From: Loxodes magnus
Taxonomy: Eukaryota; Ciliophora; Karyorelictea; Loxodida; Loxodidae
Direction: 5' to 3'
NCBI GenBank assembly: GCA_946699065.1
Contig: CAMPDV010000022.1
Coordinates: 1,375,501 to 1,439,500, forward strand
DNA length: 64,000 nucleotides
A program made the translations under genes and the position numbers. The notes under the pieces are model-generated. The model worked only from the letters and a program-made list of their open reading frames with translations. It ran no database searches and was not told the DNA's origin. Shown here one piece after another: positions 1-64,000 of the stretch (its first letter is position 1; every line of letters starts with the position of its first letter).

Positions 1-45
1 ATATTTAAAAAGAAGAAAGGATATTCTACCTAGGGATATGTTTCT
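1..45 (-). CDS. 5' end of a WD40-repeat gene (cut by window edge)
   Basis: The sequence matches the 5' ends of the WD40 genes at 37085-37720 and 53590-54300. On the minus strand it reads an acidic and then Phe/Tyr-rich N-terminus like the one preceding the WD40 repeats there. The repeats themselves lie outside the window. Confidence 0.4.
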
Positions 46-790
46 TTATCTTAAAATTTTTCTTAACAAATAATTTAAACAAATTATGGTTTTTTATTTT
101 TCAATTTTAATTTTATAAATAATTTTAATAATAAAATAATAAAATAATTCATCTTATGAAAATAATTTTTATTATTTAAATTAAACACAATTGAATATTT
201 AATTATTTATTAGAATCTTGGATATAAGCACTTTAATATTAAAATATAATTTAATAAAATTATTTTTTCCTTTCGATTAAACTGATATAATTTAAAATAT
301 TTAAGCATAATAAAGTTTTACAATTTTAATTATTATATTTTTGCTTTTAGTTTATTTAATCAAAAGTAATATGCAAGAATTTATATTCTTATTATAGTAA
401 CTTTGCTTTACTTTTATTGATAATGGCTTATTTGAGTTTTAAATCTAGATTCTTTAATAAAAAAGTCTAGATTTCTTTTATAATTACATTGAATAATAGG
501 TAAAATATTAGATTAGCATAGTTTGAAAATAGGTGCTATTAACTATTGTTTTTCCTTTGCATTTAATGATGAATTAGTGATATAATATTTGATTATTTTA
601 AGAAAATTAGTTAAAATGGTAACTATAGTAAGTAAAATGTATAGTTTAAAGTATTAAATTGTTTATTTTAGAAATTATTATTTAATTATCCACTTTCTTA
701 TTACTAATTCATTTAAACTTTTTATTTAACTAATCTCTTCTTTTATATTTACAAAAGTACTTTATTACTTATAATTCATATTTAACCTAA
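46..790. other. AT-rich intergenic stretch
   Basis: It is shared with 37740-38480 and 54330-55070. No domain or conserved frame was seen. It lies between the divergently transcribed WD40 gene and gene A, so it may hold both promoters. Confidence 0.6.
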
Positions 791-799
791 GAAAATTTG

Positions 800-1735
800 G
801 TTTTTAAATTAAATTAAAGTGTTAAAGAAGGATCGTCTACTTAAAAGCTTCCTACTTCCCTATTCAACCAATAGGAACTTAATCTCTAGGTGGTCTTCTC
901 CTCCCTTCACTGTCAAGTTTTCGGAATGGTTGTCTCTTCATATAGCTTGCTTTCTTCTTATAAATTTCTCCATTCCTGGTTGGGTAAAATTAGGTTAGGT
1001 CATTCCATATTTTCTATTAAATCTTCTTTCTCTTCCAGCATCGTCTCCATAGGTGGTCTGTTCTTCTGCATATGTAACATTTTTTCCTAAAATATTTCTC
1101 TTTAGTTTGTTCAATTGCCTTATTATTCTCTTATTCGATCTCCATTGGGATAGATTGCATAGCCTATTATTTTACACTTGTCTCTAATTTTTCCAATTTG
1201 ATATGAATATTTTCATTCGATTCGTATAATTGTTCCAGCTGCTTATCGAATTCGTCAATTCTGATATTCATTGCAACCTGGTTTAAGTTTCTAGGAACAT
1301 GGGTTTCCTCATCTTCTAAATGCTCTTGCTGTTCTTAAGCTAGTTCTTCAATCTGTTTTTCCAGATCTTTATTTTTTCCTATTAATGCTAAGATAAGCTT
1401 AGCCATTTCCTCTTTCGTCATTCCTAAGATTTGTTCTTTATTGAGATTTCCAAGGTCCATGTAGGGGTTGAATGTCCTAATCTAGGCCTGAAAGTTACTA
1501 ATCTTTTGCTTCTTGGGAAGGTCCTCAGTCGATATTGTTACATGTTAGTGTTTCTAGGGTTGTCTGGGGGGTGTTGTTTAGAGCTGCTCCTATATGGTTT
1601 AAGAAGAAGGTTAGGTTTTGGAAGATAACGTGTTGTGTTTAGAAATTTAGGTTTCCTGCTCCCTCTTTTCCATTTTAGCTTAGAAAGAGGTGGTATAGAA
1701 GCCTTTTTTTAAACCTTCTATCATATTTTTTTTTA
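800..1735 (-). mobile_element. Non-LTR-type insertion carrying a zinc-knuckle ORF1
   Basis: The sister copies at about 38480 and 55070 are empty at this site, so this is an insertion. Imperfect direct repeats (gaaaatttg at 791-799 and gcaaatttg at 1736-1744) flank it. A second copy at 52478-53415 has a clean 15-bp duplication. On the minus strand the element starts with an A-run, has one long frame, and ends in a short taatt-type repeat. There are no LTRs and no reverse transcriptase. It resembles a half-LINE (ORF1 only) mobilised in trans; that comparison is inference. Confidence 0.8.
822..1724 (-). CDS. ORF1-like protein with coiled coil and CCHC zinc knuckle
   Basis: From the ATG at 1724 the frame runs about 300 codons, using TAA and TAG as Gln. 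The N-terminus is basic and Ser/Thr/Gln-rich (about residues 1-90). A heptad-like acidic and Leu-rich segment follows (about 100-200). Next comes a zinc knuckle of the form C-x2-C-x4-H-x4-C (CYICRRTDHLWRRC) near residue 215, and a basic Arg/Pro-rich tail. Coiled coil plus CCHC is typical of nucleic-acid-binding ORF1 proteins of some non-LTR elements; Gag proteins also carry CCHC. The copy at 52478-53415 is the same protein but differs in one homopolymer near the N-terminal third, which breaks its frame. The 3' end is approximate because stop codons cannot be told from sense codons. Confidence 0.7.
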
Positions 1736-1744
1736 GCAAATTTG

Positions 1745-2298
1745 CTTATACAAATTTAATTAAAAAAATAAAAGAAAGCAAATAAATAAGAGTATCACAC
1801 AGTGAAATGCTTACATTATTTCTAATTCTAGTTTACAAATTTAAAACCTTTATTAAATAAGCTTTACTATGTTAACTACTTCTATTAAGAAGCTTCAAAT
1901 TACTATTTACAAATTTATAGTCTAATTTTAGCTTTTATTTAAATTTAGAAGAAATAAATATCTTTAAAATCAATAATAAATAGATAAGATTTGAAGCAGC
2001 ACCTCAATTATGTTCAGCTCTTTAAAAAAGCTTTTAAAATAAAAAAATTATTTTCTGAAGTCTTCCATAATGCTAGCATTCATTTGTGAATCTTGTCTTC
2101 TATAGGGCCATTATCTGAATGCTCCTTAAGAAACCTTAGTATCTGGAATCTTTCATCATTAACACTACTTGATACCTCTTCAATCTTGTCTTCTCTTGGC
2201 TCCTATCAAGATTCTTGCTCTGTTCTTCGCTCATGGGGTACTTCCTAATACCAGAGTTTAAATAAACTCAGATGACGGATTGTTCCTTCCTATTTAAA
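1745..2298. other. Leader region of gene A
   Basis: This AT-rich stretch lies between the insertion and gene A and is shared with the two sister units. The part from about 2050 reads Ser/Leu-rich peptide in the gene A frame, so gene A might begin further upstream than the chosen ATG. No firm feature was seen. Confidence 0.4.
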
Positions 2299-3261
2299 AT
2301 GAAATTAATAATACATATAAAAATTTTTGAACCTATTCTTCAAATTCTGTCTTTGGTAAAAGCATTTAAAAGTTACTAAGAAATAAAAATTCGTAAGGTT
2401 GAATATTTCATATTTTAAGAGCTATTTAGTAATAAAGAAATAAGAGAAAAGCTATTAGCAGTATAAAATAAATTTTAAATAAGAAAAGCAGCTTATATAA
2501 TCAAAAGAAGGTATTAAAAACTATTTAGAGCCATACTTAAGTATAACTAAAATCAATCTTTAAGTATTTATTTATGAGTTAAGGATATTAATTATTAAGA
2601 GCCTATAATCTATTGGCTTGTAGTAATAGTATTAGAGTAAAAATAAAAAGGAGAAGATTATGTAATCTCAGTTCTAAAATTGAAGAGAAAGTATAAGATT
2701 AGCATTCAAGATATAATAGATAAATTTGATTAGAGATGTAATTCTTTATTGTTATAAGGGTAATAACAGTACTGTGATATAATCTGAGATTTATTAAAGT
2801 TCGTTTGAAAAATTAATGAAATAAATATACAATAAGTATTGTTAGATTATAAGCCTTAAAGCTTAAATAATGATAAACTATTAGCTAGTTTGTTATTATT
2901 TATTGGTTCGTTGTTGCATCCTTATCGTTCATATCTGTAATCTGAGTCTGCATATAAATATTTAGCTCTACTATTTAATTTATAAAGGTAGTTAATAAGA
3001 ATATGCAAAACAAATAGATTTGAAAACTATGATGACTTTTGCCTTGAAATAGATTTGATTTAGTTAGTTAGTTCCGAACTAGATATAAATAATTGGATTT
3101 AGTTTGATTTAAATAATTTGTATTAAGTTGCTTATTTTAAAAATGAAGAGAATGATATAGCTGCATTAAATGAATTGCTTAATTAATTAGATATATAACT
3201 CCTTTTTGTTGTTAATGAAATTGATTAGTGTTATTTTATTGTTTTTATAGTGTAAAATTGA
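2299..3261 (+). CDS. Gene A, conserved unrecognised protein, spliced (copy I)
   Basis: The gene is read as join(2299..2737, 2759..3261), about 313 residues with a probable TGA stop at 3259-3261. The product is helical, Leu- and Glu/Asp-rich, with segments such as YCDIIWDLLKFVWK and LLASLLLFIGLLLHPYRSY, and an acidic C-terminus (NEENDIAALNELLNQLDIQL). No family was recognised. Three facts support it as real. The 21-nt GT..AG gap here is 26 nt in copies II and III, yet the downstream frame is the same only if it is spliced out. Several TGA codons fall where copies agree on Trp. The composition is protein-like on one frame only. The start was chosen as the first ATG, conserved in copies I and II. 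It lies divergent from the WD40 gene and upstream of gene B. Confidence 0.65.
2738..2758 (+). other. 21-nt spliceosomal intron in gene A
   Basis: It begins GTAATT and ends TAAG. Removing it joins a split codon to TGG and leaves the frame shared with the 26-nt versions in copies II and III. Confidence 0.6.
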
Positions 3262-3830
3262 ATTGGTAACTAAAATATAGGGAATCTATAAGCATTATTA
3301 GTTATTAAAATAATCATATTAATTAATTTTTTCTTTATATTTTTTATTTTAATTTTATAATTTTTATTCCATTTTTACCTATTTCTATGTAATTTTCTAG
3401 TGAAAAATAATGGTGATATTGAATGTATTTAGAAACAAATATTCTAAATTTGTCTAAATAATTTTAAGTTCTTAATTACCTTATAATACCTTAAATTATT
3501 TTACTTTTATCTTACTAAACTTTTATTACTGCATTTTTTATGTTTCCATCATATTTTTTAAGATTAGCAGACTATTAATCTGATCATTTTGTAATTTATT
3601 AAATAAATAGTCTTTCAAATTGATGAAATTATAATTTTAATATTTTCATCATTTTTGCTGATTGACAGTTTTTTAAATTTGCAAAATAGTAATTTAATAG
3701 CTATAAGTTTCCTATAGTACGTTTTTCTATTAAATTTAGTTAAATCTTTATTTATTAATTAATAATCAATATATTGCATTTAAGATTATACCTTTAATAC
3801 TTTATAAATACCTTAAACAATACTATTTTA
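3262..3830. other. AT-rich stretch between genes A and B
   Basis: It is nearly identical in all three units. No motif was recognised, and it may hold the gene A 3' end and the gene B promoter or N-terminus. Confidence 0.5.
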
Positions 3831-3839
3831 ACATAACTA

Positions 3840-4665
3840 TCTCAAATTCAAAACTACATTCAATTACCAAAATTACTCATCTCATATTCAAAAACTAACA
3901 ATAGTACACACAAACCTACAAACACATAACCATCCAAAATTAACATACACAAATCTACACTCAATTCCTTAATTCATTACCTAAATTAAACATTTTTACA
4001 CCAAACTTAAACAACACCCAAATCCTTAGAGAAATCGCTAAAACATTTTAGCCCTTATCGACTAAATTTAGGATCTGGAAAAATAAATATATGCTCTTGC
4101 TGGGACCATGAAAAATAAACACAATAAAAAAGGATCTCATACAGCACGAGGACGATAATGAAATCCACATAGTGGATAGATAAGCAAAAACAGGAATATT
4201 TCTATAGATAGACAGATTTTCTACAGATTTAATGATAATTGAAGAATAGTAAGCCTTGAGTACTTTGCCTATACGAAAATTAAATTATCCATTTAGAAAA
4301 TTAAGAAAAAAAATCTAGAGAATCTAATAGAAAAGCATAATAAATTAGACTATTCCAAACGATGCTATATTAATAGAAATTAAACAGTCATCAATCAAAA
4401 TCTAAACAAATTTGAATCATAAAAAGATTAAGAATGTAGAATTTGCAATAAGATAGGACTCTATTGGGAAAAATGAAGGAAAGAGAAAAAAACTGAAAAA
4501 TAAATATTGAAATATGATGATCTCCATTTATTCAATATCGTTCTGAACATATATAAGAAGAAGTAAAGAAATTCTAATTTGTTCGATCAATCCTTAAAAT
4601 ATGAAGCCTAGAGTAGATAGAGCAACAAAGGAACAAATATTAAGCTAGGAACGAAGTGAAAAATA
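3840..4665 (+). CDS. Gene B, low-complexity linker plus CxxC protein (copy I, ends approximate)
   Basis: One frame reads an Asn/Thr/Gln/Ile-rich, acid-poor linker (about 3840-4030), similar in composition to the linker of the RING-kelch protein. It continues into a charged region with segments such as TKFRIWKNKYMLLLGPWK and HEDDNEIHIVDRQAKTG. About 100 codons later a second frame shows ECRICNKIGLYW, which resembles a degenerate CCHC knuckle without its His and last Cys. Copies II and III lack 11 nt near 4215, so the frame differs between copies. Gene B may be a decaying gene or an ORF1 relic. No family was recognised, and neither start nor stop can be fixed. Confidence 0.4.
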
Positions 4666-5344
4666 TTATTATTATATATATATTTTTTTAAAATATTGAT
4701 TTAAATTTCCTTTTCATTAAATACAGCCATGTTTATAAAAGCAAGGTTGAATATTTGCAAAATGATGATAATTAAATTTACCAGTTGTAAAATAATAAAA
4801 ATGAATATAAATTTGTATTTAAGCTTAATAATGTTAGCAAGTATATGGATGTTTACTATATACATTAAAAGTATTAATAATAAGAAAATGTAGAATAAAT
4901 TTATAATTGTAAAGCTATATTTTATTTAATAAATTATTGTATATAAATATTTTTTTATTTAAATATAAAAAGCAATAATTTAAGTTGTTAATACTAATCA
5001 AATATTCAAATATTATCCTTAGTTTAATATCTTATTTTCAATATACAATCCTACCTGTCTCTAGTTTATTCAATCATAGCTTTTAATTTTAGTCTATCAC
5101 TTTTATGCATATTATTATTTTATACATTTCTAGATCAAACTATCAAATTCCTAATTTTTACCTATCATTTTCTTATAACGTATTTATTCCCCAGCAGAAC
5201 CAGCTGATACAAGTATATTAACTAAAGGTGCTAGAGTAACTAAAATAACTAAAATATCTTACTAAAAGTAAGTAAAGCAAATAAGGAGAGTAAAAGCCCT
5301 GTAGAGAGACAAAGAAGAGATAGATTGGGTGATCATGGAAAAGT
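4666..5344. other. AT-rich stretch between gene B and the LSU relic
   Basis: It is conserved in the three units. No coding signal was recognised. Its right end runs without a sharp border into the rRNA-like sequence. Confidence 0.5.
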
Positions 5345-6031
5345 CTTAGCTGATCATAAGGCAAGCTTACTCTTATGTGTACAACTCCAGGTCAATATTT
5401 ATTGGTCTACAAAGGATCTATGCTTTCTGCTTGCATTTTATTACTCGTCTATTCTGTTAACAGAAATGAAGAGAGCTTGGGGATATAAAAAATATTGTTT
5501 TCATAAGTAGATAGAAGGTATCGCTCCCAGATTAGATTCTGACTTAGAGATGTTCAGTCATAATCTATACAGATGATAGCGTAACCAAACGGGCTGTTCA
5601 ACCAATGGCAATACCAGTGATCTGGACCAACGGTTCCTCTCGTAGTGAGTTGGATTATTATGGTGATGCAGTAATCAATACAATAAAATTAAACTGGCTC
5701 ACTATGGTCTAAACTCAGCTCACGTTCTCTTTTGACGGATGAACAATACGACACTTGGTGAATTCAGCTTCACAATGATAGTAAGAACCGACATCGAAGA
5801 ATCAAAAGGCAACTTCACTATGAACACTTGGCTGCCACAAGCCAGTTATTCCTGTGGTAATTTTTCTGACACCTCTGGCTTAAAACTTGTAAAAGGTAAA
5901 GGATCGATAGGCCATGATTTCCCAGTTCATCCTGACAATGAGAGGTTGAGCGAAGCCAGCTTTTCCCCTTTTGGTCTATGAGCGGTTTCTGTCCGCTCTG
6001 AGCTGGCCTTAGGACACCTGTGTTATCTTTT
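5345..6031 (-). pseudogene. Relic of the 3' part of LSU (26/28S) rRNA, copy I
   Basis: The minus strand matches the conserved 3' part of eukaryotic LSU rRNA. Recognisable pieces are the GGCCTATCGATCCTTTA block, the GTTACCACAGGGATAACTGG block (here decayed), the GATGTCGGTTCTT loop, the GTGAACTGAGTTTAGACC block and the AGTACGAGAGGAACCGTTGG sarcin-ricin region. It lacks the rest of the LSU and all other rRNAs, has many substitutions in normally invariant positions, and is embedded in a protein-gene unit. It is therefore a fossil fragment, not a working gene. It is far less AT-rich than its surroundings. Confidence 0.85.
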
Positions 6032-6259
6032 ATTGAAATTAATTTAATAGTTCTGCCCTTAAGTAATAGGAATTATCCCTTTTTATCTATCACTTTAATG
6101 ATTTTAATGATAATCTTATTGAGATACTTCACATATCCCTTATCCTAAATACAATATAAAGTTAGAGACTGATAATTATCTTTACTTATAGTAAATAGTT
6201 TTTAATATTCTCTGGTTATTTTATGAAGGAACGCTTTGCAATTATTAGGCTTTAGTGTA
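6032..6259. other. Leader of gene C
   Basis: This AT-rich stretch is shared with the sister units. Copy II lacks 37 nt here (not a multiple of three) relative to copies I and III. That argues the stretch is non-coding and that gene C starts at or after 6260. Confidence 0.5.
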
Positions 6260-6934
6260 ATGATGCTATGGTTTCTACATTTTAACTTTTATTAAAGCTT
6301 ATAAATATCTTTCAAACATCTCTTACAATTGATTGGCATTCTAACTTGTTAGGCCTTTGAGCTCTTGATGAAACAGTTGTTGACATAATTAAGACTTAGC
6401 AGATTGAGATTTTATTTGAATCTAGTAAAAATAAGTTTAATATTATTCACATAGATAACTACTATTTAAACTGAAGGAAATAAAAGTAGCTTAATTAACT
6501 ATAATAGGCTATTTATTAGTTAAGATATAATTAATAGTTACTTTTAAAATTATACCATTAATGCAAGAAATTTCCCTCTAATTTGTTATTTACTTATACA
6601 AACTTAGTTTGCAAACATGTACATAGAAACTGATAAAGAGAAGAGCAAGATTATTTAAAAATAGTACCATATGCTTAGAATTATAATAAATCCTTAAATG
6701 CTTTAACTATATCTTACAGATTTTAGAAGCTAAGTATTTAATAACCTCAACATTACAAATATCCAATTAGACTAACCTATCAAATTTATTACCAAGTACT
6801 TTCTAACCTAGAATTCATGCTTCATTTTATAATTTATACTCCATATATCAAGAGGATAAGTTAGAAAAGATATTTAATTATTGTATTTTCTTAATTGAGA
6901 TAGAGTAGTAAGAAAGATATTTGAGAGCTTTTAG
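6260..6934 (+). CDS. Gene C, conserved unrecognised helical protein (copy I)
   Basis: From ATG-ATG at 6260 one frame gives about 224 residues to a TAG at 6932-6934, followed by TAA in the sister copies. The reading is Leu-rich and hydrophobic at first (MMLWFLHFNFYQSL, ELLMKQLLTQLRL). It then turns mixed and charged (YIETDKEKSKIIQKQYHML, QVRKDIQLLYFLNWDRVVRK). There is no signal for a known family. Its length and frame are the same in all three units (675 nt each) although the leader before it has a frame-breaking indel, which supports selection on this frame. Whether TAG really stops translation here is uncertain, because TAG codes Gln elsewhere. It lies between the LSU relic and the 3' end of LINE-A. 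Confidence 0.55.
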
Positions 6935-7124
6935 AAATTTAAAATAAAAAAACTGATAAGAGGAGACAAGGAATGGAAATAGTCTTAGAGCTCAGCATTT
7001 AAATCCTAATATCTACCTTTCTTTATTAGTAACATTTTATTTGAGATAATAAGAGATTTAATGCTTTTACATAACAGATAAACTTTGCTCTCTACTTTCC
7101 TTAAGTTTCTGCATATCCTTTTCG

Positions 7125-9890
7125 TTTATTAATATCCATGGTGCATATTTTCTCTACTTTAATCGACTTTATATTCCTTTTCAACTGTTGTTTAAGTTTC
7201 TTTAATTAATTTCATCTAGGAAAATATTTAATTGATATTTTTTATCTTTTTTTCGATGCAATCTAAATTTTCTCCTTGCTTCTTATCTCATTTTAATATA
7301 ATTATCAATTTATTAGCATCCTTATCTAATTAGATATTTACTTATTTTACCTTCTTTTGGAAATTTTTTCTAGTTTTATTATTTCTGCTGTATATTAGTA
7401 TTTTATCATTTAATTTGTTGCAAAGCAACATATTACTTTGGTCGCTTCTTGGATGTATTCTGATTATTTTTCATAGTATGCTTCGCTATCTAAAGTTTCA
7501 AATTCGCTAAAATCTATTTTCTTCAATCATTCTTTGAATCTCTCTTGAACATTTTATTGTTTTAATTTTTTAAAGTTTATCCTTTTAATTATGGGCTTTT
7601 TCGAAATTCTTACACAATTTTTAACTTTATTTTATCTGGCTAATGATCTCTTATTTGTCTCTATTGTTTGAATTTTGTGCTGATAATGTTAGGCTTGATA
7701 TATTAATCCATTAAGAAGCAATCTATTTTTAATTTTCCTTTTCCATATTTTGTGATGAAGGTTGGATCTTTATATTCTAAAAGATAATCTTTCATCAAGT
7801 TAAATAAGTATTAACCTGCATTATTCTGTTCATTCGGTAAAAATTGGCGAATATGCGCTTTAAAATTCCCTAATATTAAAATTTATAATCCGTTGCTGTT
7901 ATCATGTTTTATTATTGATTTTCATAAAAGGGTATTAGTTAATCAGAGTCGGATGTTGTAATGCTATATACTTTGTCAATGATAGTTGATCATCAAGTGT
8001 TAAACCTTTTAATCTTCCTCTAAAATAATTCTGCTTGATTGAGATCCGCTATATCTAACACTTTGGTTTTGCAGGTGATTCCATCTTTTATATAAAATGC
8101 GACTTCTTTGCAATATTTTGTGCTCAATTTTATTATTACTCTAAATCCGTATATAAAAGGTATTTCATCAGTTTGATCTTAAATATTTCTTAAATCACCA
8201 TAATTTCTATCTTATTTTTACACATAAAATTGTTTAATTCTTGTTTTATTTTATTCATCTGACATTTGCTGTACCTATGTTTAATTCTGTCTATTTTATT
8301 ATATTAATATTTCCTTGCATTTCCTATTTTTCATGATCCTCCTACCCTGCATTTTTAGCTTCCTCTTCTTTAATAGCATGAAAACCAAATTGTTCTAATA
8401 TTTATTATTTTTCCTGTACTTATGTCTTCGTTTTTTTACTTGATACTATCTTCCTTGCCATTATATTTTTTCTATCTTTTTTTTGAGACAGCGATGTGTT
8501 TATGCATATTTCCTTTCTGTCACTGTTTTCTAGTTGTTTCAGTCTTTTTTCATATTTCCTATTTTACTTTCTGTTTTTTGTGACATTGATAGTTTCGCCT
8601 CAGTTTTATTTATTTAATTTTGTAGTTAAGTATCGATTAAAATCGATTGCTTTAAAAGTAAGCTTAGCATTGCTTAAACTTTTTGCTTTTGCTAAAAATT
8701 AAAAGTAGCATTTTATTTGAAGTTTATTCTCTTCAGTTTTCTTCCCTTTCTTTTCCTTCGCTATCTGTTTCTCTTTATAATAAGACATTTATTCCTGATT
8801 TCCGAATGCATCAACCTGATTTTTACTTCCTTAGCATTTTTAATTGCTTCCTTTATAGCTTTTTTTCTTAAACATTAATTTGAGCTGAGCCCTTTTTGGT
8901 TACAGTTCGTACATTTTCAAATTGATGGTTGGCGATAAAACGATACTTGTGGGATTTCCAGATTGACTCAAGTAAGTGCTTATACCTCCTTCATCTAACT
9001 TATCTGGTATATTTTCTGCATCTTTGATCTACTTCAATTCAAAATAATTTTTTATTTTCCCATTGGCTCACGTTGTACCTTTTACATATCTATATAGACT
9101 ATTTTTCCGTATTGCTCCAAATTGGTTTCTACCTGGCTAAAACTTAAATACATGTTAAATGTTCAATGAATTAGGTAGTTCTTAAATTTGTAGAATTCCT
9201 CTATGTTTCTTTGCTCTGTTGGCATTAAAAAATTTCTAATCTTCTATGTTTAATTATTTCCGAATTGTGTGAGTGTTTCCTTATTTTTGGATTCTATAAT
9301 AATTATTAGTGTCTGAAAGATTTCCATACTCTCAATATTTTTACCATATTCTTAATTCAGATATCTGAGAAATGCTTGAGCGATTTCATTTTCTTGCATT
9401 TCTGCTGGACTGAGTCTTTGGCTGTAGTAATTTTCTTATAAAAATTATTGAAATAAGTAACTCCTACTTTTTTAGCAATTTTGAACTACGTATTCTCGTC
9501 CTCATTTTATGGTATTTGCTCATTCTTTTTTTCTTCCATTATAATGATTTAGACAGAGCTGCCTTCTAAGTAGATGTTCTAAATTACCTACATTTTTTAA
9601 TAAGTTACTTAGTTTTAACATTTCTGTCTCTTATTTTAGTGCATTCCTCCTAGTAGTTTAAAGATTTTGCGACAAAGACTTTTTTCTTAAAAATAATATC
9701 AAAGATCTGATTAAGTTGTAAAACTCTTTCATGCCTTTATTTAATTTACCTAAAAGTCTCGATTGGCGGCATGTGGAATATAGGATTGCTACTTGATATA
9801 ATAGCTTAATATTTTACTATTAAATAAATACTGCTAAATAAAGTAATAATGTAATAGTTGATATTATTGAGTGTATTTTTGATGGTAACT
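7125..9890 (-). mobile_element. LINE-A, ORF1 plus AP endonuclease block without RT (copy I)
   Basis: On the minus strand the block opens with a coiled-coil region. An ORF1-type region follows (AEMQENEIAQAFLRYL, MPTEQRNIEEFYKFKNY, FSQVETNLEQYGKIVY). After a Lys-rich linker comes an apurinic-endonuclease domain with IEIMVIQEI, then ILGNFKAH (usual GDFNAH), a stretch ending PTFITKYGKGKLKIDCF, and the RDHQPDK site (usual SDH). About 130 further codons follow, and then homology between copies ends near 7125. No reverse-transcriptase motif such as YADD was found. The frame shifts several times, so this copy is decayed. An independent copy (19725-22430) stops at the same point, which suggests a true 3' end. 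Confidence 0.7.
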
Positions 9891-9937
9891 GTTATAAATT
9901 ACCTTTTATAGCTTTTGTAGTCTAAATAATAATAAAA
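9891..9937. promoter_or_regulatory. Short conserved gap between divergent LINE-A and RING-kelch gene
   Basis: The same AT-rich sequence with ATTACC, TAGCTTTTGTAG and TAATAATAA occurs immediately before all five RING-kelch start codons. It is the only non-coding sequence between the two divergent units and may hold the promoter. No defined element can be named. Confidence 0.3.
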
Positions 9938-11332
9938 ATGTAAGCGTTACCAAAATGCTTAATCTGCTTAGAAGATTACAACTTAACTAATGCTCTTCCA
10001 ACTGTCTTACCTTGTGGACATATTTACTGTGGTTTGTGTTTGAATACTGAGTACTGATTATAAGGCATAATGTAATGTCCTATTTGTTAAAAAGGATTCC
10101 ATTTTAGATTTGATGATTTACCTTAAGAAAGTGATTTAATAAGAATGATATTTTAAAACTAATAATACATATAAAAGATTTAAGATGCTAGATAGAAATT
10201 AAAAGAGATAAGGAGGTAAATTATGGAAAAATCTAAAACCATTACAACCAAATAATCAAACATTAGTAATACTCTCATAATACCACTAACTAATATCATC
10301 ATCAATCATTAACCAACATTTATCTACCAAAAATAACACTCAAATATTATCTAATTCTACTAATCACTAAAACCAACTATACTCTAATATAACTCATAAC
10401 CACCTACAATACTAAAGTCTAAATTAACTTACAATCTAATAAGATAAAAACTATAACACAATACTAAGTAACCAAATATTATTTAGACTAATTAACATAA
10501 AATAACCTAGCACTTTATATAATCTAACTATATTCACTATTTTAATTGCTAAATTTAAAAATTAAGTTTATTTAATATTTAAACAGAGTAATTACGATAA
10601 GTCTAAGTTTAAATTATAATTCCATACTATAGTAAAAGTATAGAATATTAAAATAAGTTATATTTAATTGGAGGATATAACTAAAATTAAAATAAAGGAA
10701 TAAAAGAAACTTGATAATTTGATTATGAAGGTAATGGAATAAAACTTAGTGATCTAAATGAGGGAAGATGTGGCTTTGGAATAGCAGCGTCTTAAAAATA
10801 TGTTTATGTTGTTGGAGGAGGTACTGAAAATAATAGACTGCTATAATCAGTAGAAAAGTTAAAGATAGAAAACTAAAGTAAATGATAAAACTGTTCCTAG
10901 TTTCCATTTTAAATAGCAAGTTAAACTTTAGTAGTAGATAAAGATGAATAAAATATTTATTCTTTTGGAGGTGCAAATTAGAAAGGATAAACTTTAAAAG
11001 ATATATGAAAATATAACATATAGAATGATAGATGGAGTAAGTAAAATTTGAGTCTTCCTGAAGCTGTTTTTAGGCCTATAGTTTGTTTAGAGCCTTTTGT
11101 CATATTTGGAGGTATGAAAAATGCATTTACGAAAGAATATTCAATAAGAATATATAAAAGAAGCAAAGAATAATGATAATAAAGTTAAATTTTTAAAGAT
11201 GTTTTGGCTTTAACGGAGATGAAAATAAGAAATAACTATGGATATGTTTTTGCTATAGAATAGCCAAGAGTTTCAATAATGAGGATTGATTTAGAAAAAT
11301 TGAGTTATAGAAGTATTAGAAGTCATAACTGA
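9938..11332 (+). CDS. RING finger-kelch protein, probable ubiquitin ligase (copy 1)
   Basis: One frame of 464 codons runs from ATG to a TGA at 11330-11332. Residues 7-50 form a C3HC4 RING finger (C7, C10, C26, H28, C31, C34, C47, C50), expected to bind an E2 enzyme. A short charged helix follows (about 75-105) and then an Asn/Thr/Gln-rich linker to about 235. Kelch repeats follow, with YLIGGY, YVYVVGG, YSFGGANQKG, DIWKYNIQNDRWSK and PFVIFGG. Trp40, and Trp in DIW and SKW, are written TGA. The RING-plus-kelch layout suggests that the kelch propeller picks a target for ubiquitin transfer; this is inference. The gene is divergent from LINE-A, with 47 bp between. Four complete copies keep the frame, so it is very probably functional. 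Confidence 0.88.
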
Positions 11333-11940
11333 TAAACATAATAATAATATCTATATTATTAATAGTATTTATAATAAATATAGTCTCATAGGTAAAGAAG
11401 TAGTTTAAAGATCTTTAATTAGGTAAATATGTTACTACTTATTAAAATATTTAAAGCGTCTGAAATAAATAAAGAATAAGATTTTATCTAAACATATTTA
11501 AAAGACTATTATTCAAATATTATCATTATTCAGATACAAACATACAACTTATAACATACTGATATTCAACACAGTCAAAAAAAATATCTTTAAATATCCT
11601 TATATTCAAATTATGCAAGTACTACTTTGATTACCTTATTATTTTCTAATCAAATCAAAAATATAATTAAATAATAATTAAGCTATATCTATATCTAAAT
11701 AATAATTAAGTATAACTACTTCCATCAATTCATCATCTTAAAGTCTAAAATACATTATTTCCTTTATATTATTTAAATTAGCTACTATATATACTTAAAA
11801 ATGTATCTTCTATAGTCAATAATATAGTCAAGCCATTTTAGGATATATACTCTCGATAAAAACTCAAACATAATAATTTTTTCGAGATTAATATGATAGA
11901 CCATTAAACTATACTCAGTTACATCGAAATAAAATTTTTA
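11333..11940. other. Spacer downstream of RING-kelch copy 1
   Basis: This AT-rich spacer has recognisable relatives after the other complete copies (23888, 33112, 48290). It probably holds the 3' UTR and terminator. No gene was seen. Confidence 0.5.
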
Positions 11941-12900
11941 GAAGGGATGTTTAAAAGTGAGAAAGAGCAAGAAAAATAAGATGAACTAATAAAATTAGGA
12001 GAAAATAAAATTTTTTAATGAGCGATTTTTCGAAGAAAATAAAGAGAATAAAATAGAAAACTTCGTCTAAGAAATAGGAATAATCTATCGATTATAGAGA
12101 GACATTTTAAACGTTACAACTCAAGCATAGAAAAATAAAATAACGTTTGCATTAATGGAACTCTTGAGTACTGTTAGAGAGAATTTGGATAATATATAGA
12201 TTAAGTACGAATAATAGCAACTGGACTTATTCTAACTGTTTTATTTGACTAAGAATAAATTAATAAATTCTTAGCATAAAAATAATAATATTAAACTTTT
12301 TATATTTTAACAAGAAGATAAATATAAATTAATACGACAGTAATAATAACTACCTTATTCACTTTGAATTAAACAAAAGCTTAGATCCAACAGAAAAGTA
12401 GCTAAAACCCTTCACAAAAATCAAACAAAAAGTTTTACATATGTGTAAAGTTAAGTAATTTGTCAATATGATGATGTATAAACTATAAAAAAATTAGATA
12501 CAATACTATGAATAAGATAAAAAAGCAAATAAAATTAATAATTAATTGGGTTGAAAAATAAAAAAAATAGTAAAATATGTAACAAGAAATAGCATATTGA
12601 AATAAAAGATGCATAAATATAAATAAGATACCTAAATAAATGCTAAATAAAGGATAAGAAGATATAAAGATTGGTAGCAAAATATTTAATTCTAAAGAAT
12701 AAAAATTGCTTAGATAATTATTTAAATTACACCTGAGATAGATAGTAACTGATAGAATAATAAAAGATCTTTTAATGAATAAATACTGAGATAAAATGAC
12801 TTAATTACCTTAGATTTATGGAAAAAACCAAAGTTGAGCATTTTAGAAGAAAAAATACTATTGTCAAAAACCCATTGAACAAAATAAGTTCCAAAAAGTA
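11941..12900 (+). mobile_element. LINE-B ORF1 relic (diverged copy)
   Basis: The plus strand is related to 33690-35560 and 48860-51590. Recognisable shared pieces are the block around TEKQLKPF, a Lys/Asn-rich helical stretch, and the end LWKKPK..ILEEK. It is more diverged than the other two copies and lacks the endonuclease part. No intact frame could be assigned. Confidence 0.5.
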
Positions 12901-12999
12901 ACTGTTATATTTTTATCACTCCAATCTTTTTAAATAATTGTTTAGATCTCCAATTCGAAAAGATAATCCTTTTGATGCATTATACAATTAATTTAATTA

Positions 13000-15180
13000 T
13001 TTGCAAGAGATATAGTTTTACTTTTTGATTTGAATGATTAAATTCTTTTATTATTTTATTCTTATTTTTATCTTTAAGATCCTATTTATATTTCATTTTT
13101 CATTTAGTTTGTTAAAGCTTTCTAATCAAATTTTTACTTCATTTCATCTTAAATTTATTACTTATTTACAACTCTTTCCTTATCAAATTATTAGCTCATT
13201 AAACTGAGATAATACTAACTTTAAGATCTGCAACCCTTCGAATCATAGATAACCTAACTATAAAACCTTAATAACTTCTCTTTATCTCAATAATTAGAGC
13301 AAATTTTTTAATATTTTCTATAAATAATAAGAGAAATACATTAATCTAAAAAGTAAAAATAATAAAATTCATTTTTCTTATGTTTAGTAATTAATTAAGC
13401 AAATAAGCAGCATTTACTTTAAAATTAAGTAATAAATCTTTAATACAGAATTTAGCTTAAAAGCTTCTACACTTCTATTTAATTAAGAAAAAATAGAAAA
13501 TAAAATATAAGAAACTAAAAATCTTAATTAAATAAGCCATGAATAAGTTATAATTAAAGCTATACACAATCCAATGGAGATTGAGTAATCAAGCTTATAT
13601 ACTAATAAATTCTAAAAAAATTAGATAATTAATCAAGTAATAAAAAGAAGATCAATTATATGCTGACTGTGTAGAAGGCTAGGAAACATAAAATAAAGAT
13701 GCTGGAGATACAAAAAAAGTAGAAAAAAGGTAAAAAAACATAATTTCTTAAAAAACCTAACTTAGATTTATTTTACGTTTAAAAGGACATATAAGAAAGT
13801 AAAAACTTATCCTTAAAAAGCAAATCTTGGTTTAGTTCGGACGGAATAAGGAAATCGCTAAGAGTCAGGTAAATCAGGAGCTGTATTTCCTCCAGAAGTG
13901 AAAGGTACAATAAATCTTTTGTCTACATAAAACTCCGTTAGTTGAATAGTGAGTAAGCTACTTGCAGATATTAAATGGAAATGTCCATACTAATCCTTCT
14001 TTTGTGATCATTCGCTCATAACAAAATCATAGTTAAATAAACTTGCACCAGTATAAATATATGTTTGCTTGATTTTGTAAAATGCTAAAATATAGTTTCT
14101 GATATTTATTATGTGGAAATAAAATTCTCTTCCCTTGCAATATCCATCTACTCAGCTTATGTAACTACCATCTGTATTGCAATAATCATGAAATTTGAAA
14201 CTCGTTTTAACTTTGAGAGGGTGTGTCTGTTGCATTTGTAGGTCAGATAATATCTTTAAATATCTCAACTTTATAATCCTCTATACTTCCTACTTAAATT
14301 AACTTAAATTTCAAGATGTTATATGTCTTAAACTTAATACTAATCATTTAATTTTAGTCTATTTAATTTAAAGAGATCTACTCTAATACTGAGTTTAAAG
14401 ATAGCTCTAAGCAATAAAATTGATAATTTACCTCACTCAAAGTCACTCTATCACCGAACTAGAATCCAATAAGGTCATAAAAAATAATTTTTCCAAAGAC
14501 TACGAGAATTTCTGTAGCTAAGAAATAAAGCAAATCCCTTTTTGTAGATTTAAGGATAGTTCCTATGGTTTAAATCCTTTAAGAGTAATTTTCGTTAATA
14601 AGTAAGAAAAAATTAATGACTCCATATTCTACTATAGTTGATGAATTTTTTTATTTAGATTCAAGATTCAAGGAATTTTTGGGATTAATCCTGAAAAATT
14701 GTTCATAGTTAAATCCTGTTCAAATACCGACTGCTTTATTGTATTAATTAGATTCATTTAAAAATGTAAGATTAGTTCAGTTGTAGTATTATATAAAAGC
14801 AAAGAGTTTGCATTTTCTTAATCAAAGTACAAACTAAGTAGTATTAGTCCATTAGCGTTATAAACTGCTTTAGTCTGAATTAGTTATAGGGTTCTATCAT
14901 TAACTTAGAGATATAAAAACTAATCTGCATTGATTAATTATGTAACATAGTGCTGTCTCATATCTAAAGCCTCTCTTCTATTTAACTGTATTTACTTGGT
15001 TAATGTTTTGACAATTTGAAGTAAGGAGAGTGAATTAGGTTTTAAGATAGGAAATATTGTTGGAGTACTTGAATCTATGATTTACATAATAATGAGGATG
15101 AAAAGTGCATATATTGATTTTATGATGGTAAATGGAAATTTGCATATAAATATGAAATTAAAAGGTATCTTTGATGATGT
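13000..15180 (-). CDS. Membrane protein with a large outer domain, unrecognised family (ends approximate)
   Basis: On the minus strand one frame reads a hydrophobic segment near 15145-15080 (IKSIYALFILIIMQII). A long soluble region follows (about 15080-13810), then a second hydrophobic stretch at about 13600-13480 (ISIGLCIALIITYSW) and a polar helix (LNRSVEAFKL). The outer part holds a Cys/Trp/Gly-containing patch, CNTDGSYISWVDGYCKG, and EWSQKKDQYGHFHLIS, with Trp written TGA. A signal anchor, ligand-sized domain, second membrane span and linker helix is the layout of cache-type sensory receptors. That is only an analogy, because no signature was recognised. The start lies upstream of 15087, and the C-terminal output domain was not identified. 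Confidence 0.45.
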
Positions 15181-15429
15181 TAAATTTTGAAGGCTCTAAG
15201 ATTAGGTTTTGGTTTAAGAATTTGATGTATAAGTCTAGAGACTTAAAGTCTGTTATGTGTTTTTAAATTTAGGGTTTTAAGTTTGTATTAATGTTTTTTA
15301 TAGGTACTTATACTTATTGGGTTAAAGTTTGTTACTCCAATTTAAGAGAGTTTATGTTTAATTAAATCTTAATTTTCTACTCATAGTTTAAAGGAGATAT
15401 ATCGAATGAATTTTAGTTACTCAATACGA

Positions 15430-17470
15430 AGATACGAGGTAAGAATTGCTTCTATTTATTTAATTAGCTTCCCTTTTAATCATATGATTTGCATCATTGT
15501 CTTAAACCAGCTATTAGCTCCATAGCTTGTGTTAAATTAAGGATTTACAAGAATAAAAGTAAAAATAAGGAGTAGAAGTTTTAGCTTTATAAGAATAATT
15601 GGAAGAAGAAAATTAAAGTAGAAGAACTTAAATGTTGGACCTATTTTACAATAACGAATATCTAATTATACTCTTTTAATTCTTATTGGCTAAGGCTCAA
15701 AGAAGGGGAATATTCATCTTTAACCTTTCTAAAAGATTTATTTATTTAAGCAAGTTTTTTAAATGAAATTGATCAATTGAAGTTAATTAAGTACCTGCAC
15801 TATAATAATATCTCTTACTTTTTTATGGATGGTTTCTTTCGCTTTATATAGAGAATATTTACTTTTTTCCACTTTAGATTAAACTAGTAGAAAGATATTA
15901 AGGAACTATAATCTGAAATCAGTTTGTCTATCATAGCAAGAAAAATAAAAGCTGAATGTTTTTGTGAGTCTTTTTTTGATTGGCACAAGTAATTTGTAAC
16001 AGTTTTAGAAATAAAGATATCTTACTCTTGAACTAGTTTCTATGCTTGTTTTAATCCAAGATAATAATTAAGATATTGACTGAAGCATAATACCTAGTTG
16101 AAAAATAAGAAGCTGACCTATTTACATAATTCTATAAAAAAGCTTTAATCTTCTGTACAAATCTTAATTTAATTTCCAGTTATAAGCCTTAAGCTTTTGA
16201 AAATTATTGAAAAAACATCTAAAATTCAGTAAGATGAGTTTAAACAATCATTAAGACATACTAATGATATTAGGCCAATACTCTAGATTGAGTGACATTA
16301 TGAAATTTATTGATTCTAGTCTTTAAGTGATTAGCTAGGTATACAATTTTACTAAGTAAATAGTTAAAAGTATTTAAGATGCTAATAGAGATCATAATCA
16401 ACATTATAGTATTTTAGCTTCTTATTTAGATCCTAGCAATTTGCAGTTTAATATCTTGCTACATAACCTTTATAAACTTCCCTATTTTCAGTTTACATCA
16501 AACACTTTTGAGTTAATGATAGGAGTAAGGTTAACTGTCTAATTGCATATATTAATTAGCTATTAACTAGATTTAGCTCATTTTTATATATCTAACTGAG
16601 TTTAATACATCATATATGGCATTTTATCTCTACTTTACTAATAATTAAGAATTATCCCTTCTATAGAGATTTATTAATATCTGGAGTATTAATTACTATA
16701 TATCCATTAGATACTCTTATGTATAATAATATAGCTATCTAAGAAACTCTATTTTTAAGAGATTTATCTCAAATGAAAAACACAAGCAACCTTCAAAAGA
16801 AGCACTTATATATATAGCTAGCTACCAATTAATAACCATCAAAGTATTAAAGGAGAAACATATGAAAATGCCATCAATTAGCCATAGGCCTTTATTTCAT
16901 TATTATCTAATTATATGCAAGATTAGCTACGCCTTTATTAACCTCAGCTCTAAAGGACATCTATAAATCAAATTATATACACTTATATCCATCCTAATTA
17001 AAAGCCAAATCAAACGGATAAGAGATAGTAGAGAGATATTTTAGCCAAATCAAGCTGTTCTTCTTAGTCAGAAGTTAGAATATTGGCTATAAAATTAGAA
17101 CAAGAAAGCAAGTTGGCTTCTTAAATTAATAGTGACAAGTATTATTAGATTATTTAGACATCTGTCAAGCATCAAGAATCAACATATAGCTTCTTAGGTA
17201 AGGTGTAAGAAGCTTTGGATTAATATCATGCTCAAAATTTTAAAAAAGATGAAAATGAATCAAGTTAATAGGAAACATTGTAAGTATCTAAATAGGAAAA
17301 GCCACTATCTCTTATTAAAATCCGATTGAATAAATAGTCTAAAATGTGCCTTTGTGATCCATAAAGCAAATTGTAAAATAGAATGTCCTTGTGGAAATAA
17401 AGCTAAAGTTGATTGTCCTTGTAAAAGAATGGATTATATAAGTTTTAAAGAGTTAATAATAGTCTGTTTT
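15430..17470 (+). CDS. Long unrecognised coding tract, spliced (ends approximate)
   Basis: Protein-like reading runs through most of this interval, in segments. Examples are VEELKCWTYFTITN, LNEIDQLKLIKYLHYNN, FCESFFDWHKQFVTVLE and IEKTSKIQQDEFKQSLRH. After an 18-nt intron at 16339-16356 it reads SIQDANRDHNQHYSILASYL. From about 16850 it reads QESKLASQINSDKYYQII and KVQEALDQYHAQNFKKDENE. Near 17350 there is a Cys-rich patch, NCKIECPCGNKAKVDCPC. At least two further frame changes were not explained by an obvious GT..AG gap, so either more introns were missed or the gene is partly decayed. The stretch occurs once in the window. No family was recognised. It may be one gene with the kinase-like tract that follows. 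Confidence 0.45.
16339..16356 (+). other. 18-nt intron in the long + strand tract
   Basis: GTATAC...ACTAAG. Removal joins FIDSSLQVISQ to QIVKSIQDANRD in one continuous frame. Confidence 0.5.
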
Positions 17471-17639
17471 TGTTTGAATGGTTTTTACCTAAATCTATAT
17501 ATATGAAGCTCTATACATTGTAATATTTGAAAAATGAGTTTAAATGACTAATATAGAAGCTTATTGAATAATCATTTATATGATTAATAACTGAGATAGA
17601 TCTTTTATCTTTGTACTCTAAAGTTAAAAGTATAGCTTT

Positions 17640-18260
17640 ATACCCTTAAACTTACTTTTTAATCAATTATGAGTTTTTCTGATTCTGTACAAGTTAATAC
17701 CTTGTACAGTTACCTAGATTTAATTATAACCTTTTGAAGATAAATGATCTAGTAAGCTCACTAAATTAATAATTTGCTATTAAGATGCTTTTAGTATGAA
17801 TATTAATAAAGACCCAATATCTTGGAGTTCTATCAAGTATGAACTTAAGCAAAATATCTATAAGGGATTTTTAAGAGAAAATAGATAAAGTTTTTATATA
17901 AGAAATTCAAATGATTAATAGAGGAAATTTAGGTTTAGCTATTCAATTAGGAGAATTAATAGCAAGATTAAAGTTAAGAACCTGCAGTTAAACAAAAGTA
18001 TCCTAGAAGTAGATCAACAAGGATGTTACATTGTCAATCTAAAATTTCTAAAAAGTGCCTTACTAATCATCTAAAATATCTATCAAAAGTCATACCAATT
18101 GACATTGTAAATAACCCCTAGACTAATTATTTAGACATCAAGCAAGATTTCCAAATGAAAACCTAGAAAGAGTATAAATATGGAAAATAATGGAATAGTA
18201 AAGTATTGTTAAGACATGTTATTAAATAGAAGGATTCGTCAAATGTCTTGTAGAACAAAG
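17640..18260 (+). CDS. Protein-kinase-like C-lobe end (partial)
   Basis: The reading MSFSDSVQVNTLYSYLDL is followed by QINNLLLRCFQYEYQQRPN and ILEFYQV. It matches the end of eukaryotic protein kinase domains (helices H and I), where a Cys followed by an acidic residue and the pattern x-x-R-P is conserved. The upstream catalytic motifs (HRD, DFG) were not found in the same frame, although the expected region is present, so the domain may be decayed or split by introns. After it the reading KDPISWSSIKYELKQNIYKG continues as a tail. This could be the 3' end of the tract at 15430-17470. Confidence 0.35.
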
Positions 18261-18479
18261 TTTTACTAATATTGCTAGTTAGGAAGACAGAAATATGAAA
18301 ATAATGGATATTTTGTGGTAAATTTAAAAATAAAATCTTAATAATTTCTTATTAAGTAAATTATAATAAAACTCTTATAAACATATATCAAATTAATTAG
18401 AATGTATAGCGTTTCTTAGTACTCGTATTTATGCATTAATTTAATTTTCTATAATGACTAAAAGCATTAGAAGTATAAC

Positions 18480-18960
18480 TTAAGATAATCTCTATAATAT
18501 ACTATATATATACGTTCTTGATTCAAACTAAAATCATCTACTCTTCTTTCTTAAGTAAATAAAGTTCTTTATTTATCTTTCAAATCTTATATCTCTATAT
18601 TGTCTAGATAATTTATTCTGAAGACAAATTATTTCTTGATCTTACATTTTTTATTCAACTCAGGATGATTCTAATTATCATTAATCTTTTTTAATATTTC
18701 TTAAGAATTTCCTCTTTATCAAACTTCTTTCCTTGACTTCTTAATAATACAAGCTAACCATTAGATATCTGACTTCTTACATGAAAAGAAGCTAGATAGT
18801 TATACTCTCGTTCATTTTTAGAGTTCTTTTAATAAATTTATTTTATTCCCTCAAGTTTAGGGATATAATTTATCTATTGATATACTCTTTATCTTCAAAT
18901 CCCTATAAAATCTCTTAGAACATGAATAACCTTAAAATATTCTGCTATTTATTCAAGTTA
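18480..18960 (-). CDS. Unrecognised protein, probably decayed (ends approximate)
   Basis: On the minus strand one frame reads YNYLASFHVRSQISNGQLVL and LLRSQGKKFDKEEILKKYQK. The next frame reads NHPELNKKCKIKKQF, then INYLDNIEIQDLKDKQRTLF. The composition is protein-like in both parts and they join at an A-run (near 18690), which suggests a one-base slip. No domain was named. The stretch occurs once in the window and is convergent with the kinase-like tract. Confidence 0.4.
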
Positions 18961-19724
18961 ACTAAGCTTTTTATATAATAACATTACTTTATTTTGCTCA
19001 TCAAAGTTATTTACCAGCTTCTATTTCCTACAGATTCTAGTCAAACTTTCTTACTAAGCATGTCAAAACACACTTTTAGACTAAAATCAACTAAACTGAT
19101 TCAAATTTTGTTAGTAAGTGAATTAAGAGTTGACTTCATTAATAATATCTTACTCCTATTTAGCTTGAAGTTAATCTATATTTTCTTTTCTAAACTTAAC
19201 GTTCTATTACTTACTGAAATTTATTAGGTTTAATTTGCTTCATACTAAATCTGAGCTTTATTATTTACCTAATAGATATCACTAGCTTATTTATATACCT
19301 TAAAATATATAATTGAGATAGTATATATTATACTTAGCTTTATCAACTTTTATTACTATATTTTCTAACTTTAATTTGCCTATATGCTTAAGCTATACCT
19401 TAATACTCCTTAGATTTTATCAAATACTTATTTCAATATATCTTCCAAACTTAAAAACATACTAAATTATTTACCTCTAATTTTAAATGCAAGTATAGAC
19501 TACTTAAATCTAAGTCAACCTAGAGACTATACAACTTAGTCTTCATAAGAATATACCTTTAACTAATAAATATAGTCTAATTAGTACCTTTTTATATTCA
19601 GCGCTAAACATAACCAAAATATCCTCTACCAGTATAAAAGTACTATCAAGCTAATAGATGCAAGATTTTACTCTAGATATTCTTTTAATGCTATATATTT
19701 AAATTAAACATTATTGATAGAAGT
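18961..19724. other. AT-rich stretch without assigned gene
   Basis: Several short open stretches exist, but none shows a motif or a paralogous copy to test the frame. Confidence 0.4.
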
Positions 19725-22430
19725 ACCTTTTATTAATGTCAATAGTACATATTTTCTCTACTTTAATTATCTTTAAACTCCTTTTCAAGTTTTGTTTAAG
19801 TTTCCTTAAATAATTTCATCTAAGAAATATTTAATTTATTTTTCCTATCTTTTTATGATGCAGTCTAAATTTTCTCCTTGCTTCTTATTTCACTTTAATT
19901 CAATTATCAATTTCTTAGTATCCTTATCTAATTAGATATTTTACTTATTCTGCCTGCTATTATAAGTCTTTTCTTAGTTTTATTATTTCTGCTGTATATT
20001 AGTATTTTCTCATTTAATTTGTTACAAAGCCACATATCGCTTTGGTAGATTTTTTGATATATTCAGATCATTTTTCATATTATGCTTCGCTATCAAAATT
20101 TTCGAATTCACTAAGATCCATTTACTCGAATCATTCTTTGAATCTCTCCAGAATCTTTTCTGCTTTAATTTTTGAAAGTTTATCCTTTTAATTTATAGGC
20201 TTTTTCGATATTCTTTCGTAATTTTTATCTTTATTTTGTCTGACTAATAATCTCCTATTGGTCTCTATTGATAGAATTTTGTGCTGATAATGTTAGGAAA
20301 TATATACTGTTTCGTTTAGAAGTATTCTATTTTGAATTTTCCTTTTCCTTAAGTTGTGATGAAGTTTGAATCTTGATTTGGATCTTTACGATCTAAAATA
20401 TAATCTTTTATCAAGTTAAATAAGTATTAACCTGCATTATTATGCTCATTAAAATTCCCTAAAATTAAAATTTATCTATTTGCTGCTTGTTTTTAATATT
20501 AAAGACTTTCATAAAAGGGTATTAGCTAATCAGAGTCGGATGTTGTATACGTTTTTCAATACCAGCCGATCATGATCATCAAGTGTTAAACCATTTAATC
20601 TTCCTCTCTAAAATAATTCTGCTTGATTGAGATCCGTTATATTCAATACTTTGGTTCTACTGGTAGTTCCATCGTTTATATAAAATGCTACTCTTTTGTA
20701 GTGTTTTTTGCTCAATTTTATTATTGCTCTGAATCCGTATAAATAAGGTATTTCATCAGTTTGATCCGCAAATATATCTTAAATTGCCATAATTTCTATC
20801 TTCCTTTACACATAAACTTGTTTAATTCTTCCTTGTTTGATTTTATTCCTCTGAAATTTGCTGTGCCTATGTTTAATTTTGTCTATTTTATTATTTAATA
20901 TTTCTTTGTACTTCCTATTTTTCTTGATCTTCCTACCCTGCATTTTTAGCCTCCTCTTCTTTAAAGTGTGAAAACCAAATCGTTCTAATGTTTATTATTT
21001 TTCCTGTACTTTTTTCTTCAATTTTTTTACTCAATACTATCATCTTATATATTTTTTTCTATTTTTTTTGAGACAGTGCTGTATTTATGCATACTTCCTT
21101 TCTGTCACTGTTTTCTAGTTTTTTCAGTTTTTTTTCCATATTTCCTATTTTACTTTCTGTTTTTTGTGACATTGATAGTTTTGCCTCAGTTTTATTTATT
21201 TAATTTTGAAGTTAAGTATCTATTTTAGTCGATCGCTTTTAAAGTAATTTTAGTATGTCTTAAATTTGTTGTCTTTACTAGAAATAAAAAGTGATATTCT
21301 ATTTGAAAGTTAATCCTCTTCAGTTTTCTTCACCTTCTTTTCCTTCATGATCTGTTTCTCTTTATAGTAAGGCATTTTATTCCTGATTTCTGAATGTATC
21401 AACCTGATTTTTACTTCCTTAGCATTTTTAATTGCTTCCCATATAGCTTTTTTCTTAAGCATTAATTTGAGCTGAGCCTTTTTCGGTTACAGTTCATACA
21501 TTTTCAAATTGATGGATAACTCAAGTAAGTGCTTATATCTCCTTCGTCTTGATTATCTAGTAAACTTTCATCAACTTTGATCTCTTTCAATTCTAAATAA
21601 TTTTTCATTTTCCCATTGGCTCACGTTGAACCTTTAACGGTTCCGATCTCTGTGTACATATTATTTTTCTGTACTGATATAGATGGGTTTCTACCTGGCT
21701 TAAACTTGAATACATGTTAAATGTTCAGTGAATCGGGTAGTTCTTAATGTTGTAGAATTCCTCTTTATTTCTTTGTTCTGTTGGTATTACAACATTTCTA
21801 ATATTCTATGTTTAATTATTTCCGAATTGTGTGAGTGTTTCCTTATTTTTGAATTCTATAAAAATTATTAGTGTCTGAAAGATTTTCATACTCTCAATAT
21901 TTTTACCATATTCTTATTTCAGATATCTTGAGAAATGCTTGAACGATTTCATTTTCTTGCATTTCTGCTGGACTGAGTCTTTGGTTCTAGTAATTTTCTT
22001 ATAAACATTTATTGAAACAGGTAACTCCTACTCTTTTAGACGTTTTGAACTGCATATTCTCCTCCTCATTTTATGGTAATTTGCTATTTTATTTTCTTCT
22101 TCTATTATAATGATTTGCACAGAGCTGAGATTTGATATGATGTTCTAAATTACCTACTTTTTTGATAGGTCGCTTAGATTTTAAATTTCTATCCTTTTTT
22201 TTCTGCATTACTTCTAGTAGTTATAATATTTTGCGACAGAGACGTTTTACTTAAAAATAATATCAAAGATATTTTGTAAAGCTCTTTCATGCCTTTGTTA
22301 AATTTACCTAGCAATCTCTATCCAAGTCTGGTGGCATGCAGAATGTGAGATTGCTACTTGATATAATAGTTTAATATTGTAGTATTTAAGTAAATAAAGT
22401 AATAATGTAATAATAGATATTTATATACTA
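19725..22430 (-). mobile_element. LINE-A, independent copy
   Basis: It is colinear with 7125-9890 over ORF1 and endonuclease and ends at the same 3' point, but is more diverged and has several indels. The ORF1 second half is better preserved here: REPMGKMKNYLELKEIK, DESLLDNQDEGDISTYL, CMNCNRKK and a Lys-rich helical tail are readable. It lacks the rest of the long unit on its left, and its right end abuts RING-kelch copy 2 exactly as in the other copies. Confidence 0.7.
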
Positions 22431-22492
22431 ATTTTTGATGGTAACTGTTATAAATTACCTTTATAGCTTTTGTAGTCTAAATAATAATAAAA

Positions 22493-23887
22493 ATGTAAGC
22501 GTTACCAAAATGCTTAATCTGCTTAGAAGATTACAACTTAACTAATGCTCTTCCAACTGTCTTACCTTGTGGACATATTTACTGTGGTTTGTGTTTGAAT
22601 ACTGAGTACTGATTATAAGGCATAATGTAATGTCCTATTTGTTAAAAAGGATTCCATTTTAGATTTGATGATTTACCTTAAGAAAGTGATTTAATAAGAA
22701 TGATATTTTAAAACTAATAATACATATAAAAGATTTAAGATGCTAGATAGAAATTAAAAGAGATAAGGAGGTAAATTATGGAAAAATCTAAAACCATTAC
22801 AACCAAATAATCAAACATTAGTAATACTCTCATAATACCACTAACTAATATCATCATCAATCATTAACCAACATTTATCTACCAAAAATAACACTCAAAT
22901 ATTATCTAATTCTACTAATCACTAAAACCAACTATACTCTAATATAACTCATAACCACCTACAATACTAAAGTCTAAATTAACTTACAATCTAATAAGAT
23001 AAAAACTATAACACAATACTAAGTAACCAAATATTATTTAGACTAATTAACATAAACTAAGCTAGCACTTTATATAATCTAACTATATTCACTTTTTTAA
23101 TTGAGATATTTAAAAATTAAGTTTATTTAATATTTAAACAGAGTAATTACGATAAGTCTAAGTTTAAATTATAACTTCATACTATAGTAAAAGTATAGAA
23201 TATTAAAATAAGTTATATTTAATTGGAGGATATAACTAAAATTAAAATAAAGGAATAAAAGAAACTTGATAATTTGATTTTGAAGGTAATAGAATAAAAC
23301 TTAGTGATCTAAATGAGGGAAGAGGTGCCTTTGGAATAGCAGCTGCTTAAAAATATGTTTATGTGGTTGGAGGAATTACTAATAATTATCTACGTTTATA
23401 ATCAGTAGAAAAGTTAAAGATAGGAAACTAAAGTAAGTGATAAAGCTGCTCTTAATTTTCATTTAGAATAGCAAATTAAACTTTAGTAGTAGATAAAGAT
23501 GAATAAAATATTTATTCTTTTGGAGGTGCAAATTAGAAAGGATAAACTTTAAAAGATATATGAAAATATAACATATAGAATGATAGATGGAGTAAGTAAA
23601 ATTTGAGTCTTCCTGAAGCTGTTGGTTATCCTATAGTTTCTATAGAGCCTTTTGTCATATTTGGAGGTATGAAAAATGCATTTACGAATGAATATTCAAG
23701 AAGAATATATAAAAGAAGTAAATAATAATGGCAGCAAAATTAAATTTTTTTAAATGTTTTAGCTTTAACGGAGATGAAAATAAGGAATAACTATGGATAT
23801 GTTTTTGCTGTAGAATAGCCAAGAGTTTCAATAATGAGAATTGATTTAGAAAAATTGAGTTATAGAAGTATTAGAAGTCATAACTGA
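22493..23887 (+). CDS. RING finger-kelch protein (copy 2)
   Basis: This copy has the same 464-codon frame as copy 1, ending at a TGA at 23885-23887. The RING and linker half is essentially identical at the DNA level. In the kelch half, loops differ: GITNNYLRL replaces GTENNRLL, and AVGYPIVSIEP replaces the AVFRPIVCLEP loop. The number of codons is unchanged. Confidence 0.88.
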
Positions 23888-24440
23888 TAAACATAATTTT
23901 AATATCTATATTATTAATATTATTTAAAATAAATATAATTTAATATGTAAAGAAGTAGTTTAAATATCTATAATTAGTTAAATTTGTTAATACTTATTAA
24001 ATATTTAAAGTGTCTGAAATAAATAAAGAATCAAATTTTATCTAAACATCTTTAAAAACCTATTATTCAAATATTATCATTATTCAGATGCAAACATACA
24101 GCTTATAACATACTTATATTCAACACGGTCAAAAAAAATATTTTAAATATATCCTTATATTAAAATTATACAAGAACTACTTTGATTACTCTATTATTTA
24201 TCTAATCAAATCAAAACTATAATCAAATAATCATTAAGCTATATCTATATCTAAACAATAATTAAATCATCACTACTATCATTAAGTCAAAATCTTAAAC
24301 CCTTAAATGCATTATTCCTTCAATCATTTAAACCAAAATCTATATACTTAAAAATGTCCCTTTTATAACCAATAATAAAGTCAAGCCATTATAGCACCCA
24401 TACTCTCGATAAAAACTCAATCATAAGATAAGATAATATA
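23888..24440. other. Spacer downstream of RING-kelch copy 2
   Basis: It is related to 33112-33680 and 48290-48850. The relationship ends near 24430, where a different element begins. Confidence 0.5.
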
Positions 24441-26039
24441 ATAGATTATCCTGACTTCAACATTATTAGTTTTGTCACAAATCAAATTTTTGTTAAATTT
24501 AATAAAATTTACCTTCTACTTTAAATTTGTTCCGATCTTCGTTATCATCTCTCTTGACAAATCTGAATCTTTTCTTTCTCAGTATCTCTTCTATGTCGAA
24601 TTCTAACAAACTTCCGTTGAAATTACTTACAGCCACTTGAATTTAAGGAGCATTCTAAGTGATTTGCAATCATTTTTTCTAAATATTCTGCCATCTTGCG
24701 TGCATCAAAACTTGTTTAAATTATACCATTATTTTTGGCTTTTGTATTCTTATTTTTTTAATAATTACCAACAGTCTCTTATCTTGTGTTCCATTTTTTA
24801 CAGTATCAGCATTTTTCTTTTCCTGATAATAAATTACTATGGATCTTTTGCTTCTATGTTCATAGGATATTTTGCTTGATTTTGCATGATCTAAGAAATC
24901 CATTTTTCACAAATTTGTTGATTATATTATCGGAAAAACTCACTCTGGTATTAAAATTTCGTATTCTCACTTCAAAACATATCAAAAACTATGCTTTTTT
25001 TCTAATTTTGCTTCGGTCGCTTAAATTCTCTACTTAATTTGTTCAGTCGAAGGAATAAGGTTAAGTTGCTATTTGATCTCCTTGCTATTGATGTGAATTC
25101 CAGTGATGCTTTCCTATAGGACTATTATATTTCTCTGTAGCTCTTGAAACGAATATTATAGCTTTTGGTTCTCACTTTAGAGAAATTCCAGATCGATTAA
25201 GTAATCATTTTGAGGTTTACTAGATAGGTGATTACTTTTTCGGGACCATTTTTTTATATAAAAAAAAGTTAAAAGTTAAAAAGCTTTGTTAAAGCCTTAG
25301 TAGTCAGCCATCTGACCTATTCTATCAGCTTGTCTGCATTAGTTTGTCTTAAATTCCTACTAGGCTTAGTTAAGCGTTGTAGCACTTCATTAGTGCACCA
25401 TCCTTTAATATTCGGAATAGTTTTGGTCTTGCACTTAGCGTTCCTAATTATTTATCTAAGGATTAAGATTTGAGTTAAAGAATTTTTTTCTATAAATTTT
25501 TCCGCTTTATGTTGGATATATCCTAAATAGTTTTCTAAAAATATCTTATTTATTCTTTCTTTAAATTTCGCTTAGTTAGTAGCAGTATTTTCATTGGTGT
25601 TATTTATTGCACACGTAGCATAAATTCTTCTTTTAAACTATTATTCCTGTAACACTTATTTAATTTAAATTTACTACTTATTTTAAATAAACGTTTACTG
25701 TTTATTTTAATTTGAGGCTTCATTTTCTATTTCCAAAGGACCTGATTAATTCTGTTAAATCGAAAATGGCGTTACCTGAATTTATTATTAAATTTAAAGA
25801 ATTCTTTGTTCCAGTTTTTTTCCTATTTCTTATGATGATTAATATTGTTTCTCAAGTAAAGACGTTATTAGTTTTTCTAATTTTTCTACTTTATCAGTGA
25901 GGTATCTATTTTTAAACATAAACTCTTTTAATGACTTAGATAATATTTCTATTTGAGTTTGTGTAGGAAGTTTTTTTAGTTCTGGATTTCCAAGTGGTTA
26001 ATGTTCGTCATATCAATCATATTTTTCACTTTCACTCAT
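24440..26039 (-). mobile_element. ORF1/Gag-like protein region with CxxC knuckle, single copy
   Basis: From an ATG at 26039 the minus strand reads an acidic start (MSESEKYDWYDEH, Trp as TGA). A coiled-coil region follows (NRYLTDKVEKLEKLITSLL), then Gln-rich and mixed regions (KGWCTNEVLQRLTK, RQTNADKLIEQVRWLTTK) and, near 24800, a CWYC pair and an HKIRDCW piece that resemble a zinc knuckle. The layout parallels the zinc-knuckle ORF1 at 822-1724, so a retroelement nucleic-acid-binding protein is likely; the family (non-LTR or LTR kin) is not settled. It is an old, broken copy. It replaces LINE-B at the place where the other repeats have it. Confidence 0.5.
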
Positions 26040-26333
26040 TGTAATTATTTCGCTTTTTTATTTTTTAGAGAATTTTCCTGTTTAAATGTTTTGTTCAAAG
26101 TTCTGTTATTTCTTAGAAGCCATTTTATATATAATACTATAATAATAGCAATAACTAATTATAGTGATACCATCTTCAATTAAGTTCCTTACTGGGTAAA
26201 TGACATATTCAGATTTCTCCAAGTATAGTAACAAATATTTTCGATTCAGCATATTAAATCTTTGAAAGATGATCTAAAGAGTAATAAGCAGTTTACAATT
26301 AATTAATTATAAATTTTCAAATTTCTCTTTCGA
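26040..26333. other. AT-rich flank, no gene seen
   Basis: No motif was seen. It separates the ORF1-like region from the GC-rich element. Confidence 0.4.
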
Positions 26334-26600
26334 GGGGCTGGAAACTTCTGCTAGACGACCAATAACACTCTCTTAATTCACACAACGTAGATATCCTGCT
26401 ACTTAATTCAATAAGCTTCGACCTAGGATTCAATAATTGTGAACCAACAGACTTCAAACCGCTAGCAGGAGTGGATAATCGGAAAGATTTTGTTCACATG
26501 TTAAGATTGACTCTAACCAGAGAACTTCTCAGCGAATAGGAACTTGACCTTATCATAAGATTAGAAATTTTTATCAGAAAATTAATCTATGCTACAGCCA
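26334..26600 (+). mobile_element. GC-rich structured SINE-like element, diverged copy
   Basis: It aligns with 55930-56224 in blocks: a 5' hairpin, ACGACC, AACACTC, GATATCCTG, a hairpin region, GCTTCGACC, AGGAGTGGATAATC, a GTTGACTC-like block and a CCATCTT..TTAATT end. It has an additional segment after CTTCGACC. It is clearly richer in GC than its flanks. GCTTCGACC resembles a pol III B box. No target duplication was recognised around this copy. Confidence 0.55.
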
Positions 26601-29495
26601 TCTTATTAATTATGGTATTTTTAATAATTAGTGTATATTTTAAATATAACTATACATATCATATAAAAATTTTAAAATTACATATTTTTAATTTTTCTAT
26701 TATTTAACAAGACTAAAAGATATGAACTTGAAGATAAATGAAGTTTGTTAAATAAATCTATTATAATGGTATAATTCTTATTTCTAGATTAACTTACTAA
26801 ATAATAAGTCTTCTTGTAGCATTGCATCTATATCTTTTGGAATTGGAATTTTTAGAGATTTACTGTTATATTAGTGCCCTAAATTCTTGCACAAGTTGAA
26901 TTAATTTCTTATAAATAGTTTGTTTTATAGTTTGTATGAAAATATTTTGCTTTTAAACTATAATTTCACCTTATGACAGTTTATCTTATAAAAAAGTAGT
27001 TTTTTAAGAGTTAAGTTTGATGTTAAAATAATGTAGGAATTTTAGAGTTTGAGACACGTTGAATACATATAATGTGTAAAATATAAATAAAATAGATGAG
27101 TAATAAATAATGACTATTTATAATTAGAAAATGAATAGGAAAATGTTTGAATTGAATTAGTTGATCTTTTAAATTGAAATAAATGATTAATGTTTTTAAA
27201 ATTGATATTAAATAAAATATTTGAAATATTATTATGTATATGCATTTTGTATAGATATAATAGTAATAGCTTTAACTTACACTTAGTATATCTTAATAAA
27301 TTAAAAAAGCTTTAGTTTTAATGTTTTAGATATAATGAATATGATATTAATTTGTTAATTACTTTTATTTTGCTAATATGCATTATATTAGAATATCATT
27401 TTTATTATTACTAAGTATAAAGATACTTAGATATATTTAAATAATTTAAATAATTTGGTAGCAAATGTTTGTTATATGTTATAACTTTTGATTCTTAAAG
27501 CAACTTTAATAAAGGTTTGATTGCAAATTCTAATTTGATGTATAAATGTTCTACAGTAGATATATATTAAATGATGATTATAGATTTATAGAGTTATATA
27601 TATTGATTGTAGTGTATATAAGATTGTAAGTTTAATTATTTGTAGGTTGTTATATTTTATTATATTAAGACTATTATAGATAAAGAAAATTAAATGGTAC
27701 AAACTTAGATTATCTTTTTTATAATATAATTATGAATATTCTTTCATAATAATGTTTTTAAATAAAATAAATAAATAGTTTGATTTAATCTCAAAATACT
27801 ATTTTTTAAATTTAGAACAACTTAGCTTTTACATGTGTAACCATGCTATATAATTAATTTAGTATTTAGAAACTTTAGTAAAAATGTATTTTTCTTTATT
27901 TATTTAAAACTATTTAATATTTTAGTAAAATTTAAAATAATTAAAAATTTAATCTTATATTCCCTTATTATTTATGCCTATAAATAGATTATTTATTCTT
28001 TTATCAAAAAATATACTCTTTTAAATTAGCTTAATCACTAATTTTTTTAATATTTATCAATCTATTTATTAAATTTTATTTATTTAATATTCAAACTTTC
28101 ATTATAGCTATTCATTATCAAATATTATTTATTATCTTATTATATTTCAAATATTACAGAAACTTTTTATTTAGACAATATCTTTTGCTTTAAAACCTTA
28201 TTTTTTTATAAATTAAACTAAATTATGTACATTTTTTAGAATCCTAAAAGTTGGTTGTTAAAAATTAAATTTAGAATAAGTTTTAATTTTTTTGTTTTTG
28301 ACATTATTTTATATGTTATATTTTGAAAGTTCATTGAAACAAAAATCAAGCTTGTTTTATTAATTTTACTAAAAATATAATTTATAGCATTTTAAATTAA
28401 AATACAAATGGAGTTTCCTTTAGGATTACTTTGTGTAATTTTCCTTTATACATTTAATATAAATTTATTATAGAAATTTTGTAACTTATTTTACGATATT
28501 TTTAAATTTTTGAGTTAGAAGTATTTAGGAATAATGTTAACTGTATTAATGAAATATGATTAAACTTAAGTTTATTAAAATTAAATTTTGCTCTTCATAG
28601 TGACAAATATAACTTGAATTTAAATAAAATATTCTATTTGATAAATAAATAAATTATCTAAAATATTAAAATTATTTTAATATAATATATAAAGTATTTA
28701 ATAATCTCTTAGATATCATGTAAAATTATTTATATTTCATTTAAACAAATATCAATTATTTCAAACTATTTATCATTTTAAATCTATTTCCAAAATTTAT
28801 ATCAATAACTATTATATTATCAACAGTTCCTTCTACTTCTCATTTATTTCAAACTCTATTTCTTATTTTTTTATTTATTGCTTACGTCAAATTTAATCAT
28901 CAAATTATTTTATACTTATTCACTATAGGAGAACAACTAAATATACTAACAAATTCAATTTTACTTTAAGTATAAGGGAGAACTATATTAATTATTTACA
29001 TATTATTATTATATTTGGCTAACTTATTATAATTCTATATTATACCTATGTGTAGATTTATGCTTACCCCATTTCAGATCTATTTGCATTTATAGTTTTT
29101 TTTAATTCATTTTTTAAAACATTCCAATACTTTCAAACTTCTATTCTATTTTTCCTTTTATAGATATTAAAAAAATTTTATTTATTCTATCCAAAAATCT
29201 TTGCTAGATAAATCGCTGAGCATAAAATGGTCTAAATAATGTTTGTAATTTTATTAATATTTATTATAATGTTATCCGAACTACAAATCTTAAAATCTTT
29301 TAATACCAAACAATATTAAGGCCTTTAAAATTACTAAGAAGTATAAAAATAAAATATACCTTCAATACAAAATTAACTAATCCTTTTAAACTTTATAACA
29401 AATCTAATATCAAATATATACTTTTTATCTACTTTTAATCATTCAAAAATTAAACCTTATAAATTTAATTAGTCTTCAATAAATTTATTACTCGA
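26601..29495. other. AT-rich desert
   Basis: About 2.9 kb of almost pure A+T with long T/A runs. No protein-like frame, repeat copy or structured block was seen on either strand. Confidence 0.6.
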
Positions 29496-30400
29496 CTCTT
29501 AACTCGCAATACTCTACTTCCTCACAGTATTGACATCTGCTCCAGATACTAGCCATTTATTGTCACTACTCAATGCTATAGATTCAATTGGCTATGCATG
29601 CCCATAAAGAGTCTATATACACACACCCGTATTAAAATCCCATATCTTGATTAAATGGTCATAAGAAGCAGAAAATATAGCACTTGAATCAGAATTTAAC
29701 TGAATACTTGATACACCTTTCGTGTGACCTTGAAAGATACGAACTAGCTAACCAGTAGAGAAGTCTCATATCTTAATTGATTTATCAGAAGAACTCGATA
29801 TTATATACTTATTGTCCAAAGATAAAATTACCGATAAACATAACTTGAATGACCAGAAAGAGTTTGAATAAGCTGACCAGTCTGGAAATCCCAGATCTTA
29901 ATCGTTTTATCATTAGATGCTGATATGATTCATTTCTAGTCAAGGGAGATAACTACCGATCTAACTCAATTAGTATGCCCAGCTAATTTTTTATGGAGTA
30001 TACCAGTCTGGAAATTTCAAATATTGATCGTTGTATCTTCAGATGCTGATATGATTCATTTCTAGTCAGGCGAGATAACTACCGAGCTATTTCAAGAGGT
30101 ATGTTCCGATAAAGTTCTTAGGAGGGTAATAGTCTGGAATTTCCAGATCTTTATAGAATTTTCAGGGTATCCTGAACTAGATACAATTCAATTCAGGTCA
30201 TTTGATATGGCTACCAAATAAACATATGAGGAGTGACCAGTGATGACTTAGTCTAAAAATATTAAAAAATACCTTAACTTTTATCGTAGTTGATCTTATT
30301 AACAAGTCTTTAGAAGCATAAATTTGGTAAGATTTCATATTTAAATAGAAGAAATTGTATTCTTCCAAAGGAACTGTTTCGTTATCTTAAGAGTTTTAGC
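29496..30400 (-). CDS. WD40-repeat protein (single-copy version)
   Basis: The minus strand reads at least six WD40 repeats. Examples are SPDQKWIISASEDTTINIWN, SLDQKWIISASNDKTIKIWD, NKYIISSSSDKSIKIWDFS and SASYDHLIKIWDFNTG. The start is acidic (ETVPLEEYNFFYLN). Seven or more Trp codons are TGA, including those of the WD dipeptides, which is the strongest proof of the code. Such a propeller acts as a protein-interaction scaffold. One base appears missing near 29834, between the third and fourth repeats. The frame of the acidic N-terminus also differs from that of the first repeat. The gene is therefore either broken or has an undetected intron. Downstream (right) it runs into a truncated LINE-A. 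Confidence 0.75.
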
Positions 30401-30459
30401 AAAAAAATGCATTTAGTAAATTGTATTTTGTTTTCCATTTTCATATTTATAGGTTACAA

Positions 30460-31660
30460 TAAAATTGATCTATTTGAAGTTTATGTTCTTCAGTTTTCTT
30501 CACACTCTTTTCCTTCGCTATCTGTTTCTCTTTATAGTAAGGCATTTTATTCCTGTTTATCCCTGATTCTGAATGCATCAACCTGATTTTTACTTCCTTA
30601 GCATTTTTAATTGCTTCCTTTATAGCTTTTTTTTCTTAAGTATTAATTTGAGCTGAGCCCTTTTTGGTTACAGTTCTTACATTTTCAAATTGATGGTTGG
30701 CGATAAAACGATACGTTTATGGGATTTCCAGATTGACTCAAGTAAGTGCTTATATCTCATTCGTCTAACTTATCTAGTATGCTTTCTGCATCTTTGATCT
30801 CCTTCAATTCTAAATAATTTTTCATTTTCCCATTGGCTCATGTTGTACCTTTTACGGTTCTGATCTCTATACATACTATTTTCTGTACTGCTCCAGATTG
30901 GTTTCCACCTTACTAAAAATTGAATACATGCTAAATGTTCAATGAATCAGGTAGTTCTTAATGTTGTAGAATTCCTCTATTTTTCTTTGCTCTGTTGGCA
31001 TTAAAAAATTTCTAATCTTCTATGTTTAATTATTTCCGAATTGTGTGAGTGTTTCCTTATTTTTGGATTCTATAATAATTATTAGTGTCTGAAAGATTTT
31101 CATACTCTCAATATTTTTATCATGTTCTTATTTCAGATATCTGAGAAATGCTTGAATTATTTCATTTTCTTGCATTTCTGCTGGAATGAGTCTTTGACTG
31201 TAGTAATTTTCTTCTAAAAATCTATTGTAATAAGTACTTCCTACCCTTTTAACAGTTTTTAGCTGCATATTCTCCTCTTCATTTTATGAAATTTATTTCG
31301 TTCTTTTCTTCTTCCATTTTAATAATTTGCATAGAGCTGTGGCTGAATTGAGTTTCTAATCTACCTACTTTTTTTGAAAGGCTATTTAGTTTTAAGATTT
31401 CTGTCCCTTACTTTAGTGCATTCCTCCTAGTAGTTTAAATATTTTGTGACAAAGACGTTTTTCTTAAAAATATTATCAAAGATCTGATTAAGTTGTAAAT
31501 CTCTTCATACCTTTATAAATTTACCTAGAAATCTTGATCCAATTCTGGCGGCATGTGGAATATAGGATTGCTACTTTATATAATATCCTAATATTGTACT
31601 TTTAAATAAATAATTTTAAATAAAGTAATAATGTAATAGTTGATATAATTGAGTGTATTT
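30460..31660 (-). mobile_element. LINE-A, truncated copy (ORF1 part only)
   Basis: It matches the 5' portion of LINE-A (ORF1, about 8700-9890 of copy I) and ends abruptly next to the WD40 5' end, so the endonuclease part is missing. Its right end again adjoins a RING-kelch gene. Confidence 0.7.
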
Positions 31661-31719
31661 TTGATGGTAACTGTTATAAATTACCTTTTATAGCTTTTGT
31701 AGTCTAAATAATAATAAAA

Positions 31720-33111
31720 ATGTAAGCGTTACCAAAATGCTTAATCTGCTTAGAAGATTACAACTTAACTAATGCTCTTCCAACTGTCTTACCTTGTGGA
31801 CATATTTACTGTGGTTTGTGTTTGAATACTGAGTACTGATTATAAGGCATAATGTAATGTCCTATTTGTTAAAAAGGATTCCATTTTAGATTTGATGATT
31901 TACCTTAAGAAAGTGATTTAATAAGAATGATATTTTAAAACTAATAATACATATAAAAGATTTAAGATGCTAGATAGAAATTAAAAGAGATAAGGAGGTA
32001 AATTATGGAAAAATCTAAAACCATTACAACCAAATAATCAAACATTAGTAATACTCTCATAATACCACTAACTAATATCATCATCAATCATTAACCAACA
32101 TTTATCTACCAAAAATAACACTCAAATATTATCTAATTCTACTAATCACTAAAACCAACTATACTCTAATATAACTCATAACCACCTACAATACTAAAGT
32201 CTAAATTAACTTACAATCTAATAAGATAAAAACTATAACACAATACTAAGTAACCAAATATTATTTAGACTAATTAACATAAACTAACCTAGCACTTTAT
32301 ATAATCTAACTATATTCACTTTTTTGATTACTGAATTTAAAAATTAAGTTTATTTAATATTTAAACAGAGTAATTACGATAAATCTAAGTTTAAATTATA
32401 ATTCCAGAACTTAGTAAAAGTATAGAATATTAAAATAAGTTATATTTAATTGGAGGATATAACAAAAATTAAAAGAAAAAAATAAAAGAAACTTGGTAAT
32501 TCGATTTTGAAGGTAATAGAATAAAACTTAGTGATCTAAATGAGGGAAGAAGTGGCTTTGGAATAGCAGCTGCTTAAAAATATGTTTATGTGGTTGGAGG
32601 AATTACTAATAATCAAGTTTTATAATCAGTAGAAAAGTTAAAGATAGGAAACTAAAGTAAGTGATAAAACTGCTCTTAATTTCCATTCTAAATAGCAGGT
32701 TTAACTTTAGTAGTAGATAAAGATGAATAAAATATTTATTCCTTTGGAGGTGCAAATTAGAAAGGATATACTTTAAAAGATATATGAAAATATAACATAT
32801 AGAATGATAGATGAAGTAAGTAAAATTTGAATCTTCCTGAAGCTGTTGCTGGGCCTATAGTTTGTTTAGAGCCTTTTGTCATATGTGGAGGTTTAAAAAA
32901 TAGATTTACGAAAGAATTTTCAAGAAAAATATATAAAAGAAGCAAAGAATAATGATAATAAAGCTAAATTTTTAAAGATGTTGGAGCTTTAACGGAGATG
33001 AAAATAAGAAATAACTATGGATATGTTTTTGCTTACGAATAGGAAAGAGTTTCAATAATGAGAATTGATTTAGAAAAATTGAGTTATAGAAGTATTAGAA
33101 GTCATAACTGA
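31720..33111 (+). CDS. RING finger-kelch protein (copy 3)
   Basis: The frame is 463 codons plus a TGA at 33109-33111. It is one codon shorter than copies 1, 2 and 4 in the variable kelch loop (GITNNQVLQ), a whole-codon deletion. The RING half is identical in sequence to the other copies by eye. Other loop differences are AVAGPIVCLEP and CGGLKNRFTKE. Confidence 0.88.
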
Positions 33112-33680
33112 TAAACATAATAATAATATCTATATTATTAATAGTATTTATAATAAATATAATCTCATATGTAAGGAAGTAGCTTAAAGATATATAATTA
33201 GTTAAATATGCTACTACTTATTAAAATGGTTAAAGCGTCTGAAATAAATAAAGAATCAAATTTTATCTAAACATCTTTAAAAATCTATTATTCAAATATT
33301 ATCATTATTCAGATATTAAAATACAGCTTATAACATACCAAAACATATTCAACATATTCAAAAAAACTATCTTTAAATGCATCCTTATATTCAAATTATA
33401 CAAGTACTACTTAGATTACTCTATTATTTATTTAATCAAAACTATAATCAAATAATAATTAAGCTATATCTATATCTAAATACTAATTAAATCATCACTA
33501 CTATCATCAAGTCAACATATTAAAATCTAAAATACATTATTTCCTTTATATTATTTAAACTAGCTACTATATATACTTAAAAATGTATCTTCTATAGCCA
33601 ATAATAAAATCAAGCCATTATAACTCATATACTTTCAATAAAAACTCAGACATAATAACTTTTTGAGATTAATATGATAA
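33112..33680. other. Spacer downstream of RING-kelch copy 3
   Basis: It is related to 11333-11940 and 48290-48850. No gene was seen. Confidence 0.5.
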
Positions 33681-33689
33681 GCCAGTATG

Positions 33690-35562
33690 ATTTAAACAAC
33701 ATCCAGATAAAGCTTTTATGAGGGATTTTTAATGATGAAAAAAAGAAAGGAAAATGGGATGAATTAATAAAATTAGCAGAAAATAAAATTTTCTTAAATG
33801 AATAATTTTTAAAGTAAATAAAGTAGAAAATTTCATCTAAAAAATAAGAATAATCTATCTCAATTTTATATTTAAAAAATGAAAATTATTTGTAAAAGTC
33901 TCTTCTCAAAAGGATTCATCTTAGTCAAGTTACGACTAATAAAAAATACTTTAAGAACTCCAAGTTATGCAATTAGAAAATTTTAAATTTTTAAGAACTG
34001 TACAAGAACTCTTGAGAAAAATTGAATGTCTTATGATTAATTCATAAGAAAAAAATAGAAAATAAATAGCTAGGAAATATCAGAATAGAATAATTAGAAA
34101 CAAAATTTAACCAATTCGCAGAGTTAACTGAAAGCTTATTTCTGTAAAAGATGTTGATGAATTATACAATGGATGTAGAGCAACAGCCTACAAAAAATTA
34201 TATTCCCTATTGGAATATAATGAGATGTTAATACAGCAAGTGACCGGAGCACAAAGTTAGAAGCTGCTTCCAATTCTAATGAAAAAAAGAAAATAGTAGA
34301 AAACAAATGGGAAATATTTTCAGGATCTATTGCAATCAGGAGGTAAACTCTAAAGGAAAAAAATACTCCAGCTAAACAAAGAAGCTCCAAACATATATCA
34401 TGCAATTAACGAATTTAATAAGAAATGAATGGGAATCACCTATCGGAAACTCTCAGAAAAAAGAAATAAAAAATCCTTTGAGCTTATGATAAACAAGATC
34501 CAAGCAAAAATGAAGTTTCTTTTTTTAGCATTAAACTTTTGATTTATGATTAACCAAGTAAAGGTGAAATCACGTAAATTAATTAATTAATTCATATAGG
34601 GAGACATTTCAAAATTACAACTCAAACAAAGCAAAAATAAAATAATATGCCTCATTAATGGAATTCTTCATACACATATAGAGAGAATTTGGATAACTAT
34701 AGATTAAGTACAAATAATGCCAACTGGACTTATTCTAACTGTTTCTCTGATTAAGAATATCTTAATAAATTCTCTAAGATAAACAATGGCAACATTAATC
34801 TTTTGATATTTTTATCAAGAAGAGAAATATTAATGAATACTACAATAATAATAGCTACTTAATTCACTACTTTTAAGTATTAAAAACATTTTAGTTCCAC
34901 AGAAAAACAGTTATAAGCCTTCGAAAATACAAAAAAACAGTTTTACATTCAATAAAGGGAGGAACATGACTTTATGTAGAACTATTACGTCCTAGAATTA
35001 TCAGAAATCACTTATCCAGAAAATATTCCTATTTGACTTATTTGACTAGATGAAAAAAAATTACGTGTAAATTAAGCCATTCGGCAATATATGATGATGT
35101 TTAAACTTTATAAAATTGGACACAGCACTAAATGTTGTAGAAGATAAAAAAGCAATAAAATTAATAATCAATTGTGTTGAACTATCAAAAAAGTGTTAAA
35201 ATATGTAACAAGAAATAGCACATTAAAATAAAAGATACATAAATAAAAATAGAAAACCTAACGAAATGCTAAAGAAATTATAAAGACGAATAGCAAGCAA
35301 AAATTTGAATCCAAAAGTAAAAATTTGCTTAATTAATTATTTAAATGATACACTAGATAGGCAATAATTGAAAGAATAATAAAAGATCATCCAACTGAAT
35401 GAATACTGTGATAAAATGATTAAAGCTACCTAAGATCTATGAAAAAGCCAAAATTTAACATCATGAAAGAAAAAATGGAATTACTAGAACATGTTGAAAA
35501 AAATAAGTTTCAATAAGTAACTAGCTCACTTCCATAACTAATAGATGAAACTACTTTTAATA
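33690..35562 (+). mobile_element. LINE-B, ORF1 region (copy 1)
   Basis: The plus strand reads FNDEKKKGKWDELIKLAENK, FLRTVQELLRKIECLMINS, KDVDELYNGCRATAYKKL, EKQLQAFENTKKQFYIQ, ELSEITYPENIPIWLIW and KKPKFNIMKEKMELLEHVEK, in more than one frame. The EKQL..F pattern parallels the TEQRNIEEFYKFK block of LINE-A ORF1, so the two families look related. The copy is decayed. A second copy at 48860-51590 holds a large insertion. Confidence 0.55.
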
Positions 35563-36090
35563 AATAAATAAATAAATAAGAAATAAATAAATAAATTTGA
35601 TTATAGAGCGCGTAGCACTCTCGTTGGTGTGCAGCTCTTTAAAAAAAATGTTTCATACTGACAAGAATGTTTGTTACTGATAAAATTATCAGATACTGAT
35701 AAACCTTGTTCAATACTGGTATAATTATTCAGTACTGATAAAAATGTTCAATACTGATATAATTTTAGAATACTCGTAATCTTTAATACTTGCTGGAGGT
35801 CCAAGGACATAACAGGATTGTGTCTCATTGCATCACCAAAGCAGAGGACGACATGTGTCAATTATGGGTTCTTAAATTCCCCACCTCTGATGAAGCTTGC
35901 ATATTATTTCTTTTTAGTTCCAGAGTTAAAAATAAACGAAGCCAGTGCCGAAGGTCTAAGAATCTTATGTCTCGAGGCCAAACCAAAAAGAGGAAGACAT
36001 AAAATCGATTATGGGTACTTAACTTCCCCAACCTCTGATGAAGACGACCTTGTTGTTCACCTTCGAACAACTATGGCGGTTTTAAAATCA
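35563..36090 (-). mobile_element. SINE-like insertion with (AAAT)n run and internal tandem repeats
   Basis: The sister site at about 51590 is empty, so this is an insertion into LINE-B. On the minus strand it holds two diverged copies of a block (TTCATCAGAGGTGGGGAA...ACCCATAAT, about 36050-35990 and 35905-35850). About six copies of a 20-bp unit, TATCAGTATTGAACATTTTT, follow. It ends in a hairpin-forming GC segment (35608-35640, GAGC..GCTC) and a (TTTA)n tail. The tail marks the 3' end and suggests LINE-driven copying. Short translations inside it have no support. Confidence 0.65.
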
Positions 36091-36094
36091 TAAT

Positions 36095-36990
36095 AATCCA
36101 AAAAAATTTTCTCAGAAATGATAGCATACATTAAACTTAAACATACATAAACATTAGAGTAATTTAGTTTTGAAAAAGACTAAGCAAGTGATATTAATTC
36201 TATATTTGTTACTAAATAGAAAGAATCAAATAATGAAGATAAGAAAATTTTAAAATTTTAAAATTTTAAATTAATAAAGTATAAGAACTGATAATGTAAG
36301 AGGAATCAAGTTGAACAAAGAAGAGTTATGTAAATTTATGCTTGAATAAATATAGATATTATGGCGACTCAAGAAATGTTTATAGATTCAATTAAAGATA
36401 TGCCCTAAATAATCGGATATCGCGTAGTTAAAAAGCCAGGAACTAGACTTAGTGAAGGAATGATTTTATATATTAAAGAACTATTTTTATACAAAGTTAA
36501 AGAGTATGATGCAAATGGACTAAAATAAAATGAAATGCTCGAAGGCGGCAGAATAATTTGCATGAATCTTGATGATAGATTTAAATTTATCAATGTATAT
36601 GTGCCTACACTCGAGTAGGAATAACTAATCCCTTTCTATGAATACCTAAAATAATTCAAATACATAACAAATAGTTTAAGTTTATAAAATACTATAATAT
36701 GAGATTTAATGCACATATACATAAATTCTACCAATTGAACTAAATCCAGCAGAATAATAGCTATTAAAAATAATGAATTAATTAAAACTAGAATGGAATG
36801 ATCCAGCAAAAGACACAACCTAGATTACTAAAAAAGGAAAAAAAAGTTTAAAATTGAATATTTTTAACGCACTAATGAATTAGTTGAGCATAATTAGCAT
36901 AAGAATTTTTAAGAAAAGAATGCTAGATGATTATTAATCTGGATAATTAGTTGTTAAATTGGTAGAAAAAAGCAGATATAGATCAATAAA
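36095..36990 (+). mobile_element. LINE-B, AP endonuclease domain (copy 1)
   Basis: The plus strand reads DNVRGIKLNKEEL (usual start of the domain), then NIDIMATQEMF (catalytic Glu motif), GYRVVKKPGTRL, RIICMNLDDRFKFINVYVPT, a MRFNAHI piece (usual GDFNAH) and NDPAKDTTQITKKGKKSLKL. A LDDYQSGQLVVKL end sits where SDHxP is expected. At least three changes of frame were seen. Nothing resembling reverse transcriptase follows. The block ends where WD40 copy II begins. Confidence 0.65.
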
Positions 36991-37084
36991 TATTATAAAC
37001 TAAAAAAGCTTAAAAGATTTTTATATTTATAAATTCTTTTATAAATACTTACATGAATTTACTTAATTTTATCAATTTACTTCT

Positions 37085-37720
37085 TAAATTGTAAAAATTT
37101 TAAAGTCTTAAATATATTTGCTTGCTCAGTTAGCAATCTTCCACTTTCTAACTGTTTTGTAGCTCCAGATTTTATTCACTTATGATTCACTCAAAGCCAC
37201 AATATTTACTCTATCTATATGATCTTATAAAGTACATACACATTCACCCTATGAGAAATTCCATTTCTTAATAAGTTTACCTTGATTTCCTGATGTTATG
37301 AACTTATTATCCTTAATTATTAACACTTCACATAATGATTTTTTGGTATTGTTCTTATACATTATCCTGTCTAGAAATTCTCTATCTTAAATGATTTATC
37401 ACTAGATACAGTTACTATAAAGTTATTATAATTTGATAGCACTACAGATTATACATAATCTAAATGGTCAATTAAAGTTCTCGAACATCTTCCAGTCTGG
37501 AAATCCCAGATCTTTATCGTTTTGTTTCCACTTCCCGATATAGATCATTTCTAATCTTTTGCCATTACTACCGAGTTAACTGCAAACGAATGTCCGGTCA
37601 AAGTTTAGTCTAAAATATTAAAGAATTACTTTTAGATTAGTCGTAGATAATTTTATTTTCAACTTTTAAAAGCTCAAGTTTGGCAATTTCATATTTAAAA
37701 AGAAGAAAAGATATTGTGCC
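37085..37720 (-). CDS. WD40-repeat protein (unit copy II)
   Basis: The minus strand reads LTGHSFAVNSVVMAKDQKW, then SISGSGNKTIKIWDFQTG, and further weaker repeats toward the C-terminus, ending in a T-V-R-K motif also present at the end of the version at 29496. Trp in KWSIS is TGA. It is shorter by one repeat than copy III. The C-terminal repeats have lost several usual WD40 residues. As in the other versions, the frame of the acidic N-terminus does not join that of the first repeat without an unexplained shift. Confidence 0.65.
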
Positions 37721-39043
37721 TAGGAATATTTTTCTTTATCTTAAAATTTTTCTTAAAAAATCCTTTTAACAATCTGTGCTTCTTTGTTTTTCAGATTTTA
37801 TTTTATAAATTATTTTAATAATTTAATAATAAAATAATTCATCTTATGAAAATAATTTTAATTACTTAAATTAAACACAATTGAATATTTAAATTATTTA
37901 TTAGAATCTTGGATAAAGGTACTTTAATATTAAAAAATAATTTAAAAAACTTATTTTTTCCTTTCAATTAGACTGATATAATTTAAAAGAGTTAAGCATA
38001 ATAAAGTTTTACAATTTTAATTATTTTTATTTTTGCTTTTAGTTTATTTAATCAAAAGTAATATGCAAGAATTTATATTCTTATTATAGTAACTTTGCTA
38101 TACTTTTATTGATAATAGCTTATTTGAGTTTTAAATCTAGATTGTTTAATAAAAAAGGGTAGATTTCTTTTATAATTAGATTGAATAATAAGTAAAATAT
38201 TAGATTCTAATGTATTGAAAATAGGTGGTATTAAGAATAGTTTTTCCTTTGCATTTAATAATAAATTAGTGATATAATATTTGATTATTTTAAGAAAATT
38301 AGTTAAAATGGTAACTATAGTAAGTAAAATGTATAGTTTAAAGTATTAAATTGTTTATTTTAGAAATTATTATTTAATTATCCACTTTCTTATTACTAAT
38401 TCATTTAAACTTTTTATTTAACTAATCTCTTCTTTTATATTTACAAAAGTACTTTATTACTTATAATTCATATTTAACCTAAGCTAATTTCCTTATACTA
38501 ATTTAATTAAAAAATAAAATAAACCAAATAAATAAGAGTATCACACAGTGAAATGCTTACATTATTTCTAATTCTAGTTTACAAATTTAAAACCTTTATT
38601 AAATAAGCTTTACTATGTTAACTACTTCTATTAAGAAGCTTCAAATTACTATTTACTAATTTATAGACTAATTTTAGTTTTTATTTAAATTTAGAAGAAA
38701 TAAATATCTTTAAAATAAATAATTAATAGATAAGATTTGAAGCAGCACCTCAATTATGTTCAGCTCTTTAAAAAAGATTTTAAAATTAAAAAATTATTTT
38801 CTGAAATCTTCCATATTGCTAGCATTCATTTGTGAGTCTTGTCTTCTATAGGGCCATTATCTGAATGCTCCTTAAGAAACCTTAGTATCTGGAATCTTTC
38901 ATCATTAACACTACTTGATTCCTCTTCAATCTTGTCTTCTCTTGGCTCCTATCAAGATTCTTGTTCTTTTCTTCACCCATGGGTACCTCCTGGTACAAGA
39001 GTTTAAATAAACTCAGTTGGCGGATTGTTCCTTCCTATTTAAA
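37721..39043. other. AT-rich region between WD40 and gene A, copy II
   Basis: This is the empty-site version of 46-2298 and contains no insertion at about 38485. No gene was seen except a possible upstream extension of gene A. Confidence 0.5.
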
Positions 39044-40011
39044 ATGAAATTAATAATACATATAGAAATTTTTGAACCTATTCTTAAAACTTTGTCTTCG
39101 GTAAAAGCATTTAAAAGTTACTAAGAAATAAAAATTCGTAAGGTTGAATATTTCATATTTTAAGAGCTATTTAGTAATAAAGAAATAAGAGAAAAGCTAT
39201 TAGCAGTATAAAAGGAATTTTAAATAGGAAAAGCAGCTTATATAATCAAAAGAAGGTATTAAAAACTATTTAGAGCCATACTTAAGTATAACTAAAATCA
39301 ATCTTTAAGTATTTATTTATGAGTTAAGGTTATTAATTATTAAGAGCCTATAATCTATTGGCTTGTAATAATAGTATTAGAGTAAAAATAAAAAGGAGAA
39401 GATTATGTAATCTCAGTTCTAAAATTGAAGAGAAAGTATAAGATTAGCATTCAAGATATAATAGACAAATTTGATTAGAGATGTAATTCTTTATTTTTAT
39501 TAAGTGAGGGTAATAAAAATACTGTGATATAATCTGAGATTTATTAAAGTTCGTTTGAAAAATGAATGAAATAGACATACAATAAGTATTGATAGATTAT
39601 AAGCCTTAAAGCTTAAATAATGATAAACTATTAGCTAGTTTGTTATTATTTATTGGTTTGTTGTTGCATCCTTATCGTTCATATCTGTAATCTGAGTCTG
39701 CATATAAATATTTAGCTCTACTATTTAATTTATAAAGGTAGTTAATAAGAATATGCAAAACAAATAGATTTGAAAACTATGATGACTTTTGCCTTGAAAT
39801 AGATTTGATTTAGTTAGTTAGTTCCGAACTAGATATAAATAATTGGATTTAGTTTGATTTAAATAATTTGTATTAAGTTGCTTATTTTAAAAATGAAGAG
39901 AATGATATAGCTGCATTAAATGAATTGCTTAATTAATTAGATATATAACTTCTTTTTGTTGTTAATGAAATTGATTAGTGTTATTTTATTGTTTTTATAG
40001 TGTAAAATTGA
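39044..40011 (+). CDS. Gene A, spliced (copy II)
   Basis: It is read as join(39044..39482, 39509..40011), with exons of the same lengths as in copy I (439 and 503 nt) and a 26-nt intron ending GTGAG. The protein differs from copy I by a few substitutions, for example MNEID for INEIN after the WK pair. The probable stop is TGA at 40009-40011. Confidence 0.65.
39483..39508 (+). other. 26-nt intron in gene A, copy II
   Basis: It starts GTAATT and ends GTGAG. It is 5 nt longer than in copy I while the exons are the same length. Confidence 0.6.
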
Positions 40012-40589
40012 ATTGGTAACTAAAATATAGGGAATCTATAAGCATTATTAGTTATTAAAATAATCATATTAATTAATTTTTTCTTTATATTTTTTATTTT
40101 AATTTTATAATTTTTATTCCATTTTTACCTATTTCTATGTAATTTTCTAGTGAAAAATAATGGTGATATTGAATGTATTTAGAAACAAATATTCTAAATT
40201 TGTCTAAATAATTTTAAGTTCTTAATTACCTTATAATACCTTAAATTATTTTACTTTTATCTTACTAAACTTTTATTACTGCATTTTTTATGTTTCCATC
40301 ATATTTTTTAAGATTAGCAGACTATTAATCTGATCATTTTGTAATTTATTAAATAAATAGTCTTTCAAATTGATGAAATTATAATTTTAATATTTTCATC
40401 ATTTTTGCTGATTGACAGTTTTTTAAATTTGCAAAATAGTAATTTAATAGCTATAAGTTTCCTATAGTACGTTTTTCTATTAAATTTAGTTAAATCTTTA
40501 TTTATTAATTAATAATCAATATATTGCATTTAAGATTATACCTTTAATACTTTATAAATACCTTAAACAATACTATTTTAACATAACTA

Positions 40590-41410
40590 TCTCAAATTCA
40601 AAACTACATTCAATTACCAAAATTACTCATCTCATATTCAAAAACTAACAATAGTACACACAAACCTACAAACACATAACCATCCAAAATTAACATACAC
40701 AAATCTACACTCAATTCCTTAATTCATTACCTAAATTAAACATTTTTACACCAAACTTAAACAACACCCAAATCCTTAGAGAAATCGCTAAAACATTTTA
40801 GCCCTTATAGACAAAATTTAGGATCTGGAAAAATAAATATATGCTCTTGCTGGGACCATGAAAAGTAAACACAATTAAAAAGGATCTCATACAGCAGGAG
40901 GACGATAATGAAATCCACATAGTGGATAGATAAGCGAAGACAGGAATATTTCTATAGATAGACAGATTTAATGATAATTGAAGAATAGTAAGCCTTGAGT
41001 ACTTTGCTTATACGAAAATTAAATTATCCATTTAGAAAATTAAGAAAAAAAATCTAAAGAATCGAATAGAAAAGCATAATAAATTAGACTATTCCAAGCG
41101 ATGCTATATTAACAGAAATTAAACAGTCAACAATCAAAACCTAAAAAAATTTGAACCGTAAAAAGATTAAGAATGTAGAATTTGCAATAAGATAGGACTC
41201 TATTGAGAAGACTGAAGGAAAGAGAAAAAAAACTGAAAGATAAGTAATGAAATATGATTATCTCCATTTATTCAATATCGTTCAGAAACATATATAAGAA
41301 GAAGTAAAGAAATTCTAGTTTGTTCAATCAATCCTCGAAATATGAAGCCTAGAGTAGATGGAGCAACAAAGAAACAAATATTAAGGTATGAACGAAGTGA
41401 GAAATATGAT
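40590..41410 (+). CDS. Gene B (copy II, ends approximate)
   Basis: The linker and the charged region read as in copy I. An 11-nt deletion relative to copy I places the part with CRICNKIGLYWEDW in the same frame as the upstream part, so this copy may be closer to the original. The last readable piece is NMKPRVDGATKKQIL. Confidence 0.4.
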
Positions 41411-42068
41411 TATTATAAAGGATTTATTTTAAAAACATTGATTTAAATTTCCTTTTCATTAAATACAGCCATTTTTATAAAAGCAAGGTTAATATTTGCA
41501 AAATGATGATAATTAAATTTGCCAGCTGTAAAATAATAAAAATGAATATAAATTTGTATTTAAGCTTAATAATGTTAGCAAGTATATGGATGTTTACTAT
41601 ATACATTAAAAGTATTAATAATAAGAAAATGTAGAATACATTTATAATTGTAAAGCTATATTTTATTTAATAAATTATTGTATATAAATATTTTTTTATT
41701 TAAATATAAAAAGCAATAATTTAAGTTGTTAATACTAATCAAATATTCAAATATTATCCTTAGTTTAATATCTTATTTTCAATATACAATCCTACCTATA
41801 TCTAGTTTATTCAATCATAGCTTTTAATTTTAGTCTATCACTTTTATGCATATTTTATACATTTCTAGATCAAACTATCCAATTCCTAATTTTTACCTAT
41901 CATTTTCTTATAACTCATTTATTCCCCAGCAGAACCAGCTGATACAAGTATATTAACTAAAGGTGCTAGATTAACTAAAATAACTAAAGTATCTTACTAA
42001 AAGTAAGTAAAGCAAATAAGGCGAGTAAAAGCTGCGTAGAGAGATAGATCAGGTAATCATGGAAAAGT

Positions 42069-42790
42069 CTTAGTAGATCATAAGGCAAGCTTACTCTTAT
42101 GTGTACAACCCCATGTCAATGTTTATTGGTCTACAAAGGATCTATGCTTTCTGCTTGCATGTGATTACTCGTTCTATTCTGTTAACAGAAATGAGGAGAG
42201 CTTGGGGATATAAAAATATTGTTTTCATAAGTAGATAGAAGGCATCGCTTCCACTTAGATTCTGACTTAGAGACGTTCAGTCATAATCTATACAGATGGT
42301 AGCGTAACCAAAAGGCTGTCCAACCAATGGCGATACTAGTGATCTGGACCAACGGTTCCTCTCGTACTGAGTTGGATTATTATGGCGATGCAGTAATCAA
42401 TACAGTAAAATTAAACTGGCTCATTACGGTCTAAACCCAACTCACGTTCTCTTTTGACGGATAAACAATACAACACTTGGGGAATTCAGTTTCACAATGA
42501 TAGGAAGAACCGACATCGAAGAATCAAAAGGCAACGGCGCTATGAACGCTTGGCTGCCACAAGCCAGTTATCCCTGTGGTAATTTTTCTGACACCTCTGG
42601 CTTAAAACTCGTAAAAGGTAAAGAATCGATAGGCCATAATTTCCCAGTTCATCCTGACATGAGAGGTTGAATAAAGCCAGCTTTTCTCCTTTTGGTTTGT
42701 GAGCAGTTTCTGTCCCATCGAGTTAGCCGTAGGACACCTGTGTTATCTTTTAACAGATATGCCGCCCCAGTCAAACTCTCTACCTGGCGG
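42069..42790 (-). pseudogene. LSU rRNA 3' relic, copy II
   Basis: It resembles copy I but extends further upstream on the rRNA sense strand, to the CAGGTAGAGAGTTTGACTGG and GGCGGCATATCTGTTAAA blocks. LSU identity ends at CCGCCAGG, where the GC-rich element takes over instead of the normal LSU sequence. The segment includes the helix closing the peptidyl-transferase region but not the PTC strand itself. Confidence 0.85.
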
Positions 42791-42977
42791 TTTCTCCCAT
42801 CCATTTGCATTGCTAGAAAGTTTCTGTATCCGCTCTTGGTAGGGGTTTGAAGCCTGGCTGCTCATAGCGATGGAGCTCCCTAGCAGCTGTGCCTGGAGCA
42901 CAGCAGATATCCCCGTTATTCCATAAAAAGAAAGCGTTGGGTCATACAATCGGAAAGAGTTTCCGGTCCATAAACTT
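42791..42977 (-). mobile_element. GC-rich structured element fused to the LSU relic, copy II
   Basis: On the minus strand it reads a 5' hairpin (CGGAAACTCTTTCCG), TGACCCAACGC, GGAATAACGGGGATATC, a hairpin (GCTGTGC..GCACAGC), GGGAGCTCCATCGCTAT, GCAGCCAGGCTTCAAACCCC, TACCAAGAGCGGATA. The same order of blocks occurs at 55930-56224 with different but still pairing hairpin arms. It is truncated on its 3' side by the join to LSU sequence. Short open frames across it are shadows. Confidence 0.6.
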
Positions 42978-43173
42978 TTTTAGTTGAAATTAATTTAATA
43001 GTTCTACACTTACGTAATAGGAATTATCCCTTTTTATCTATCACTTTAATGATTTTAATGATAATCTTATTGAGATACTTCACATATCCCTTATCCTAAA
43101 TACACTAAATAGTTTTTAATATTCTCTGGTTATTTTATGAAGGAACGCTTTACAATTATTAGGCTTTAGTGTA

Positions 43174-43848
43174 ATGATGCTATGGTTTCTACATTTTAAC
43201 TTTTATTAAAGCTTATAAATATCTTTCAAACATCTCTTACAATTGATTGGCATTCTAACTTGTTAGGCCTTTGAGCTCTTGATGAAACAGTTGTTGACAT
43301 AATTAAGACTTAGCAGATTGAGATTTTATTTGAATCTAGTAAAAATAAGTTTAATATTATTCACATAGATAACTACTATTTAAACTGAAGGAAATAAAAG
43401 TAGCTTAATTAACTATAATAGGCTATTTATTAGTTAAGATATAATTAATAGTTACTTTTAAAATTATACCATTAATGCAAGAAATTTCCCTCTAATTTGT
43501 TATTTACTTATACAAACTTAGTTTGCAAACATGTACATAGAAACTGATAAAGAGAAGAGCAAGATTATTTAAAAATAGTACCATATGCTTAGAATTATAA
43601 TAAATCCTTAAATGCTTTAACTATATCTTACAGATTTTAGAAGCTAAGTATTTAATAACCTCAACATTACAAATATCCAATTAGACTAGCCTATCAAATT
43701 TATTACCAAGTACTTTCTAACCTAGAATTCATGCTTAGTTTTATAATTTATACTCCATATATCAAGAGGATAAGTTAGAAGAGATATTTAATTATTGTAT
43801 TTTCTTATTTGAGATAGAGTAGTAAGAAAGATATTTGAGAGCTTTTAG
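43174..43848 (+). CDS. Gene C (copy II)
   Basis: It has the same 675-nt frame as copy I, with TAG-TAA at its end. The leader before it is 37 nt shorter than in copies I and III, which places that indel outside the coding region. Confidence 0.55.
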
Positions 43849-44034
43849 TAATTTAAAATTAAAAAAAACAGATAAGAGGAGACAAGGAATGGAAATAGTC
43901 TTAGAGCTCAGCCTTTAAATCCTTATCTCTACCTTTCTTTATTAGTAACACTCTATTTGAGATAATAAGATATTTAATTATTTTACATAGCAGATAAACT
44001 TTCCTCTCTACTTTCCTTAAAATTCTACATATCC

Positions 44035-46850
44035 TTTTCGTATATTAAAATCCATGGTGCATATTTTCTCTACTTTAATCGTTTTATATTCCTTTTCAAG
44101 TGTCGTTTAAGTTTCTTTAATTAATTTCATCTAGGAAAATATTTAATTGATTTTTTCTATCTTTTTTTTTGATGCAGTCTACATTTTCTCCTTGCTTCTT
44201 ATCTCATTTTAATATAATTATAAATTTATTAGCATCCTTATCTAATTAGATATTTACTTATTTCACCTTCTATTGGAAATTTTTTCTAGTTTTATTATTT
44301 CTGCTGTATATAGTATTTTATCATTTAATTTGTCGCAAATCCACATATCGCTTTGGTCACTTCTTGGACGTATTCTGATTATTTTTCATAGTATGCTTCG
44401 CTATCTAAAGTTTCAAATTCGCTAAAATCTATTTTCTTCTATCATTCTTTGAATCTCTCTTGAACCTTTTATTGTTTTAATTTTTTAAAGTTTATCCTTT
44501 TAATTTATGGGCTTTTTCGATATTCTTCCGCAATTTTTAACTTTATTTTACCAGACTAATGATCTCTTATTTGTCGCTATTGTTAGAATTTTGTGCTGAT
44601 AATGTTAGGCTTGATATATTGATCCATTAAGAAGCAATCTATTTTCAATTTTCCTTTTCCATATTTTGTGATGAAGGTTTAACCTCGCTTTGGATCTTTA
44701 CATTCTAAAAGATAATATTTCATCAAGTTAAATAAGTATTAGCCTGCATTATTATGCTCATACGATAAAAATTGGGAAATATGCGCATTAAAATATTCTA
44801 ATATTAAAATTTATAATCCTCTGCTGTTTGTTGCTATTATGTATTATTATTGATTTTCATAAAAGATATTAGTTAATCAGAGTCGGATGTTGTAGTGCTA
44901 TCTACTTTTATCAATGATAGTTGATCATCAAGTGTTAAACCTATTAATCTTCCTCTAAAATAATTCTGCTTGATTGAGATCCGCTATATCTAACACTTTG
45001 GTTCTGCGGGTGATTCCATCTTTTATATAAAATGCGACTCTTTTGCAATATTTTGTGGTCAATTTTATTATTACTCTAAATCCGTATATATAAGGTATTT
45101 CATCAGTTTGATCTTAAATATTTCTTAAATCACCATAATTTCTATCTTATTTTTACACATAAAATTGTTTAATTCTTGTTTTATTTTATTCATCTGACAT
45201 TTGCTGTACCTATGTTTAATTCTGTCTATTTTATTATATTAATATTTCCTTGCATTTCCTATTTTTCATGATCCTCCTACCCTGCATTTTTAGCTTCCTC
45301 TTCTTTAATAGCATGAAAACCAAACATTCTAATGTTTATTATTTTTCTGTACTTATATCTTCAAGTATTTACTCGATTCTATCTTCCATGCCATTATATT
45401 TTTTTCTATCCTTTTTTGAGACAGCGATGTGTTTATGCATATTTCTTTTCTGTCACTGTTTTCTAGTTGTTTCATTTTTTTTTCATATTTCCTATTTTAC
45501 TTTCTGTTTTTTGTGACATTGATAATTTCGTCTCAATTTTATTTATTTAATTTTGTAGTTAAGTATCGATTAAAGTCAATCGCTTTTTAAGCAACTTTAG
45601 TATGGCTTAAACTTGTTGCTTTTAATAGAAGTTCAAAGTAGCATTTTATTTGAAGGTTAACCTTCTTCCGTTTTCTTCACTTTCTTTTCCTTCGCTATCT
45701 GTTTCTCTTTATAGTAAGGCATTTTATTCCTGTTTATTCCTGATTTCCGAATGCATCAAACTGATTTTTACTTCCTTAGCATTTTTAATTGCTTCCTTTA
45801 TAGCTTTTTTTCTTAAGCATTAATTTGAGCTGAGCCCTTTTTGGTTACAACTCATACATTTTCAAATTGATGATTAGCGATACAACGATACGTGTATGGG
45901 ATTTCCAGAATGACTCAAGTAAGTGCTTATACCTCCTTCATCTAAATTATCTGGTGTATTTTCTGCATCTTTGCTCTCCTTCAATTCTAAATAATTCTCA
46001 TTTTCCCATTGGCTCACGTTATACCTTTTACGGTTCCATTCTCTGAACATATTATTTTTCCGTACTACTATAGATGGGTTTCTACCTGGTCAAACTTGAA
46101 TATATGTTAAAAGTTCAATGAATCGGGTCTTTCTTAATGTTGTAGAATTCCTCTATGTTTCTTTACTTTTTTGGTATTAAAAAATTTCTAAACTTTCATA
46201 CTAATTATTTCCGGATTGTGTGAGTGTTTCCTTATTTTTGAATCACATAATAATTGTTCCTTTCTGAAGGATTTTCATACTCTCAATACTTTTATCATGT
46301 TCTTATTTCAGATATCTGAGAAATGCTTGAATGATTTCATTTTCTTGCATTTCTGCTGGACTGAGTATTTGGCTGTAGTAATTTTTATTCTAAAAATTGA
46401 TTGAAACAGGTAACTCCTACTCTTTTAACAGTTTTTAGCTGCATATTCTCCTCCTCATTTTATGGAATTTATTCGTTCTTTCCTTCTTCCATTATAATGA
46501 TTTGCACAGAGCTGTGGTTTGAGTTGATGTTCTAAATTATCTACTTTTTTTGATAGGCTATTTAGATTTTAGATTTCTATCCTTTTTTTTCTGCATTACT
46601 TTTAGTAGTTATAATATTTTGCGATAGAGAAATTTTACTTAAAAATAATATCAAAAATCTGAATAAATTGTAAAGCTCTTTCATGCCTTTATTAAATTTA
46701 ATAACCAATCTCGATCCAAAATTGGCATTATGCAGAATGTAAGATAGCTACTTGATATAATAGCCTAATATTGTACTTTTAAATAAATAATGCTAAATAA
46801 AGTAATAATGTAATATTTGATATTTTTACTTAATTTTTGATGGTAACTGT
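44035..46850 (-). mobile_element. LINE-A (copy II)
   Basis: It holds ORF1 plus endonuclease as in copy I and is visually identical to 60995-63800. The coiled-coil N-terminus is readable here as NSLSKKVDNLEHQLKPQL. The frame is broken in several places. Confidence 0.7.
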
Positions 46851-46894
46851 TATAAATTACCTTTATAGCTTTTGTAGTCTAAATAATAATAAAA

Positions 46895-48289
46895 ATGTAA
46901 GCGTTACCAAAATGCTTAATCTGCTTAGAAGATTACAACTTAACTAATGCTCTTCCAACTGTCTTACCTTGTGGACATATTTACTGTGGTTTGTGTTTGA
47001 ATACTGAGTACTGATTATAAGGCATAATGTAATGTCCTATTTGTTAAAAAGGATTCCATTTTAGATTTGATGATTTACCTTAAGAAAGTGATTTAATAAG
47101 AATGATATTTTAAAACTAATAATACATATAAAAGATTTAAGATGCTAGATAGAAATTAAAAGAGATAAGGAGGTAAATTATGGAAAAATCTAAAACCATT
47201 ACAACCAAATAATCAAACATTAGTAATACTCTCATAATACCACTAACTAATATCATCATCAATCATTAACCAACATTTATCTACCAAAAATAACACTCAA
47301 ATATTATCTAATTCTACTAATCACTAAAACCAACTATACTCTAATATAACTCATAACCACCTACAATACTAAAGTCTAAATTAACTTACAATCTAATAAG
47401 ATACAAACTATAACACAATACTAAGTAACCAAATATTATTTAGACTAATTAACATAAACTAAGCTAGCACTTTATATAATCTAACTATATTCACTTTTTT
47501 AATTGAGATATTTAAAAATTAAGTTTATTTAATATTTAAACAGAGTAATTACGATAAGTCTAAGTTTAAATTATAACTTCATACTATAGTAAAAGTATAG
47601 AATATTAAAATAAGTTATATTTAATTGGAGGATATAACTAAAATTAAAATAAAGGAATAAAAGAAACTTGATAATTTGATTTTGAAGGTAATAGAATAAA
47701 ACTTAGTGATCTAAATGAGGGAAGAGGTGACTTTGGAATAGCAGCTGCTTAAAAATATGTTTATGTGGTTGGAGGAATTACTAGTAATAATCAAGTTTTA
47801 TAATCAGTAGAAAAGTTAAAGATGGAAAACTAAAGTAAATGATAAAACTGTTATTAATTTCCATTCAAAATAGCTGAATAAACTTTAGTAGTAGATAAAG
47901 ATGAATAAAATATTTATTCTTTTGGAGGTGGAAATTAGAAATTCTAAACTTTAAAAGATATATGAAAATATAACATATAGAATGATAGATGGAGTAAGTA
48001 AAATTTGAGTCTTCCTGAAGCTGTTCTTAAGCCTATAGTTTCTTTAGAGCCTTTTGTCATATTTGGAGGTATGAAAAATGCATTTACGAAAGAATATTCA
48101 AGAAGAATATATAAAAGAAGCAAAGAATAATGATAATAAAGCTAAATTTTTAAAGATGTTGGAGCTTTAACGGAGATGAAAATAAGAAATAACTATGGAT
48201 ATGTTTTTGCTTACGAATAGCCAAGAGTTTCAATAATGAGGATTGATTTAGAAAAATTGAGTTATAGAAGTATTAAAAGTCATAACTGA
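46895..48289 (+). CDS. RING finger-kelch protein (copy 4)
   Basis: The frame is 464 codons plus TGA at 48287-48289. Kelch-half differences include GITSNNQVLQ, GGGNQKF for GGANQKG and AVLKPIVSLEP. The RING half is nearly unchanged. Confidence 0.88.
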
Positions 48290-48855
48290 TAAACATAATA
48301 ATAATATCTATATTATTAATAATATTTATAATAAATATAATTTAATACGTAAAGAAGTAGTTTAAAGATCTTTAATTAGGTAAATATATTACTACTTATT
48401 AAAATATTTAAAGCGTCTGAAATAAATAAAGAATAAGATTTTATCTAAACATATTTAAAAATCTATTATTAAAATATTATCATTATTCAGATACAGAAAT
48501 ACAGCTTATAACATACCAAAACATATTCAACACAGTCAAAAAACTATCTCTAAATACATCCTAATATTCAAATTATACAAGTATTACTTAGATTACTATT
48601 TATCTAATCAAATCAAAACTATAATCAAATTATCATTAAGCTATACCTTCATCTAAATAATAATTAGTTCATAACTACTATCATCAAGTCAACATCTTAA
48701 ACCCTTTAATACATTAATTCCTTTAATCATTTAAACTAAAATCTATATAATTAAAAATGTCCATTGTGTGACCAATAATAAAAACAAGCCATTATAACAT
48801 CTTAACTCTCGATAAAACTTAAACATAATAACTTTATGAGATTAATATGATAAGC
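48290..48855. other. Spacer downstream of RING-kelch copy 4
   Basis: It is related to the spacers after copies 1-3. No gene was seen. Confidence 0.5.
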
Positions 48856-48859
48856 CAGT

Positions 48860-51595
48860 ATGATTTAAACAACATCCAGATAAAGCCTTTAGGAGGGATT
48901 TTTAATGATGAAAAAAAGTAAGGAAAATGGGATGAATTAATAAAATTAGCAAAAATAAAATTTTATTAAATGAATAATTTTTAAAGTAAATAAAGTAGAA
49001 AACTTCATCTAAAAAATAAGAATAATCTATCTCAATTTTATATTTAAAAAAATGAAAATTATTTGTAAAAGTCTCTTCTCAAAAGGATTCATCTTAGTCA
49101 AGTTACGACTAATAAAAAATACTTTAAGAACTCCAAGTTATGCAATTAAAAAATTTTAAACTTTTAAGAACTGTACAAGAACTCTTGAGAAAAATTGAAT
49201 GTCTTATGATTAATTCATAAGAAAAAAATAGAAAATAAATAGCTAGGAAATATCAGAATAGAATAATTAGAAACAAAATTTAACCAATTCGCAGAGTTAA
49301 CTGAAAGCTTATTTCTGTAAAAGATGACGATGAATTATACAATAGATGCAGAGCAACAGCCTACAAAAAATTATACTCCCTATTGGAATATAATGAGATG
49401 TTAATACTGCAAGTGACCAGCAGCACGAAGTTAGAAGCTGCTTTCAATTATAATTAAAAAAAATAAAATAGTAGAAAACTAATGGGAAATATTTTCAGGA
49501 TCTATTGCAATCAAGAAGGTAAACTCTACATGAAAAAAATACTACAGCTAAACAAAGAAGCTCCAAACATATAGCATTTAATTAACGAATTTAATAAGGA
49601 ATGAATGGGAATCAACCTATCGGAAACTCTCAGAAAAAAAAAATTAAAAATCCTTTGAGCTTATGATAAACAAGATCCAAGCAAAAATGAAGTTTCTTTT
49701 TTTAGTATTAAACTTTTGATTTGTGATTAACCAAATAAAGGTGAAGTCACGTAAATTACTTAATTAATTCATATAGGGAGACATTTAAAAATTACAACTC
49801 AAGCAAAGCAAAAATAAAATAATATGCCTCATTAATGGAATTCTTCATACACATATAGAGAGATTTTGGATAACTATAGATTAAGTACAAATAATACCAA
49901 GTGGACTTATTCTAACTGTTTTCTCTGATTAAGAATGTCTTAATAAATTCTCTAAGAAGTAAAAAAAATGGATTAATCTCTTCGACTCTCAAAAAATTAA
50001 CTTAGAAACCTAAAGAGAAAAGCGGCAAAAGAAATTTAGAAAAAATAATAACAATAGGAGGAGTCAAGCTCTTCTTCAGAAGGTAAAGTTATGGTAGGAT
50101 AAATAGAGATAAGTTAACCTAAAAACGAAACTAATCAAAAACTTTAAATTTAATTAGACCAAATGTAAAAAGTAATCTCAAATTATGAAGAAACAACTTA
50201 CAACTTAGGCGAAAAAATACGGGAACTAATGAGTAACATAGAAGATTAGAACAACGAATTACTAATACTTAGAAGATAACTTATTTGTAGCAAATTAATA
50301 ACGGAAGAATAACTCTGAGCTTAATCATAATAAAATTTTAAATACGACACAAAAATGGAAATAGAAAAAAACCAATAGAATTAAAAACAGAATTTAATCC
50401 AGAAAAAGAAATGATTGCTACAAGTTTCATTAAAAGATTAGAAAATATAGAAAATATAGAAAATATAGAAAATAAATTATCATAAAAAAGAACGAAATAA
50501 AGACAATAATACAAACTTCGTTGATGTTGCAAATCAAATCAACATATTTTAAAAAACTGTTGATAATGAAAGAAAATAAACGAATAAGAGCAGAAAAGAA
50601 CATGGAGACAACTCAATAAACTATGAATAACTCCAACAGGGATCTACAAATAAAAGCTTTTTGCAAGACCACTTGAACGGTTACAGTGGTAACCTTCCAC
50701 TTAATAAAAAGGTCGTGGATACACCCACGTTAAAAAAACTGTCCGCAGAAACTGGTTGCAATTCCAGAGAATGCAAAACTCTACTAACTTTAAGTATATT
50801 ATTATTATTATAAATTCTCTAAGATAAACAATGGCAACATTAATTTTTTGATATTTTTATCAAGAAGAGAAATATTAATAAATACTACAATAATAATAGC
50901 TACTTAATTCACTACTTTTAAGTATTTAAAAAATTTAGTTCCAACAGAAAAACAGTTAAAAGCCTTCGAAAATACAAAAAAACAGTTTTACATTCAATAA
51001 AGGGAGCAACATAACTTTATGTAGAACTATCACATACCTAGAATTATCAGAAATCACTTATCCAGAAAATATTCCTATTTGACTAGATGAAAAAAATTAC
51101 GTGTAAAGTTAAGCCATTCGGCAATAAATGATGAGTAAACTGTCTAAAATTGGACACATCATTAAATGTTGAAGAAGATAAAAAAGCAATAAAATTAATA
51201 ATTAATTGTGCTGAATTATCAAAAAAGCGTTAAAACATGTAACAAGAAATAGCACGTTAAAATAAAAGATACATAAATAAAAATAGAAAACCTAAAGAAA
51301 TGCTAAAGAAATTATAAAGACAAGTAGCAAGCAAAAATTTGAATCCAAAAGTAAAAATTTGCTTAACTAATTATTTAAATGATACACTAGATAGGCAATA
51401 ATTGAAAGAATAATAAAAGATCATCCAACTGAATGAATACTGAGATAAAATGATTAAAGCTACCTAAGATCTATGGAAAAGCCAAAGTTTAACACCATGA
51501 GAGAAAAAATGGAATTACTAGAACTTGTTGAAAAAAATAAGTTTCTATAAGTAACTAGCTCACTTCCGTATTAATAGATGAAACCATTTTTAATA
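48860..51595 (+). mobile_element. LINE-B, ORF1 region (copy 2, interrupted)
   Basis: It is closely similar to 33690-35562. It is split by the 853-bp insertion at 49957-50809, and LINE-B sequence resumes at 50824. Confidence 0.6.
49957..50809 (+). mobile_element. 853-bp retro-insertion with (ATT)n tail and 14-bp target duplication
   Basis: ATAAATTCTCTAAG flanks it on both sides (49943-49956 and 50810-50823) and occurs once at the empty sister site near 34755. From an ATG at 49968 it reads a basic start (SLRLSKNQLRNLKRKAAKE), an acidic Ser patch and a coiled-coil-like stretch (YNLGEKIRELMSNIEDQN, NELLILRRQLI). Near 50410 IKRLENIENIENIENKLS is readable in another frame after an A-run. The 3' part (50640-50790) has hairpins such as GGTTACAGTGGTAACC. 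The tail and duplication indicate target-primed reverse transcription. It carries an ORF1-like protein only. Confidence 0.75.
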
Positions 51596-52462
51596 ATAAT
51601 CCAAAAAAATTTTCTCAGAAAAGATAGCATACATTAAACTTAAACATACATAAACATTAGAGCAATTTGGTTTTGAAAAAGACTAAGCAAGAGACACTAA
51701 TTTGATATTTGATACTAAATAGAAAGAATCAAATAATGAAGATCAAGAAAATTTGAATATTTGAAATTAATAAAGTATAAGAACTGATAATGTAAGAGGA
51801 ATCAAGTTGAACAAAGAAGAGTTAAGTAAATTTATGCTTGAAAAAATATAGATATTATGGTGACTCAAGAAATGTTTAATGATTCAATTAAAGATATGCC
51901 CTAAATAATCGGATATCGCGTAGTTAAAAAGCCAGGAACTAGACTTAATAAAGGAATAATTTTATATATTAAAGAACTATTTTTATACAAAGTTAAAGAG
52001 CATGATGCAAATGGACTAAAATAAAATGAAATACTCGAAGGCGGCAGAATAATTTGTATGAATCTTGATGATAGATTTAAATTTATCAATGTATATGTGC
52101 CTACAACACTTGAGTAGGAATAACTAATCTCTTTCTATGAGGGCCTAAAATAATTCAAATACATAACAAATAGTTTAAGTTTATAAAATACTATAGTATG
52201 AGATTTAATGCACATATACATAAATTCTACCAAATGAACTAAATCCAGCAGAATAATAGCTAATAAAAATAATGAATTAATTCAAACTAGAATGGAATGA
52301 TCCAGCAAAAGGCCTAACCTAGATTACTACAACAGGAAAAAAAAGTTTAAAATTGAATATTTTTTAATGGACTAATGAATTATTTGAGCATAATTAGCAT
52401 AAGAATTTTTAAGGAAAGAAAACTAGATGATTATTAATCTGGATAATTAGTTGTTAAATTGG
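51596..52462 (+). mobile_element. LINE-B, AP endonuclease domain (copy 2)
   Basis: It has the same motifs as 36095-36990: NIDIMVTQEMF, GYRVVKKPGTRLNKG, ILYIKELFLYKVKEH, FKFINVYVPT. It ends inside the target of the next insertion. The last LINE-B bases continue after it at 53416. Confidence 0.65.
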
Positions 52463-52477
52463 TAGAAAAAAGCAGAT

Positions 52478-53415
52478 TTTTAAATTAAATTAAATTAAAG
52501 TGTTAAAGAAGGATCGTCTACTTAAAAGCTTCCTACTTCCCTATCCAACCAATAGGAACTTGATCTCTAGGTGGTCTTCTCCTCCCTTCACTGTCAAGTT
52601 TTCGGAATGGTTGTCTCTTCATATAGCTTGCTTTCTTCTTATAAATTTCTCCATTCCTGGTTGGGTAAAATTAGGTTAGGCCATTCCATATTTTCTATTA
52701 AATCTCCTTTCTCTTCCAGCATCGTCTCCATAGGTGGTCTGTTCTCCTGCAGATGTAACATTTTTTCCTAAAATATTTCTATTTAGTTTGCTCAATTGGC
52801 TTATTATTCTCTTATTCGATCTCCATTGGGATAGATTGCATAGCCTATTATTTTACACTTGTCTCTAATTTTTCCAATTTGATATGAATATTTTCATTCG
52901 ATTCGTATAATTGTTCCAGCTGCCTATCGAATTCGTCAATTCTGATATTCATTGCAGCCTGGTTTAAGTTTCTAGGAGCATGGGTTTCCTCATCTTCTAA
53001 ATGCTCTTGCTGTTCTTAAGCTAGTTCTTCAATCTGTTTTTCCAGATCTTTATTTTTTCCTATTAATGCTAAGATAAGCTTAGCCATTTCCTCCTTCGTC
53101 ATTCCTAAGATTTGTTCTTTATTGAGATCTCCGAGGTCCATGTAGGGGTTGAATGTCCTAATCTAGGCCTGAAAGTTACTAATCTTTTGCTTCTTGGGAA
53201 GGTCCTCAGTCGATATTGTTACATGTTAGTGTTTCTAGGGTTGTCTGGGGGTGTTGTTTAGAGTTGCTCCTATATGGTTTAAGAAGAAGGTTTGGTTTTG
53301 GAAGATGACGTGTGGCGTTTAGAAATTTAGGTTTCCTGCTTCCTCTCTTCCTTTTTAGCTTAGAAAGAGGTGGTATAGAAGCCCTTTTTGAAACCTTCTA
53401 CCATATTTTTTTTTA
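52478..53415 (-). mobile_element. Zinc-knuckle ORF1 insertion, second copy
   Basis: TAGAAAAAAGCAGAT flanks it exactly (52463-52477 and 53416-53430), and the sister site at about 36970 is empty. It is the same element as 800-1735, in the same orientation. The ORF1 reads from ATG at 53404, with the coiled coil and the CYICRRTDHLWRRC knuckle intact. One base fewer in a C-run in the N-terminal third breaks the frame relative to the other copy. Confidence 0.82.
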
Positions 53416-53589
53416 TAGAAAAAAGCAGATATAGATCATAAAATATTATTAACTAAAAAAGCTTAAAAGATGTTTATATTTATAAATTCTTTTATAAATA
53501 CTTACATGAATTTACTTAATTTTATCAATTTATTTCTTAAATTGTAAACATTTTAAAGTCTTAAATATATTTGCTTGCTCAGTTAGCAA

Positions 53590-54300
53590 TCTTCTACTTT
53601 CTAACTGTCTTGTCATTAGCTTTAGATTTTAACCACTTATTATTTCTACTCAAAACCACAGTATTTACTTTATCTGTATGATCTTATAAAGTACATACAC
53701 ATTCACCCTATGAGAAATTCCGTTTCTCAATAAGTTTACCCTGATTTCCTGATGTTATGAACTTATTATCCTTAATTATTAACACTTCACATAACAATTT
53801 TTTGATACTGTTCTTATACATTATCCTGTAAAGAAATTCTCTATCTTAAATGATTTATCACCAGATCCAGTTACTATAAAGTTATTATCATTTGATAGCA
53901 CTATAGATTATACATAATCTGAATGGTCAATTAAAGTTCTCGTACAATTTCCAGTCTGGAAATCCCAGATTTTTATCGTTTCATCGTCAGATGCTGAAGT
54001 TGATAATTTCTGATATTTTTCTATTACTATCGATCTATTGTAATCCATCTGTCCATTCAAAGTTCTCGAACATCTTCCAGTCTGGAAATCCCAGATCTTT
54101 ATCGTTTTGTTTCCACTTCCCGATATAGATCATTTCTGATCTTTTGCTATTACTACCGAGTTAACTGCAAACGAATGTCCGGTCAAATTTTAGTCTAAAA
54201 TATTAAAGAATTACTTTTAGATTAGTCGTAGATAATTTTATTTTCAACTTTTAAAATGCTCAAGTTTGGCAGGATTTCATATTTAAAAAGAAGAAAATAT
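53590..54300 (-). CDS. WD40-repeat protein (unit copy III)
   Basis: It resembles copy II but has one extra repeat of 126 bp at 53941-54066 (SASDDETIKIWDFQTG). Downstream repeats read NDNNFIVTGSGDKSFKI and NKWLKSKANDKTVRK. The repeats keep their relative frame across the extra unit. The N-terminus shows the same unexplained frame change before the first repeat as the other versions. Confidence 0.68.
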
Positions 54301-55631
54301 ATTCTACCTAGGGATATGCTTCTTTATCTTAAATTTTTCTTAAAAAATAATTTTGACAAATTATGTTTCTTTATTTTTCAATTTTTATTTTATAAATTAT
54401 TTTAATAATTTAATAATAAAATAATTCATCTTATGAAAATAATTTTAATTACTTAAATTAAACACAATTGAATATTTAAATTATTTATTAGAATCTTGGA
54501 TATAGGTATTTTAATATTAAAAAATAATTTAAAAAAGTTATTTTTTTCCTTTCGATTAGACTGATATAATTTAAAATAGTTAAGCGTAATAAAGTTTTAC
54601 AATTTTAATTCTTTTTTTTGCTTTTAGTCTATTTTATCAAAAGTAATATGTAAGAATTTATATTCTTATTATAGTAACTTTGCTATACTTTTATTGATAA
54701 TAGCTTATTTGAGTTTTAAATCTAGATTGTTTAATAAAAAAGGGTAGATTTCTTTTATAATTAGATTGAATAATAAGTAAAATATTAGATTCTAATGTAT
54801 TGAAAATAGGTGGTATTAAGAATAGTTTTTCCTTTGCATTTAATAATAAATTAGTGATATAATATTTGATTATTTTAAGAAAATTAGTTAAAATGGTAAC
54901 TATAGTAAGTAAAATGTATAGTTTAAAGTATTAAATTGTTTATTTTAGAAATTATTATTTAATTATCCACTTTCTTATTACTAATTCATTTAAACTTTTT
55001 ATTTAACTAATCTCTTCTTTTATATTTACAAAAGTACTTTATTACTTATAATTCATATTTAACCTAAGCTAATTTCCTTATACTAATTTAATTAAAAAAT
55101 AAAATAAACCAAATAAATAAGAGTATCACACAGTGAAATGCTTACATTATTTCTAATTCTAGTTTACAAATTTAAAACCTTTATTAAATAAGCTTTACTA
55201 TGTTAACTACTTCTATTAAGAAGCTTCAAATTACTATTTACTAATTTATAGTCTAATTTTAGTTTTTATTTAAATTTAGAAGAAATAAATATCTTTAAAA
55301 TAAATAATTAATAGATAAGATTTGAAGCAGCACATCAATGTCGATCAGCTCTTTAATAAAGATTTTTAAAATTAAAAAAATTATTTCTGAAGTCTTCCAT
55401 AATGCTAGCATTCATTTGTGAATCTTGTCTTCTATAGGGTCATTATCTGAATGCTCCTTAAGAAACCTTATTATCTGGAATCTTTTGTCATTAATGCTAC
55501 TTGATGCCTCTTCAATCTTGTCTTCTCTTGGCTCCTATCAAGATTCTTGCTCTGTTCTTCGCCCATGGGGTACTTCCTGGAACAAGAGTTTAAATCAACT
55601 CAGTCGACGGGATTGTTCCTTCCTATTTAAA
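54301..55631. other. AT-rich region between WD40 and gene A, copy III
   Basis: It has no insertion at the position used in copy I. The last 200 bases read Ser/Leu-rich peptide in frame with gene A, in all three copies, which may be a longer N-terminus. Confidence 0.4.
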
Positions 55632-55929
55632 CTGAAATTAATAATACATATAGAAGTTTTTAAACCTATTCTTCAAACTTTGTCTTCGGTAAAAGCATTT
55701 AAAAGTTACTAAGAAATAAAAATTCGTAAGGTTGAATATTTAATATTTTAAGAGCTATTTAGTAATAAAGAAATAAGAGAAAAGCTATTAGCAGTATAAA
55801 AGGAATTTTAAATAAGAAAAGCAGCTTCTATAATCAAAAGAAGGTATTAAAAACTATTTAGAGCCATACTTAAGTATAACTAAAATCAATCTTTAAGTAT
55901 TTATTTATGAGTTAAGGATATTAATTATT

Positions 55930-56224
55930 AATTAATTTTAAACTAAAAGAGTTTTAAACTGCAATTTCTTGCAGTTTAACGACCCCAACACTCCCTTCAT
56001 GGGATAACGGGGATATCCTGTTGCTTTCGAAAAGCAGCTGCCAGGGAGCTCCATCGCTATAGGCAGCCAGGCTTCGACCCCTACCAGGAGTGGATAATCA
56101 AAAGGAAGGCATTCCCTTGCAAAGGTTGACTTTCTTAGCGACAGGAAAGGAACTTGTTCCTAGCCATAAAACCAGAAAGTATGATTCAGAAGGTCAATCT
56201 CAGCTCCATCCATCTTTTTAATTA
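55930..56224 (+). mobile_element. GC-rich structured SINE-like element with 18-bp target duplication
   Basis: TTAAGGATATTAATTATT flanks it on both sides (55912-55929 and 56225-56242), and gene A copies I and II are uninterrupted there. Inside are a 5' hairpin (AAACTGCAA..TTGCAGTTT), ACGACCCCAACACTCCC, GGGATAACGGGGATATCC, a hairpin around TGCTTTCGAAAAGCAG, GGGAGCTCCATCGCTAT, GGCTTCGACCCCTACCAGG and GTTGACTTTC. The element ends CCATCTTTTTAATT. GCTTCGACCCC resembles a pol III B box. This is the most complete copy. Confidence 0.75.
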
Positions 56225-56383
56225 TTAAGGATATTAATTATTAAGAGTCTATAATCTATTGGCTTGTAATAATAGTATTAGAGTAAAAATAAAAAGGAGA
56301 AGATTATGTAATCTCAGTTCTAAAATTGAAGAGATAGTATAATATTAGCATTCAAGATATAATAGACAAATTTGATTAGAGAT

Positions 56384-56409
56384 GTAATTCTTTATTTTTA
56401 TTAAGTGAG
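56384..56409 (+). other. 26-nt intron in gene A, copy III
   Basis: It is the same as in copy II. Confidence 0.55.
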
Positions 56410-57489
56410 GGTAATAAAAATACTGTGATATAATCTGAGATTTATTAAAGTTCGTTTGAAAAATGAATGAAATAGACATACAATAAGTATTGATAGATTA
56501 TAAGCCTTAAAGCTTAAATAATGATAAACTATTAGCTAGTTTGTTATTATTTATTGGTTTGTTGTTGCATCCTTATCGTTCATATCTGTAATCTGAGTCT
56601 GCATATAAATATTTAGCTCTACTATTTAATTTATAAAGGTAGTTAATAAGAATATGCAAAACAAATAGATTTGAAAACTATGATGACTTTTGCCTTGAAA
56701 TAGATTTGATTTAGTTAGTTAGTTCCGAACTAGATATAAATAATTGGATTTAGTTTGATTTAAATAATTTGTATTAAGTTGCTTATTTTAAAAATGAAGA
56801 GAATGATATAGCTGCATTAAATGAATTGCTTAATTAATTAGATATATAACTTCTTTTTGTTGTTAATGAAATTGATTAGTGTTATTTTATTGTTTTTATA
56901 GTGTAAAATTGAATTGGTAACTAAAATATAGGGAATCTATAAGCATTATTAGTTATTAAAATAATCATATTAATTAATTTTTTCTTTATATTTTTTATTT
57001 TAATTTTATAATTTTTATTCCATTTTTACCTATTTCTATGTAATTTTCTAGTGAAAAATAATGGTGATATTGAATGTATTTAGAAACAAATATTCTAAAT
57101 TTGTCTAAATAATTTTAAGTTCTTAATTACCTTATAATACCTTAAATTATTTTACTTTTATCTTACTAAACTTTTATTACTGCATTTTTTATGTTTCCAT
57201 CATATTTTTTAAGATTAGCAGACTATTAATCTGATCATTTTGTAATTTATTAAATAAATAGTCTTTCAAATTGATGAAATTATAATTTTAATATTTTCAT
57301 CATTTTTGCTGATTGACAGTTTTTTAAATTTGCAAAATAGTAATTTAATAGCTATAAGTTTCCTATAGTACGTTTTTCTATTAAATTTAGTTAAATCTTT
57401 ATTTATTAATTAATAATCAATATATTGCATTTAAGATTATACCTTTAATACTTTATAAATACCTTAAACAATACTATTTTAACATAACT

Positions 57490-58320
57490 ATCTCAAATTC
57501 AAAACTACATTCAATTACCAAAATTACTCATCTCATATTCAAAAACTAACAATAGTACACACAAACCTACAAACACATAACCATCCAAAATTAACATACA
57601 CAAATCTACACTCAATTCCTTAATTCATTACCTAAATTAAACATTTTTACACCAAACTTAAACAACACCCAAATACTTAGAGAAATCGCTAAAACATTTT
57701 AGCCCTTATAGACAAAATTTAGGATCTGGAAAAATAAATATATGCTCTTGCTGGGACCATGAAAAGTAAACACAATTAAAAAGAATCTCATACAGCAGGA
57801 GGACGATAATGAAATCCACATAGTGGATAGATAAGCGAAGACAGGAATATTTCTATAGATAGACAGATTTAATGATAATTGAAGAATAGTAAGCCTTGAG
57901 TACTTTGCTTATACGAAAATTAAATTATCCATTTAGAAAATTAAGAAAAAAAATCTAAAGAATCGAATAGAAAAGCATAATAAATTAGACTATTCCAAGC
58001 GATGCTATATTAACAGAAATTAAACAGTCAACAATCAAAACCTAAAAAAATTTGAACCGTAAAAAGATTAAGAATGTAGAATTTGCAATAAGATAGGACT
58101 CTATTGAGAAGACTGAAGGAAAGAGAAAAAAAACTGAAAGATAAGTAATGAAATATGATTATCTCCATTTATTCAATATCGTTCAGAAACATATATAAGA
58201 AGAAGTAAAGAAATTCTAGTTTGTTCAATCAATCCTCGAAATATGAAGCCTAGAGTAGATGGAGCAACAAAGAAACAAATATTAAGGTATGAACGAAGTG
58301 AGAAATATGATTATTATAAA
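57490..58320 (+). CDS. Gene B (copy III, ends approximate)
   Basis: It is nearly identical to copy II, including the 11-nt deletion relative to copy I. Confidence 0.4.
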
Positions 58321-58987
58321 GGATTTATTTTAAAAATATTGATTTAAACTTCCTTTTCATTAAATACAACCATTTTTATAAAAGCAAGGTTGAATATTTG
58401 CAAAATGATGATAATTAAATTTGCCAGTTGTAAAATAATAAAAATGAATATAAATTTGTATTTAAGCTTAATAATGTTAGCAAGTATATGGATGTTTACT
58501 ATATACATTAAAAGTATTAATAATAAGAAAATGTAGAATACATTTATAATTGTAAAGCTATATTTTATTTAATAAATTATTGTATATAAATATTTTTTTA
58601 TTTAAATATAAAAAGCAATAATTTAAGTTGTTAATACTAATCAAATATTTAAATATTATCCTTAGTTTAATATCTTATTTTCAATATACAATCGTACCTG
58701 TCTCTAGTTTATTCAATCATAGCTTTTAATTTTAGTCTATCACTTTTATGCATATTATTATTTTATAAATTTCTAGATCAAACAATCCAATTCCTAATTT
58801 TTACCTATCATTTTCTTATAACTCATTTATTCCCCAGCAGAACCAGCTGATACAAGTATATTAACTAAAGGTACTAGAGTAACTAAAATAACTAAAGTAT
58901 CTTACTAAAAGTAAGTAAAGCAAATAAGGAGAGTAAAAGCCCTGTAGAGAGATAAAGAAGAGATAGATAGGGTAATCATGGAAAAGT

Positions 58988-59710
58988 CTTAGCAAATCAT
59001 AAGTCAAGCTTACTCTCATACGTACAACCCCAGGCCAATACTTAGTGGTCTACAAAGGATCTATCCTATCTGCTTGCATGTGATTAGTCGTTCTATTCTG
59101 TTAACAGAAATGAGGAGAGCTTGGGGATATAAAAATATTGTTTTCATAAGTAGATAGAAGGCATCGCTTCCACTTAGATTCTGACTTAGAGACGTTCAGT
59201 CATAATCTATACAGATGGTAGCGTAGCCAAACGGGCTGTTCAACCAATGGCGATACCAGAGATCTGGACCAACGGTTCCTCTCGTATTGAGTTTTATTAC
59301 TATGGCGATGCAGTGATCAATACAGTAAAAATATAACGGGTTCGCTACGTTCTAAACCCAGTTCACGTTCTCTTTTGACGGATGAACAATATGACACTTG
59401 GTGAATTCAGCTTCACAATTATAGGAAGAACCGACATCGAAGAATCAAAAGGCAACGGCGCTATGAACGCTTGGCTGCCACAAGCCAGTTATCCTGTGGT
59501 AATTTTTCTGACACCTCTGGCTTAAAACTCGTAAAAGGTAAAGAATCGATAGGCCATAATTTCCCAGTTCATCCTGACATGAGAGGTTGAATAAAGCCAG
59601 CTTTTCTCCTTTTGGTTTGTGAGCAGTTTCTGTCCCATCGAGTTAGCCGTAGGACACCTGTGTTATCTTTTAACAGATATGCCGCCCCAGTCAAACTCTC
59701 TACCTGGCGG
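58988..59710 (-). pseudogene. LSU rRNA 3' relic, copy III
   Basis: It is the same fragment as in copy II. It carries private substitutions in the part nearest the LSU 3' end (58990-59340) and is almost identical to copy II further on. Confidence 0.85.
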
Positions 59711-59897
59711 TTTCTCCCATCCATTTGCATTGCTAGAAAGTTTCTGTATCCGCTCTTGGTAGGGGTTTGAAGCCTGGCTGCTCATAGCGATGGAGCTCCC
59801 TAGCAGCTGTGCCTGGAGCACAGCAGATATCCCCGTTATTCCATAAAAAGAAAGCGTTGGGTCATACAATCGGAAAGAGTTTCCGGTCCATAAACTT
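59711..59897 (-). mobile_element. GC-rich structured element fused to the LSU relic, copy III
   Basis: It is identical to 42791-42977 by eye, including the truncated border with the LSU sequence. Confidence 0.6.
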
Positions 59898-60129
59898 TTT
59901 TAGTTGAAATTAATTTAATAGTTCTGCACTTACGAAATAGGAATTATCCCTTTTTATTATCACTTTAATAATTTTAATGATAATCTTATTGAGATACTTC
60001 ACATATCCCTTATCCTAAATACAATATAAAGTTAGAGACTGATAATTATCTTTACTTATACTAAATAGTTTTTAATATTCTCTGGTTATTTTATGAAGGA
60101 ACGCTTTGCAATTATTAGGCTTTAGTGTA

Positions 60130-60804
60130 ATGATGCTATGGTTTCTACATTTTAACTTTTATTAAAGCTTATAAATATCTTTCAAACATCTCTTACAATT
60201 GATTGGCATTCTAACTTGTTAGGCCTTTGAGCTCTTGATGAAACAGTTGTTGACATAATTAAGACTTAGCAGATTGAGATTTTATTTGAATCTAGTAAAA
60301 ATAAGTTTAATATTATTCACATAGATAACTACTATTTAAACTGAAGGAAATAAAAGTAGCTTAATTAACTATAATAGGCTATTTATTAGTTAAGATATAA
60401 TTAATAGTTACTTTTAAAATTATACCATTAATGCAAGAAATTTCCCTCTAATTTGTTATTTACTTATACAAACTTAGTTTGCAAACATGTACATAGAAAC
60501 TGATAAAGAGAAGAGCAAGATTATTTAAAAATAGTACCATATGCTTAGAATTATAATAAATCCTTAAATGCTTTAACTATATCTTACAGATTTTAGAAGC
60601 TAAGTATTTAATAACCTCAACATTACAAATATCCAATTAGACTAGCCTATCAAATTTATTACCAAGTACTTTCTAACCTAGAATTCATGCTTAGTTTTAT
60701 AATTTATACTCCATATATCAAGAGGATAAGTTAGAAGAGATATTTAATTATTGTATTTTCTTATTTGAGATAGAGTAGTAAGAAAGATATTTGAGAGCTT
60801 TTAG
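60130..60804 (+). CDS. Gene C (copy III)
   Basis: It has the same 675-nt frame as copies I and II, followed by TAA. Confidence 0.55.
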
Positions 60805-60994
60805 TAATTTAAAATTAAAAAAAACAGATAAGAGGAGACAAGGAATGGAAATAGTCTTAGAGCTCAGCCTTTAAATCCTTATCTCTAGCTTTCTTTATTA
60901 GTAACACTCTATTTGAGATAATAAGATATTTAATTATTTTACATAGCAGATAAACTTTCCTCTCTACTTTCCTTAAAATTCTACATATCCTTTT

Positions 60995-63800
60995 CGTATA
61001 TTAAAATCCATGGTGCATATTTTCTCTACTTTAATCGTTTTATATTCCTTTTCAAGTGTCGTTTAAGTTTCTTTAATTAATTTCATCTAGGAAAATATTT
61101 AATTGATTTTTTCTATCTTTTTTTTTGATGCAGTCTACATTTTCTCCTTGCTTCTTATCTCATTTTAATATAATTATAAATTTATTAGCATCCTTATCTA
61201 ATTAGATATTTACTTATTTCACCTTCTATTGGAAATTTTTTCTAGTTTTATTATTTCTGCTGTATATAGTATTTTATCATTTAATTTGTCGCAAATCCAC
61301 ATATCGCTTTGGTCACTTCTTGGACGTATTCTGATTATTTTTCATAGTATGCTTCGCTATCTAAAGTTTCAAATTCGCTAAAATCTATTTTCTTCTATCA
61401 TTCTTTGAATCTCTCTTGAACCTTTTATTGTTTTAATTTTTTAAAGTTTATCCTTTTAATTTATGGGCTTTTTCGATATTCTTCCGCAATTTTTAACTTT
61501 ATTTTACCAGACTAATGATCTCTTATTTGTCGCTATTGTTAGAATTTTGTGCTGATAATGTTAGGCTTGATATATTGATCCATTAAGAAGCAATCTATTT
61601 TCAATTTTCCTTTTCCATATTTTGTGATGAAGGTTTAACCTCGCTTTGGATCTTTACATTCTAAAAGATAATATTTCATCAAGTTAAATAAGTATTAGCC
61701 TGCATTATTATGCTCATACGATAAAAATTGGGAAATATGCGCATTAAAATATTCTAATATTAAAATTTATAATCCTCTGCTGTTTGTTGCTATTATGTAT
61801 TATTATTGATTTTCATAAAAGATATTAGTTAATCAGAGTCGGATGTTGTAGTGCTATCTACTTTTATCAATGATAGTTGATCATCAAGTGTTAAACCTAT
61901 TAATCTTCCTCTAAAATAATTCTGCTTGATTGAGATCCGCTATATCTAACACTTTGGTTCTGCGGGTGATTCCATCTTTTATATAAAATGCGACTCTTTT
62001 GCAATATTTTGTGGTCAATTTTATTATTACTCTAAATCCGTATATATAAGGTATTTCATCAGTTTGATCTTAAATATTTCTTAAATCACCATAATTTCTA
62101 TCTTATTTTTACACATAAAATTGTTTAATTCTTGTTTTATTTTATTCATCTGACATTTGCTGTACCTATGTTTAATTCTGTCTATTTTATTATATTAATA
62201 TTTCCTTGCATTTCCTATTTTTCATGATCCTCCTACCCTGCATTTTTAGCTTCCTCTTCTTTAATAGCATGAAAACCAAACATTCTAATGTTTATTATTT
62301 TTCTGTACTTATATCTTCAAGTATTTACTCGATTCTATCTTCCATGCCATTATATTTTTTTCTATCCTTTTTTGAGACAGCGATGTGTTTATGCATATTT
62401 CTTTTCTGTCACTGTTTTCTAGTTGTTTCATTTTTTTTTCATATTTCCTATTTTACTTTCTGTTTTTTGTGACATTGATAATTTCGTCTCAATTTTATTT
62501 ATTTAATTTTGTAGTTAAGTATCGATTAAAGTCAATCGCTTTTTAAGCAACTTTAGTATGGCTTAAACTTGTTGCTTTTAATAGAAGTTCAAAGTAGCAT
62601 TTTATTTGAAGGTTAACCTTCTTCCGTTTTCTTCACTTTCTTTTCCTTCGCTATCTGTTTCTCTTTATAGTAAGGCATTTTATTCCTGTTTATTCCTGAT
62701 TTCCGAATGCATCAAACTGATTTTTACTTCCTTAGCATTTTTAATTGCTTCCTTTATAGCTTTTTTTCTTAAGCATTAATTTGAGCTGAGCCCTTTTTGG
62801 TTACAACTCATACATTTTCAAATTGATGATTAGCGATACAACGATACGTGTATGGGATTTCCAGAATGACTCAAGTAAGTGCTTATACCTCCTTCATCTA
62901 AATTATCTGGTGTATTTTCTGCATCTTTGCTCTCCTTCAATTCTAAATAATTCTCATTTTCCCATTGGCTCACGTTATACCTTTTACGGTTCCATTCTCT
63001 GAACATATTATTTTTCCGTACTACTATAGATGGGTTTCTACCTGGTCAAACTTGAATATATGTTAAAAGTTCAATGAATCGGGTCTTTCTTAATGTTGTA
63101 GAATTCCTCTATGTTTCTTTACTTTTTTGGTATTAAAAAATTTCTAAACTTTCATACTAATTATTTCCGGATTGTGTGAGTGTTTCCTTATTTTTGAATC
63201 ACATAATAATTGTTCCTTTCTGAAGGATTTTCATACTCTCAATACTTTTATCATGTTCTTATTTCAGATATCTGAGAAATGCTTGAATGATTTCATTTTC
63301 TTGCATTTCTGCTGGACTGAGTATTTGGCTGTAGTAATTTTTATTCTAAAAATTGATTGAAACAGGTAACTCCTACTCTTTTAACAGTTTTTAGCTGCAT
63401 ATTCTCCTCCTCATTTTATGGAATTTATTCGTTCTTTCCTTCTTCCATTATAATGATTTGCACAGAGCTGTGGTTTGAGTTGATGTTCTAAATTATCTAC
63501 TTTTTTTGATAGGCTATTTAGATTTTAGATTTCTATCCTTTTTTTTCTGCATTACTTTTAGTAGTTATAATATTTTGCGATAGAGAAATTTTACTTAAAA
63601 ATAATATCAAAAATCTGAATAAATTGTAAAGCTCTTTCATGCCTTTATTAAATTTAATAACCAATCTCGATCCAAAATTGGCATTATGCAGAATGTAAGA
63701 TAGCTACTTGATATAATAGCCTAATATTGTACTTTTAAATAAATAATGCTAAATAAAGTAATAATGTAATATTTGATATTTTTACTTAATTTTTGATGGT
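60995..63800 (-). mobile_element. LINE-A (copy III)
   Basis: It is visually identical to 44035-46850. Confidence 0.7.
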
Positions 63801-63850
63801 AACTGTTATAAATTACCTTTATAGCTTTTGTAGTCTAAATAATAATAAAA

Positions 63851-64000
63851 ATGTAAGCGTTACCAAAATGCTTAATCTGCTTAGAAGATTACAACTTAAC
63901 TAATGCTCTTCCAACTGTCTTACCTTGTGGACATATTTACTGTGGTTTGTGTTTGAATACTGAGTACTGATTATAAGGCATAATGTAATGTCCTATTTGT
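63851..64000 (+). CDS. RING finger-kelch protein (copy 5, cut by window end)
   Basis: The start codon and the RING finger up to its last cysteine pair are present and identical to the other copies. The linker and kelch part lie beyond the window. Confidence 0.85.

What the first reader, a model, noticed from the sequence alone, without database searches (positions are those of the whole stretch)
55930..56224. GC-rich structured mobile RNA-like element with pairing-preserving changes
Four copies share block order but differ in sequence. In two diverged versions the arms of at least two hairpins differ yet still pair: AAACTGCAA/TTGCAGTTT versus CGGAAA/TTTCCG at the 5' end, and GCTTT/AAAGC versus GCTGTGC/GCACAGC inside. 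This looks like covariation in a functional RNA. The copy in gene A has an 18-bp target duplication, so it moves, probably by LINE machinery. It does not look like tRNA, 5S, 7SL or a group I or II intron to me, but has a B-box-like motif. It may be an undescribed SINE or small RNA.
Basis: partly seen in the sequence, partly recalled or inferred. Interest (0 to 1): 0.75.

Follow-up and report, generated by a model that had tools for sequence, protein, structure and literature searches.

The report
Jumping structured RNA in a ciliate
A roughly 290-base structured RNA gene of unknown kind appears to have been copied around the genome of what looks like a ciliate by reverse transcription, once fused to a piece of ribosomal RNA; it resembles known short parasitic retroelements, but its RNA matched no catalogued family.

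Summary
The observation mostly holds. C1 (55932-56224, 293 bp) is a real insertion: it is flanked by an exact 20-bp duplication, and duplicated units at 2.6 and 39.3 kb keep the empty site. C4 (26301-26639) is a decayed full-length relative. C2 (42993-42827) and C3 (about 59913-59747) are one event copied by segmental duplication (190 of 190 bases identical). The 5' half keeps a fold: C1 against C2 gives 7 double-sided compensatory changes and no broken pair in 38, reached by 0 of 1000 and 1 of 500 column shuffles. The B-box is chance-level. Rfam gives C1 and C4 nothing beyond weak, chance-level matches. WD40 pseudogenes suggest TAA/TAG=Q and TGA=W, so probably a karyorelict-type ciliate. Best reading: a SINE-like retroposon moved by LINE enzymes, with C2/C3 as a template-switch chimera. 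Whether the RNA is also a host gene is open.

The parts
55932..56224 (+). C1, full-length and least decayed copy of the element (293 bp), inserted in the third duplicated unit
   Evidence: bounded by the 20-bp repeat; absent from the two paralogous units; nhmmer E 1e-92 (profile includes it)
55912..55931 (.). 5' copy of the target-site duplication TTAAGGATATTAATTATTAA
   Evidence: single copy in the empty sites
56225..56244 (.). 3' copy of the target-site duplication
2567..2614 (.). empty (pre-insertion) site in unit 1
39312..39359 (.). empty (pre-insertion) site in unit 2 (one base differs in the target)
55959..55974 (+). 5' hairpin of C1 (CTGCAA/TTGCAG core); in C2 CGGAAA/TTTCCG, 2 of 6 pairs changed on both sides, none broken
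55989..56092 (+). conserved 5' domain of C1: closing stem P1 (55989-55994/56087-56092), TGG/CCA, GGGG/CCCC, hairpin H1 (56020-56027/56031-56038), H2 (56039-56042/56062-56065)
56123..56200 (+). 3' domain of C1 with long-range helix AGGTTGAC/GTCAATCT; C1 and C4 only, weakly supported (18 of 300 shuffles)
42827..42993 (-). C2, 5' half of the element, immediately 5' of an LSU rRNA fragment (unit 2)
   Evidence: homology to C1 5' half z 24.9, 0 of 300 shuffles
42047..42788 (-). LSU rRNA domain V-VI fragment fused to C2; clear from GCCAGG (42788); 3' end estimated from the unit 1 match
   Evidence: Rfam RF02543, 430.1 bits over 42150-43150
59747..59913 (-). C3, segmental-duplication copy of C2 (unit 3; 5' limit estimated)
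   Evidence: 190 of 190 bases identical to C2; nhmmer 59915-59747
58966..59708 (-). LSU rRNA domain V-VI fragment fused to C3 (limits estimated from unit 2)
   Evidence: Rfam RF02543, 416.4 bits over 59069-60069
5322..6042 (-). LSU rRNA fragment of unit 1 (three Rfam pieces), lacking its 5' part and the C2-equivalent by deletion
26301..26639 (+). C4, older decayed copy, full length (homologous to both halves of C1)
   Evidence: nhmmer E 1.5e-90 (profile includes it); 5' half z 11.9, 3' half z 9.3, 0 of 300 shuffles each

Best explanation
The finding is a SINE-like retroposon. SHOWN: a 293-bp unit inserted at 55931/56225 and duplicated 20 bp of target; a decayed full-length relative exists; the 5' half is also found fused to LSU rRNA; the 5' half keeps a secondary structure (closing stem, inner GGGG/CCCC helix, two hairpins, plus a separate 5' hairpin) through compensatory changes. 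INFERRED: the unit is transcribed as a structured non-coding RNA, reverse-transcribed at a nicked target (target-primed reverse transcription) and inserted by the enzymes of a LINE. In C2/C3 the reverse transcriptase began on LSU rRNA, copied about 740 bases of its 3' end and switched template into the element RNA, giving element-5'-half + LSU in sense. A later segmental duplication copied this join. The compensatory differences between C1 and C2 arose in transcribed source copies, so structure mattered to those sources, either for mobilisation (SINE master copies) or because the RNA is also a host gene.
For: 20-bp exact duplication and two empty sites; that length fits target-primed reverse transcription better than common DNA transposons (recalled knowledge). 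C1, C2/C3 and C4 begin with similar AT-rich sequence containing TTAATT, though only C1's start is fixed by a duplication. C1 and C4 share the 3' end CCATCTTWTTAATTA. Compensation: 0 of 1000 and 1 of 500 shuffles reach 7 double changes, no broken pair in 38. A 33-pair structure named from C1 has 86.7% of cells paired, against 35-52% when slid, and 9 pairs with double changes, against at most 2 when slid. The sense fold has 7 double and 7 one-sided (G.U-type) changes in 38 pairs, the antisense fold 6 double and 0 one-sided in 30. The C1 3' half is not LSU (z -0.1, 141 of 300 shuffles as high), so C2 is a join of two sequences. Loxodes magnus, which uses a matching code, carries about 2,700 RVT_1 and 1,200 Exo_endo_phos_2 domains, and compelling DNA transposons were not detected there (PMC11441545 passages). 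Mammalian LINE-1 makes chimeras with U6, U3 and 28S rRNA that are mostly in sense (PMC13174262 passages).
Against: No poly(A) or clear simple-repeat tail; C1 ends TTTTTAATTA. No LINE sequence in the parts scanned, which are a minor part of the window. A- and B-box motifs occur in 86.1% and 74.7% of 1000 shuffles. C2 alone does not fold better than its shuffles (z -0.22, 77 of 200); C4 is only z -1.48 (9 of 100). In one search one of five measures is not above its shuffles (further pair types, 151 of 500), and near-duplicate C2/C3 rows count twice. No target duplication adjoins C2 or C4 (the best flank match at C2 is 15 of 17 bases but lies away from both ends). C4's 3' half has a trace of similarity to C2+LSU (12 of 300 shuffles as high). 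The antisense fold also beats shuffles (1 of 500 on energy, 6 of 500 on double changes), so the transcribed strand is likely, not proven. Partner LINE, transcript and copy number are unknown.
Confidence: 0.58

Rival explanations
1. Retropseudogenes of an unidentified, conserved host non-coding RNA (not a self-propagating SINE lineage). The functional gene lies elsewhere, drifts with compensatory changes, and its transcript is occasionally captured by LINE reverse transcriptase, alone (C1, C4) or by template switch (C2/C3).
For: Compensatory changes and a strongly conserved ~60-nt core between C1 and C2, CAGCTGCYAGGGAGCTCCATCGCTAT..GCAGCCAGGCTTC, look like selection on a functional RNA. Snapshots of one slowly changing gene would look just like this.
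Against: Three independent insertions in 64 kb suggest a high copy number, though the window is not a random sample. C1 and C2 differ at 36 aligned columns of 151, a lot for one conserved housekeeping gene. No Rfam match beyond chance for C1 or C4.
Confidence: 0.27
2. The 5' half is itself part of LSU rRNA: a very divergent L1-stalk or domain V entrance region of this organism, or a local LSU expansion. C2/C3 are then plain rDNA fragments, and C1/C4 are mobile pieces of rRNA joined to something else.
For: In C2 and C3 the element abuts LSU about where the L1 stalk should lie (position of the stalk recalled); the archaeal LSU match reaches into it (42871). C4's 3' half shows a trace of similarity to C2+LSU (12 of 300 shuffles as high).
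Against: Rfam's eukaryotic LSU model aligns around the element as an insertion of more than 100 nt and matches confidently only from about GCCAGG on. C1 and C4 alone give no LSU match up to E 10. C1 and C4 continue into a shared 3' half that, for C1, is not LSU (141 of 300 shuffles as high against C2+LSU, 117 of 300 against LSU alone).
Confidence: 0.08
3. A small DNA-mediated element (MITE or similar) with AT-rich ends, whose hairpins are DNA palindromes.
For: Ends TTAATT... and ...AATTA are loosely inverted; the inverted repeats exist on both strands and the antisense fold also beats shuffles.
Against: The 20-bp duplication is far longer than usual for DNA transposons (recalled knowledge). 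Sense-specific G.U-type changes (7 against 0). The C2 fusion to rRNA points to an RNA intermediate. Compelling DNA transposons were not detected in Loxodes magnus (PMC11441545 passages), if that is the relevant kin.
Confidence: 0.05

Closest known systems
SINEs (mostly tRNA-, 5S- or 7SL-headed retroposons mobilised by LINEs)
   Same: Short (293 bp), no ORF of 150 aa in the window under table 11, long target duplication with empty sites, structured RNA-like 5' part, copies of different decay. That SINE heads mostly come from small RNA genes and 3' parts usually from LINEs is from the abstract start of PMC7245038 (listing).
   Different: Head matches no Rfam family beyond chance and no tRNA was found in the window; internal pol III boxes are not above chance; no identified partner LINE tail.
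Chimeric LINE insertions (U6, U3, 5S or 28S rRNA joined to LINE-1), described for mammals in PMC13174262 (passages)
   Same: C2/C3: two unrelated RNAs joined in the sense direction, the upstream one a partial structured RNA, the downstream one 5'-truncated.
   Different: Here both partners are non-coding and LSU rRNA is the downstream (primary) template rather than a LINE; no duplication around C2 was found.
rRNA-derived SINEs (existence recalled; 5S and 28S named as SINE sources in PMC13174262 passages)
   Same: Mobile sequence associated with LSU rRNA.
   Different: The mobile unit C1 itself has no detectable rRNA; rRNA occurs only in the C2/C3 join.
Loxodes magnus interspersed repeats (915 families, mostly unclassified; PMC11441545 section 8)
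   Same: Matching genetic code (passage) and retrotransposon-rich genome (passages).
   Different: The word SINE does not occur in that main text; whether this element is among the 915 families could not be checked, and the identity of the window's organism is inferred.
SINEs annotated in the ciliate Cryptocaryon irritans (0.10% of the genome; PMC8790277, one passage)
   Same: SINEs reported in a ciliate genome.
   Different: The passage gives a repeat-annotation percentage only, with no family, sequence or structure to compare.

Membership tests
SINE | target-site duplication with clean empty site | tested here: met
   20 bp, two empty paralogous sites; for C1 only, none found for C2 or C4
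SINE | several copies with common ends, no coding capacity | tested here: met
   three independent copies with similar AT-rich 5' starts, C1/C4 with a common 3' end; no ORF of 150 aa under table 11. Under code 6 the longest window frame is 490 codons, simulated maxima 411 to 578; frames over 150 codons 213 against a simulated mean of 178.6 (whole window)
SINE | internal RNA polymerase III promoter (A and B boxes) | tested here: inconclusive
   B-like box at the homologous place in C1, C2 and C4 with 1 mismatch, but 74.7% of shuffles of C1 contain one; A-like box 86.1%, and not at the homologous place in C4
SINE | head derived from tRNA, 5S or 7SL RNA | tested here: not met
   ARAGORN 0 tRNAs; no Rfam match to C1 or C4 beyond chance. 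A feature of most, not all, SINEs
SINE | 3' tail shared with a partner LINE | not testable with these tools
   no genome of this organism is held
Chimeric retro-insertion by template switch (C2/C3) | two unrelated RNAs joined in sense, downstream RNA running to its 3' end | tested here: met
   element 5' half then LSU; the LSU 3' end is inferred from the unit 1 match to model position 3399 of 3401 and the unit alignment
Chimeric retro-insertion by template switch (C2/C3) | target duplication around the whole join | tested here: inconclusive
   no shared word of 8 to 12 bases between the two flanks compared; no empty site known
LSU rRNA expansion segment | match to an LSU model at the homologous place | tested here: not met
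   treated as insertion by the eukaryotic model; none for C1 or C4. The archaeal model reaches into C2 to 42871
Functional structured ncRNA | covariation above background | tested here: met
   (5' domain only; the 3' domain at 18 of 300)
Functional structured ncRNA | transcript | not testable with these tools
   no RNA data available

The most novel reading that the evidence does not exclude
An undescribed structured non-coding RNA class, unrelated to tRNA, 5S and 7SL, that serves as the head of a SINE family in a ciliate of karyorelict type, a lineage whose studied member does not extensively edit its genome between nuclei. It may still have a host function, and it recombines with rRNA during reverse transcription.
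Probability: 0.3. Interest if true: 0.6.

Novelty: new member of a known kind. Interest (0 to 1): 0.4.

Why it matters
SINEs have at least been annotated in one other ciliate (Cryptocaryon irritans, 0.10% of the genome; PMC8790277, one passage), so SINEs in ciliates are not new as such. For Loxodes + SINE, and for micronuclear genome + ciliate + SINEs + LINEs, the paper library returned no paper. Of 37 papers holding 'ciliate' and 'SINEs', 20 were listed and only the Cryptocaryon paper was a ciliate genome by its title (I looked into two further listed papers, PMC13174262 and PMC12133305, for other points). If this is a SINE, it sits in a group whose studied member lacks extensive somatic removal of mobile DNA, so copies would be present in the expressed genome. 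Compensatory evolution inside a mobile RNA would show that a fold, not only a sequence, is needed for mobilisation or host use. The LSU join would extend RNA-RNA chimera formation during LINE reverse transcription beyond the mammals studied in PMC13174262.

Tried and rejected
Known RNA families (group I/II introns, tRNA, 5S, 7SL, RNase P/MRP, U RNAs): no Rfam hit for C1 or C4 beyond chance. C1 has one match up to E 10: E 8.4, antisense, a Neisseria sRNA. C4 has two: E 0.51 (antisense, a worm snoRNA) and E 7.5. ARAGORN found no tRNA in the window.

LSU origin of the 3' half of C1/C4: MAFFT had lined it up with LSU, but shuffles show no homology for C1 (141 of 300 as high) and at most a trace for C4 (12 of 300; 16 of 300 against LSU alone).

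Telomerase RNA (CCCCAAC in C1): dropped. The motif is not kept in C2 or C4, and none of five telomere-type repeat words occurs in the window.

Pol III promoter argument: dropped after the shuffle control.

Plain base-composition decay as cause of the LSU divergence between units: not enough, since unit 3 has 10 GC>AT, 10 AT>GC and 5 other changes there.

Searches for more copies: exact core patterns gave 0 matches in genome contigs and 0 in viral contigs; megablast in E. coli genomes 0. These collections are of prokaryotes and viruses, so this says little.

Protein-domain scans of two 5-kb stretches in six frames: no hit up to E 0.01.

Full report
WHERE. The window is about 25% GC with no ORF of 150 aa or more under table 11. 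Decayed WD40-repeat genes at 29.5-30.2, 37.2-37.6 and 53.7-54.2 kb (minus strand) stay in frame if TAA and TAG are read as Gln. In them TGA stands where Trp is expected, as in HTN-TGA-VRSV, K-TGA-IISA and INI-TGA-NFQTG. Pfam finds WD40 repeats in two of three read-through minus-strand frames at 50.6-54.4 kb (WD40 58.6 bits, cut-off 27, in the better one). All three stops read as sense fits the karyorelict code (table 27), stated for Loxodes in PMC11441545 (passage); Condylostoma-type codes are not excluded (recalled). The organism is therefore inferred, not identified. The window contains large duplicated units: 43101-47044 and 60057-64000 are 99.9% identical, other long pairs about 83-98%.

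THE COPIES. C1 (55932-56224) is absent from the two paralogous units, which carry the 20-bp target once. C4 (26301-26639) is homologous to C1 over both halves (z 11.9 and 9.3; 0 of 300 shuffles each). C2 is homologous to C1 only up to GGATA (42827; z 24.9, 0 of 300) and identical to C3 over 190 of 190 bases. C2 and C3 lie in duplicated units, so they are one event. A profile search of the window (profile from C1, C2 and C4) finds no fifth copy; the weaker rows have E 0.082 and 9.6.

THE rRNA JOIN. Rfam finds LSU rRNA on the minus strand at 42173-42871 and 59092-59798 (archaeal model best at that setting) and, in three pieces, at 5322-6042 (eukaryotic model). Over 42150-43150 the eukaryotic LSU model scores 430.1 bits, with a confident match from about GCCAGG (42788) and the element placed as an insertion; the unit 3 equivalent scores 416.4 bits. 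The unit 1 match runs to model position 3399 of 3401, so the fragment reaches about the LSU 3' end. The 3' half of C1 is unrelated to LSU (141 of 300 shuffles as high); for C4 a trace remains (12 of 300). Hence C2 is best read as element-5'-half + LSU, both in sense. Unit 1 lacks this junction by a deletion of somewhat over 200 bp.

STRUCTURE. On the C1/C2 alignment (36 substituted columns of 151) RNAalifold gives -36.3 kcal/mol with 38 pairs: 24 unchanged, 7 changed on both sides, 7 on one side, 0 broken. Column shuffles that keep gap and identity classes give -17.4 +/- 3.4 and 1.7 double changes. None of 1000 reached the energy or 7 double changes; in another run 0 of 500 reached the energy and 1 of 500 the 7 changes. 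With other cuts of the 5' half, the four rows, the pair C1+C2, and C1+C2+C4 each gave 0 of 300. A named 33-pair structure has 86.7% of cells paired and 9 pairs with double changes. Sliding it by 1-3 columns gives 35-52% and at most 2. Of its five shuffle measures two have 0 of 500 (cells with double changes, covariation score), the percentage paired also 0, pairs with double changes 4, and further pair types 151 (C2 and C3 are near-duplicate rows there, and helix 7 is scored also on unrelated LSU columns). The structure was derived from C1 and from the C1/C2 consensus, which favours it; the column shuffles refold each time and so allow for that. Against: C2 alone folds no better than shuffles (z -0.22), C4 z -1.48; C1 has z -3.37. 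The 3' half on C1+C4 gives 18 of 300. The antisense fold also beats shuffles (1 of 500 on energy), with 6 double and no one-sided changes in 30 pairs.

WHAT IT IS NOT. C1 and C4 match no Rfam family beyond chance. The A and B boxes are at chance level. ARAGORN finds no tRNA in the window.

MECHANISM. The long duplication, and the fusion of the element to an rRNA piece, suggest an RNA intermediate and target-primed reverse transcription. PMC11441545 (passages) reports about 2,700 RVT_1 and 1,200 Exo_endo_phos_2 domains in Loxodes magnus, two families that appear to be complete LINEs, and no compelling DNA transposon homologs. PMC13174262 (passages) reports chimeras of LINE-1 with U6, U3 and 28S rRNA, biased to sense, attributed to template switching or RNA ligation. 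I commit to SINE-like retroposition with a template-switch chimera (0.58), with retropseudogenes of an unknown host RNA as main rival (0.27). The two differ only in where the source copies live, which a genome-wide census would settle. Three independent insertions in 64 kb, if typical, would mean thousands in a genome of hundreds of Mb; this is an extrapolation from a window that was not chosen at random. No LINE domain was seen in the parts scanned.

NOVELTY. Library searches for Loxodes + SINE and for micronuclear genome + ciliate + SINEs + LINEs returned 0 papers, and SINE does not occur in the main text of PMC11441545. But SINEs are annotated in the ciliate Cryptocaryon irritans at 0.10% of the genome (PMC8790277, one passage). 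In PMC3464196 on Paramecium the word refers to a sine wave (passages). One search listed 20 of 37 papers with 'ciliate' and 'SINEs', and searches listed 15 of 75 and 3 of 3; most of these I did not open. The library lacks most subscription papers, and the 915 repeat families of L. magnus (section 8) may include this element.

Noticed in passing
29520-30182, 37153-37607, 53666-54192 (minus): Decayed WD40-repeat genes with TAA/TAG at Gln and TGA at Trp positions: apparently a genetic code with all three stops reassigned.
   Followed up: partly
42047-42788, 58966-59708, 5322-6042 (minus): LSU fragments carry more unit-specific changes than the 3' flank: unit 1 36 of 691 against 47 of 1598 columns, unit 2 12 against 5, unit 3 25 against 9. 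Between units 2 and 3 it is patchy: identical over about 300 columns, but 87.8% and 86.3% in two 150-column windows, with flanks 96.5-100%; between units 1 and 2 some flank windows are as low as 90.5%. Unit 3's changes go both ways (10 GC>AT, 10 AT>GC, 5 other). Might be gene conversion from other LSU copies.
   Followed up: partly
about 42365 (minus) and equivalents in units 1 and 3: The sarcin-ricin loop motif AGTACGAGAGG (motif recalled) is intact only in unit 2; units 1 and 3 read ACTACGAGAGG and AATACGAGAGG, so these LSU fragments are probably not functional rRNA.
   Followed up: no
6028-6032: Unit 1 has lost somewhat over 200 bp covering the C2-equivalent and the LSU 5' part.
   Followed up: no
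43101-47044 and 60057-64000: Nearly identical (99.9%) copies about 17 kb apart beside other long pairs that are about 83-98% alike: recent segmental duplication or sequence homogenisation.
   Followed up: no
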